Assembly: GCF_023278565.1 (NCBI RefSeq)
Contig: NC_064679.1
Coordinates: forward strand, 5,084,001-5,148,000
DNA: 64,000 nucleotides
Direction of reading: 5' to 3'
Source: Colletotrichum lupini
Lineage: Eukaryota > Ascomycota > Sordariomycetes > Glomerellales > Glomerellaceae
Shown: one piece after another, positions 1-64,000 of the stretch
Layout of the letters: the number at the start of each line of letters is the position of its first letter
How positions within the stretch are numbered: the stretch's first letter is position 1
The notes under the pieces: generated by a model
What the model saw: only the letters and a program-made list of their open reading frames with translations
Database searches by the model: none
What the model was told of the DNA's origin: nothing
Translations under genes and position numbers: made by a program

Positions 1-1006
1 TTAGAGCCGTATTTTCTTAGCCTTTTTTTAAGCTAATAATAATTATAATAGGAGGTCGTAAGACTACTTTAGGGTAGCCGCCTTCTTCTTAAGTTAATCT
101 CTAAGATCCGCAATACTCTTAACTTAATACTATTAGGACCTATAAATCCCCTCCTCCCTCGTTAAACCGTCCCCTATATTATATTCCTAAGTAATACTCA
201 GGGGGTAGTTAAGGGGGCTATAAGGAGGTCGTTTAAATTATAAGCTTTAAAGTCGTATCTATAAGATTCTCATAGTATTAGGATTTTCTGTATACTATAG
301 ATCTCTTAGCTTTATAATTCTTATATAGGTTCTTATTATACTAACTAAGAATATCTATATTTAAAAATCCTTTTTCTTAATTACGTAGTACTTTTTTATA
401 TTATATTATCGAGCTTACTTATTATACTAATTAATTAGGTAAGTAGTTACTACGTAAGTATTTCTTTTTACTAATTTAACTAGTTAATTTCTAATTGCAG
501 GCCGGCTACGGAAAAGTTATTTAGTAAAAAAGCTATTTAAGGCAACGGTAAAAAGCTAGTTACTTAAGCGGTTTTATTAATTAACGCAGTTTAACGTAGT
601 AAACGTCGACCTCTCGTAAGTAGTAAAGGGCTACGATTACTTAATTCCGTACGGTATTTAAAAATTACTTCCTTTTTTTATTTACTTCTATAAGGTTAAT
701 TAGTACGAATCTCCTATCCCGTACGGTATTAAGAGGTCGTCTCTTCTACATAACGAGATACCTTACCGATTTATAATAATAGAATTTAACTACTAATTAG
801 TGTTAGTATCCCTATTATAGGGTAGTTAGTTCGAACTATAGGTTAATAAAGAGATTAATTAAACTATATAAATATTTGCGTAGTAGTTATAAAAAGGAGG
901 TTCTAACCGTAGGTTGGGCTGGCTATGATAATTAGAAATAGGGCCCCCAATTGGCCCCTGCGCAGTCGGCTGTATGCCGCGGTCGAATTGGACTTCCAAT
1001 CCGACA
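1..1006 (-). mobile_element. 5' end of a RIP-damaged Ty1/copia retrotransposon (truncated by window edge)
   Basis: The stretch is very AT-rich with TAA/TAG stops in every frame. It is the reverse complement of the LTR plus leader of the copia element at 30707-31700. For example, the segment around 1-200 matches, reversed, the segment around 31500-31700, and the LTR at 801-1006 matches the LTR at 30707-30909. The element therefore lies on the minus strand, with its 5' LTR on the right and its body running off the left edge. The differences between the copies that I checked are C/T or G/A transitions, as RIP predicts. No intact coding frame remains. The other LTR and the target-site duplication are outside the window. 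Confidence 0.85.
801..1006 (-). repeat. Copia-family LTR, 5' LTR of the left-edge element
   Basis: It is 206 bp long, beginning TGTTAG (TGTTGG in the undamaged copy) and ending CCGACA on the plus strand. It aligns end to end with the solo LTR at 42669-42870 and, reversed, with 30707-30909 and 37907-38109. The last 59 bases (948-1006) are identical to the solo LTR, while the left part carries many C-to-T and G-to-A changes, so RIP stops inside this LTR. The flank on the right is AAGTG, the presumed target-site duplication. Confidence 0.88.
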
Positions 1007-1094
1007 AAGTGTCAATAGTCTTGGGCTGACTGGTTCCTGGAACTTCGTAGCGGCGGAACTTTCTTGCTGGCAGTTGTTCGATAAACTGAAACTG

Positions 1095-2844
1095 TTAGTG
1101 AGATGATTGCAGCGTGCCAAGTGTCCCGGATGAGAACTTAGTTCTTACCATGGCATTGATTTCTTCGAGAGTCCGTCTCTTGAACTCGGGAAGGAAGAAG
1201 AAGGCCCACAAAGCTGCAATGATGCAAGATGGAAACCAAATGTAGCCGTACCTAGGGCCCCAATTCAGGGCACTAGGGTTGATGAAGTAAGGCGTAGTAA
1301 AGGTTACAAGCCAGGCCAGCAGGTAACCACATGCCGAAGCAACCCCAAATGTGTAGCTGCGAAGTCTTTGTGACGGGGCTTCTCCGGCAACCATCCAGGA
1401 GTATGGTGCCACCATTCCCTGCAGGGCAGTCAGTCAATCGAAGCCGAAAGGTAAGTATCCACTCTGATTGTCCAAAACCTACGTTGAAAGCAACCATGAA
1501 AATGCAAGACATTGCGACAAGAACCTTCCCCGCATTAATCGTATGTGGTTGCTTGTCGTATGTTACAGCCATGATGAGTTGCAAGCAGCCACAAATGACA
1601 AGACCGTTGATGAGCATAAGCCGGCGACGGCCATAGCGAACTACGATGAAAGCATTGGCAAGAATTGCCAAGAGACCAGCCGTAGACAGAACATTTGTCA
1701 TAGCGAAGGGGTGTTCGACTTGTGCAACAGAGAAGAAGTATGCTTTATACGCTGTATAGCTTGAGTGAGTTCATGAAACTGACGTGAAATGGATTCGGAA
1801 CTTACCAATGATGAACATGGATCCTGATGCGGCCTGCAAAGATACGGCGCCGATGGAGATCATGGAGCGTCTTCGGTCTATTCGATCCTTGAACATGTCC
1901 CAAAAGGTGACGGTCTTTGTTAACTCGATATGTTCTTGGATGGATGTTTGAATTTCTTCAACTTCATCGTCAATGTTTGCATCAGTAGGTCTGAGCCACC
2001 CAAGAGCTTTGCGACCCTCATCTACACGGCCCTCTAGAATCAGCCAGCGCGGTGACTCGGGTATGAAGAAAAGACCGATGGCCAAGAGAACCGGTATCAC
2101 GTAAATTGTAGCCAGAGGTATCAAGTAAGCTGATCTATCAGGGCGCTGGGCGGTTGCCCAGTCAATGATAGTGCCGAGGAGAGTTCCCTGCGGTACGGTT
2201 AGCCATTCCAGGCCTGCTAAATAGCATGAGTTCCAGCAGTTGAATACCCACAATCGTTACACAGAACTGGAAGATAGTAAGGAATAGCCCGCGGTATTTT
2301 GCCGGACTGCTCTCTTGTAAGTAAAGTTGAGAGAAGGTCATGAAACCTCCATTGCCTAGCCCGATGAGCAAGCGACCGAAATAGAGTGGACCGATGTGTG
2401 ATGTGGTCATCATGAGAATATTGGCTACAATGCATAGAAGGGAAGAGAGCCACAGGCACATCTTCCTTCCCAATTTGGTTGCGATTACTCCAGCAAGCAC
2501 CGAGCTAAGAAATGCTCCAAGTGTCATTAAAGAAGATATGAGCTGTTGTCGGGTGGTGGAGATATTCCACCCGATGGCCGTGTTTCGGTCTTCATAGCCA
2601 TAGACCTTGGAGCAACAGGTCAGTTCCAATAGCATTTATTCAAGACAAAGGATGTATTGAAGGAGGACGTCGGAACATGAGAAATTGGGAGAAAGAAGCC
2701 AACCTCGAGAAAGCCAGGCATCGCCTGTAGACCGCCAATGATTCCAAAGTCTAATCCGTACTGAAATGGAGACAATGCGATCATACCGCACGCCATAAAG
2801 CACCAGAAGTGAGCCCGAATACCATCAGCAGCCATTTTGGTCAT
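1095..2844 (-). CDS. MFS sugar transporter (sugar-porter family), five exons
   Basis: Predicted proton-coupled sugar uptake carrier of the plasma membrane. Exons read on the minus strand: 2844-2704, 2605-2252, 2187-1806, 1751-1483 and 1418-1095. This gives 489 residues, close to the usual 500-550 of fungal hexose/maltose-type porters. Introns have GT..AG ends and CTGAC-like branch sites, and all phases fit. Visible family marks are the N-terminal GLDFGIIGG segment, GRK after helix 2, the PESPRWL motif in the central loop, RYGRRRLM after helix 7 and a C-terminal PEFKRRTLEEI helix. The final helices (PYSWMVAGEAPSQRLRS) resemble maltose/alpha-glucoside permeases more than hexose carriers, but the substrate cannot be read from sequence. 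It diverges from the FAD monooxygenase at 3471, and its stop is only 89 bp from the copia LTR yet unaffected by RIP. Confidence 0.9.
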
Positions 2845-3470
2845 GTTTCGCTTGGTTCAGCTACAGTAGTAGACCACCACTGCTTTGAATGTTGCATCTT
2901 TTATTCCAAAGTCTGAAAGAGGGGCTACCGAGTGTTTCTATAGGCTTCGTACATACAGGTTCGTCTCGAATCCCTGAGATCGGCAGTTATGAAAGCGAAC
3001 TTGGCTCGGATGATTATGAGAAGATGACATGAGGTTGTACGCATGTGGGGAGGGCGAACACTAGTTTGAATTTGGAGCTGTCAAATTCTTGGTGCAGCGA
3101 ATGGGGAGCAGTTCTTAATTCAAAGAGGAAAAGCCTGGTTGAATCGAAACGCCTGGGATTGTTCTCAAGAGGCTTGAAGTCTGCGCAATGTCCCAATGAT
3201 CGGCCGGGAGATCATAACCGTTGCCGCTGCACCTGGCGGATGTGGGGTAGTAAATACCTCGAAGACGTGGGGTATCTGATACCTGAGAATGGCAACCCCA
3301 CGGCAGATGTGTCAGGATAAACTGTATCCTTCGGCAGATGTTGAGTCCTGTGTTTTCCTTCTTCTGTAAATTCCCGTTTCCTCTTTTGATGTATTCATAT
3401 TTGTTTTCTTCGAAGGCTTTTCGAGCTAACACCACAAAATCCGGCTCCGCTGATTGGATTGAGAACCACC
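2845..3470. promoter_or_regulatory. Divergent promoter of the sugar transporter and FAD monooxygenase genes
   Basis: This 626-bp gap separates two start codons pointing outward. It holds GTGGGG at 3242-3247 and 3267-3272 and the inverted form CCCCAC at 3296-3301. All three match the SYGGRG consensus of the fungal glucose repressor CreA/Cre1. A perfect 6+1+6 inverted repeat, GGTATC-T-GATACC, lies at 3271-3283 within the same cluster. CreA control would fit a sugar transporter, but this is inferred from short motifs only. Confidence 0.4.
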
Positions 3471-4930
3471 ATGGCAAAGCCAGAAACGAAGACAGGAGTC
3501 AAAGTCATTGTTGTTGGCGCCGGCTTCGGGGGACTGACAACTGCAATTGAGTGCCATCGACAAGGTCACGACGTTAAGGTTTATGAATCATTCCCTGAGC
3601 TAAAACAATTGGGGGACATCATATCTTTTGGTGCGAATGCTGGCCGCATCTTTCACCGATGGTCCAATGGAGCCGTCGTCTCCAAGTTGAAACCGCTTTG
3701 CATCGATCTACATGAATACGGCTTCCGGATTCACAAGTGGGACACTGGTGAAGTTGTTCTCACTCAGAAAAGACCGCCTGCAGATCCCGAAGCACCTGTC
3801 CTCAATGGCCACAGAGGAGAACTGCACGAGGTCATCTACAATTATGCGAAGGATGAACTAGCGATTCCAATACATCTTGGCCAACCGGTCACTGACTACT
3901 TTGAGGACCAAGATGCTGCAGGTATCCAGCTTCAAGACGGAAGCAAGGTGAGAAATATCTCCGTTTCGTCAGATATTGATGCGGTAGCATCGCGACATCG
4001 TACTGATATGTGTACTTCTACAGGTTTCAGCTGACGTCGTCATTGCTGCGGATGGGGTCCGATCCAAAGCGAGGGAACTAGTTCTTGGCCACAAAGATAA
4101 GCCACAAAGCAGCGGATATGCGATATGGAGGGCATGGTAAGCTTGGTGTTTTATTTGCCGGGGTTTGAGGGTGTCTCTAATTCTGAGAGGTCGTAGGTTC
4201 TCCGCCGACGCCTTACTGGCAGATCCTCGCACCAGACAATTCTGTGAGAATGGCGATACCTTCAATGGCTGGATAGGCCCAGACGCCCATTTCCTGTTCT
4301 CTACTCTGAAGGGAGGTCGAGACTGCTCTTGGGTACTAACACACAAAGACGAATACGACATCGATGAATCATGGTCCTTTCCCGGTAAGATCGAGGATGT
4401 TTGCCGCGCACTCGAGGGTTGGGACCCCATGTGCCGAGTAATCGTCGAGAAAACTCCATCACTAGTGGATTGGAAGCTCATGTATCGCGATGCACTTCCT
4501 AATTGGGTCAGCGGAGGCGGACGAATTGCCTTACTAGGAGACGCCGTTCATCCATTCTTGCCAACAAGTACCCAAGGCGCGACTCAAGCCATGGAAGACG
4601 GCGTTACTATAGCAGTATGCCTGAAACGTGCGGGCAAGAAAGATATTCGTACAGCGCTCAATTCTTACCAAGGAATCCGGTAAGATAGAATCCTTTGCCC
4701 TTCAGCAATTATTGACCCGGTATTCTAATACCCAACATAGATACGATCGTGTGAGGGCGGTGCAGAAGACTGGAGTCTCCACTCGTGAGATGTGGCACAA
4801 GACAGACTGGGAAAAAGTGAAGGAGGATCCAACAACAATTGCTTTGCCAAGAGAAGACTGGATACTCGAGTTTGATGCGGAAAAGCATGCGGAAGAGACG
4901 TACGAGCGTGTCGCCACCCCTTCCCTTTAA
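3471..4930 (+). CDS. FAD-dependent aromatic monooxygenase (salicylate hydroxylase-like)
   Basis: Predicted flavoprotein hydroxylase of the PF01494 family, using NAD(P)H and O2 on an aromatic or phenolic substrate. Exons are 3471-3947, 4024-4136, 4197-4679 and 4741-4930, giving 420 residues, normal for the family. The start is the ATG in CACCATGG at 3471; an in-frame upstream extension begins only with TTG. Seen in the protein: the N-terminal Rossmann motif VVGAGFGGLTTAIE (about residues 14-27), the middle DG motif AADGVRSKAR and the C-terminal FAD-ribityl motif GDAVHPFLPTSTQGA. Fungal relatives include salicylate and 6-hydroxynicotinate monooxygenases and several biosynthetic FMOs. The exact substrate is unknown. 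It diverges from the sugar transporter. Confidence 0.9.
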
Positions 4931-6300
4931 GTATAGTATGGCTTAGATAGGATGATAGGAACAAGTGAGTGCGATAAATGCGTTCTAGACCATGTCGAAG
5001 CCAGACTGCCTGATTTAGTGCTACTTGTTTTCAAAATTCTATCAAGCCGCAACAGCCTCAAGTTCGCTGTTCATTGAATGCTTCACCTTGCTACAATGAT
5101 CGGTGGGTTTCTTCTTGCAACCACCTCAGTTCTCAGGTTCCAGAGTGAGATCATTTCTGTGCTGTTGTAAGTGGGTACATTGCAGTCCACCTCCAAGATT
5201 GAATCGTCGAAGACCTGATCGATGGCTCGGGTTAACGGAAACGCGGGAAGTAAGTTGTCCTCGAAGACGCCGCAGTCAGCAAGATGCATGCTACTTGAGT
5301 CACACAATGAGTGGATACAGTGGAACTTTGGTAGAGAGATTAACCAGTCGCTCTGCTCGCCGTAAAAGGTAAATAGCTGGTTGTCAAGTCCAACGGCCTT
5401 AGAGCAACAGGCTTGGCGAGGTGAAAGTAACAAGAAACGTAAGATTTCGGTTTCTTCGCTCTTTAGAATTTGGGGTGGGTTTACTCAGAGTGGATGAGCT
5501 ACTGTTCCACATCGTGCCTGCAGACTCCAGTCGCCAGCGTCCAACACAGCACTTCCAACAGAGACCCGGATCCTTTGCCGAATCGGCTGCATCTGTGCGT
5601 AAACAAGGTTTAGATCCCAACAAGACAAGGTGTTCGCCTGCAAAGAATCGATTAGTGAATGCTATGTAAGATGGCAAGGGGGAGGTGCCCGTGGATCTTC
5701 TCCAGCATCGCTCTCTTCTCGATCCTGTCTCGGCGCTAGTAAACTGCCCGTGTTGGACTACCCTTGTCACGAGAAACGGGGCATAGCGTGATCTTATCTT
5801 GCAGGCGGCTCGGTTTGGATAGTTATCCCCGGCTATGAAACTCGAATATCTCAGCTTTTAGTTCTCCACGCTCCCACACTACTTCACCAAGAGGAAGATC
5901 AGCAGGCCAGTAATGCAATAAAACATCAGGAAGGTGAGCGAGTAGTGGAACGACGGAGCGCCGCCCCCTTGCGTCGTCAGTACATAGTTTTGATTTGTGT
6001 GGCAGAATCCCACCGCATATCTAGACCTTTCCTCTACCCAATGTAAATGCTGCGTCTATGAAGTTTCCGGTTAACCGCCATCCTGCCTAAAGAATCCATT
6101 GACGCGGGTTCTCTCACGACACAGAGTTCCTGGTGATCCATAACAATGTTAATACCCATCCACTGATTGATCCAATTTCCAACATCCCGCTCGCATGTGC
6201 TCAAAGTCGTCCCCAAATTACGCAAGATTGTTTGCTCTTCGCATACATTAGAAAGGCAAGACAAATTACATTTCTTCGCTCCTCAAATATCCTACATATC
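4931..6300. other. Intergenic, no gene seen
   Basis: About 1.4 kb between the monooxygenase stop and the rhodopsin-domain gene. Open frames here are short, overlap on both strands and show no family motif or matching splice sites. It must include the 3' end of the monooxygenase transcript and the promoter of the gene at 6301. Confidence 0.6.
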
Positions 6301-7584
6301 ATGGCAGGGGTAGCAAAGGAGGCCGTTGTGGTGAGTAAAGCTTCCATTTTTCTATTCAAGCACAGGTAGTCAAACACCGCTGGCATTCTCAGTCAATCAT
6401 ACTAAAGTGAAGCTATCTAGCCTATCGAGGCCGTTCTCCTGGGAATGGCCATTGTCCTTGTCTTCGCACGCTTATGGCTTCGTCTGGTGCGACAGCATCA
6501 GAAGCTGACTATAAGCGATTGGATTCTTATAATTTCATTGCTTGATGCTTCCGCGCTGTTCGCGACCGATACTATGGCGTACAACCTCGGCGGAATGGAC
6601 GAATACGATACCGACGCCCCCGAGGCTCCCATTGACAAGCAGATCTTGTTGATGAAAGTCACATTTGCCGGAAACTACTTTTACGACACTGGAATATACT
6701 TCCCTAAAATTGCGTTGCTCGCCTTCTACTTCAAGCTGATTCCGCCGACAATGCCGATTCTTCGGAAGGCGCTCTACGGCGTGAGCACCCTGACGATTTC
6801 TTTCGCAGTGACAACTTTCTTTCTGGATACATTCTGGTGTGGTCCTGACGTCTCTATCAACTGGGATATAGAGGGAAACTGCAGTACTTATGACTCGAAA
6901 GATGTTTTCCGGATCGATTGGGCCATGAACTTTGTGACAGATGTGTTAAGTACGCTAGGTGTCTCATCCGCGCTATCAAAGCTTGCCGACTGACTAGGAA
7001 ACAGTTTTCGCCATTCCATTCCCGCTACTCTTCGGCCTACAACTCAGCGGCAGATACATCATTGGACTCGCCGCCACATTTTCGACGGGCATCATTACGA
7101 TAGGGGCCAGCATTGGAAGATTCGCTACTGTGGAAGCCATCAACGCATGGACGAACGTCTGTAAGTTCCCGAACTATGGTATGCAACATCTAGATCTTAC
7201 CATGATTCTGAACGAGTTCCAGATGTGCTCTCAATGACCGAAATCGCCGCTGCAATCATTGTCGTGTCTCTTCCTGCCTTGAAGTCACTTCTTCATCGCC
7301 GAGGGCTGGCTACCTCAAAGTATGGGACCGGGCAGACAGGGTCAGTAGGGCGGGCATTTGACAAACAACCAACGAATTTCAGTCGCAGTCACATCAAGCT
7401 GTCCTCGGGAAGGGAGCCGTATGTGGCAACAGCGAGAGCAGTTTCTGAGCAGGAGTCAGGGAGCGAGGTGGAGCTGAACAATCTCGAGGGATCGAATGTG
7501 ATCTACAAATCCGCTCGAGTGAGCGTGACATATCAACGTCGTGAGGATGTGAGCAGGGATTCGAGTCGCCCGGTGTTCGGTTAG
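6301..7584 (+). CDS. Fungal rhodopsin-domain integral membrane protein (PTH11-like), copy 1
   Basis: Predicted seven-helix plasma-membrane protein of the fungal rhodopsin-domain family (related to PTH11 and SAT5-type proteins). Exons are 6301-6330, 6421-6949, 7005-7160 and 7223-7584, giving 358 residues. Evidence includes the first-helix run GMAIVLVFARLWLRL, the helix 2 segment SDWILIISLLDASALF, helix 3 with NYFYDTGIYFPKIALLAFYF, the conserved DTFWCGP loop and further helices after FAIPFPLLFGLQ. A polar 100-residue C-terminal tail follows helix 7. Some family members act as surface receptors, but most have no proven role. The last two introns match the position and phase 1 of those in the neighbour at 8239, so the two genes are tandem paralogues. 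Confidence 0.85.
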
Positions 7585-8238
7585 TAGAGACCGGGCAGAA
7601 GCAAGCACGGGGATAGAGAAAGGATTTAGATGGGCCCTTTTTGTGAATAACCAACTGGCGGGTCCGGGCCTGACGGAGGACGACCGAGGAGCCAATCATC
7701 TTTGGCAGGATTCAACCACATTTCTGCGCATTTGCGGCGTGGACGCACGAATAAATTGTAATGCAACACAGAAGAACCTGGGGACACGAGCCGAAAGAGA
7801 GCAGGACAGCAGAGACAATAGACCGAGAAAGAAGGAAAAATAAAGGGTCCTGGGCTGTTTCACGCATCAAAATCTGCAGAATTTGCAACCTCGCTTCAAT
7901 CCCCTTGTCGATGCTACAACATTGCTGCTTCCAACCGTCAGAGATGCAATTGAATCCACACGAAATGTTACGCCCTTTACGACTGAGATCTTGGTGATCC
8001 TACGGTTGGGGCAATTCGGTTCATACCCGGACCAATAGACAGCCGATTCTTTACTTGTGGCCCTCTTGGAGACTACCCTGGCTTGTAGCATGCGCGGACG
8101 TGTCGCTCCCGTAGGCCTCTTTATTAATGTCGATGTCTCACTCCAGATCGTACAACATGTTGACGCCAGAGCCTGCTTCTCCCGATTCATTGTAGTTTCC
8201 TGTGCTTTGCAATTAGTTTACTTGAGCTATCCGACGAA
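7585..8238. other. Intergenic, no gene seen
   Basis: About 650 bp between the tandem rhodopsin-domain paralogues. I see no coding motif or RNA gene. It presumably carries the terminator of the first gene and the promoter of the second. Confidence 0.6.
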
Positions 8239-9344
8239 ATGGCGTACTTCATAGACGGAAAGGATTGCATGGTAAGTCCCTATAGCTTTGATTCTTACTA
8301 GCGCTACCAATTTAGTAAGACCATTCTAATACTTGAATTCAGATATCCGAATGGATTCTACTAGCAGTTTCCTATGTATTCGTCGGTCTCCGGATTTACG
8401 CTCGCCTCTTCAGGTTACGAGAGAAGCTGGCCTGGTCTGACATTCTCCTCGTCCTCTCTGCTATCAACGCTCTCGCATTAATCATATGTGACACCCTGAC
8501 CTTCCAACTCGGCGTCATGGATCACTGGGAGTCTTCCGTCACTCTTTCCAAGGTACGCCTCCAGCCATAAAGACTGTCCTGTCGTCGCTGACTCATAGCA
8601 AAAAGATCTCCTTCGCATCAAACTACTTCTACGATGTCGGAATGGGCTTCCCCAAAATGAGCATGCTGGCATTCTACTGGGCCTACTTTCCCTCAACTAC
8701 CAGCCCGGCAATGCGCAAGGCACTTTGGGGTATCACTGCTTTCGTCTGCCTTTCGTACATGGCTATACTTTGGGACGACACATTCTTTTGTGGAAAGGAC
8801 GTTTCGGTGCAGTGGTCACAGGAAGATGGCGCATGCAGTGTCTTTTACGCCCCAGAGCCCTTCATCCTCAACTTCACCCTCAACCTCACCTGCTACCTTT
8901 GCGGTATGATCAGCTCTCTAACGCTCTAACGCTTATTGCCAGACTCTTCAATGGCTCTTCAAAAACGCATGCTAACAGTAATATCTCTAGTCTATGTTCT
9001 CCCTTTGACTCTGTTGATTCAAGGTGTCCTCGAGAGATCCACTGGCTTGACACTTACTTTTGCTCTTGGTACTTTAACCATCATGACAACCATTGTACGT
9101 TTCATTACCCTGAAAGTTGGCACTGGCCAGGAGAATTTGGTTTGTAAGTATAGTACACCTGTGCCCATTTACAATATCGTGTTCTGACACGAGCTCCACA
9201 GATCCTCTGAGCATTCTGGAAATGACTCTTGCGATTACCGTTGTGGCCCTTCCGGGTTTGAAGCCTTTTCTCGACCGCCAATCTACGAAGTCTTCAGTCG
9301 AAACAGTTCAGGTCGATCACGAGAGCAAGAACTTTTCGTCATGA
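8239..9344 (+). CDS. Fungal rhodopsin-domain integral membrane protein (PTH11-like), copy 2
   Basis: Second member of the tandem pair. Exons are 8239-8271, 8343-8552, 8606-8903, 8991-9143 and 9202-9344, giving 278 residues. It is about 80 residues shorter than its neighbour, mostly because the cytosolic tail is short. Matching landmarks are YVFVGLRIYARLFRLREKLAWSD in helices 1-2, NYFYDVGMGFPKMSMLAFYW in helix 3, DDTFFCGKDVS in the loop and ILEMTLAITVVALPGLKPFL in helix 7. The introns before helix 5 (VYVLPLT) and before helix 7 (YPLSILE) are at the same place and phase 1 as in copy 1. The intron at 8553-8605 is unique to this copy and uses an AAAAAG acceptor. Function is unknown beyond the membrane fold. 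Confidence 0.85.
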
Positions 9345-11111
9345 GTGCATACGTCCACGAATGGTTGTCAACATCTCGTGATGCCATTGACGCGGCGTGT
9401 ACTGGCTACATGATATCTGTGTATCATACATGTAACCAAGGGAAAGGGAGGCCCCCATCTCCTAAAGATAAAGCCGTTTTGTAGACTAATGCGTATAATT
9501 TTATTTCACACCTCAAGTAATTATGTTTTTCTGACTACTCAGGTGACTGCATTTTGCCCAGACTTTGCGGGCCTGAAAGGCACTCGTGAGGATCGATTTT
9601 TCCAAGTTCGGATCTCCGGAGTCCGGAAATATCACATGGCCAGACTCCTAGTTCTGAAGTTCAACTGTTGAACTCAGGTCGCCGTACCCAAGCAATCCTA
9701 CACTTTGACCGAATTCAATCAAATCATTACTCACTAAATAGCAAGCCTACAGAGAATACCTTCGCAACAGCATTGTCATGTTCCGATGATGTCCACTCAG
9801 ATTAATAGACCGACAATCGACCGCGAAGAATGATTGATTGAAACTATGTTTGCGCCTCAGGTTAGAGCTCAGGGTGTCATGCCGCCAGTATGCAAATTCA
9901 ACAGCGTCGTACTTCCTTGATTGTGCCAAGACGTGCTCGTTTATATGGCGCGTCAACGCGTATGCTCCCCTTGTTTCAATCGCGAGGATTCCTGGCCTCA
10001 TTCAATCAATCTGCTCTGCTGTGACCTCCATCAGAAGAGCTTAGGAATCAATAAGTAAACATGTGGTGAAAGATGGTTTGCTGAAAGTCATGTAGACTAC
10101 GAGCTGTATCGCTCTGAGTGCGCATGTGTCCGATGACAAACTTTACGTGTACGTATGTCTTGTAACCTTCCCGGAACTCACGCACCAATAGAGTTGCCTG
10201 TTGATGGTTCAAATATGCTGTGGATATCATAACAAAAGGCTTATCTACTTCTATAATGCCCCGATCTGTTAGATGGGTTGTGGTCTGGGCTCTCGACTCC
10301 CATCCTAGGATGTTCAACAGGGGCAAATTTTGGATTGAGGCCTGGCGTTTCTAACAAGAAAGCTGAACTTACATTGACCTCACGAATGGAAGCTAAGAGT
10401 CGGTCCAAACACCACAAACTCCTTTCTCAATTTGAAGCTCTAGTTGTTCTGGGCAGTCGTGCCAAGCGTGGCAGTGCCCAGAGTCTTGGCAGCACGCTGG
10501 GTAACGATCGTCTCACCTCCCCGATGTCCGGCCCCGGGAACACCCCTCCGACAGGCGACCGGTGGTGATCTTGTCCGGTTCTTCTGTACGGCAACCGCAT
10601 CTTGGCGCGTTTCGAAACGGGTCTCCTTGATTTTCCACGTGTGATGTGACATTTTAGATTGAGGTATTGATGAACGGGTTTCCAGATTAATTACGTTCAG
10701 GGTGTTTGGGGAGTGAGGAATGTTGTACAGGTTTCCATATTCTACCAATAGGTACTACGTAGTACACTATACTACAGTGCCGTCAGTCAGCTTTGACAGG
10801 TCAAGATCATGTATGCCAATCAGTGGGCCTACCCATTGCTATACTGCGCGGGCTGTGGAGGACATGCGGGATCCCCTCAATGGCCAAGACCTCCTTAATC
10901 CAGCTATCTGTGTTACTGTGAGAATTGACTTGGAATGATAATGGCTGTTTACTTCTCGGTCATCCTACTGGGTACCTCAAAGTCGAGTATAAAACTACCA
11001 AAAGTCGGCTTCGAGAATAGCCTGGAAGAGATTTCAGCACCAGCCTTCAGTAGCATCTCCTGTGTTATCCACACTCTTTGATCAACACTTCAACTTCTTA
11101 CCTCAGTCACT
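9345..11111. other. Intergenic; promoter of the pectate lyase at its right end
   Basis: About 1.8 kb with only short overlapping open frames and no recognisable domain, tRNA or repeat. The right end must hold the pectate lyase promoter, including the TATA-like box at 10988. Confidence 0.6.
10988..10994 (+). promoter_or_regulatory. TATA-like box of the pectate lyase gene
   Basis: TATAAAA lies 118 bp upstream of the ATG at 11112. It is followed by a pyrimidine-containing leader (CAACACTTCAACTTC) just before the start, as in many strongly induced fungal genes. Confidence 0.45.
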
Positions 11112-11997
11112 ATGCGCACCGAAGCAATCAAGTTCCTCGCGGCTTTGGCAGTCGTCTTGCCCACAGTCTCTGCCTGCGTGGGCAAGGACGCTCTCCCTAC
11201 CGCGACAGAGACAATCAGCAATACTGAGCCTATCGAGGTGGCCGCTGGCGAGTCATACGATGGAAAGCTGGCCCGCTTCGACAGAGGCTCAGGTGCTTGC
11301 AAGGCCCAGACTGAAGGTGGTCAGAAGGACACTGTCTTTCTCCTTCGTAAGGGTGCGACTCTGAAGAACGCCATCATCGGAAAGGACCAGATGGAGGGCG
11401 TCTATTGCATTGGTGGCGGTTGCACTATCGAGAACGTGTGGTTCGAGGACGTCTGCGAGGATGCCATCTCAATGTAAGTCAAACTATTGTCCCGTCAGAG
11501 TTCTATCAAGAAGTCTGTGTATCGAGACTAACCTCGACTTCAGTAAGGAGGATGAGGCCAGCACCGAGACTCGCATCATTGGCGGCGGTGCGTATAACGC
11601 CGCAGATAAGGTGGTTCAACACAACGGCTGCGGAAGTGTCAGCGTAAGTATACGGCGCTCGAGGCGTGAGATTCATATGTGCCAGTTGCTCACGAGAATG
11701 ATAGATTTCGAACTTTTACGCCTCTGACTACGGAAAGGTCTACAGAGCCTGCGGCACGGTGAGCTTTTTTTAGAGCAAAGCCCCTTTACAACCTAACACA
11801 ATCGACTTACAACTATATAGTGCGATGCTTGCAAGCGTACCGTCACCATCGAGGGAGTCTCTGCTTATGGCGGCGGCGAAGTTGCGGGCATCAACGAAGA
11901 GACTGGCGATGAAGCGACTCTCGTCAATGTCTGCACTGATGCTAAGACGCCATGCCAACTGTACAACGGCCCCGGCGAAAAGTCTGGCTCTTGTTGA
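11112..11997 (+). CDS. Secreted pectate lyase, polysaccharide lyase family 3
   Basis: Predicted extracellular enzyme that cleaves de-esterified pectin by Ca2+-dependent beta-elimination. Exons are 11112-11473, 11544-11643, 11705-11758 and 11821-11997, giving 230 residues, normal for PL3. Residues 1-21 ([14 protein letters not shown]) are a signal peptide. The core repeats the parallel beta-helix pattern of PL3: [30 protein letters not shown], the [17 protein letters not shown] rung, [17 protein letters not shown] and the Cys pair in [12 protein letters not shown]. The conserved lysine after DAIS falls just after the first splice junction. Single gene with its own TATA box. Such enzymes act in plant cell-wall attack. 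Confidence 0.93.
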
Positions 11998-12477
11998 TTT
12001 CAGGTCTACTCAAAACCTAACCCAAGCTTGTGGGATTGGAGCAGAGCTATGATGATTGATCAGTTTTCATGATACGATGCATCCGCCGCCCTTCAAGATT
12101 GACCAGCCAAGGGAAATTCATGTATATACTTCTTCAAAGCACACTTATTGGGCTTCTCAAGTTTATATTGCTATCTTTTACAAGGGGTCATCACTCAGTC
12201 TTTCTAACTTACCTAGATAAGCATAATAAGTGTCGAAGAAGATGGCAATCCGAGGGCCGAAAACTGCAATCCTTCGTGGTGCTAGCTTTGAACAACTGCT
12301 CACCGTTGAGCATTGCGAATTTGGACAGCCTCACGATGCACAAGCTAAGATTGATATGATAATAATTTGATTAAAGTTCTTCTGGTGACATGACAAAAGG
12401 AACTGTGTAGTCATTATATCCATCCTTCCAAGTACGCCAAAACGCAAGATCCTAGGTATCATATTCTATGCCCAAGT
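11998..12477. other. Convergent intergenic spacer
   Basis: About 480 bp between the ends of the pectate lyase and the minus-strand GH79 gene. It is moderately AT-rich and should hold both terminators. No gene seen. Confidence 0.6.
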
Positions 12478-14310
12478 TTATACGAAGAAAATTCCCGTGG
12501 TAAGCACCAAACTCCACGCTATGCAGTTGTAAATGTTCGTGCCAGAACCTAAGGCCGCCGCGCCCGAATCATCATTGCTCTTGCCTGAAGACGAATTGCT
12601 CGAGCCACCCGACGACGACCCAGGGGTGGAAGTAGTCGCCGTACCAACCCCCTGAGACGAAGTCGCGAGCCCGCCACACGCAGTACTATCGGGCTCTGCG
12701 CTACCTACCTTGGCGCCCACGTTGGCGACCACGGCCTCCGTATCGCGGACGGGGATGCTTGCTTTACCGTCGCTACCAACCTTGACGGTGATCTCGTCGC
12801 TAGACACCTGGCTAAGCTTTCCGTCGTTGCCCTGCTCGAAGCTGAGGCCATTCCACGTTGTCCCGCTCGTCGCGTCAGCTCCGTCGCCGGTCAGATACGC
12901 CAGGTGGAGCGTCTCACCGGCGAGGGAAGAGGGCAGGGTAACGTCGACGGTGATGCTGCCCTTATTGGCGTCAGAGACGTTGGCAACCTTGCCGTTAAGC
13001 AGGACGAGGGAGGCAAGCGAGTCGCCTTGGTACACCGACCAGGCTTTGATGTAGTCATTGTAGCCTGAGGGATAGTCCGTAATCTCAGCCTGGGCAACGC
13101 GAGCGGTGCAGGAGCGGCCAATAGTCTGGGCAAAGGCGGCCATGCCGTAGTAGAGCGGCCGGACAAAGCGGTCGCGTCCGAACATGGCTGTCGGTTGCCA
13201 GGCGCTGGCATTACTATCATACGTCATGTGGAACTGAACAGACGAGATGTTGATCGTTGTGGCGTAGAGGAGGAAGTTGAGAGTCCATAAAGCGGCGGCG
13301 AATGTGTTGCTGAGTCCCTCTACACCGAGTGGTCCGACGACGGACATTTCTCGCAGCGCAAAAGGATGCGTAGTCTTTTCGGCTTGTGTGATTTGAGCCT
13401 CAATCGCCGAGTCGAATTGCGCCTTTGTCGTTTCAAAACGCAGCATGTAATCGAGAGTCAAGGGATACGGGAAAGACCCGACGAAGTAGTAGTAGTTGTG
13501 CTGGTTCCAACTCGTGACGAAGCCAACATCAGAGTTATTAGCCTTATCGTCAATGCCGTTCTCGACAAGATCCTTGATCTCGAAGCCCGTGCCAGCTACC
13601 CAGGCGGTCGAAGCAGACGCCTCGAAGAAGTCACTGTGCAGTCCGCGAGGTTCGAGGACTTCTTCCCATACAGCATTGGCACGCTCCCGCCATTCCTTCG
13701 TGTACTCCGTACCGGACCAAGTCGCCTTCTTGCGGAAACCGTTGTCGCCATAAAGGTCTGGCTCGTTGCCAAATTCGAAGGACATGATGTTGAGGTTGGT
13801 GCACCGGTCGATAATCTGAGACGCCATAGTTGTAAGCCTCTCGAGATAGTCGGACTCTGCGTAGCCCAGGTTGAGACCCCATGTAATGGGCGTGCCCTTG
13901 GGCAGACGGTTTGCGATCTCCATAAAGCGGGGGCCGACAATGAAGTTATCTGCAGGGACATTCCCCGGCGCGGTAGGGCGGGGATTTGGCTTGATAAGCC
14001 ATTCATCTTGTGAGTCGTTGTAGACGAGGTAGTCTTGAGTGTTTCCTCCCAATCGCATGTGAGGTGGACGACCGGTGAAGTTCGCTAGGTTATCGAGGAG
14101 ATTAAGGGTTAGGTCGTTTGGTGTTTCGTCGCCCATGAAGTAAAAGAGGTGGTCGAGCTCGATGCCGAAGCCGGCGAATGATGGGTCGATTGCTGCCGAG
14201 ACATTGCTGGGGACTGATTCGGAGAGCGTTAATGACAAGACGTTGTCAGCAGCGAGAGCGGCAGATATGAGGCCGCAGCCGACGAGAATGCGACTCTGTG
14301 ACGGCGCCAT
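12478..14310 (-). CDS. Glycoside hydrolase family 79 beta-glucuronidase-type enzyme, secreted, likely GPI-anchored
   Basis: Predicted retaining hydrolase releasing glucuronic acid or 4-O-methylglucuronic acid from plant or fungal glycans. Single exon, 610 residues. Residues 1-20 form a signal peptide. The TIM-barrel carries RLGGNTQDYLV (86-96), the acid/base Glu183 in FEFGNEPDL and the likely nucleophile Glu321 in ALREMSVVG. A C-terminal beta-domain follows, with the stretches TDYPSGYNDYIKAWSVYQGD and LVLLNG. From about residue 555 there is a Ser/Gly/Thr-rich stretch, then small residues and a hydrophobic tail (IAWSLVLTTGIFFV), the usual layout of a GPI-anchor signal. The product probably stays at the wall or membrane. 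The 215-residue plus-strand frame at 13366-14013 is its antisense shadow. Confidence 0.92.
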   Translation of the reverse strand: MAPSQSRILVGCGLISAALAADNVLSLTLSESVPSNVSAAIDPSFAGFGIELDHLFYFMGDETPNDLTLNLLDNLANFTGRPPHMRLGGNTQDYLVYNDSQDEWLIKPNPRPTAPGNVPADNFIVGPRFMEIANRLPKGTPITWGLNLGYAESDYLERLTTMASQIIDRCTNLNIMSFEFGNEPDLYGDNGFRKKATWSGTEYTKEWRERANAVWEEVLEPRGLHSDFFEASASTAWVAGTGFEIKDLVENGIDDKANNSDVGFVTSWNQHNYYYFVGSFPYPLTLDYMLRFETTKAQFDSAIEAQITQAEKTTHPFALREMSVVGPLGVEGLSNTFAAALWTLNFLLYATTINISSVQFHMTYDSNASAWQPTAMFGRDRFVRPLYYGMAAFAQTIGRSCTARVAQAEITDYPSGYNDYIKAWSVYQGDSLASLVLLNGKVANVSDANKGSITVDVTLPSSLAGETLHLAYLTGDGADATSGTTWNGLSFEQGNDGKLSQVSSDEITVKVGSDGKASIPVRDTEAVVANVGAKVGSAEPDSTACGGLATSSQGVGTATTSTPGSSSGGSSNSSSGKSNDDSGAAALGSGTNIYNCIAWSLVLTTGIFFV

Positions 14311-17039
14311 ATTAGAATAACGACCGGAGAGGGAAGTGGCCTGGATTAGGTTGCGGGTGGCTTGCTCGGTTGCTATGAAGGCCTAAACCATCGTGAGAAC
14401 TCGACGACGTAGCGGGACACCCAAAAGACTTTAAAGACAATTAGAAACAAGACCGAGACAGGCGGTCTCTCCAACGTCGGTCTACCCCATCCATTTCATC
14501 ATTGTAGTGGATCAAAGCCGGAGCTTTTGCGCCCTCGTGCGGCGTTGTCTGTTCAAACCCTTGCTGGTACCAAGAGTCGAAGAGACGTTTGCTCCAGTCT
14601 GACGCGTACCACCAGCTTGGAGTGCTTGGGAGCGGTGGGAGCTTGGTGAAAAAAAAACACCAGAATTCTGAAGGATGGGCGGCCCAAAGTCACATAACCC
14701 AGTTTTCTCGAACCGCAGTAGCAGATCTGTTTGGGACGCTTCACCGAGGCCATTGGAGAGCCAGAGAAGCCTAGACCACGCGCCACAAGAAATGCCATGC
14801 CTCTTTAGGCGCCACGATGCCGTTGTACCGTGATTGCGACAGCCCGTTGGTGGGTTAATGACATCAGTCCGGGTTGCACACCTTGTAGCACCCTGTCCGG
14901 TTCGGTGGGCCAAGCGTTGGCAGATTTGGCTTAACTGTGGCACTTGACCGATGTGTTGCGTTTCCCCCGCGCGAGAAACGTGCGTTTGGCCTGGGTCAAC
15001 AGGGGTGGAGGTGAGAGAAGGGTGATGTCAAACAGACGTTGGTCGTGCAGAGTCTGCGGAATTGTCAAGGAACCTGGAAGAGTCAAAGATAATACAGGGA
15101 TAACAGCAGTTGTTTCGCATTCCCTCCAACCGGTTGCGGTTAGAAGACGTGACAACGCCGCAGCAAGCCACAGCTGCCACACCCTCACCACAGATCCAGC
15201 CATCCATCTCGACGTTACTCGGAGAGCCTGGATGGAAATGAGGATAGCGTGAATGCAGCATAGAGTTCACGGAGAATTTGACCTTCCCATTGTCGCTTGC
15301 CATCCCGCTCAATTGCCACAGCCCGTCGGTTCGGTTTCTCAAGCTGACAATCTCACCTCTCCCGTTTCCTGCAGGAACAATGGAACGGAAAATGTCGATT
15401 ACTGTCGATCGTTTTGTTCTCCAAAACGAAATTAGAAACACTTCGCTCCACCCACGTGTTGAAGCGGTACACTTCTTTCCACGGAGCTTTTCAATGGAAC
15501 CGAATACCGATTTTCAGGGGAGCCAAAGCAGCTGCAGGACGGGAGTGCAAACAAACTGAGGAGCACACAGAAATGAGAGACTGTCTGTGAAGCACTTTGG
15601 AAGGAAGATGGAAGACCACGTCGAGTTGGCTGACGTCAATTCAGATGCAGGGCATTGGGTCCATTGTGGTCACATGGCAATCCCAGTCTTATTAGACGCC
15701 AAGTTGAATCCCTCGCATCTCCATCTCCCTTGCCGGGCGGTTCGTTGTTGTCAACAATGACGAACCAACAGTCATGATCGGAAATGAGATGGCCGGGTAA
15801 AAGGCCCAGGCGCATGCATGTCTGTCAACTACCTAGAGTACCTTAGATAAAGCTTTGCTCTCAATTGACTTGATCTAGTTGATTGACCAAGGACAGATAG
15901 GAAGAGGCTTGTACTTCCAACAGACATGAAAGGACGCCAATACTGAATGGGATTGCTATGAATACCCATCGCGTCCAATGCACTGAGGGATTTTGCTGTT
16001 GTCCAAGACGTAGCTAGGCCTAAAAGGACATCCCAGCCATCTCTTTGGGGGCCGAACGGGCGGACCGGGAACACGGCATGCTCAACGGATCTGATGTCCA
16101 GATCTGTGCGCAATACTCGCTCTTCTTCTTCTCCTTCTTCTCCTAGGGAACCTAGACACGTTATCCTCCGCATTCCAACCCCGGCAGCAAACTAGTTCTC
16201 ATTACTTCGGATTTTGGAGTCTGTAAGTCCCTCTCCTCGATGAACTCGTCTCTGCTCGATCCGACATCGACACATTCAGCCCGTGGTCCACTCAATGAAC
16301 ACCCATGCCTTGGCAGCCGGGCCGTGGTCCTTGCAGATCGAGTCCCGGGCGCCCCGTGCACTCGGAACTGTCATCATGACTTCTCTTCGTTTGGCTGCAG
16401 CAAGCCCAATCTGGCGAAGAGCGGCCGAATCGTCGGAAGTGCCGGTAGCGCGGTCAATCCGGCAAAGCATCACATCACGGCATCGGGTCCCGCACCCGAG
16501 CGTGGCTTGTGCAGGACTGTCACGATTTTGCACAGGTTCGAGATATGAGGAGTCGCATTCATCAAGGTGTGCTGTGCCATTCTTCGCTCTTCGGTAAACG
16601 GAACATCTACAGATTTTTGTAGTCTCAGCCCCTGACACTGCCTTCCGTACTTTACCCAGGGCATGTCTACTGTTCAGCCACATATAATTGCAGTATTTAG
16701 CAGGACACAGTGAAATGGTGATTCTGAAGTCTACATCGAGTCTCCACTCTTCCCGCAGTGTGCGAAGCAATTGTCGCATAGCTCTCATTTTCCATCGTAT
16801 ATCTTTGAACCTCGACTTAGCAGTCTAGTCATTTTGAAACTCTGGGACATGCAGGCTGTGGGCTGAGTTGCAGGAGCTGATCGTCTCGCAATCGGAGTTA
16901 CCTCCAAAGAGCTCTTCGGTGGTTCTAATCACATATTGAGGGCCCAAGTAGTGACATTACGCGTAGTTGATGCCCCTAGGGCTGGTCTATTTCTGATGCT
17001 CTACAAAAACAGCATCTGCAGACAGCGCCTCGTAGTCGC
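14311..17039. other. Long intergenic region, no gene seen
   Basis: About 2.7 kb. Several overlapping open frames of 60-170 codons exist on both strands, but none shows a domain, signal peptide or consistent splice sites. It contains the GH79 promoter (left) and the 3' flank of the CE5 gene (right). A short A-run lies near 14650 and a CTTCTTCT-type tract near 16120-16142. Confidence 0.55.
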
Positions 17040-18101
17040 TTAGCAATAAACACAAGCACCAGTCGGGCAGTATCCATGGCTGCAGCTGAAGCTGCAAAGC
17101 CCCTTGTAGCTTTCGTCCAAGCCAGTAGCAGGGCATCCATCACGACCGTCTCCGCCAGGGCTGGTCGTCTGCTCGCCGTACGCAGAGCACTCGCACACCT
17201 CATCAGGGCAGTATCCGTTGGAGCAAGAGAACTCGCAGAGACCGGTGTAGTTCTCGGACAGACCTGTCTTGACCTTGCCAGAGACGCAGAAGGATCCAGT
17301 GGAGGTGGGTGCGGGAAGGCTGGAGGTGGTGGTCGCCGTGGGAGGGGTCGTTCCTGAGGGCACGCACTTCTCCTTGATGTAGGCGGCTGCGTCGTTGGTG
17401 TAGAGCTGGAAGTAGTTGGTGTGGGCATCCTCGCCCATCGTTCGGCCCTCGCCGTAGGCGCAGACAATGTCCTCCCCGTTGCACCAGGAGCGCAGGACGC
17501 CGGAGAAGTTGTTGAGGTTGCTCAGGGAAGAGCTCGAGCGGGCCATCTGACCACTGAAGCTGGAGCCGGCCTCGACGTTGTAGCTTTGGTTGGCGATGTG
17601 AGTCGGGTCGCCGAAGAGGAGGGCGGCGCAGACTGTAGAATGCCGTGTTAGATCTTAACCTGCAACTCGCGTAGTTGCCATGGAAAACGTACCCTGGGAT
17701 CCGGGAGTGGCGGTGGCAGCCAACCCAGAATCAGCGAGGATATCTCCAACAACATTGGCACCTTCGCTGTAACCACTCAGAACGACTTTGGAGCTAGGGC
17801 ATTTCTCGCTATATGCCTTGACTTGGGCGACTCCAGAAACACGACCCTCCTCAACAGCGGCAGGGTACCCAGAGGGGTTGGACGCATCGAATAAGATATC
17901 TTCATAGTCGCAGCTGGAGAGGCCATTGCAGGTGGCGTCAATAACGAGCTGCTGTCTGCCCGGGTAGCCCTCGTTCCATCCGCGGGCGAGGAAGATGTGC
18001 AGATCGGTGCAAGATCCTGTGCCGGTGGACTGGCGCTTTCCTGGGGCGGCAGAAGCCAGGAGGGCAAAGTTGAAGAGGGCGGCGGCTTTCGGGGACAACA
18101 T
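17040..18101 (-). CDS. CE5 acetylxylan esterase/cutinase-family enzyme with two Cys-rich C-terminal modules
   Basis: Predicted secreted serine esterase that deacetylates xylan or hydrolyses related esters. Exons are 18101-17693 and 17632-17040, giving 333 residues. I chose the ATG at 18101 because it starts a clean signal peptide (LFNFALLASAAPGKR); the frame is open 65 codons further upstream without good context. The catalytic set is visible: nucleophile Ser in GYSEG (usual form GYSQG/GYSxG), Asp in GEDIVC and His in DAHTNYFQLY. After a Thr/Pro linker come two similar modules, at about residues 260-285 and 307-333. Each reads GLxExYxGLCxFSCxxGYCPxxxC. Such tails occur on some fungal glycan-active enzymes and may bind polysaccharide, but that is inference. 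Confidence 0.9.
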
Positions 18102-19399
18102 CGTAAAGCTGTTTTGATTATTATTAGGTCTATTAACTACAATTGCTGAGGAAATTGTACAGAAAACGAGTGACAAGGTCGCGACGAAGAAGCCGTGAAG
18201 AGACAGGAACTGCGCGCCAAGGGGTTCCGGGGAAAGCGGAGGTTTTAACTCAATCTTCCATTGCGGCTGAACTTGGTGGACTGGGGATTGCTGCATGAGT
18301 TCATTGTCGCATCAAGTAAATGCATCTTTCCCCTTATTGCTGCTTCTCCGAGTCAGCCGATAGCAAGTTATTGTGGGCTTCTTCGGACTTCATCCTCGTA
18401 AATAGCAAGATAATCGCGAACTGGTATCATTGCAGGGTTGTAAGTGGGACGTGCACACGCCTGTTGCTGGGCAATACGAGGACAACTGTAAGCACAGCAG
18501 TGGAGGTCGCAAGATGAGGCTTATGCAGCGTGTGTACAAAAAAGGGGCACGACATAGCAAGAGACTGGTTGGGAATTGATTCGAGTTGCTGAATCTTATG
18601 ATGGTCGGAGGGGCGAACTCTGGGCTTTCTATCCGCACGGATATGTAGTACAAAGACTATGTAAGTATGACAGGGGAATGACTGCAGCAAACAAATAGCG
18701 CTTGCCGACTATCTCAAACGAGACTTGGCCAACATACTTCTACCCGAGTGCCGATAGAGTCATGTCACGCATTGTAGAAAGCAATAACAGACAAAAGGAT
18801 TCGAGCTATTCGCATAGCTTACACATGTGTGCGGTGAAAGCCCGAGCCTTATCCTTGAAACTAACCGATGCACAACATCATGTTGTTTTTATCCCGACTT
18901 TTGAGTTCCGCGGCTCGCGTGGGATAAGCGGCGAGCCCGCAATTAGGGAAAAGACTAGCAAGGATATGATGCGCCCGACTCCACAGACGCGAATCCAGCC
19001 CGCTTCGCTTCATAGAGGTTCAAACAATCTCGATAGATCAACGGTAGATGCAACTGAATCTATGATTGAGGCTTCTAGTCTGAGTTCTCATACGAGTTGT
19101 TGTCAATAGTGACGGTAACTTACAGCGGCCTTCATCCACTTCTAATAATCTTAGTACCCAAGTAAGTTACCTTGATATCGAACAAATCCAAGATAGGATA
19201 TAATTTGAGTCGCCCAGAAACAGGTCGAGCAAGGGTTTGAAATACAGGTATTCTTTACGGGAAGTGGGAACATGCAATTCTCACATCGGATTGACTTCCT
19301 TTCCCGCTATCCTACCATGAGGCTGACACCAAATGACAGCGACTCTTGCCATTTTCGTTGCATGTTGCTACCCTGAACAGCTTCGATACACAGCATCTA
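18102..19399. other. Intergenic: CE5 promoter and 3' flank of the PAP2 gene
   Basis: About 1.3 kb. No coding motif; open frames at 18390-18690 and 18702-19109 are short and unsupported. No tRNA-like structure seen. Confidence 0.6.
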
Positions 19400-20619
19400 T
19401 CAAACGGCTTCATCACCCCGAGGCTGGCCCCTCCGCTGTTTATAGCGTGTTCTCGGTAGCTGTGATGGCAAGGCATCCCTATCCGAAGCTCCGTGATACG
19501 CAGTCTGTTGATCAGCGTAGTAGGCACTGCTTCTCCTCCTGGGCGGACTCTTCTCTGCTGCGTTTTCCCGTATTGCTCCCCAGCCACCGGATCTCGTGAA
19601 CACATCATTCCTGTATTCCGTGCCGTCTCCCGGGGAATAGATAAACTGATCGCGCCTTTGCAGAGGAATGTGGTTGAACCGCCAATCCCAAATAGCAGCA
19701 TAGCATCCGCGATAGGACCCAAACGCTACAGTAGTTCCGATTGTGCTTCCAGCAACGATATCATACCAATTATGAGCCTGATCTATGGTGAGAGAACACG
19801 CGATAAGTAGGGCGCCCAGAAGTGGCGCAAAAGTCAATGCAATCTTCCAAAGAGCCGGGCGGTAGTCTGCCCAGACCTTGAGTTTAGCGTTCAGATACAA
19901 AAATAGGTAGACGTAGCCTGCGAACGCGGCCGTTGAATGGCCAGAGGGGAAGGATGTCATCGCATTCTTCAGTTTGTCGCGGTCTGGTTGCGTGCAAACA
20001 TCGACTGAGTACATGATTTGCTGGAAGCCAACAGCATTGAGTCCCGTTGCGTTATTGCTAGCTGCTCGCGTGACGTCGGGCATACAGACAGCCAGAAAAT
20101 AGGGTCGGAATCCGCCAATGAGCTGTTTGACGATGACTTGAATTAGCGTTGCGAGCGAGATGGAGAATATCAGGCCAATGATGCCGTTGTTCACGTCCCA
20201 GATGTTTCTCACGCGGAACTGGGCGAGAAGAATGGCGGCGATTGGTATGGCGGCGGACAGCAATGCAGACAGCCAGGTATCGATGATCCAGCCGCGATCA
20301 GGATATGCCCACTGAGGGTATACGATGTCTCCAGAGCCGTTGAAGGTGATGGGAAAGTTGCGCGTCGCGGCTAGAGGCGCATTGTAAATCTGCGACAACG
20401 CGTCAGTATTCCCTGTCACCTAATTCCGGTTGATCTAAGACTTACTCCCAAAGCAGCGCCACCTATTGCCGACATGACAAATATGTCAAACCAGGTGATT
20501 TTCAGCCATGCTATGAAGAAGTCCCACGAAGCCTTTACCGAACGGAGGGTGTCGCTAGTGAACTCAGGCAAGGGATCATGATCGTCATGAACACGTTGCA
20601 TACGATTGCGCTGACGCAT
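19400..20619 (-). CDS. PAP2-family lipid phosphate phosphatase (DPP1/LPP-like)
   Basis: Predicted integral membrane phosphatase dephosphorylating phosphatidate or diacylglycerol pyrophosphate. Exons are 20619-20446 and 20389-19400, giving 387 residues. The three PAP2 signature motifs are complete: KQLIGGFRPYF (motif 1, K-x6-RP), SFPSGHSTAAF (motif 2) and a motif 3 segment ending IDQAHNWYDIVAGS with its His and Asp. Motif 3 reads SLTIDQAHNWYD, so the usual Arg of SRx5HxxxD is not evident (it reads SLT). Six helices surround the motifs, and a basic, polar C-terminal tail follows. Start: the frame is open to an ATG at 20742, but the ATG at 20619 gives the N-terminus typical of fungal relatives (xHDPLPxF then the first helix). 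Confidence 0.9.
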
Positions 20620-21843
20620 GCTATAGAGTCTAGAAAACGATTGATCTTCAGCTTTCCAAAGAGAAGCGTCAGAGCAATGATTCGCGCTTGTCGTTCGAAG
20701 AAGAGCGGATGGTTGAGTTAAGCTAACGCAAAGTCGACGCAAGGCAAGTCCTAGTGCAGAAGAGACATTACTGGGAGTGCAGCATAAGAGCTTTCCCGTG
20801 AAATTCGGCGGGAATGTGAATCAGAAGTATAAGAAAACGTTGCTAGCCACCCAATGTTTTGACTGCTTCCTGTTACAGCTGACCTCGGCGACGCGGCGCA
20901 CGGTAGGCGCGCAGTCTCTTCTGATACTCCAACGGCCAAATTCGATCTCGCGTTGGTCTGTTTCGGCGTGTTCGATCCGATGGGCTCAGTCAGCCGCAGG
21001 ACACTTGACTGGACAAGAAAATGCGACGGACGGCTGCCGGGAAACTTTACATTTGGCCAGCAGGTTCTTGACGCTCTAACGGGCTGACGGTGAGTAGAGC
21101 CGCCCGAGAGATTGCGGGCTTTTAACCTGCCTTGTCTGGCGCTTGTAGATTTTCCAAGCTCAATTCCAAGTTCGCGAGTCAGCCCTCCTGCTTTAAGAAC
21201 AATGCCCCCATTACGCAAAACCTCTTGATTCCGGGCGCAATCCTGGACTTCAATCACTTAGTCTAGACGAACACAGTAGGAAGTCTTCTCGAAAGTGTGG
21301 AATGAAGGTTAAGCAAAACTTCGAATCAGACGATGGTAGTCTTGTCAAAAGCCTTGACAGATGGATGCCGAAGCCTTCGAATGATCAAGTCTCGGCAGGC
21401 GTGCTCCCTATCGCAGTACGTAATTAGTTCAGGTTGCAACACTTGATCAACGTCCAGAAACCAAGAAGCAGGCTTACCTTTTGGGCTACTACATTGTATT
21501 AATGACATTCAGAGGGAATTAACTTACATAAGGTAGTATGACTAACAAAATACATCAAGGTAGGAAGCCTGATACTGATATCATTTAACATGTATGCCTG
21601 ACTACCTGGCTTGTGTCATAATCAATAGGGGAGTGATCCGCAGTAGACCATAGTCTCACAGTGATCGAATGGACTGAAAAGTTGCTTCCAGTGGATCGAA
21701 ATGTCATGTTCACCAGATCATGTATTCTCAAGAACTCAATATTCAGCAACATTAGTAAAGATACATAGAATCGGGCTTTTCTACCCTAACCTTGTCATCC
21801 TGACATTCATTGTCCAGCACACTCACGACCGTCGGTGCAAACA
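20620..21843. other. Intergenic, no gene seen
   Basis: About 1.2 kb between the start of the PAP2 gene and the end of the third rhodopsin-domain gene, both on the minus strand. If the upstream ATG at 20742 is used, the first 120 bp are coding. Otherwise only short, unsupported open frames. Confidence 0.55.
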
Positions 21844-23379
21844 TCAGACTTTGTTTTCGGGCTTCACCTCATACGTAGTTGTCACAACAATACCACCATG
21901 CCCGTGCTGCCCACTAGATTTGCTGTTTAAACTGCCGTCGCGACCTCCATTTTGAGGCCAGCTGGCTGAGTCGGACGATTTGACAATCTGCTCTTCGCTT
22001 GAGTTGTTGTCCAGCTCCGTCATGTTGTATTTGTTGTACCGTCTCTTTGAAGGCAATCTAGATCGATCGACACTTTGCCCTCCACCTCCTATTGTGACTA
22101 ACTGATGGCCGTATCTGTCACCTGAGCCGGGGTACTTCTGGTTGGCTCCACTGCTGCCCTTAGTAGACCTCAACCAATGTGAGGAGGAAAACAGTGGTCT
22201 GATGCAGGCTGCGTTCACGGCGATGATTCCAACAAACTAAATAATGTAAACCTTGTTAGTCCTGTAACTTGTACCAATGTTTCCTTCCAATCATAAACTT
22301 TGGGAGGCACATACAGTCTCTCTTATTGCCCAGATGGTGCTGACATTGATACCTTCAATGTCCTTGAGCGACAGGATGCAGCGAAGCAAAGCGGCGATCA
22401 TGACGAAGATGCCCGAGCAGAGCAGGAGTCCAATAGCAAGCTTTCTTTTGATACTGAGCTTGACGGCCCACAAGAGTGGTAGTGGTATTGATACAATGAG
22501 GAAGTCTGTTCTGTTGTAAAGGCTTCGTCAGTCATAGGTATCGAATCGTCGATTGTTAGACTTACGAAATATTGAGTACCACAAGACTCAAGTAGTTCGC
22601 AACGGCCAAAGTACACTCGTCTGATTCATTATCAGTAACTTGATAGTTCTCCTCTGTCTTGGGAATAACGTACCTCCTGGATAAGGGACCACCTGCCAGT
22701 TCCTTTGAACAGGTGTACAGTGCCCCCAAATGACAGCTATGACACCAACATAGGCTAATCCTGTCGCTACGGCTGTCCATTTGACAATCTTCTGCTGTCT
22801 TGTAGCAAGCCTATATCATGTTGTCAGAGATGAGATCAATTTCGCTTTCCGAGGACGGGGGGAAACACGAACGTGATGCGACTGAAGAAGAACAAAATGC
22901 AAGCTTTGAGACACCAAATGAGGGTTACATAAAAGTTCCAGCCTGCCAGCAGGCACTTGGAACCAAACTCAAATTTGGCTATCTCCTCCGATGTCAACGT
23001 TGCGCCGATATCATTTGTGATTCCGATGTTGGTTCCATTCTGGCCTGTCAGAGTTCAAGTGTCAGTGTGGAAGATACGTCGATGATGGCTCGAGGAGCAT
23101 TGAGGAATGCCAACCTATAAGCTCCAACATGCAAAGCTCCAACTTGTATGTAAAAGTCAGCCGCAGAAGGTAGACTCCAGCCTGAAGTCCGGACCGTCAA
23201 TAGCAGGTTCGGGTATGCGGCGTACTTACAGTCCAGAAGACCAGGCATAGTATGGCAAAATAATCGTCGCCTTGCCAATTAAAACCCACAATTTTCCATC
23301 TAGCAAAGATGCGAAGGAGAATAACCAAGACACCAAGCCCATACTCCGTCCATGCCTCTGTTTGAAAAGGGGTCGCCAT
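21844..23379 (-). CDS. Fungal rhodopsin-domain integral membrane protein (PTH11-like), copy 3
   Basis: Seven-helix membrane protein of the same broad family as 6301 and 8239 but clearly more diverged. Start ATG at 23379 (MATPFQTEAWTEYG). Exon 1 is 23379-23230. A 28-bp exon 2 (23142-23115) and an exon starting at 23044 are inferred from splice signals and phase. Recognisable family segments in order: EYGLGVLVILLRIFARW, DDYFAILCLVFW, the GTNIGIT loop, LLAGWNFYVTLIWCLKACILFFFSRI (helix 3), GHCTPVQRNWQVVPYPG, then DECTLAVANY, LPLLWAVKLSIKRKLAIG and AIRETFVGIIAVNAACIRPLF. A 120-residue Ser/Gly-rich cytosolic tail with RYNKYNMTELD ends at 21844. At least six introns. Its promoter abuts the retrotransposon block (213 bp from start codon to the 5' edge) but is not RIP-damaged. 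Confidence 0.82.
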
Positions 23380-23587
23380 ATTCCTGTATACTTTAGTGAC
23401 TGAAAGAAGGGCAAACCTGGACGAGCAAGTGAAGAGACTTTTGAGCAAGCCGACTGAAATCACGAATAGAACCTGGTCAATTTGACTCTGTCGGATATGT
23501 CCAAGACCAATGCTGGTTTACGGGACTTCTCGGATTAAAAGCCGCGTCTCCTGGCTTGATTTCGTATCTCTAGTTACGTACGGCATA

Positions 23588-23592
23588 TCCCC
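23588..23592. repeat. Left target-site duplication (TCCCC) of the gypsy element
   Basis: TCCCC directly precedes the gypsy LTR at 23593 and recurs directly after its other LTR at 38339-38343. A perfect 5-bp duplication shows that the two outer ends belong to one insertion. Confidence 0.85.
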
Positions 23593-23793
23593 TGTTAATA
23601 GGTGTGTGACACAGGGAAGAAGCTCACAGAGGCCAACTGCTGTTAGGGTCTAAAAGAGGAATTACTAAAATCTGTCCTTCCCTCGAGGTATATTACTAGC
23701 GCTCTATATATACCTAAGCTACTCCTTTATTACTTAGTCCCCCTTTTTATACTTACTCCTTAACTAACGAGGCTTAATTAGCGAGGCTTAATA
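23593..23793 (-). repeat. Gypsy 3' LTR (left end)
   Basis: It is 201 bp, beginning TGTTAATAGG, and pairs base for base with 38138-38338 apart from C/T and G/A changes. The outermost 50 or so bases are undamaged, while the inner half (ending GGCTTAATA against GGCCTGACA in the partner) is heavily RIP-changed. Confidence 0.88.
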
Positions 23794-24129
23794 AAGTACT
23801 CCCTCCCCTAGGCTTCGTCCTAAAGCCTATTTATAGTTTATATATATTATATTAATCCCTTACCTAGGAGGTCCTTAGATATATAGTACGAGGGCGGGTA
23901 TAAGTAGCGCTTATTAGCCCGAGTATAGACCCCTTGCTCTAAATAATAGCCCTATAATTCTATACTTAGGTCGCTCCTACTTATAGGCCGTCCTTACGAC
24001 CGCTAGTACCTAAGTAGTCGTCGCCCTATTTTTATTTACTAATATTAACCCCCTTTTAAGTTACTACGATTCTAAATTCCTTTTTTCTTTTTTATCTATA
24101 ATTATCCTTTTTATATATAGTCTTTTATT

Positions 24130-25330
24130 TTTATTAACGTCTACGCTACTCCTTTATTACGTAAATATTATAACTAACGAATATCTCTTAGATCCTTATT
24201 TTTATATACTTCCTATGCCTAAGTAAGTCTTTTATAAAGTCGTTTCGTATTTATTATTAACTCGTTTTAATATAAATATAGCTCTTAATTACGGAGTTAT
24301 TATTATTAATAATAGAACGGTCGTTAGCGCTACGGGTATGCTTAGTAATAGCGGTAATAGCGGTTTATTTAAAAAGCCTAATATCCCTTTTACTCGCCCT
24401 AACCTCGTACGTATATTACTACTTATATACTATTTATACTAACTATTATAAACTCTTATTAAAAAAAAAGAAAAAGCGAACGCTAAGAAAGTTAGGGTCG
24501 GCTAGGTATACCCGCTCCCCTACCCCGCTTACGTTATATATAAGGCGCTCGATTTAAAAGCCGAGTATTATAATTAGCTAAGTTAGTAATTTATAACCCC
24601 TAGTTCGCTCCTTTATTTAATATTTTTTTAGGATCTAATATACGTTATATTAAATATACTGCGCAGAATTATTTTTATAAAAATATAATAAGCGCTTAGT
24701 ATAGTTACTACTCTATTACTTTTCTTACGTATTATATTAATAATATCTTAGGTCCTTAAGTCTATAAAATCTATAGTTCGAACTTTATAAAGCACCGCTC
24801 TTATTTCGAATAATAACGTTTACGATTCGGAAGTTTATTACTTTATTATTGCTCTATTATCGCTATTATTTAAGTTACTAATATTACTCTATAGCTTTAA
24901 TAAACTTACTAAATCGCTATTAGTAATATATAAAAGGTACTTAAGCGCGCTAGCAAAGAGGCCCGCTCAACCCCTATTATTAATAATAATAATAATAAGG
25001 CGGCTATAAGCTCTTTTTACGCTACGTCTTCGTCCCATAATAATACTATAATCGCACTACTTCGCACTATTTATAATAAAGTACGCTATTTAAATAATAT
25101 TCTAGCTAGTATATAGTCGCCCTGCCTGCGCTCTGTGTTTATAGCTAATTATTTATAGATTTATTAATAGTAAGGAGATTATTTCTTTTATAATAACCCC
25201 TAGGATAATAACTAAGGCGGCCCTTTTGCGTATAAGGGTAGTTCTTTTATAAATAAGGGTAGTCCTCTTACGTATTATAAGGATTAGGGAAATAGTTTAT
25301 AATTAGCGCGTTTATACTACTTAGTTATAG
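24130..25330 (+). other. Coherent plus-strand (antisense) degenerate reading frame within the gypsy element
   Basis: Between the chromodomain and the 3' LTR, one plus-strand frame reads as protein-like sequence when RIP stops (TAA/TAG from CAA/CAG) are ignored. It includes KKKEKANAKKVRVG, VYPLPYPAYVIYKALDLKAEYY, KRASKEARSTPIINNNNNKA, AISSFYATSSSHNN and GGPFAYKGSSFINKGSPLTYYKD. A one-base shift at the T-run near 24623-24629 joins two frames. Its orientation is opposite to pol. I recognise no domain. It could be an antisense accessory ORF, a captured gene or chance. Confidence 0.4.
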
Positions 25331-25399
25331 CTATATAGCCCCCTTTTTATTATTATTAATAACTAGTTCGCTACGTTATTAAGCTTATTAAGAGCTAGG

Positions 25400-28300
25400 G
25401 CGCGCCGCTTAATTAAAACTCGTTTTTTATATATACTAATTAACGCTACGTTTTTAATATACTTAGCTAGCTCTTACGTATCTTTATTATTACTATATCC
25501 CTTTTACTAGATTAAGTATTATTACCTCCTCTTTAGCCCTCTATATTATATAATATCTTTTACTTTATAAAGTAGCTCCCCGTTTATATCCTTAATAAAT
25601 AAGGGCTTTTAAGGGGCTTCCTCGTAATATTAATACGGCCCGAGTAAAGATATATAAAATATATTATATATTTTATATTACGTTAGTATATTTAGTTAGT
25701 AAGCGACCCCTACCGTTCTAACTATTAATTCAACTTCGAATAGGCCTAGATACTTATTAATTAACTTTTAGCTAGGACGCTACTTACTAATATTCTTTTT
25801 TAATAATAGTACTTAATTACTTACTTTATATAACATATCTATCCTAGCTTTATTAGCTTATTACTTATATATCTCGCGTACTTTTTATATAAAGGGTTAT
25901 AAAGCTTTTTAATTAGCTCGTAATTAGGCCATACGCTCCTTAGCTAAGATATTTTATATACTATCTCGAGCCCCCGTTAAGATTAATATAGGGTACGTAA
26001 ATAAGAACTTAAATAGGGCCTTAATAAGCGCTTTACGGATTATTAAGTACTAGGCGTTATTATATATAAACTTAGCTAAGTAAAGACGCTATACCTAATT
26101 CGATTAGTCCTAAGTATAAAAATAATAAAAGTACTACTCTAAGTATTAGTTCTATCGTTCTATTTAACTATCCGTTTATAAATAAAACGTAGTACTAAGA
26201 CGCCTCTTTATTATTAAGAGGTAATAAAAATAAGTCTAAAACTTATTTATAAATAACGACCCCTTATTAAAAACGATCCCTTTAAGAATTTTAAACTTAA
26301 TAAAGATCTTTATAAATAAGAGGTTTACGAATCCCTAGGCTATAAGGGTCGTCTTCGTAGTAATATAAACGTTATATTTTATAAATTAGTTTATTATAAT
26401 AAGTACTACGTTATAGGGGCGCCTCTTAATTAGCGTAGTTAATATAAGTAAGCTTATAATAAAGTCTAGTAATATCTCTTACTATAGCCTAACCGGGGTA
26501 AGTAGGGGGTATAATAAGCTATACGGCTTATAATAACGAGGCTTTATCCGCTAGTATATTATATAAGTATTAATATAACTTTTTATATCCCTACTTACTC
26601 TATCTTAGTAATAATAGCGTTTTAATAGTATTATTATCCGCTTTATATTATAATATCCTACCGTGGGCGTATTATAATATATTTTAATAACCTCCCTTTT
26701 TAGCCCTTTATATAGTAGTACGTAGGCGCGGCTATTATAATATAATAGCCCTCTTGAGTTATATATTTAGCTTTATTATTACTTCTTCTTAGCTAAGTAA
26801 GGCCGTTAGTTCTTTTTAATTTACTACTTATTTTTTATAAAAGCGTCCTCTTATTAAGCGGCCCGTAGTTAACTTATTATTAATAACCCCTCCTTACTAA
26901 TTACTATTTTAAGTACTCTTATTATATTAAAGTCTTATAGAATAAGTAGCTTATAATTTATAATTTTAATAATAAGCTTAAATAGCTCTTTAAGTACTAT
27001 ATTATAACTTTAATACCCTAGGCTTATAGCCCCGTTATACCTCTTAAAGTACTCTTTAGAGTTCCCTTAAGCTAAAGCTCTTAACCTCCTTTATTTATTT
27101 CTTTATATTATTACTAGTTCCGCTTCTAAAATACTTATTATCCCTTTTACTTAAGAGCCGCTCCCGTAGCTCGTCCTCGTATACTTAATTATTATAACTT
27201 TAAGGGGCTTTTATATATTTCTAACGTTATAAAGGTCTTTTTTTATTTTTAATAATAGCTCCTCCGCTCTACTATTATTATTATTTTTACTATAGTTAGG
27301 TCTTTATAATAATCTATTCGCTAAGTTCTTTATACCTAGTTTAAACCTAATCTTAATATTAAATATTACGAGTTCGTTTAGTTAGCGTAGCTATTTCCTA
27401 TTTAGTCTCTTTTTTATATTTAAGAACTATAGGTTAAAATAATTTATAAATACTACGACCTAATCTTAGCTATAGGTAAAGTAGTATTATTAGTTCTTTA
27501 GTACGTCTATAATAACTAATAGCTCCGTATCTCTTATACTATAGCGGCTCTCTATATCCGTTAATTTCCTTAACTTATAAATAATTAGGTACTAATTACC
27601 TTTAAATAATTACGTAATTACTAAGCCGATAGCTCGAGCCGAAGCGTCTATTTATAACTATATAAGTAGGGTAGGGTCGAAATATCGTAATATTAGCACG
27701 TTAGTAAATACTACTAATAGCCTCTTAAATAACTTTATAATAGGTATTAATAGCTCTAACTATCCCAGTTTTACTTTCCTTAGTAAGTCTATTAAAAGTA
27801 CCGTTATCTTAGCGTAGTTACTAATAAATTTATAATAGAACCCCGTAAATCTAAGGAACGTCTATATATTTTTAACGCTCTTTAAAAGTAGCTAATTTAC
27901 TATAGCTTCGGTACGCACGGGTTTTATTTCTACGCCTTCGTTAGATATAATATACCCTAAGAATCTTATACGCAATATATAAAACTCGTATTTACTACTA
28001 TTTAAATATAAGTTCTATTATTATAGTCTTTATAGTACGCTACGTATATACTCTTTATATACTATAGGGTCGTTATTATATATTAAAATATCGTCTAAGT
28101 ATACGATATAAATAGTATTAACTAGGCCGCTTAGAACGTTATTAATATGTACTTAGAAAGTCGCGGGTGCGTTAGTTAGCCCGAAAGGTATAACTAGGTA
28201 CTTAAACTACTCGTATTTAGTATAAAAAGCCGTCTTCTATTTATCGCCCTCGGTTATATATATATAATAGTATGCGTTCTTAAGGTTTAGCTTCGTAAAA

Positions 28301-28500
28301 ATAGAGGTATTTAATAGTCTATTTAGTATCTCTCCAATTAACGGTAGCGGCGTTCTATTTTTTTATATAATCTTATTAATTATTTTATAATCGACGTAAA
28401 GTCGTAGCTCTCCTCCTTTTTTAAATATAAAAAGGATAGGTGCTCTTACTGGGCTTATAAAGGGGCATATCTAGCCCCTAGCCTCTGCTTTTATTAAATA
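25400..28500 (-). pseudogene. Degenerate gypsy pol: reverse transcriptase, RNase H, integrase, chromodomain
   Basis: Read on the minus strand from high to low coordinates. The RT opens near 28450 with PVRAPILFIFKKGGELRLYVDY, then NRTPLPLIGEIL, FTKLNLKNAYY and the catalytic box VYLDDILIY (28090-28101). RNase H and the integrase core should fill 28000-25850 but are too damaged for me to delimit. The integrase tail is clear near 25800-25650 (RPS-KL, KYLGLFEVEL, then FYISLLGP). It is followed by a chromodomain-like end with YLI--KGYSNKDT-EL near 25500. The RT-RH-INT-chromodomain order defines chromoviruses of the Ty3/gypsy group. Dozens of TAG/TAA stops make it nonfunctional. Confidence 0.8.
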
Positions 28501-29899
28501 ATTATATAAGATCTCGAGCTTATAGTTTAATAATAGGTAAATAGGTCCCTAGGGGATAGGCGCTGCGTTATTTAGCTTAATATAATAGTCGTATAGTACT
28601 TTATTTAGTAGCGAAATAGCCTTCTTTTTTAAAAATAAGTTATTAAAGTCTTAGTAACGTAGCTTTTAGTCCTCGGCTATACTCGCTAGTACTACGTCGC
28701 TATTTATAGCTAAGTTAATTATAATATGCGTAAGTATTATTAAAACTAAGTCGTTTAGTAGCCCCTTCTTTAGGGTATTTAAGTAAATATATCGTTTATA
28801 AATTAAATACCGCTACTTTTTTTACTTCTAACTAATTAATAAGTCGATATCCTCTAGCTAAAAGAAACTAAAGATAAGCGTAGGCGCTATAATATCGGCT
28901 ATTATAAAGCAATATAACTATATCTCTATTATATAGTTATTATTAATAATTTAAAGCCGTAAGTAGTAGCTTCTTAGCGTCTCTATCTATTTACTTTCTA
29001 CGTCTACTAGCTATAGTAATAAGTAAATTCGTAAATTAGTATTAAAATTATTAAATAGCCTAATACTAACTACGTTCCCTTTTATTCCTAAATTAATAAG
29101 GGCGCTTAGCTTCTCTTATATATAGTTTAGGTATATATAAGTTAGGACGTCTAAGCGCTGCCCTTATTAATCGCTAGCTACTCTCCTTATTAAAATAGTA
29201 TTTAAGCTCGTTACTAGTCCGCGCTACTTAGCTAGGGCGAGGTTTAATTAATAACTAGCGGCCTTATACCCTTTTTAGTTATATTTATAATATATAACGC
29301 TTAGGTAGCTATTAATAAAGTACTCGGTTTTATTATAATTATAATACTACTATGACTATTCCCGCGGTTATAAGTAATCCCTTATAATATAGCTAGTCTT
29401 TTTATAATTATAATACGTAATATCCTTACTAAGTAAGTTACGGCGTGTTCTTTATATATTTAACTTATTAACGCCTTAATATTTTCTTATTAGCTTATTT
29501 AAGTTTAAATTAAAATATTACTTAGGGGACGTTCGTAAGCTCCTTATTAATAGCGAGGATTATTTAATACGTCTTATTAATAATACTAACTATAAACAAG
29601 TCTATAGAAGTTCTATTTATAATACTATTACGAGGTATAGTTCGGGCCGTAGCTTACTTATTAGTATAGAGATCCTCTATTTCTTTATTAAAATATATTT
29701 TAGTTTTATTTTAAGCTTATTAATATAGCTAACGAACTCGTCGACTTTTTCCTTTTAGCCTTACGAGGCGTTATTTAGTTATATACTCGCTATTATTCCT
29801 TAGCTAGCGGGATTAAATAGGTTATTTTATAAAAAGGTCTCTAGTTCTTCTTATATAACCTAGTTTATTATAAACCCGGGGGTCCTTTAGTAGTCGAAG

Positions 29900-30700
29900 A
29901 TATAGTATATTTAAAAGGTCTTTACACTACTACTTAAGTAGCTAACTATATATACTACTTTATTACGGTTTATTTTTATTTATTAAGCTTATAAGTTAAA
30001 GTAATAATAATAGTTAAAAAAGAAGCTCTATAAATCCCGTACTAATTTATTAATATATAATAAGTTAGGGAGAGATAGTAGTCTAAATATAAACGTTCTA
30101 TTTATAGCGCTTACTTAAGTTAAAAAGGAGCTAGTAAATAGGGGCTTAGGTAGTACGAACTCGTTACTTTATTATTACTTAAGCGGCGCTTTAAGTACGG
30201 CTTTATTTATCGAACTATCCTTAGTCCGGGGGTTTATATTCCCGTTTATATTAAAGCTAACGTCCGAGGCTACTATAGCTAAGACCGTAACCCTTAGTAT
30301 AAGGGCCGGGCTATTTAAGGAGCTCCGTAGGCGTTCTAAATTTACTTATCTTCTACGTAAGCGCTCTTTATATATTATAATAAGGATTTCTTTTTTTAAT
30401 TATCGTTCCTATTCCTATAGTTTTATTAGCTTATTACTTATTATTCGGTTTAAGTATTAATAAGTAAAGGTAGGAGGTTCGCTATTTTATTTAAAATTCG
30501 TTAATACTCTTAGTAATATAGTCCTTTTATATTATTATTACGTTATTTATCTTACTACGCTTCGTTCTTATATTATTTACTAAGGAGGAGGTAACTCTAA
30601 GGGGTTTAATAAAAAAGAGTTGTCTTTTTTTTATTATTATAATACTAATTACGCTCTCTCGCTACGTCTCGTTCTTATTAATATTTTAAGCTTCTAACTT
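29900..30700 (-). pseudogene. Degenerate gypsy gag-like region
   Basis: The minus strand between the nested insertion site and pol shows a long frame with few stops, including NLERLRSSLNSPALILRVTV and SNEFVLPKPLFTSSFLT. Position upstream of pol fits gag. There is no recognisable capsid motif, so the call rests on location. Confidence 0.4.
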
Positions 30701-30701
30701 A

Positions 30702-30706
30702 GTCCC
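30702..30706. repeat. Left target-site duplication (GTCCC) of the nested copia element
   Basis: GTCCC directly precedes the copia LTR at 30707 and recurs at 38110-38114 directly after its second LTR. It proves that the copia element inserted into the gypsy element as one piece. Confidence 0.85.
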
Positions 30707-30909
30707 TATTAGATTAGAAGTCTAATTCGACCGCGGCATATAGCCGACTGCGCAGGGGCCAATTAGGGGCCCTATTTACGGTTATTATAGCCAGCCTAAC
30801 TTATAGTTAGAACCTCCTTTTTCTACTTACGCAAATATTTATATAGTTTAATTAATCTCTTTATTAACCTACGGTTCGAACTAATTACCCTATAATAAGG
30901 ATACTAATA
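30707..30909 (+). repeat. Copia 5' LTR (nested element)
   Basis: It is 203 bp, beginning TATTAG (RIP form of TGTCGG) and ending ACTAATA (RIP form of ACCAACA). It aligns with 37907-38109 directly and with 801-1006 and 42669-42870 in reverse. Confidence 0.88.
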
Positions 30910-31699
30910 TTAATTAGTAGTTAAATTCTATTATTATAAATTAGTAAGGTATCTCGCTATATAAAAGAGACAACTTCTTAATACCGTACGGGATAAGAGA
31001 TTCGTATTAATTAACCTTATAAAAGTAAACGAAAAAGGAGGCAATTCTTAAATACCGTACGGAATTAAGTAATCGTAGCCCTTTATTACTTACGAGAAGT
31101 TAACGTTTACTATATTAAACTACGTTAATTAATAAAACTATATAAATAACTAGATTTTCGCTATTACCTTAAGCAGCTTTTTTACTAAATAACTTTTCTA
31201 TAGCTAGCTTATAATTAAAAATTAACTAATTAAATTAATAAAAAAAATACCTACGTAGTAACTACCTACTTAATTAATTAGCGTAACGAGCGAGCTTAAT
31301 AATACGGTATAAAAGAGCACCGCGTAATTAAAAAAAAGGATCTCTAAATATAAATATTCTTAGTTAGTATAATAAGAACTTATATAGGAGTTATTAAGCT
31401 AAGAGATCTACGGTATATAAAAAAGTCTATTATTACGAGGATTTTATAAATATAACCTTAAGCCCGTAATCTAAACGACCTCTTCGTAGCTCTTTTAACT
31501 ACCCCTTAAGTATTACTTAGAAATATAATATAAGGGACGGTTTAACGAGGGAAGAGGGGATTTATAAGTCTTAATAATATCGAGTTAAGAATATCGCGGA
31601 TATTAAAAATTAACTTAAAAAGAAAGTAGCTACCCTAAAGTAGTCTTACGACCTCTTATTATAGTTATTATTAGCCTAAGAAAAGGCTAAAAAGACATA

Positions 31700-34600
31700 G
31701 CTCTAAAGAGAAAAGAAAAGAATCCTCTAGAGGGCCGCTAAAGAGCTCTTTTTATACTAGCTCCTAGCGCGAGATTACTAATTTTAAGAAATTAACTAAA
31801 TAATAAAAGGGATCGCTAGTAAGTAATAATTACCTAACCGTAATTAAGCTATAAAAAAAACTACTTAAAAAATATAAAATAAAGTACCGAAAAGCTATAA
31901 GAGAAAAGACCTTTAAGGTATTTAGCCCTACTAAGTACGAACGATAATTAAATATCTTTAATAAGTCCTTAATATCTCCGAGCTTATAAAAAAGAGGGCT
32001 TAACTTTACTAACCGTACCTAATAGCCTATATAGCTCCTCTACGAGCTACCTAGTATTTATATTTAACTATTTTTATAGAATACTACCTTAAAAAAAGTA
32101 AGTTAAAAAAGAAAGCTATTTAAAAATCACGGAGAGTACGAGGCTTAAGAGACTAAAAGTATATAAAATAGCGGAAATTGATAACTAATAAAGATCCTAA
32201 AACTAATTATTATATTTTCTTATAGTAATATAAACGTTTACTACTACTATTAAAAAAAGGAACTATTAAAACCTACTTTTTTATACTAAATAAAAAAGAG
32301 GATCTTAGTAAGTATAATAATAAGTAATCTAAAAGGGTAGTAGTAATTACTAAAAATAGTAAAAACAAGAGTAGTAACGAGACGGTAAGAAGAAGCGGGA
32401 ATCTCCTAAACCCTAATAAATTCGTTAAGTAATAAAAGTACGGATTTATTACGGCTAGTGCGCAGATTAGATATATCCCCGTTAAGGTTAAACACGCTAA
32501 TAATTACTAATATAAGCATAAGCTAGAGCACGACCCTTAGTAAATTAGGGTAAAGAAAAAGAGGATAAAACCCGATCCTAAATAAAATCCCCATCCTTTA
32601 CAAGTAAGTAAATATTAACCCGGATTATTAGGGGACGTAGATATATAGAATTATAGATTAACTTAATAGTAAGTAAATTAACGTAATATTAATCTATTTA
32701 ACTAAGGTATATAAAAAAAAGGGGCTATAGGGGTAACCCCTATTTTATAAGATTATAAACGACCTTAGCCACTAGTTAAATAAATAGTTCGCGAGCGCAA
32801 GCCTAAGAATCGCAAAAGTAATTAATAAATTCCTTTATAAATAAGGGATATTACTAGTATAATTATAATTATAAAAACCGTATAAAATCCTAGTAGTAAC
32901 GATTATAAAGAAGGAATTCGTACTATAAAACTAGGTATAAGTTAATAAGGCGTACAATCGCTTTAACGAATTTAAAAAAAGGGTAAATAACGTAGATTTC
33001 CTCCCTATAATTACTAATAGTAATCTATTATTATAAAAGGATATATAAAAATAAAATATAGTACTAAAAGTACGATAATTAATAATTCTACCTATTTTAA
33101 TCTATAGCTCGTCGCTACTACTAATACGAAATTCGGCACTAATTAGCTAATAAAAAAGGAGGCAAACGACCCAAAGTCACTAATAGTACGCAGCTACATA
33201 GGGATCGTATATAAATATTAAAAATATAATAATAAATACGAGGTAATTTATAGACCTTAAAAAGATCTTTTTAAAAAAGAAATTATACTCTAGGGGGAAG
33301 TATAAGGTCTTATAAAAAACCCTAACGATATTTTATAATTATTATAAAAAGGTCGGGATTAGGGAATACTAGTACTATTTAGTAATTAATATTATATTTA
33401 TAAATAAAGCCTCTAATTATTACTATAAAGCGGTACGTAATCTCGATTAAAACGACTTTTTTAGTATTATTAACGTAATCCAAAGCCGCTTCGAGACCTA
33501 TAATAAGAACTTAGAGCTCCTATTTAAGCTACGAGCAATTTCTTTTATATCTATAGTTAGGATAATAGAGGGTAGATCGTAAATAAAAATCCTTAAAGAG
33601 CTTATTAATCGAATTAATAAGCTAGTAAAAACCTAGCTAAATAAGGGAACTAATAAGCGGAAAGTTGGATATTTTTATACCATAGTCTAGTATATATTAA
33701 AAATAAAAATAACTCTATACTAGGCACCCGAAGACTACGAAACGCTCTACTTAAAGCTAAGATCTAGCTTTAATATTAAAGTAAGAATAAAAATACCGCG
33801 CTAAACCTACCTCTAAGTATATAACGGCCCTTATTAATAATATTAAGTCGATCGAATATATAATAAGAAAAAAAAAGAGGCTAGGTACGGTAATCGCTAG
33901 TAAAAAGGCCCAAATTCGTTAAATAGGCTAAGATTTAACTCGCGAGCAGGGTAATAAAAAAAATAATATTATATTTATAAAAAAGATAGATATTAATTAA
34001 ATAACTACTCTAAAAAAGAGCGTACTAAATCGTATAAATAATATAAAAAGTCGAGGGTAGTAGATAGTAAAACTAGCCCTCGTTAGTTTAACTAATTCCT
34101 TATTATATATAAAGGTAGATCCGGGGGTATAGAACTTAATCACGGTAGTTAAAATAATAGCCTAAAGTATCTACCCCTTATAAAAGATTTAAAAAATAAA
34201 AAAGATCTTACCCCCTATACTAATAAATTAAATTATAATAAAATCGACGATATTAACTACTCTTTTTTTACCCCATTAGCCTCTAGAGGATATATGAGGC
34301 TAAATAAATAAAAGGTAGTAAAAGCTCTTAATAAGTAAGCTTTTTTTTATAAATAGTAAGGGAAGGTCCCTTAAATAACGGATATAGAGGTAGCTAAAAA
34401 GGCGAATTTAATAGGGCTAAAGCCCATTCTCTTAACGCTTAAAAAAAGACGCTATCTCTCTTAATATTTAAAAAAAAGAAATATAGTACTAAGTAAATCT
34501 AGGGGTAGTTAGAGGGGTCCTTTTTATACTACTTAGATCCCTTAAATACTAAGCTCGTATAAGTATTCTATACGAGCAAAAGGTACGGCCTAGATAATTT

Positions 34601-37600
34601 CTATAGGATTATCCTAAATACTAGGGTATTATAATAATTAATAAGAAGAAAAGGGTAATTCTAAGCGCTATAAAAGATCGTACTAATAATGCTTAATACG
34701 TTAATAGCGGGTATTATAAAGATTAGCTTCGGCCTAAGTAAGGAAATCGTTACCCTAAGTACGATAGAAATAAAAACGTACTTTAGAACGATAACTTTCT
34801 ATATTTTACTTATTAATACCCTATTTCTTTTATATTTAAAAGATATAGATCGACTAGGTATTATATTTAATAATATAAAGAATAGAATCTTTAGTAATAA
34901 GCACTTCGAGATAGTCGAACGACAACAGGGGCATATATTTATAAAGCTCACTAATAATATAAAGTTAATTAATTACCTAACAAAAAGTAAGCTCAAACGA
35001 CTATATTAAAAATTCGGGCACCCGTTAGTTACGAGGCTATATAACCTCTTAAAGTAATTAGGTAATAATAATATCGAAATAGGGGCGCTAGAGTAGTTAA
35101 CGAAAGTATACCACTAATACTAAATAAATACGCAAAGCCTACGCAAATTCAAGTTTAAATTACGTAATAAGCTTAACTTTAACTAAGAAATCGTTATTAA
35201 TATCTTTTACTTAAATAGTTAGCTAGTACTATATATAATTAACATAGCTATATCCTTTTAAATAGGGTAATTCCTCTAGGATTTATAAATAAAAATAGTA
35301 TAAGTAGCCCTATAAAAAAGCTAGATCGATATATACTAGGGACCGCTAGATAGTATTAAAACCGACGCTAGCACTAGCTTTAAATTAATAGAATTTAAGG
35401 ATAATATAACGGCCTACGGTATATAGCTAAAAGTTATACTTATTAAAGTATATTATAATATTAAAAAGGTAAAAAGGGCATACTAGTAGTTAAAAAGGGT
35501 ATTTAGAATTATTAAAAAAGAAAATCCGGATTTCACTAATAACAAATGCCTCTAGATAGTACTTAAATACTATAACGATATTATAGGGCCTAATGGACTT
35601 ATACTAACGCTATTAGTATTTAGAGCATATTTAAAAACGACCTTAGCCTTACTACTATCGCTAGACATAAGCTAACGAGCCCGAGTAATTAAAAAAGTAA
35701 TACGGGTACTACGCAAAATAAGTATAAAAAAGTAAGTTAACAAAGTAATTACTATGCGCAATAGGCCCGATATAGGGGGTAATTTAAATATAATACTAAA
35801 TTTAGATATATAAGTATAATATAAAATTACCTAAAAGTAGGCTAGGCTATATAAGTTAATTTTTATTAACGAGCGCTCTTATATAGTTACGAGAGATCGT
35901 AACTAGCTACTCAAAGTATTAATTATAATAATTAGACCGTACTATATAGATCCTAACGAGGTAATTTCTAACTTATAAAAAGAAAAAGAGCCAAGGGAAA
36001 CTATATAACCCGTAGTAGAGGCATAAGAAATTATCCTTAATAAAATCGTTATAGTAGTACTAATAAACGATAAAGAAGAAAAAATTACTAAAAGAGTACT
36101 AATACTACTAGTAAGACGTCGTAAAAGACCACGATAGTAAGCCCTAACGTAGTAATTTATTATTAATAACGAAGTAATTAATACCTTTTATATAATAAAA
36201 AAGAAAGCTAATTTCGAGCTAGCGGTTAAACTACGTAAAGAAGGTATAATTATAACTATTAAAAAGCCGTATAAAGGATTAGATCTTATTAAAGTAAATA
36301 CTCTTCGTAATCGAGGGGTCTATTAGTTTATCCTCTACGACTTAGAGAAGTATATAAACCTCTATATATTTAAATTATAAATAGTTCGTAAAATTAAAAG
36401 GAAAAGAACACCCCAGCCGTACGAGAAGTCTAAATACGTAATTTAAGAATATGGTAACGTTAAAAAAGCAACGCTACTTATATAATCGCTTATTATATAG
36501 CGCTATAGCTAACGATTAATAATAGTACTAATAGTATTGTTATAGAAGAAGGGATACGAGATTTAGGGCCGTAATATTACCTAAGCCTATACCTAATCGG
36601 CTATAGGGCTTATAAGGAAAATCCTAGCCTATTTATTAAAGGAAATAGCTAGTAAGTACTTAAAAGGTACGATTATTAAAGTGCTTAAGCTACTATATAG
36701 GCTCGTAGAATCGGGCACTTATTAATAGGCCACTTACTACGATTTTTATATTAATTAATTATTAATAATTACTTTTACGTATAACCCGTACTTACTAGTC
36801 TCTAAGTACGAAAGTAACTAATTTAAAATCGTTAGAATATAGACTAACGATATATTAGGCCTATTTAATATTAACTTTATAAAAAAAGAGGATAAGGAGC
36901 TCTAAAAAGCAGGCTTCGTAACGAATCTAAAAGAGGTCCTTATAATAAATACCCCCCTAGTATTTAATAATAGGATTTTTATAATTAAAAGGGAAACCGT
37001 CGTCTTTTAATAAAAGGGGTAGGGTAAAAAGATTAACCTCGTTAATCTAAATATAACTAACGTTAAAAAGTAATATAAGGCTAAGCTCGCGTAAGGGGTA
37101 TATATTATAAGTATTTATTAACTTAAGGTAACTTTTAATTACGCTAAGGTAGTATAAGCTATAGATCTAACTAAATAAGACGTTAAAGTACTTAATAAGT
37201 AGCTTAAGTAGTAGTAAATAAATCTTAATCGAGGCCTCGTTTACTACCCAATCGACTTTATAACTAATAAGCTCTACGTCTTCGTTAATAGGTTATTTAT
37301 AAATAATAATAACCTTACTTCGTAATTAAAGTATATTATTATCTTAGCTAACGAGAGTATAGGCGAGAGCGAATTTAATATATATAGTAATATAATCCAC
37401 TACTCGTTAACTAAAAATAAGTAAATAACGAGAAGTATACTAGTATTAGAGGTCTATAGTATAGTTAATAGTATTAACTTCTCTTATGCAATTTTAATAA
37501 CGCTAAAAAAGATTACTAATTAACTTAGCCTTCTACTTATTCTAACGGTTATTTATACCGATTCCTACTTATTATACAAATACCTTATTAAATTAGGAAC

Positions 37601-37790
37601 GATAAAAAAAAAGAGGTTTATAATTAATATTATAGCCCTTAGGTAATCGTATAAAAGGCATAAGATACTTAAAATCCGTTAAATTAATAATAAAAATAAC
37701 CTCGTAAACGCTTTTATAAAAGTAGTACTAAATAAGGGGTTAGAGTAATTTATAAGTAGTAAAAAAGTTACTATATAAATAAAGGGATAG
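31700..37790 (+). pseudogene. Degenerate copia gag-pol
   Basis: Interrupted by TAA/TAG throughout. The only stretch still open for about 100 codons (34689-35009) is the protease end, containing FYILLINTLFLLYLKDIDRL and LGIIFNNIKNRIF. It is followed by a His-containing pre-integrase segment (KFGHPLVTRLYNLLK). The RT shows SPTIQRYSQRLIIVLALLL, KGTIIKVLKLLYRLVESGTY and the catalytic loop as RI-TNDILGLF. RNase H ends with the segment KRHKILKIR. The start codon at 34689 is an accident of mutation, not a gene start. Confidence 0.8.
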
Positions 37791-37906
37791 GTTATATAAA
37801 AAGAGTAAAGAAAAGGGGGAAAAAGAGATAACTTAATAAATAGGCCCGAGGTCGAATTATACCTCTAACCGTAGTAGTTAAATCGATAAAAAAAAGAGAA
37901 AGTTAG

Positions 37907-38109
37907 TATTAGATTAAAAGTCTAATTTAACCGCGGTATATAGCCGACTACGCAGGGGCTAATTAGGGGCCCTATTTATAGTTATTATAGCTAGCCTAAC
38001 CTATAGTTAGAACCTCCTTTTTCTACTTACGTAGATATTTATATAATTTAATTAATCTCTTCGTTAACCCACGGTTCGAACTAACTACCCTATAATAGGG
38101 ATATTAACA
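37907..38109 (+). repeat. Copia 3' LTR (nested element)
   Basis: It is 203 bp, beginning TATTAG and ending ATTAACA, and matches 30707-30909 apart from RIP-type transitions. It is immediately followed by the duplication GTCCC. Confidence 0.88.
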
Positions 38110-38114
38110 GTCCC
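38110..38114. repeat. Right target-site duplication (GTCCC) of the copia element
   Basis: Matches 30702-30706 exactly. The following 23 bp (38115-38137) are the remaining gypsy leader before the gypsy 5' LTR. Confidence 0.85.
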
Positions 38115-38137
38115 CTTTATAAATAGAGATTTTAAAT

Positions 38138-38338
38138 TATTAATAAGTATATAATATAGGGAAGAAGCTTATAAAGGCTAACTACTATTAAGGTCTAAAA
38201 GAGGAATTACTAAAATCTGCCCTTCCCTCGAGGTATACTACTAGCGCTCTATATATACCTAAGCTACTCCTTTGTTACTTAGTCCCCCTCTTTATGCCTA
38301 CCCCTTAACCGACGAGGCCTGACCGGCGAGGCCTGACA
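38138..38338 (-). repeat. Gypsy 5' LTR (right end)
   Basis: It is 201 bp. The inner part begins TATTAATAAG (RIP form of TGTTAATAGG), while the outer 60 or so bases are undamaged and end with two near-repeats of GCGAGGCCTGAC. It pairs with 23593-23793. Confidence 0.88.
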
Positions 38339-38343
38339 TCCCC
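38339..38343. repeat. Right target-site duplication (TCCCC) of the gypsy element
   Basis: Exact repeat of 23588-23592. Normal, GC-balanced sequence resumes immediately to the right, so the RIP block ends here. Confidence 0.85.
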
Positions 38344-40709
38344 TGTGTATAGGCGAGGCCTGAATCCTCTTATCTTAGCGTATGATTGGCATCTGTATCA
38401 CCAGAGAGCACAAAACTTTCTCGCAACGTCGGATTGAGGATTTGGGTCCTTGTCTAGTCCCGATGAAAGTTCAAACGGCCTCCTGAACACAACCTAACCA
38501 GCTTAACGCGATGATGGGGATCGGCAATTTAAAAGAGCTCGCGATTCTCGAACAAGCCCTGGTCAACGAATCCTAGCAAAACTGGTACGCTAGGTTGTAG
38601 AGCAGCATCTCAGAGTACCTTGAGGATCCCAGGATACAAGGCTGTTTCTTGGCAACCGTTGAATTTGGATTCAAGCCTTCCGGTGCCGAGAATGCGCGAG
38701 ATAATTTTATGATCAACCTTCTAGAGACAGTCTCATGACATTTGCTCAGAGGAGCCGTGTTGATATCCTACTTTCTGACCAACCCTGATGCCTACTCTTT
38801 ACTTTCTATGAGGCTCAAGTCTCATTCGGCGTCAAGTCCGAAAGCTGTCCTGGGTTTGCCGCTACGGAATAGCCCGAAAGAGAAAAGCATTCACTGAACA
38901 TCTCCCCTTTTTTTCCCTATCCGGTCTGGCTACTTGAGTATTGGCACCCGTTTCGGCCCAATGATACTGGATCCTGTCCACATGCCCATGCATAAGTCCC
39001 ATGACAGTGTGGTACTCGGAACTGCAAGCTCGAACCGGAATTACATGGAACATCAATTCCTCTGGATCAGCGGAAACAAATCATCTTACGAGGTGAACGC
39101 TGCCAAGCAAGCCCCCAAGAAAGAGGGGTAGGCTTGCAAGCCGATCAACCTTGCATGTGCGCCATGGATATCCCCCTCACACTAAGTGCTTAGTAGCCTC
39201 AATGTCTTAGAAACGCGCATTAACGTCGCAGAGAGTTAACAGAATGGGACGATACGACCATTTAATACTGGAACATAAGATAGCTTCTGAATGTCTGGTA
39301 GGCCACTTTCTTTGATAACGTCGTTGGGCCTACTCTCGGCGTAAACTCCTTGTGCATCCCTATCAACCGGGCCGATGAACATTGGCATTTCGTGATTTGA
39401 TCCACACGTCTCTCGGCCAAATGGAGCTTGCAGTCAGGAATGGAAACCTGAGTAGCGCCTCTCCCGTCCGGCCCCATCTCCCGACGTTCTCAGGTTTGTC
39501 CCACTGTGATTTTCCCACGGGGGCCCCAGGATTTGGCGGGGGAACCTAAGCTCCAACTAGAGCCAACGCTTGTCATGCTCCCCAGAACTCAAAGCCTCAG
39601 CTAGTAGTAGCTTTCCGTCCGGCCACCCAGTTCCGATTACAGCAGAACCAAATTTGGGGATGCAAAATTTCTTTTCCAACAGTTCGAGCTCTCCAAAGCC
39701 AAACGTTCCTCCTGATGATCAAGAGTCGGCTCATTGACGCTGATCTTTGACCAAGGCTCACCGGCTGCGCCCTGCACCGCTGAAGAGTCGGATGCAACTT
39801 TGATGGCAGCACGCCCAGCTGCTGTGCCGCACCCTTACTGTGTCGCTGGGGTGGAGACACTTGGAGGCGATGAACCGCTGCACCAACGCCGAGCAAGATC
39901 GTCAGGTTTACAGGGTCCAAATTCTCTCCAACGGTCCAAATCAGGCCCGGGTATCAGGGCTCCCATGGAACCCAAGACCTTCAAGATGCTGTTTTCAATT
40001 TTCCAACCAGTCCAGCCTCAAGTGCTCTGCCAGGTCCTCATTGGTTGTACGTAAGAGAGTGATCTTCATTCGGTACTCGTCGGTGCCTTATGTAGCACAC
40101 GGTAGTGCTGTAACTGGCACAAGTCCAGAATCCCAGTAGGACTTCCTCCTCAAAACGGTATCATTGCCACCAAAAAGACTCTACACTAGCATGGGATCAA
40201 GTAAGAGCGTATGCGTATGCGTGTACTCATGGATATCCACAATAAAATCACTTACTCTCCTTTCTCTTATCAAATGTTGAGCTGCGGATACAACTCCGCC
40301 ACCGACAGGCTCAATATGGGCCTTTGGAAACTCGAAGTGATGTAGATGCATGGATCCTAATACCGGACCCTGCATACCGCTATAGAATGCCTCCTTTTTG
40401 GACGGTCGCGTTTCCTTCTTCGGCTTTAGAATGGCACTTGGCAGCGGCGCTGCCTTCCATAAGCTGTACTACTGATGTTGGGTGCGTTCCCCGCACGAAG
40501 ACTTCAGACGTAGCTCGAGGCGTGTGTGAGGGGTGTGTGGTGGTCGAGGAAGAAACCCCGGAATTGTTGTCGGAATTGTCAGTCAGTGTCCGAATACAAG
40601 AGCACCAGCCCAAGCTCCATGGACCATCCTGTGACTTGCCTTCCATTTCTCTCATACCATCAGACGCTTTTCCCCACGAGCTCAGACTTACAGCGTAGCC
40701 TTCATCAAC
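38344..40709. other. Intergenic, no gene seen; promoter of the GMC gene at the right end
   Basis: About 2.4 kb of base composition like the genic arms. Open frames are short and overlapping, with no motif. The first bases (TGTGTATAGG then CGAGGCCTGA) resemble the two ends of the adjacent gypsy LTR joined together, possibly a deleted LTR relic. Confidence 0.5.
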
Positions 40710-42998
40710 ATGGGATCTTTACCACAGGAGATTATTTACGACTTCATCGTATGCGGGTAAGTTAATCGTCATGAAGCATGTCTTTCTATACCTAAGCTGG
40801 CGGCTGACATCAAGTCCTCAAGCGGCGGTACTTCCGGCTGCGTCGTCGCGAGCCGCCTTGCTGAGAATTCTGGTGTGAATGTTCTAGTCATCGAGGCTGG
40901 TGAACACAATGAGAATCTTGAGAATGTTCACATGACAGGAGGGTAGGCAATTATTTCTACTAGTACAGTTGATTGCGAGCTAATTGTCTGACTTTGACCA
41001 CAGTTGGTCACAACTGTTCGATAAGGATACCGATTGGAACGTCATCAGCGAGAAGAAATCTTCAGTCAACAATCGCCAGGTTAAACTAAGCCGTGGAAAG
41101 TTCCTTGGCGGCTGCTCTGGTTGCAACGGTACTCTATGCATTCGCGGTGCCAAGCAGGACTATGATGACTGGGGAGTCGAAGGCTGGACGGGTGACGAGG
41201 TTTTCAAATACATTCGAAAGGTCAGTAATAATCCCGTACCCTGGAGGCTTTCTGATCTTGGCCACACTGTTCTCTCTTGAGCTTCCAATTCCGTGTCTCT
41301 TTGCAAGTCGCTAATCTCTTGTGAATATTAGGCAGAGAACTTTCACGGAAAACCTTGGTTCGAAGCCTCCAAAGATCATGGCACTAATGGCCACCTCAAC
41401 ATCGAACCACATGACCTCGCTCCTATTTCAAACCTCATAATGGACTCCATGGTATTCAAAGGACTGCCGCTAGACCACGACATGTTCTCACACGGAGAAA
41501 ATCCTCATGGATGTGGACATGCACCCAGAACAGTCCACAAGGGCTTGCGAACCACTGCGGCAGACTTCGTCACAAAGGAAAACAAGAAGGATAACCTTCA
41601 TCTACTTGTTGAGACCCATGTTGAAAAGGTTATCATCGAGGAGGTAGATGGCGGGCTCAGGGCAACAGGTGTCAGGGTGGTCAAGGCCGATGGCTCTATC
41701 GTCGACATCAAGGCCCGCAAGGAAGTCATTGTAAGTGGCGGCGCGTACTGCAGCCCCAACATCCTCAACCGATCTGGTGTCGGGGCCAAGGCCGAGCTCG
41801 ACAGTTTTGGTATTCCGACGCTGGTTGACTTGCCCGGTGTCGGCAAGAATCTCATGGACCATCTTGTAAGTGCCCCATAGCCTGCATACCGAGAGATACC
41901 GCTAACCTAGCCTGTCTCAAGATTGTCTTCATGTTCTACGAAACCGAAAAAGCTGGTCTGACCAACGACCACCACGTCTACCACGGCGACAACTTTGCAA
42001 AGACGTACGCCCTCTGGAAGGACCAACAAGCAGGCTTCTTGTCTACATTCCCCTTTGGAGCATTCGCCTACGCCCGTCTGGACGAGCGCCTCGCTGACTC
42101 AGAGCTTTGGAATAACGCCCCAAGGCAACCCGGCCGCGACCCAATGGGCCTTACGCCCAAGCAGCCAAACATTGAATTCTTCACCACTGAGTGCTACGGA
42201 GGTCCGAAGCAGTATGACCAGTTCCCGACTGACGGCAAGTACGCCTTCAGCATGATTGCGGAGCTCTTCGGGCCTCGGTCCCGCGGTACAGTTACGCTTC
42301 GCGACACCGGTGCCAAGTCTGTCCCAGTCGTGGACACGAATTACCTCTCTGATCCATTGGATGCAGAGGTTCTGGCTGAGGCGTGCCGCTTCGGTAACGA
42401 AATTATCATGGAAGGCGCAGGGACTAAGGATATTGTCAAGGGTTCTTGGCCCAGCGATTTGGTACATCACAAGCACACCACTCGCGAGGATTGGATACCC
42501 TATGTTCGGGACAACGCAACAACTTGTAAGTTTTCCTGATTCCACTCATCCACAACTTGCTGATCGTTGGTCTGTTCCTTAGGTTACCATGCTGCGGGAA
42601 CCTGTGCCATGGGCAACGCATCTGACCGCAATGCGGTTGTCGATCCGACACTCACAGTGATGGGTGTCTGTTGGTATCCCTATTACAGGGTAGTTGGTTC
42701 GAACCGTAGTTGACGAAGAGATCAATTGAACTATATGAATATCTGCGTAGGTGTAAAAAGGAGGTTCCAACCGTAGGTTGGGCTGGCTACGATAATCGTA
42801 AATAGGGCCCCCAATTGGCCCCTGCGCAGTCGGCTGTATGCCGCGGTCGAATTGGACTTCCAATCCGACAGTGTCAAAGGCCTTCGAGTTGCTGACTGCA
42901 GCATTATGCCCGTTCTCAATGGCGGTCATACCCAGATGCCTGCGTATGGAATCGGAGAAAAGGCGGCTGACCTTATCAAGGCGTCATGGAAGCTTTGA
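40710..42998 (+). pseudogene. GMC-family FAD oxidoreductase, last exon split by a solo LTR
   Basis: Glucose-methanol-choline type oxidoreductase, probably acting on an alcohol or sugar. Exons are 40710-40756, 40823-40942, 41004-41220, 41332-41865, 41922-42525 and 42583 onward; all phases fit. Family marks: the FAD Rossmann GGGTSGCVVASRLAE, the KFLGGCSGCNGTLCIRG loop, the GGAYCSPNILNRSGVG signature, and the catalytic His in YHAAGTCAMG. At 42669 a 202-bp LTR interrupts the codon run after TVMGV, and the 5-bp GTGTC is repeated behind it. Reading into the LTR reaches TGA at 42711, giving about 550 residues instead of 576. The lost 40 residues include the conserved NGGHTQ...AYGIGEKAADLI end, with the second active-site residue and FAD contact. 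All other exons look intact, so the break is recent. Confidence 0.88.
42669..42870 (-). mobile_element. Solo copia LTR inside the GMC gene
   Basis: It is 202 bp from TGTTGG to CCGACA, flanked on both sides by GTGTC (42664-42668 and 42871-42875). It matches the LTR of the copia elements at 1-1006 and 30707-38109, but is essentially free of RIP changes and is identical to 948-1006 over the last 59 bases. There is no internal domain, so it is the product of LTR-LTR recombination. With one duplication unit the insertion adds 207 bp, a multiple of three. Confidence 0.93.
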
Positions 42999-43090
42999 GC
43001 GATCACTACCAGCATTGGTTGAAGAATTAGCAAGCAACATGTAGAGTTTATTGATGATTGTATCAACGGACGTCGTTCGCCGCCGGTGGC

Positions 43091-45088
43091 CTACTCCCTC
43101 TTGAACACTGGCATCCATTCTAGAGGAGCATCAATCTCGATCCACTTTCCGCCCTCATATGTGTCCGTCTTCCCTTCGAGGAGTGGCTTCCACTTGCCTC
43201 CTGCCTCCAGCTGGGGGAGATAAACCTTGATGTTCCTCTTCTCCGCCTCCAGCACCGGGCACACCAAGTACTTGCTGCCAAACATGTACTGCTGACCGAT
43301 CTTCCAAGTCTCTTGATCCTTCGGAAACTCGTAGAACAGCGTCCGCATGACAGGCGTACCCTTTTCGTGCGCCTCCTTCATCAGAGAACGGGTGTAATCA
43401 CGCAACTCCTCTCGGAGGAACATGTACTTCTTGCAAATCTCGTAGACCTCAGGTCCATAAGACCAAACCTCATTTGGCGCGCCGCTATGGCATTCAGCGC
43501 CCCCCGTCGTGCCATGCTGGGGCTGCTCAGGCTCTCGGCATCCATGGAGGCGGAAAACCGGACAGAAAGCACCCCATTGGAACCACCGGACGAACAGCTC
43601 GCGGAACTTTTCGTCCCGCGGGTCTCCGCCGTGGAAGCCACCAATATCAGTCGTCCACCATGGAAGACCGGATAGGCCCATGTGTAAGCCAGCTGCGACC
43701 TGGTTGCGCAGACTTCCCCAGGATGAGGCAATGTCACCGCTCCAGACTAAGGCACCATACTTCTGACTTCCAGCCCATGCACATCGGATGAGGTTCACAA
43801 TGTTCTTTTGCCCCTCAGCCTCCATTCCCTCGTAGAAGGCCTTTGCGTACTCGACGGGGTAAATGTTGCCGATCGAGACGTTGGATCCCAGGTGATACCG
43901 ATACGTGTCGAAATCGTACACCGTGTATTCGGGTTCGGCCTCATCCAGCCAAAAGACACGGATGCCCTTGTCATAGTAGTTTTTCTTGGCCTTCTTCCAT
44001 ACGTAGTCTCTTGCTCCGGGATTGGTGGCGTCAAAATGCGTCGTATCGCCCTGGAAGTTCATGGCAATCCGGATGCCTCTATCAGACTGAATGAGGTACC
44101 CCTTCTCGACCATCTCATCCCAATTCTCAGACTTGTGGTCAACAGTGGGCCAGATGGAAACCATCAATTCGATCTTGAGCTCTTGCAACTCTTTGATCAT
44201 AGCATCCGGGTCGGGCCAGTACGTAGGGTCGAATTTCCACTCTCCCTGCAGCGGCCAGTGGAAAAAGTCAATGACAATAAGGTCAATGGGCAACTCGCGT
44301 TTCCTGTACTCGCGTGCAACTTCCAAGAGTTCTTCCTGCGTTTGGTATCGCAGCTTACATTGCCAAAACCCAAGACCGTACTCTGGCATCATCGGAACCT
44401 TGCCCGTGGCATCAGCGTAAGCTTCGACGACTTCGGCCGGAGAATCGCCAGCGACGATCCAGTAGTCGAGGGCCCGGGTTGACTTGGCCTCGAAGCTCAT
44501 GATGTTACGGCCCAGAATCGCTCTTCCGACTGACGGGTTGTTCCACAAAAGGCCGTAACCCAGCGAGGATACCGCGAACGGGACGCTGGCCTGGGAGTTC
44601 CTGTGAGCGAGCTCGAGATCGTGGCCCTTGAGATCCAGGAATAGTTGTTGGTACTGTCCCATGCCGTAGATCTTTTCCTCTGCGTCAACACTTTCGAATC
44701 TCGCAGTGAGATGGTAGTCATTGCTGTTGACGATGGCCAGGAACTCGCGTGCCTCGACGTCGAGGGCGCTGCACTTGGGGTCCAGGACATCCCGTCGGTG
44801 GCGCGAGTATTCCTCGAGCAGCAGCTCGCCCTTTGAGTTCCACATCATGAGCTTACCGCCACTGGTTATGGAAGCCTTGATCTTGCCATTGGTGATTGTT
44901 CCGGCCTTGTCGTCAATGATGATTTTGGCATCTGCTTTCTCGGGCTTGAGCAACGCCCAGTCTTCGGTAGGCATCTCACGAGCCTTGGTAGCCCGCACTC
45001 GAAAGGAATCTAGCCCCCATGGCTCGACCCAGACTTTCTCCGCGTCGTAGGTGTAGACAAGCTTCCCATCCTGCTCTTTGAGGCCCAT
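43091..45088 (-). CDS. Glycoside hydrolase family 31 alpha-xylosidase-type enzyme
   Basis: Predicted retaining alpha-glycosidase, most like intracellular alpha-xylosidases that trim xyloglucan oligosaccharides. Single exon, 665 residues, no signal peptide, so probably cytosolic. The layout is an N-terminal beta-sandwich (1-230), a catalytic barrel starting at PEYGLGFWQCKLRYQ, then beta-domains. The catalytic nucleophile is Asp382 in FWLDEAEPE and the acid/base Asp452 in WSGDIASSW. The segments IDLIVIDFFHWP, GLPWWTTDIGGFHGG and FRLHGCREPEQP are typical. It converges with the broken GMC gene (92 bp apart). The plus-strand frame at 43808-44482 is an antisense shadow. Confidence 0.93.
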   Translation of the reverse strand: MGLKEQDGKLVYTYDAEKVWVEPWGLDSFRVRATKAREMPTEDWALLKPEKADAKIIIDDKAGTITNGKIKASITSGGKLMMWNSKGELLLEEYSRHRRDVLDPKCSALDVEAREFLAIVNSNDYHLTARFESVDAEEKIYGMGQYQQLFLDLKGHDLELAHRNSQASVPFAVSSLGYGLLWNNPSVGRAILGRNIMSFEAKSTRALDYWIVAGDSPAEVVEAYADATGKVPMMPEYGLGFWQCKLRYQTQEELLEVAREYRKRELPIDLIVIDFFHWPLQGEWKFDPTYWPDPDAMIKELQELKIELMVSIWPTVDHKSENWDEMVEKGYLIQSDRGIRIAMNFQGDTTHFDATNPGARDYVWKKAKKNYYDKGIRVFWLDEAEPEYTVYDFDTYRYHLGSNVSIGNIYPVEYAKAFYEGMEAEGQKNIVNLIRCAWAGSQKYGALVWSGDIASSWGSLRNQVAAGLHMGLSGLPWWTTDIGGFHGGDPRDEKFRELFVRWFQWGAFCPVFRLHGCREPEQPQHGTTGGAECHSGAPNEVWSYGPEVYEICKKYMFLREELRDYTRSLMKEAHEKGTPVMRTLFYEFPKDQETWKIGQQYMFGSKYLVCPVLEAEKRNIKVYLPQLEAGGKWKPLLEGKTDTYEGGKWIEIDAPLEWMPVFKRE

Positions 45089-45772
45089 GATGCTCTTATT
45101 CTTGCAAACAAGTCACGGCTTACAGGACAATGATATGGTGATCGGGGTGTTTAAGAAGTCTTGAGCAGTGCCGTGGTGTACAAGTACAGAGACAGGATGG
45201 TGAGGGGTAGCTTTCCATTCATCGGATGCAGCTTCTTCTTGTACGTGTAGCATGCAGAGCAGAACTACTCATGACCCAGCAAAAGATGATCTCCGGCTGC
45301 GGAGTTGCTCCTGTTGCCATGAGACGATGGATGAAAAGCGCAGGTCGAAACGGTGCCACGACAAAAGGCAGATGACATGCCAGGCCTCCAATTGACCACT
45401 CGGATGCCGTGAAAGCCGCCATGTCCACTGCGGCCATCGGAATGCCCCGCATCTGCCGGATTGAGGGGAAGTTGGGGGTCACGTCTGGGGTCTTTGATGC
45501 TGCGAAGGATCCGCACCCACGGACTCAAGGTTGAAGATAGTTTCAAAATGGTTATTAGGCTATTCGGGGGAGCAACAAGTGCAAACTCTAATATTACTGG
45601 AGATCGATGTCCCAACTTCCACCTAGCTCTTGAGCTGGAGTAACCGACGACAATAGCTGTATGCATACATAGTACATGAGGCAGAATCGCCTCTCCATAC
45701 TTCAACGGGTATCATTCCTTAATAGTTCTTCGACCACTGATCCATAGCTCAAACACACACCAGGCCGCTCCA
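45089..45772. other. Intergenic, GH31 promoter and MFS 3' flank
   Basis: About 680 bp. Short unsupported open frames only. It holds the promoter of the GH31 gene and the terminator of the MFS gene, both on the minus strand. Confidence 0.6.
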
Positions 45773-47578
45773 TTACTTGTGCTTCGTAGCAAAAGACTCT
45801 CTCGTGTTGACTCTGTCAATATCGTACGGGTTTCCATCGTAGGACTTCCGGCGTGTCGAGGCCAGGCTCATCGTCCGTCGTGTGTGATGCGTGCTCTGGC
45901 GGCGCATGGATGAGCGATCGTCAGAAGATGACGCATCCGAGTCGACAGTATCGCTCGCCACAGTTTCTTGTCCACCGCTAACTTCCGGCTCCTTGTCTGA
46001 AGACGACGTATCCTCTTCCCGCAACCGCGCCATGAAAGCCTCTGATTGTGCGGCAAACTTGCAGCGTGCTCGGATTGCGGGACCATACTTGTAGAACAAG
46101 AACGGAAACGGAACGCAAGCGAGAGCCAGGAACGCGGGGATTGATGACGCCCAGTTCGTGCCGAGATCTTTATACATGTAGGTCGTGAACAGAGGGAACG
46201 CAGCGCCGAAGCAACTGCGGATAACGGAGTTGGCGGCGAGTACACTCGCCGCGAAGATGGTGTAAGCGTCGATAAGGTAGTTCATGACGCTCAAGAACAG
46301 CAAAACCATTCCGAATCCGAACGGTACGCCGGCGGCGATGCTGACCATCCAGTGGATGTCGGCATTGTTGGTCCAAGCAAACCAGAATAGACCGATGGGA
46401 ATCGCCACGCCTCCAACCATGGCTGATGGAAGACGGGTTTCCGGAGGAGCAAATCCGCCGTTTCTCTCTTGTACTCGCTTGTACCGACCGTTCTCGGGTA
46501 GTGTGTAAATGATGGCGAAAACCATGCCGACCATGATGCCAAGGAAGGCAAGTCCGCCAATTCCCTGTGACCATCCTCGTTCTTGTTGATAGACGATAGG
46601 GAAGGCCGCAAACAGCATGTAGAGAGTTCCGTAAATGATGGCCATGTAAAGCGACAGGAGCAATACAATGGGCTCACGGAACAGCAGGATCCAGGGCCTC
46701 GATAGGGCCGTCTTGAACGACTCTGCCAGACTGATCTTGCCCTGCTCGTGTTCAATCTTGCTGACGTAGACCTTGCCAGTCATCTTGGACAGCTTCGCAG
46801 CTCGCTGCCGAAGCAGATACGGCGCATAGGTCTCGGGGACGAGGGCGGTACCCAGAAGCCAAAGGGTCCCAGAGAACGCAGCCAAGAAACCCATGACCCA
46901 TCGCCAGCCCGCCGCGGCTCCGAGGAATCCACCGATGATGGGTCCCAAAACAGGTCCGAGGAACGGCGCGGCAGCAAACAACGCCATCGCCAAGCCTCTG
47001 TCAGCGGCCGGGAACATGTCGGCGATGACACCGCCCGAGTTGGCGAGTGGAGATGAGCCAAAGGCACCGGCGAAGAAGCGGAGGACGATGAGGGTTGTGG
47101 CTGAGTTGGCGCCGGCGCAACCGGCGTTGAATGCCGTGAGGATGGCATAGGTGCCGAAGAAGAGCGACTGGCGTCCAAAGAGTTCACTGAGCGGTGCCCA
47201 GAGTAAAGGACCAATGGCGAATCCGAGAACGAATAGGGACACGCCCAAAGTCGCGACTTCCTGGGAGATGCCGAACTCAATGATGATTTGGCGTATGCCG
47301 CCCGTGTAGGCTGATGAGAGCAGCGCTACTGCTAATGTGGTCAACGACACCATGAATGTGATGAACCATTTTGTCGCTTTGCTAAATAGCATTGGGTTCC
47401 TGGGATCGTTGGGAATCCATTGCACCAAGAAGGGATCTGCTTCTGTGCCGGACCCAGGATATCGATAGTCGGCTACTTCCTGTGTTATCCCTGCTTGATC
47501 GGTGACTATGCGCCAGTATGGTATTCTCGTGTGGACGGGAGGCTCGCCAATATCGTTGGCTGCCTTTTCTTGCGCCAT
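45773..47578 (-). CDS. MFS transporter, DHA1 drug/polyamine:H+ antiporter type
   Basis: Predicted 12-helix exporter of the plasma membrane, similar in layout to fungal TPO1/FLU1-type carriers. Single exon. I take the ATG at 47578 (MAQEKAANDIGEPP, in context CGCGATGGCG), giving 601 residues. The frame is open to 47800, but that extension looks like translated leader. Marks: VQWIPNDPRNPMLFSKATKW before helix 1, a region typical of this family; the motif A-like segment LSELFGRQSLFF; the motif C-like segment GPVLGPIIGGFLGAAAGWRW; PETYAPYLLRQRA after helix 6. A Ser/Asp/Arg-rich cytosolic tail of about 90 residues (SSSDKEPEVSGG ... RRKSYDGNPYDIDR) follows helix 12 and may carry phosphorylation sites. 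The substrate is unknown. Confidence 0.91.
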   Translation of the reverse strand: MAQEKAANDIGEPPVHTRIPYWRIVTDQAGITQEVADYRYPGSGTEADPFLVQWIPNDPRNPMLFSKATKWFITFMVSLTTLAVALLSSAYTGGIRQIIIEFGISQEVATLGVSLFVLGFAIGPLLWAPLSELFGRQSLFFGTYAILTAFNAGCAGANSATTLIVLRFFAGAFGSSPLANSGGVIADMFPAADRGLAMALFAAAPFLGPVLGPIIGGFLGAAAGWRWVMGFLAAFSGTLWLLGTALVPETYAPYLLRQRAAKLSKMTGKVYVSKIEHEQGKISLAESFKTALSRPWILLFREPIVLLLSLYMAIIYGTLYMLFAAFPIVYQQERGWSQGIGGLAFLGIMVGMVFAIIYTLPENGRYKRVQERNGGFAPPETRLPSAMVGGVAIPIGLFWFAWTNNADIHWMVSIAAGVPFGFGMVLLFLSVMNYLIDAYTIFAASVLAANSVIRSCFGAAFPLFTTYMYKDLGTNWASSIPAFLALACVPFPFLFYKYGPAIRARCKFAAQSEAFMARLREEDTSSSDKEPEVSGGQETVASDTVDSDASSSDDRSSMRRQSTHHTRRTMSLASTRRKSYDGNPYDIDRVNTRESFATKHK

Positions 47579-49454
47579 CGCGAGGTCGAAATGGTGATAG
47601 ACGCGTCCAAGAAACTTGTGGGTACACGCCAGAAGGAAGAGTCGAGAGAAGAGGAGCAAGGAAAGGTGAGCCAAGTGAGAGCGGAGGACGGATATGCCAA
47701 TGGAACAGGTGCCAAGAGCAAACGGCGAGGGGGACAAGGGGGGAAATAAGCCGGGGACGAATTGTATTTGTAGAGTGACCGGGGAGGAAGAAAAACACAC
47801 ACATCCAACAGCAGCGGGAATGACGAAATATACAGGATCACAGGGTCCGAAATAAAACGGCTTACGGGCGGGAATGGGGACCGAATGGTGCTGAATCCCG
47901 TTTTACCGTGCCCACTACACGCGCCGCTTCGGGTGGCTTCGCCTGTCGGATCGATCTTTTGTCTGCATTGCATACGCATATACGGTGCACATCTTCTCGA
48001 TCTAGTGCTCACGATCCCGTAGTAGCCGAGACGAACACCCGGGTCGCCATGTTTCTACTCTGGATAGCTTCAGCCCAGTGCACTGGATCAGTGAGTAAAA
48101 CCCCCGTACGTGCGTGGCACTGCAGGTATGGTGCTTTGAAATCGTGGTGACGACAGAGATGTTGTGTTGGTGCGCCCTTCTTTGAGTCTTTGCTGGTGCT
48201 GGTGGGACAGCCCGGCTCCGACTAGGCTTAACTCCGTCCTCTAGCGTGTAGAGGTGTGGTCCGGCAGCATAGCTTCCCGCCGTGTGTTCACAAAGTTATG
48301 CAAATTCGGCCCCCGAAAGACTCTTCAGGTTGTCAATCTCCCTCGCAAATACATGTAACCACCCCTGAACTTATCATACTCATTCCGTTGAGGTGGTGAT
48401 GGGAGCCTGATGTTTTATTGCCTCCTTCGTGTTTCGGAAGGACCCTGAAATAGATCAGATTGGGACCTTGAGATTTACGAGAGATACACGGTTACATGCA
48501 TCCAGGTGGCAAGGTAGCTTGGCGTTGGTAATCTTCATCCAAGTGTCGTCTATTGTTCTTAACTCTAACACCACAGACCACCAAAGCACAACATGAAATT
48601 ATAAAGATGTGACAGTCTGGTGTTGATGGGAGGAAGTTCATCTGAGTAATTCTGTCAGACTTGTCATTGAAATTGATGGACATTTCTTTTTAGAGTTTTC
48701 CCCGCGGATGCTACGTATGCCAAACCCGCTGCGGTTTGCGGGGACAGCCCGGTTACCATAGTTCTGGAACATTGAACATGAACACCGTCTGTGTATGCAT
48801 TCGGCTGTCGCAATCCTTTTTTTTTCCTTGCGTCTATATCTTATTGTTTACTTCTCCGGTCCGCATCGCATCGGAGTGATCTCGTGGAAGAGAGAACTTT
48901 GGAATGTGCTGTCGAGATGGCGCTCATCCTCAAGTGATTACAGCAGGTAGGCTGTTTTGATGCACGAATAAGGCCAGACTGACCGGTGCGACTCAACGAG
49001 TCATGGACCAGCAGATTCATAAATGTGAATTAGACCCGCTTTTTCGGAACGGCCTGCCTCCGGCGTGTCTGCATAACTCACGGGGCTGTTATTCGGAGTC
49101 GGGGCGGGTTTAGGATATCCTAACGCCAGAAGGCTCCCACGAGGTGCAGTAGTGAGTCAACGCTAGGCAAGGATGTCATTACTTTCAAATTTCAAAGATT
49201 GCATTCCCTAGGCATTGGATATTCTTTGATTTTCTAGTGCATGCGACACGTACTTACTTTTGTGAAATTGCAACTTCGCGTCTAGAAACCATGCCCACCT
49301 TGCTGAGAAGTCCCATACCTAAGGTAAGTAAGTATGTTTACGTGTACATTACCTATGCTCAGGTCACATTCAGCAAAGTTCAGTCAGTTTGTTGAATCCA
49401 CTTTCAGCTTCATTCCAAACGTTTAAGTTTCATTTCAAAGCCGATGGGAGCAGA
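47579..49454. other. Intergenic, MFS promoter and 3' flank of an SDR gene
   Basis: About 1.9 kb. No coding motif found. A pyrimidine-rich leader precedes the MFS start (left), and a T-run lies near 48818-48826. Short open frames on both strands are unsupported. Confidence 0.6.
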
Positions 49455-50264
49455 CTATCTCGAAGTATAACCTCCATCAACCATCAACGCAGACCCAGTC
49501 ACAAACGAACTCCTGCCGCCAGCCAAGTACAAAACACCATCGGCAATCTCCTTTGGACTTCCCATTCGTTGCATCGGCACCGCGGTCGAGACTCTCTCCT
49601 CCATCGCCTTCAACACCTCGGGGTTCTTGGTCGTCATTGGTGTCTCTGTGTACCCAGGGCAGATGGCATTGATGCGCAAGCCCTGGTTGGCATAATCCTC
49701 GGATGCAGTGCGCGTCAACCCGATGACGGCGTGCTTTGTCGTCGTGTATGCCGTAGAAAGTGTGATGCCCACAACACCCTGGATAGAGCCAAAGTTGACA
49801 ATGGACCCCTTTTGCAAAGGTCTGCCGTCAATTGTTGACAAAATCGGCTCTTGCTTCAGCATGATCTGCGCTGCCGCCCTCAGCACGTAAAACGTTCCGT
49901 TGATGTTCACGTCGAGAACCCGCTGCCAGTCTTCCGTCTTGGCGAACGCGGCGCCGCCCTTGTGCTTGATGGCGATGCCGGCGGCGTTGACAACATAGTC
50001 CAGCCTGCCAAACTTGGCTGCTGCTTCATTGACGACCTTGATGACTTCCTCCTCGTTGGCGATGTTGATGGGGTAGGTGAGCAACTCAATCTTGCGGTCT
50101 TTTCCGAACTCGGCTTCGATTTCCTCTTTGACTGTCTTGAGCGCGTCTGCGTTGAGATCTAGTAATGCGATACCCGCGGAGCCTTCTTGGGCGAAACCGC
50201 GAGCACATGCTCTACCAATGCCAGAGGCTGCACCTGTAACTAGAGCAAAGCCGGGGACGTCCAT
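49455..50264 (-). CDS. Classical short-chain dehydrogenase/reductase
   Basis: Predicted NAD(P)(H)-dependent oxidoreductase, single exon, 269 residues. Cofactor motif TGAASGIGRACARGFAQ (about 10-26), an acidic residue after strand 2 (ALLDLNAD) pointing to NAD(H) preference, the NAAG motif in YVVNAAGIAI, the active-site Ser in IVNFGSIQG and the catalytic pair in AYTTTKHAVIG (Y-x3-K), then PGYTETPM. Length and motifs fit 3-oxoacyl-ACP-reductase-like or alcohol dehydrogenases. An insert of about 15 residues precedes the Ser strand (EPILSTIDGRPLQKG). The substrate cannot be told. It lies 1.1 kb from the BVMO gene on the same strand. Confidence 0.92.
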   Translation of the reverse strand: MDVPGFALVTGAASGIGRACARGFAQEGSAGIALLDLNADALKTVKEEIEAEFGKDRKIELLTYPINIANEEEVIKVVNEAAAKFGRLDYVVNAAGIAIKHKGGAAFAKTEDWQRVLDVNINGTFYVLRAAAQIMLKQEPILSTIDGRPLQKGSIVNFGSIQGVVGITLSTAYTTTKHAVIGLTRTASEDYANQGLRINAICPGYTETPMTTKNPEVLKAMEERVSTAVPMQRMGSPKEIADGVLYLAGGRSSFVTGSALMVDGGYTSR

Positions 50265-51345
50265 GTTATGTGATTAAAGAGGTTTGGAGGAGGAAGTAAT
50301 TGATCAAAAGTTTAGTAATTGTAGTTGAGAAAGCTCAAGGTGATTAATGTCATGCAAATTGTCTATGATGATGTGCTCACAGTTCGTTGATGGTATCCTC
50401 AATAAGTAGTCCATCATCGCGATGTTGCGCATTCGGTGTTCTTAGGTATCGGGCGTGGCTTTCCATTGACGCTCAGGTATGACTTTCCCCATTTGATTCG
50501 GGTGTCTTGACTCCACCTACAGCGACCAACTCCCCCACCCGGCGCGCGGCGTCTGAGGGGTCATCCCGAGAAGCCGCGCTGGCCGATCATCTTGTGCGTC
50601 AGCTGCTGTTATCAAAAGACTAAATGTGACACTTCTTTATGGGCCAAGCCTTTGGCTGCTGGCGGGGTTGAAGAAAGATAGAGACATGTTTTACCCCGCG
50701 GCGATAGTCACATCAGCATTTGGCCGCATGCGCCCTATCAACAGGTCCTTGGTTTTAGTGTAGGGACCCGATGTCGGACATCACGCATATCGTGTTCCGC
50801 GCCGATGTTAGTCAATGAATGCTCACATCTAATATTTCGATTGATCAAAGTCATGCTGCCTCTATGGCTAATGTTTGCTAAGTACGTTTGATAAGGTAGT
50901 TGATACAACGTGGGTGAGGTCATAGCCTTCGTCCTAGCGGCACCGCGTTGTGATGATAGGCTTCTCCTTGTTTGCAGATGACCAAAGGTTTTTGCATCCA
51001 ACTGTGACATATTGTAGCAATCATTCTATTTCGATTAGGAATCTATGTCTAGACCATATGTTTCTTGGTGTTCCGTCTTGGTCAGGCCCTTCTAAGAACG
51101 ACTGAGCTGTGCTATGCTTAACCTCAGCTCAATCAGCGAGCATATTGCATCGTTTTCAGACTACCTTAGCATGCAAGCACACATACGCTTAATCGAGACT
51201 CTCCAAGACAACAGAATCCACACGAGAATGAGAGACAAAAGATAGACTTGAGACTTGTAACTTGGGCGACGCATTACTTGCACTAGAGGATTTTGGTAAA
51301 GTTAATGCGAACCAAATTTTGTAATTGACATGGATAATCTAAAAT
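50265..51345. other. Intergenic, SDR promoter and BVMO 3' flank
   Basis: About 1.1 kb without recognisable genes. A CCGCGG palindrome occurs near 50697, a possible Zn2Cys6 half-site pair, but this six-mer also occurs by chance elsewhere. Confidence 0.55.
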
Positions 51346-53046
51346 CTACAACTTGACACCCTTAGCCTGCCTGGCAAACGTAAGCCCCTGGTAACCAGAC
51401 TCTTTAACCTCCCTGCACCGTCTCTGGAACTCCTGCGCAGATCCACCATATCTGACAACGCTTCTAACCTGCTTGCCCTTAATGTTCGTGTTGACACCCG
51501 TCATCCAACTGTCAACCTCGTTAACAAGTGATCCCTTGCTGCACTCGAACACATGCTCTGTCCAGCCGTCCGCGGCCTCCTGTGTTGCCTCCGCATACGT
51601 GTATCCCCTATCACGGCAAAACTTCAACAAATCCACAACAACCTGTACGGCGTGCTCAATGTTTCTGGTCGCGTTGCCAAACGGCTGATGCGGGCCGAGA
51701 ACCATAAACATGTTGGGCATAGAGGGTACCGTCATGCCGAGGAACGTGTAGGGTCTGTTATCGACCCAAACGGCTCGCTCGCCTTTGGGTGTTCCACTCG
51801 GCGCAATCAGTGGCCGTCCATCTTTGCCTTGCCACTCGATTGCGCTGAAGGAGCCTGTAATGGCATCGAAACCAGTGGCGTAGATCAGGATGTCGAGCTC
51901 GTGCTCCTTGCCGTCGGATGTGATTATGCGGTCAGATTTCACCTCAGAGACCGGGGCCTTCTTGAGGTCAACGAGGTGCACGTTGTCTTGGTTGAAGGCC
52001 TCGAAGTAGCCGCTCTCCAACGGCACACGACGGGTACCAAAACCGTGCGTCTTGGGGATCAGAGACTCGGCCACCTCCGGGTCGTGTACTCTTCCCCTAA
52101 TCTTGTCTGCGATGAAGTTGGAATACAGCTCATTGGCTTGGCGATCCGTATATGTGTCGCTAAAGAGACCCTGCCACTTGCCGAAGCCCGGCTCGTTGTA
52201 TAGTTTCTCCCAAAGGGCGAGGCGCTCTTCTGCCGTAACCTCCATGGACTTGCGTGGGTCCGCCATGTGCATGAAACCTGAGGGTGTGGAGCGGCAGATG
52301 CCGAAAATGTTATCATAGTCTTTCTTAAGCTCTTCCATTTTCTCTGGCGAAATCTCGTAGTTGCGCAAGGGGACGGTCCATGTTGCCGTTCTTTGGAATA
52401 CGCTGATGGACTTGATGCTTGGCTCTTTTGACAGTGCGGTGATAGTCTGGATGCCGGTGGCACCGGTCCCGACAACGCCGATACGCTTGCCAGCAAAATC
52501 GCGGGCAAGGTTCAAGTCTGTCGGCCACCGCGATGTGTGGAAAGACGTGCCCTTGAAATTCTCAATGCCGGGGATAGCTGGTAGTGATGGTGTCGAAAGG
52601 AAGCCGATACAGCTGAGGAAGAAAGTGGTGATGTATTGGTTGCCGTCCTGGTCGACAAATGTCCAGTTATGGGCATCGTCGTCCCAGCGAGCTGATTTGA
52701 CCGTGGTGTTGAACTGAATATGTTTGTAGAGGTCGTTCCTCTCTGCAAAGCGCTTGATATACTTGTGTGTCTCGGGCTGAGGGGAGAAGGCCTCCTTCCA
52801 GTGCCATTCCTCCAAAAGACCCTTGTCAAAGGAGTAGCTATAGGACACAGACTCGCAGTCGAACCGGCATCCGGGGTAGCGATTCCAGAACCACGTTCCA
52901 CCGACGTCTGCACCGTTGTCGAGGACCTTTACCCTGCAATCGGGCATTTGCTCCCGAATGTGGTGCAGACTAGCAAGGCCGGATAGGCCTGAGCCAATGA
53001 TGAGAACATCATACGTCTCTTTCACAGGGGTCGGAATAGAGCCCAT
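51346..53046 (-). CDS. Baeyer-Villiger-type flavin monooxygenase (class B)
   Basis: Predicted FAD- and NADPH-dependent enzyme inserting oxygen next to a ketone. Single exon, 566 residues from the ATG at 53046 (MGSIPTPVKETYDVL); the upstream in-frame ATG at 53088 lacks a family match. Key marks: the first Rossmann GSGLSG at 18-23, the GGTWFWNRYPGCRFD loop near 49-63, the BVMO fingerprint FxGxxxHxxxWP at 164-175 (FKGTSFHTSRWP) and the second Rossmann GVVGTGATG at 190-198. YATGFDAITG and GPHQPFGNATRNIEHAV follow toward the C-terminus. This set is that of cyclohexanone/steroid-type BVMOs. It lies between the SDR and the amino-acid permease, all on the minus strand. Confidence 0.93.
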   Translation of the reverse strand: MGSIPTPVKETYDVLIIGSGLSGLASLHHIREQMPDCRVKVLDNGADVGGTWFWNRYPGCRFDCESVSYSYSFDKGLLEEWHWKEAFSPQPETHKYIKRFAERNDLYKHIQFNTTVKSARWDDDAHNWTFVDQDGNQYITTFFLSCIGFLSTPSLPAIPGIENFKGTSFHTSRWPTDLNLARDFAGKRIGVVGTGATGIQTITALSKEPSIKSISVFQRTATWTVPLRNYEISPEKMEELKKDYDNIFGICRSTPSGFMHMADPRKSMEVTAEERLALWEKLYNEPGFGKWQGLFSDTYTDRQANELYSNFIADKIRGRVHDPEVAESLIPKTHGFGTRRVPLESGYFEAFNQDNVHLVDLKKAPVSEVKSDRIITSDGKEHELDILIYATGFDAITGSFSAIEWQGKDGRPLIAPSGTPKGERAVWVDNRPYTFLGMTVPSMPNMFMVLGPHQPFGNATRNIEHAVQVVVDLLKFCRDRGYTYAEATQEAADGWTEHVFECSKGSLVNEVDSWMTGVNTNIKGKQVRSVVRYGGSAQEFQRRCREVKESGYQGLTFARQAKGVKL

Positions 53047-53919
53047 GATTTTCGGGGTGGTTTCAAGGAACAGACTGAAAAGAATCAAGTTTGATTTTGA
53101 GATTTGTCTGTACTAATCAAGTCTTGATAGGAATGCTTGACAAAATGCTTCTTGTGCCACATTAAGATCTTATTCTTCGAAGTCTGTGAGATGTCTAAAT
53201 AGCCGACGACTCGCCCTTGACATAAGACATTTCCCTTAGCAAATAGAATTCCGCTGAGAAAGTATCTGCACAACTTTCCCGTCCCATCTATCACAGCATT
53301 ATCCGCCCAACTTGTTCACGTCAAACATCAGCCGCTCCCATGTGGGGCTTATCTGAGGTGGCGGCCCCGAATCGGGGATGACTTGCCAACTCTGGATTTG
53401 GGTGGTGTTGACCAAAGTTCGCTTATCGGGCCCCTCCCCCGCATCGGCCAAGTCATAGGCTAGCTCCAAGGGGAACCCTTCCCTAAAGGAACCCTAGTCA
53501 GACTATACAGCATTCTCAAGCATGCAAAAGCGTCGAATCATCGAGATGTCAAGCTGTCAGTCTATCTAAAGGTCATATGGTGCAGCTGAGCGCTTTCCGA
53601 GCTGCCGCCGATAGGGCGTGTGAGTGCGGTACCGAGCAATCAATTTGTCACACTTCAACACTATGGAGTCGCAGCTGAGATTGGGGTTCATGATATGGTA
53701 TGAACGTCAAGAATACAATGTAAATTGGCATCCCATATCAAGTTCCGGGAGGCACATAGTCCAGTCAATTCATATGGACGCAACTTCGAGCAAGCACGGA
53801 GTCCATCATTAGAGCCCATTCATTGCGTTTCTAACCACAATAGTGCTTCAATTCGAATTGACGTATTCCCTACTGTGCCTAAGCTGTACTACATGTATAT
53901 CAACACCTGCAATTGACAA
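53047..53919. other. Intergenic, BVMO promoter and permease 3' flank
   Basis: About 870 bp with only short unsupported open frames. No RNA gene or repeat seen. Confidence 0.6.
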
Positions 53920-55626
53920 TCATTGCCAAATCAGAGAAATCTTGCGCCACCACGCGTTTGAATTGCCTTGCTTCTCCTTCTCAGCCTCATCCATGGCCGT
54001 CCACATTTCCGCCTCTGCTTCTACCTCCCGCAAATTGGTAGACAAGTCAACATCTTCAGGAGCATACAGCCAGGGATCCTTTCTTCCAACCGTGAGCTTG
54101 TGTCCAAAGTATGTAACCAGGAAAAGCGGAATGCCAATATACGCAGTCAAGAAGCTAGATGCAGAGAATCTTCCGGGGTAGAACACCGTGACTCCATTGG
54201 CGAAGAGGAGGAAGCCGAATGCAATCATGGAGATCCACGCTCCGTAGGGCTGACACCAGGACTGGTAAGGGACCTTGACGCCCTGCGCTTGGCAGGCCTT
54301 GCGGAAACGAAGGAAGATGAATGCGCACAGCACCCAAGAGGTGTATCCAGCGGTGTTTGTCAGACTAACGAACCAGTTGAAGACCACGCCAGCATCTGAG
54401 GAGACGCTCAGATACGCGAGAAGAGTGAAGCAACTCGATGCAAGGACGGCGTAAATGGGAAGACCGTAGCTGTTGCAGCGTGTAAAGATTTTGGGTGCGT
54501 TGCCGGCAACTGCAAGAGAGTACAAGGATCTACTGGCCATGTAAAGGTATGAGTTTCCAGCACTCCAGGCGCTCGTGAGAATACCGGCGTTGACGACTGT
54601 GGGTAAACCATTGATCCCGGCGTTGCGGATTGCAATGACCCAAGGTGACGCATTAGCATTACCAGCACCGGACACAAGGCCCTCGGAGTTGGAGTTGCAG
54701 ATGGCTCCAATCGCCAACGAGCCGAGAAGGTAGAAAATGATGAGTCTGTAGAAGAACCGTCGGCTGGCAATGGGCAGGTTCTTGCGCGGGTTTCGCATCT
54801 CGCCACCCATGACGATGATAAGCTCTGGGCTGAAGTAGAACGAGAAGCCGGAAAACACCCAACCATAAAGGAAGGCAGTAAAGCGACCACCAGAGCCTGT
54901 GATGATGTACTCCTTGGTCGCACCTGGGTCAACCCAGTAGTAGAAACCCAGCCGTTCTCCGCTCGGCCCTCCACCAAGAATCAGAACCACTGAGAGAAGC
55001 AGAAGACCGATGAAGAGAATGATCTTCAGACTTGCAAACCAGAATTCGGTCTCTGCGTAAACAGCAACTGGTGATAGGTTGAGTCCGACGACGACAACAA
55101 GGAGGATCGTCAGCCAGACAGCATTGTGGACGTTGTTTGGCCAGTAGTTGATGATGACTGAACCAACTGTGATTTCGTAGGCGAGAATGATGCCAAAAGA
55201 ATACACATAGAGCCAACCAAGAGCGAATCCAAGGGATCGAGAAGTGTAGCGGTTGCAGTAGTACGACATGGAACTGCCCGAGATGGGGAGGAATGTGCCT
55301 ACTTCCATCACAGCCGTGACTATGCCGTAGACGAGAAGAGAAGTGAGGGCATAGGCCAGGAAGAGAAACGCCGGTCCGCCAGCAGCCAGGACCTGGCCGG
55401 ATCCTACGAAGAGACCAGTTCCAATGCTGCCACCAATGGCAATCATCTGGGCGTGACGCGACTTGACATTTCGCTTCGTGCCACCCTGGGCGACGAGATG
55501 AGTCTCGCCGTAGGTATTGCTTTCGAGTCGGCCGAGGTCTGAGTCGTGCGTTTTGCCATCATTGGCAGTGTCCGCGTAAATGCCCTCCCTCGAAAAGGGG
55601 GTTGCCGTGTCGTTGTCTAGAGCCAT
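53920..55626 (-). CDS. Amino-acid permease (APC superfamily, fungal YAT type)
   Basis: Predicted plasma-membrane amino-acid:H+ symporter. Single exon, 568 residues with about 12 hydrophobic helices. Characteristic segments are SRHAQMIAIGGSIGTGLFVGSG (helix 1), GTFLPISGSSMSYYCNRYTSRSLGFALGW, a GEMRNPRKNLPIASRR loop and SAGNSYLYMASRSLYSLAVAGNAPKIF. Fungal YAT permeases usually carry the HxxMIAIGG and GSMxxYxxRFxxxxxGFxxGW motifs seen here. Residues 1-55 and the tail after helix 12 (EDVDLSTNLREVEAEAEMWTAMDEAEKEK) are cytosolic. It diverges from the Zn2Cys6 factor at 56417. Confidence 0.93.
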   Translation of the reverse strand: MALDNDTATPFSREGIYADTANDGKTHDSDLGRLESNTYGETHLVAQGGTKRNVKSRHAQMIAIGGSIGTGLFVGSGQVLAAGGPAFLFLAYALTSLLVYGIVTAVMEVGTFLPISGSSMSYYCNRYTSRSLGFALGWLYVYSFGIILAYEITVGSVIINYWPNNVHNAVWLTILLVVVVGLNLSPVAVYAETEFWFASLKIILFIGLLLLSVVLILGGGPSGERLGFYYWVDPGATKEYIITGSGGRFTAFLYGWVFSGFSFYFSPELIIVMGGEMRNPRKNLPIASRRFFYRLIIFYLLGSLAIGAICNSNSEGLVSGAGNANASPWVIAIRNAGINGLPTVVNAGILTSAWSAGNSYLYMASRSLYSLAVAGNAPKIFTRCNSYGLPIYAVLASSCFTLLAYLSVSSDAGVVFNWFVSLTNTAGYTSWVLCAFIFLRFRKACQAQGVKVPYQSWCQPYGAWISMIAFGFLLFANGVTVFYPGRFSASSFLTAYIGIPLFLVTYFGHKLTVGRKDPWLYAPEDVDLSTNLREVEAEAEMWTAMDEAEKEKQGNSNAWWRKISLIWQ

Positions 55627-56416
55627 TGTAGACTGGGTCGACGAGGGGGATTCGGTAAGGTTGATTCAATTATGCATTCGAGGCAACTGAAGGATTTGTT
55701 TGGTTGTGAAACCAGTGCAGGTAAGGTAGTTGAGTACAGAGTCTCTTTCAACTTAAGTTGACTCTTGTATTGAATGAGGGCATTCTCTTGTCTTTTAAAC
55801 TACACATTACGACCACGTACACCGAATCCTGTTCCGGGGCCCTTAAGGTGAACCTTGTCTGGGCTGACAAGGGAGACCGGCACCGATACTACTTAGTGCC
55901 GACTCAGCTCGTTGTACTCTGGACGGAAGACATTGCAAGTCTTGGAAAAGCATGGATGGAGATAAGTTCCAGCCGTCCCTGTTCCTAACCCATCCGGGGC
56001 ATTAGGCGACTTGGCGAAGATACCAAGTGTAGTGGTCTCGAGTCAGATAGGAAAGCTTTCCCAGCTATCAGACGCCAAAACATGTACCCCAGGTTTACTA
56101 TGGGGTCACCGGGTCGTTCGCTATTCCCCCCGCTCTTATCAAAGGCCCCCGCTCCAACGGATGCGCTAAAGCCGCGTTATGCATTCTGTTGCGCACTATT
56201 CGTATCTCTCCGCGGACATCAATCCCGTCGTGTTGGTACAACCCTTGGCTAAATATGTTGCCCTCAGCCCCTTGATATAACTTTCCATATCCATTTGCGG
56301 AGTCCAGAGTATCAGCAGTTGATATCGCAAACGTTCAACGTGCGCCAAACCCTCCTGACGTCCTCCCATAAACCAAACAGGAAGTGGAATCCCGAGCCAA
56401 CTCTGGCTCACCCGGA
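55627..56416. promoter_or_regulatory. Divergent promoter of the permease and the Zn2Cys6 factor
   Basis: This 790-bp gap separates opposite start codons. It contains CCGCGGAC at 56210-56217, an inverted CCG/CGG pair of the kind many Zn2Cys6 proteins bind. The same eight bases occur at 59015-59022 upstream of the SDR at 59148. Self- or neighbour-regulation by the 56417 product is a hypothesis. Confidence 0.35.
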
Positions 56417-58720
56417 ATGGCCGATGCTAACAAACCACGACTGTCTATGCCCAAGGATGCGGACGCCCGGCGCAGTCGGTCCTTTGGCGGATGTGGAACT
56501 GTACGTCATCCCACCCATCACGCTGGTGAACCTGTGAAGTCTGGATAGACCGTAAACTGGAATCAAGGCGCTGACTTGCTTCAGTGTCGAAACCGCCGGA
56601 TGAAGTGTGACGAGGGTCGGCCGACATGCTCCATGTGTAGGGCCTCCAACCTCACATGCAGCGGCTATGAGAAGAATATCTTTTTCGACTTTGAGGAGAT
56701 TCCGAGCGTCGGAATGGCGCGCTTTCGGAGACCCTTGTTGACGGAATCCGAACGCGAGTCAATGAGTGACGAACTCGTCTCCAGCATTCCTCCGGCGTTG
56801 ACTCTTTGGCATATTGCCCAAATTGAGGACGAATGCGAGAGGGCACCGCTATCCCAAAGCGTTCAAATCAGTCGAGGTCCCTTCGGGGCCTTTAGAGTAC
56901 ATCGACTGTCAATGGAATCTTCAAAGGCTGCGCCCGAATCGAGTCCAGAGTCAAATAATCCCACAGTCGGCAGCCCTCCAAAGGCTGCGAAAGAGATCGG
57001 GGAGGACAGTCCTGAGGAGGCAGACGAAGAGCTCATGAATCCACCAGACGGTTCTCCGGCTCAAGAAACGACACCGTTACTTGGGCCTGCTCTTGCCTGC
57101 TTGGACCATCGTCCATTGAGCCCTCTTACTGAGTGGTGGAACACGAACGAATGGTGGAATATGGGTGATCTCCCAGACGCGAGCAATTGGTGGGACACGC
57201 CTGTGGAACTAGATCGCGTACGCGATATATCCGATAATGTCTCTTTCTCCGGCATGGAACAATATCCGAGGGTACCAATCCATGTCGCCTCTCAGGATGT
57301 TCAAGTATGCATACCGAGCATGTTTGCAGACACTCAGTCTCAGCAGCTTTCAACGCCAGAAAACTGCTCTATTGCCCCCGCAATCGACTACGCCGTTCCT
57401 CACGATGCGGTCTTCCTTCTGAGACACTACTCTACAACAGTCCTCCGAGGCTTCACGCCCTTCCGCCACAGCAAAACGCCATGGCATATCCTATTCATAC
57501 CATACGTCAAAAGTTGTCTAGCAGCACTAACACTCGGAGACGACATGGACCACGCCAGCCTAACGGCATTCTACGGCACGCTCGCCATCAGCGCCTCCAG
57601 CCTTGGTGGCATCTCTAACTCGCGCAAGTGGTCCGAACAGGCAAACAACTACAAGCAGCGCGCTCGCCACCACGTCCGACTCATGCTACAGACAGCCTAC
57701 GATGTACCCAAAAAGGCAAAGTACAAATCGATACTGATTGCTTTTCTGACAATGGTGCAAATCTCGAGCGTCTCCGGCAGCCGTGACCAAGTGGAGTGCT
57801 ATCTTCTAGAGGCGGAAAAGTTCATACGCGTCAAGGGGCTCAACAGGAAAAAGTCGCGCAAGGTCCGATTACTGCATCACTGCTACGCGTTCGAGCGGGT
57901 CTTGCACGAGACCACGTTCCCGGGGAGCACGCAGTCTCCTCACCGTCTCCACGTGCGAAAGGTAATTGAGACCAGCAATGCGAGTGCCTATAGCATAGAC
58001 AACCTGTCATTTCAGCTGGCGAGCTGGAGCAACCTCGACCAAGAAATGCTCAAGGTCAAGGGGCGGGAAGAAGGGGAGAACGATCTCCATCTCCAGATCC
58101 CGGGTGTCTGGCTCGCAACACTGTATCCCGAAATCTTTGGTATCCCAGAGATCTACATGTTCCTCCTTTCGCTCGTTATCCGGCTGGCTCGGTCAAAAGA
58201 AGATCCAGAGTACTCGAGTCCCGCAGGTCTGAAAGAGTTCATGTTCCGCGCCAAGGCAGTCGAGAGACGCATCCACCAACTCAGACGGCAGCCCGGATAC
58301 GTGATAGCAGACTTGCCCACCTCGGACCCGGAGATGCAGCACTGCCAGCAATTTCTAGATAATCTCTCCCAGGCCATGCTGCTTGCCTTGACCACATTCT
58401 TCTATCGGAGGGTGTACGACGTGGAGGCGGACATGTTACAGGATAAGGTTGTCGGTGTTCGGGATTGTTTGCTGCGGTTCGAGGCAACCGAGTCTGAGAT
58501 GGGGTACGGGTCAGCCAGGCTGGTGTGGCCTGCAGTGATTGCGGCGAGCGAGGCAGATGACCCAGAGGTGCGGGAATCGTTTGCACAGTTTTTCAGGGAC
58601 TGGGCGCGTCGGAGCGGTCTTCGTATCTTCAGCGATTCTCTCGCGGATGTCGAGAGACGGTGGGCCGACAAGGAATGTGTAGATAGCGGCGGCGCCACCG
58701 AGGCCATCTTGATATCGTAA
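56417..58720 (+). CDS. Zn2Cys6 fungal-type transcription factor
   Basis: Predicted nuclear DNA-binding regulator. Exon 1 is 56417-56500 (MADANKPRLSMPKD...), intron 56501-56584 (branch GCTGAC, acceptor CTTCAG), exon 2 56585-58720, giving 739 residues. The intron splits the zinc cluster. Joined, it reads C-x2-C-x6-C-x6-C-x2-C-x6-C (GGCGT then CRNRRMKCDEGRPTC and SMCRASNLTCSGY), a standard binuclear cluster at about residues 26-53. A polar Ser/Pro/Glu-rich region follows (about 130-215). The C-terminal two-thirds is helical, with HYSTTVLRGFTPFRHSKTPW and later helices resembling the fungal-specific regulatory domain PF11951. The position between permease and SDR suggests local control, not proven. 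Confidence 0.9.
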
Positions 58721-59147
58721 AATGCATATTACTGGCTGTTCTACATCTTCCGGTTTCAAATCTAGAGTGATATTGTGTGTAAGTAGGTTGCAGTCTTGCA
58801 GATGATGGAGGGTATGTGGCTGGATGTGCTGTCGAGCAGATAATATTCGACTTACCCCTTTTGGTGGGGTCTTTGCCACTCCTGCAAGGGGATAACTTTC
58901 CTATTCTGGGCCAACATATTTCGTGTAAGTTCTCCCCAAGATACCCCGCGCTTCTTCAACAGAAACGATTTCCGCTCGGTTACTTGCCTATGAGTTTGAC
59001 TGTCACTACCTATGCCGCGGACCGGTACCTCTACTTAATTAGAGGCACCAAGGGAGGCGTCAAGCATACTTGTTCATAGAAACCAGCTTCTCATCATCGT
59101 ATCCTGGCACAAGTTTACTTCACGCAAACACTAAGTCCGACCACACC
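58721..59147. promoter_or_regulatory. Spacer and promoter upstream of the second SDR gene
   Basis: This 427-bp gap carries CCGCGGAC at 59015-59022 with a further CGG at 59023-59025, and a perfect inverted repeat CCTCTA-N6-TAGAGG at 59028-59045, about 100 bp before the ATG. These could be operator-like sites for the adjacent Zn2Cys6 factor; inference only. Confidence 0.35.
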
Positions 59148-60160
59148 ATGTCTTCATTCCAAGGCAAAGTTGTAAGTCGGGCAAACTACCCACTTTCTTG
59201 GATATCATGCTCATGTAACCCTCGCGTAGATCGCTATCACCGGCGCCGGCTCCGGCATGGGCCTGTCAACGGCCCAGCTCCTAGCCTCCCGCGGCGCTAA
59301 GGTTTCATTGGCGGACATCAACGAGGACTCTCTCAAGGAGGCAATCTCGTCTCTCGAAGATAGTGCAAGCCACATGTACGAAGTAGTCGATGTAAGGAAA
59401 GGTGATGTCGTCAACACCTGGATTCAAAATACGGTGAAAAAGTTTGGCAAGCTAGACGGTGCTGTCAACATGGCTGGTGTAATTACCCATGCCACACCTG
59501 TTGCAGAGCTTACAGACAAGGACTGGGATTTTGTCTTTGAAGTCAATGCCAAAGGCGTCTTCAACTGCCTGAGGTCACAACTAGGAGCGATGTCTGACGG
59601 AGGCAGCATCGTAAGTCTCTTCTCTCTATTCGACTTCTAGACCGGCTGTCAGGCCGTTCGAGCTACATCCTTTGGCTACAAGTATTTCAGAAGCTGATAT
59701 GATGCTTTTCCATCGCAGGTATCTGCAGCAAGTGTGTTTGGTCAATTCGGAGCTCCTGGCAACGCCGCATACTGCGCCAGCAAGGCAGCCGTAATTGGGT
59801 TGTCAAGAACAGCAGCCAAGGAAAATCAAAACATTCGCGTGAATTGCGTATCACCTGGTAAGTCGCTCCTTCCCTGCTGCTCCCCCCCTCCCCCCCCCCT
59901 TTACGAAATCATCTGCTTCCAAAAAATCGCAAACTGGCGACAGTACAGAACCAAGCTAATGATGTTCTACAGGCTCTGTCAACACGCCACTGTCTCGTGG
60001 AGAAAATCCAGAAGATGTGAAGCGTGGTTTACAGGTAACCGCACAGAAGAGAAGAGCAGAGCCCATCGAGATTGCACGCGTTATCGCGTTTCTTCTTAGC
60101 GATGAGGCTTCTTTTGTCACAGGAGCTGTATACAATGTTGATGGCGGTTGGGTATGCTAA
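59148..60160 (+). CDS. Short-chain dehydrogenase/reductase, four exons
   Basis: Predicted NAD(P)(H)-dependent oxidoreductase. Exons are 59148-59171, 59230-59610, 59719-59857 and 59973-60160, giving 243 residues. Marks: TGAGSGMGLSTAQLLASRG (glycine-rich cofactor loop), acidic ADINEDS after strand 2 suggesting NAD(H), VNMAGV replacing the usual NNAG, VSAASVFG with the active-site Ser, YCASKAAVIG with Tyr and Lys, and VSPGSVNTPLSRG. It ends ASFVTGAVYNVDGGWVC, as in classical SDRs. The third intron carries a long C-run near 59881-59900. It is only distantly like the SDR at 49455 (different insert, intron-rich). Confidence 0.9.
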
Positions 60161-63649
<3,489 letters not shown>

Positions 63650-64000
63650 GGAGCTCGAGGACGCAATCAGTTCCGGGTCGACCGTGATTCGGATGCAGTG
63701 GGCTTTGGTTGAGAAGGGTTGCAATGAGACACTGCTGAGGCATCGATTCCTGTGAAGCACGGGACTCGCTTGCTGGAGACGGGGTCCGAAGCTGGGCAGC
63801 AGAATGGAACACGGAGAGCTCGGGTTGGATTGCTGGAGCATGATACTCACTCCTTTGTTGTCGCTCATTTTGTTCTTATTAACTTTCTTGCCACTCACTT
63901 AGTTTAGCTATTTCATGCTTCATGTATAACCTGACGATGGACGAAATGCAAAGGCTATTCTTATTGTTGCTAAATGGGTATCATTGAGTCGTTACTTCAA
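63650..64000. other. 3' flank of the cutinase gene
   Basis: 351 bp after the stop codon. No gene seen; presumably 3' untranslated region and terminator. Confidence 0.6.

Follow-up and report, generated by a model that had tools for sequence, protein, structure and literature searches.

A solo LTR in the final exon of a Colletotrichum lupini GMC oxidoreductase gene severs a conserved C-terminus and belongs to a family with RIP-mutated full-length members

In Colletotrichum lupini, a GMC oxidoreductase gene is interrupted in its final exon by a 202-bp solo LTR, bordered by perfect copies of a 5-bp target-site duplication, which cuts off the final 40 codons of the reading frame. The insert belongs to a large family, all of whose near-clean copies found in the genome stand singly. 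The gene most likely gives rise to a truncated product of 550 residues that would lack the conserved histidine of the second active-site position, and the enzyme has probably been lost altogether. The locus lies within C6:5084001-5148000, the 64,000-nucleotide stretch of DNA analysed here and hereafter called the window, in a genome of 63,443,975 bases on 12 contigs, one of them 523,226 bases long. Coordinates refer to the window unless stated otherwise.

Up to the insertion, the gene occupies 40710-42668 on the forward strand and encodes 536 codons, a model drawn from its exon structure, Pfam matches and homologues. Coding exons lie at 40710-40756, 40823-40942, 41004-41220, 41332-41865 and 41922-42525, with a sixth running from 42583 onward to the insert at 42668. 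All five introns have GT-AG borders and the 536 codons upstream of the insert are free of stops, in line with the original prediction of an otherwise intact six-exon gene. The interrupted protein matches PF00732 (GMC_oxred_N) at 122.3 bits and the first 112 of the 139 positions of PF05199 (GMC_oxred_C) at 73.5 bits, both over the Pfam cut-off; the insert severs the second domain at that point. Beyond it, at 42876-42998 on the forward strand, frame, Pfam and homologues identify the severed gene end, 40 codons and a TGA that hold the conserved GGHTQ histidine. This tail matches positions 113-139 of PF05199 at 24.0 bits, slightly below the cut-off of 24.6. The break had been placed 41 codons before the stop, which is correct when the stop codon itself is counted (40 sense codons plus TGA). 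Removal of the LTR and one GTGTC had also been expected to restore the conserved GMC C-terminus, as indeed it does: 536 and 40 residues add up to the 576 of a Colletotrichum abscissum protein that is 99% identical to the gene described here, differs from it at five of 536 residues upstream of the insert, and matches its tail at 40 of 40.

The gene of C. lupini is thus broken 40 codons before its end, whereas the best 120 of the 1,606 homologues found are all unbroken, with no residue between positions 536 and 537 in any of the 120; the relatives were compared as protein models, in which an insert treated as an intron could go unnoticed. Both Pfam domains are common to the gene and to GMC oxidoreductases of Colletotrichum and other fungi, and its relatives are named GMC oxidoreductase, pyranose dehydrogenase 3 or L-sorbose 1-dehydrogenase in their sources. 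After C. abscissum, identity is 96% for C. fioriniae and 81-88% for the other listed Colletotrichum proteins. Among the 76 of 84 candidates scored in the C. lupini genome itself, no close paralogue was found: identity is 30-39% for the seven strongest other matches and does not exceed 55% for shorter pieces. We considered whether selection on the interrupted gene has been relaxed, in view of F170, which none of 120 homologues shares, and A454, which one of them shares. This was set aside, because other Colletotrichum proteins have similar or higher counts of such residues and the two positions consequently say nothing firm on selection. The neighbouring stretch at 43091-58720 holds genes for a GH31 glycosidase, an MFS transporter, a short-chain dehydrogenase, an FMO-like enzyme, an amino acid permease and a Zn2Cys6 regulator.

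GMC enzymes have an active-site pair that consists of the His of a YHxxGT motif and a second His or Asn near the C-terminus. In the C. lupini gene the YHxxGT histidine is retained in the uninterrupted part, and the second active-site position falls within the severed 40 residues, so that the interrupted frame does not carry the complete pair. Within this lost part, His554 of the C. abscissum protein is conserved as His in 117 of the best 120 of 1,606 homologues, with Asn in two and Leu in one; in solved relatives the aligned residue is His in 8rpf, an alcohol oxidase, and Arg in 3q9t. When unspliced, the frame reads CWYPYYRVVGSNRS within the insert and then closes at an in-frame TGA (42711-42713, forward strand). 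The 40 residues are lost because this stop comes 14 codons into the LTR, and without them the enzyme would most likely lack its second active-site residue.

Loss of the enzyme is likely rather than certain, because on paper a splice across the LTR could keep the frame. If the LTR acted as an intron, or lay within one, a complete enzyme could still be made, and 12 GT-AG pairs hold the frame across the insert (donors 42584-42699, acceptors 42800-42904). One pair alone is singled out as the best, a 198-nt candidate intron at 42674-42871 on the forward strand (donor GTATCC at 42674, acceptor CGACAG at 42871), whose junction would read MGV-CCV-KGL and whose removal would preserve the whole C-terminus. 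A stop-free upstream part, only five residues in 536 away from the C. abscissum protein, is also what a functional gene would show. The details of the candidate nevertheless make such a rescue improbable. A CTNAY branch-site motif is absent from its last 60 nt, whereas all five real introns have one, 16-24 nt before the acceptor; just one of the 12 pairs has such a motif, and there it precedes the acceptor by only 10 nt. The candidate donor GTATCC does not resemble those of the real introns, which are GTAAGT (three introns), GTAGGC and GTCAGT, and its length of 198 nt exceeds their 56-111 nt. In addition, the protein has phenylalanine at a position where 109 of 120 homologues have serine and none has phenylalanine.

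The insert itself runs from 42669 to 42870 on the forward strand, opens with TGTTGG, ends with CCGACA and has two identical copies elsewhere in the genome. Its TG...CA ends are bordered by GTGTC on either side, at 42664-42668 and 42871-42875 (both forward strand), and the gene sequence resumes directly on both flanks, leaving room for neither an element interior nor another LTR. The sequence at 42664-42875 therefore agrees with the earlier description of a 202-bp LTR with perfect 5-bp GTGTC duplications in the last exon. At the sequence level, identification of 42669-42870 as a solo LTR is supported by the family's full-length, RIP-mutated elements, which have such LTRs at both ends. It is scarcely conceivable that the arrangement reflects chance or an assembly artefact. 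We found no point in support of that view, and against it stands a 202/205-bp unit present at 42 or more places over 11 contigs, 40 of 42 with perfect 5-bp duplications, where about 0.04 would be expected by chance among the 42 (our own arithmetic). An Rfam search of 42600-42950 returned no match up to E = 10, and hence no described structured RNA.

Full-length members of the family are found both within the window and elsewhere. In a 7-kb piece of contig C8 (L061), the same LTR sequence stands at both ends of an element at positions 97-6942 of that piece; both LTRs have the solo-type motif and, after RIP, match the solo copy at 86.1% and 88.6% identity. Its borders, GTTAT and GTTAC, agree in four of five bases, the fifth being a C/T difference. 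Within the window, a RIP-mutated full-length element of 7.4 kb occupies 30707-38109 on the reverse strand, with a target-site duplication of GTCCC and an LTR pair in the same orientation (201 bp at 90.5%). Over 6.35 kb it shares 85% identity with L061, and its LTRs belong to a rarer variant that has one extra G and is not exactly the solo type. The RIP-mutated block in the window has a G+C content of 0.27-0.31 and extreme RIP indices. By sequence comparison, the RIP-changed 3' end of another family element lies at 481-1006 on the forward strand and includes an LTR of the less common variant at 801-1006. RIP fades along the length of this LTR, its 5' part being changed and its last part nearly like the clean copies. 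The element at 30707-38109 is the inner one of the nested elements in an AT-rich, RIP-mutated block at 23595-38318, which also contains an RVT_1 match at 27946-28425; direct repeats at 23595-23773 and 38140-38318 (179 bp, 87.7%) are perhaps the LTRs of an outer element.

A RIP-tolerant pattern finds 1,263 solo-type LTR sites and 33 of the other type across the genome. For 75 of the first 100 among the 1,263, a partner lies on the same strand at a distance of 6-8 kb, most often 7.2 or 6.8 kb, with spacings near 6.6, 6.8 and 7.2 kb among the 100 sites listed; this range was picked after the element in the window had been seen, and three clean solo copies were set as unpaired by hand. The 33-bp motif is RIP-changed at 70 of the 75 paired sites and clean at five. 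The 25 unpaired sites comprise 21 RIP-changed and four clean ones, and three of the latter are solo copies already known to be clean. Full elements with partly clean LTRs do exist, given the five clean sites among the 75 paired and the 21 of 100 that are RIP-changed without a listed partner. Clean LTRs found whole are solo, and the sampled full-length elements are mostly RIP-changed, some of their LTRs having a clean motif. Pfam domains were absent from pieces of the two RIP-changed elements (both strands of the window element, forward strand of L061). Inside 38 paired elements on contig C1, 0 of 20 reverse transcriptase matches in range were found, compared with about 0.8 expected by chance on our own arithmetic (150 of 309 RVT_1 candidates scored). 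RIP may have erased the coding-domain signal, and this very large LTR family may be either non-autonomous or erased by RIP.

The clean copies present a different picture. Two genome searches, one with the 202-bp copy and one with the 205-bp variant, each scored the best 40 of 1,299 candidates and together gave 42 near-clean copies on 11 contigs, a lower bound, all at an identity of at least 95.6%. All 42 are single. Perfect 5-bp duplications flank all 30 copies that were fetched with their flanks and 10 of the 12 others. Two solo LTRs (L069 and L072) have merely four matching border bases. The 30 best copies include 14 that are letter-identical at 205 bp and three at 202 bp, the GMC-gene copy among them, and 28 of the 30 have a G+C content of at least 0.42 in the 500 bases on either side. 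Relative to the commonest copy, the 42 copies carry 21 transitions in the direction of RIP and 27 in reverse, and thus show no RIP bias and no excess of C>T or G>A over sister copies. An unmutated full-length parent was not found among these near-clean copies (best 40 of 1,299 candidates per search).

We consider it very probable that a full-length element inserted into the gene, that recombination between its LTRs left the solo copy, and that RIP then struck the long siblings and spared the solo LTRs. In this model, an LTR retrotransposon of this large family (about 6.8-7.4 kb at full length) would have entered the last GMC exon and duplicated GTGTC. Recombination of the two LTRs would subsequently have deleted the interior and one LTR. 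RIP would act on repeats long enough for recognition, leaving full-length siblings mutated and solo LTRs clean. What can be read directly from the genome is the insertion with its duplication, the family to which it belongs, and the difference between single copies, which are clean, and paired copies, which are RIP-changed. We infer the recombination step and the following order of events: family activity, solo formation, RIP of the remaining long copies, then a Copia burst in a RIP-less lineage. The locus had been described as a direct record of insertion, LTR-LTR recombination and loss of a metabolic enzyme. Insertion, solo LTR and severed C-terminus all stand; recombination enters as the probable route, and enzyme loss is qualified by the in-frame splice that exists on paper.

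Alternatively, the 202/205-bp units could be LTR-only, non-autonomous elements mobilised in trans, in which case the GMC gene never held a full-length element. Such movement would fit the single state of every near-clean copy found, the letter-identical sets of 14 and three among the 30 best, and the missing clean full-length parent (again within the best 40 of 1,299 candidates per search). It would also fit the lack of any evident solo LTR in the 40 best LTR hits of a Copia family that is young and present in this genome too. We nonetheless regard it as very improbable. The genome abounds in full-length elements of this LTR type, but they are RIP-changed, so survival alone can account for the clean copies being single. 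We know of no replication route for a lone LTR. Furthermore, the same pattern is described without unit movement in Podospora (PMC10787394).

The Copia family is younger than the solo-LTR family and is not RIP-changed, its 28 copies aligned over 3.7 kb differing by a pairwise mean of 0.17%. Of 53 RVT_2 matches, 33 have no stop and 20 have an open frame of 1,438 codons. Among 30 loci around such matches (L031-L060), all but two of the 29 compared with L031 align to it as one unbroken block at 98.8-99.8%, and one complex array lies near C2:686-699 kb. A 218-bp query from the Copia 3' end, taken as the LTR, gave 40 hits at 100% (best 40 of 291 candidates). A same-strand neighbour lies 2-8 kb from 38 of the 40 hits, four being in one C2 cluster, and the other two adjoin reverse transcriptase matches of the same family; the hits were counted by their neighbours alone rather than by border duplications, and less similar solo copies fall outside the best 40 of 291. 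These 40 best Copia LTR hits are hence all in or beside elements, whereas none of the 42 near-clean copies found of the solo-LTR family lies in a full-length element. The contrast is explained if, as we infer, RIP stopped before the Copia burst. Copia itself was rejected as the parent of the GMC-gene LTR, with no LTR match within 1.5 kb on each side of the 30 RVT_2 loci. A search for rve gave 28 matches, all below the cut-off and, by eye, beside RVT_2 matches.

It had also been argued that the LTR is not RIP-changed and that the loss is thus recent. The first part holds, as there is no RIP bias. The step to recency fails, because at 202 bp the LTR is shorter than the repeats on which RIP is considered to act; the finding that all 42 near-clean copies found are single and that 70 of 75 sampled paired LTRs are RIP-changed in the motif also tells against it. 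RIP is held to require repeats of about 400 bp with 80% identity (PMC2621366, PMC6180176), and Zymoseptoria MITEs are likewise said to evade it through their short length (PMC9970103). The length limit is not absolute, since a 275-bp repeat was RIP-changed in another fungus (PMC2621366).

An insertion that is very recent and still variable among isolates, as first proposed, is therefore unlikely, although several observations would suit it. The GMC-gene copy has no substitution in its 202 bp relative to the commonest copy and is identical to two others, the upstream coding frame is intact, and TE insertions in general vary from one C. lupini strain to another (PMC11645255). Short LTRs, however, date an insertion poorly and tend to evade RIP. 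At the rate of 1.05e-9 per site and year used for Colletotrichum (PMC6180176), itself uncertain, one substitution in 202 bp is expected only every 4.7 million years or so, and zero changes allow approximately 14 million years at 95%. The 30 best copies, which were picked by likeness to the GMC-gene copy and so lean towards the young, carry 18 substitutions in 6,090 sites, a mean of 0.3% from the commonest copy, compared with about 0.09% for the Copia burst (half its mean pairwise difference). In addition, RIP of the full-length siblings after the family's burst would put the insertion before the last sexual phase. C. lupini is now taken as clonal, with no sexual state recorded but inter-lineage genetic exchange seen (PMC10189766), and rare sex is left open in PMC11645255. 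The GMC-gene copy stands at the young end of its family, a relative placement rather than a demonstration of recency in absolute terms or of variation among isolates.

The closest likeness to the proposed history is provided by the solo LTRs of crapaud and grenouille in the Podospora anserina complex, as described in PMC10787394. There, as in C. lupini, an LTR family is rich in solo LTRs; the LTRs of full copies are RIP-changed and the solo LTRs mostly are not, which is ascribed to their small size, and bursts are made up of solo copies only. The two cases differ in family and host, in LTR length (339-443 bp for crapaud, 202-205 bp here) and in the high-GC full copies of Podospora, for which we found no clean counterpart. 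In Mycosphaerella fijiensis, 135 solo LTRs of Gypsy and Copia elements are ascribed to recombination (PMC3562529), as proposed here. The literature on solo LTRs and Colletotrichum that was accessible to us, including parts of PMC5445492, contained no solo LTR in a Colletotrichum gene.

The damage to the GMC oxidoreductase gene is of an ordinary and already known kind. It offers a clear worked example of a retrotransposon scar ending a conserved enzyme gene, in a probable crop pathogen that is taken as clonal. More generally, it cautions against equating the absence of RIP with youth, as solo LTRs, being short, remain clean where the long members of their family are mutated. Clean solo sites are possible markers with which insertions, RIP and the loss of sex may be ordered between lineages.
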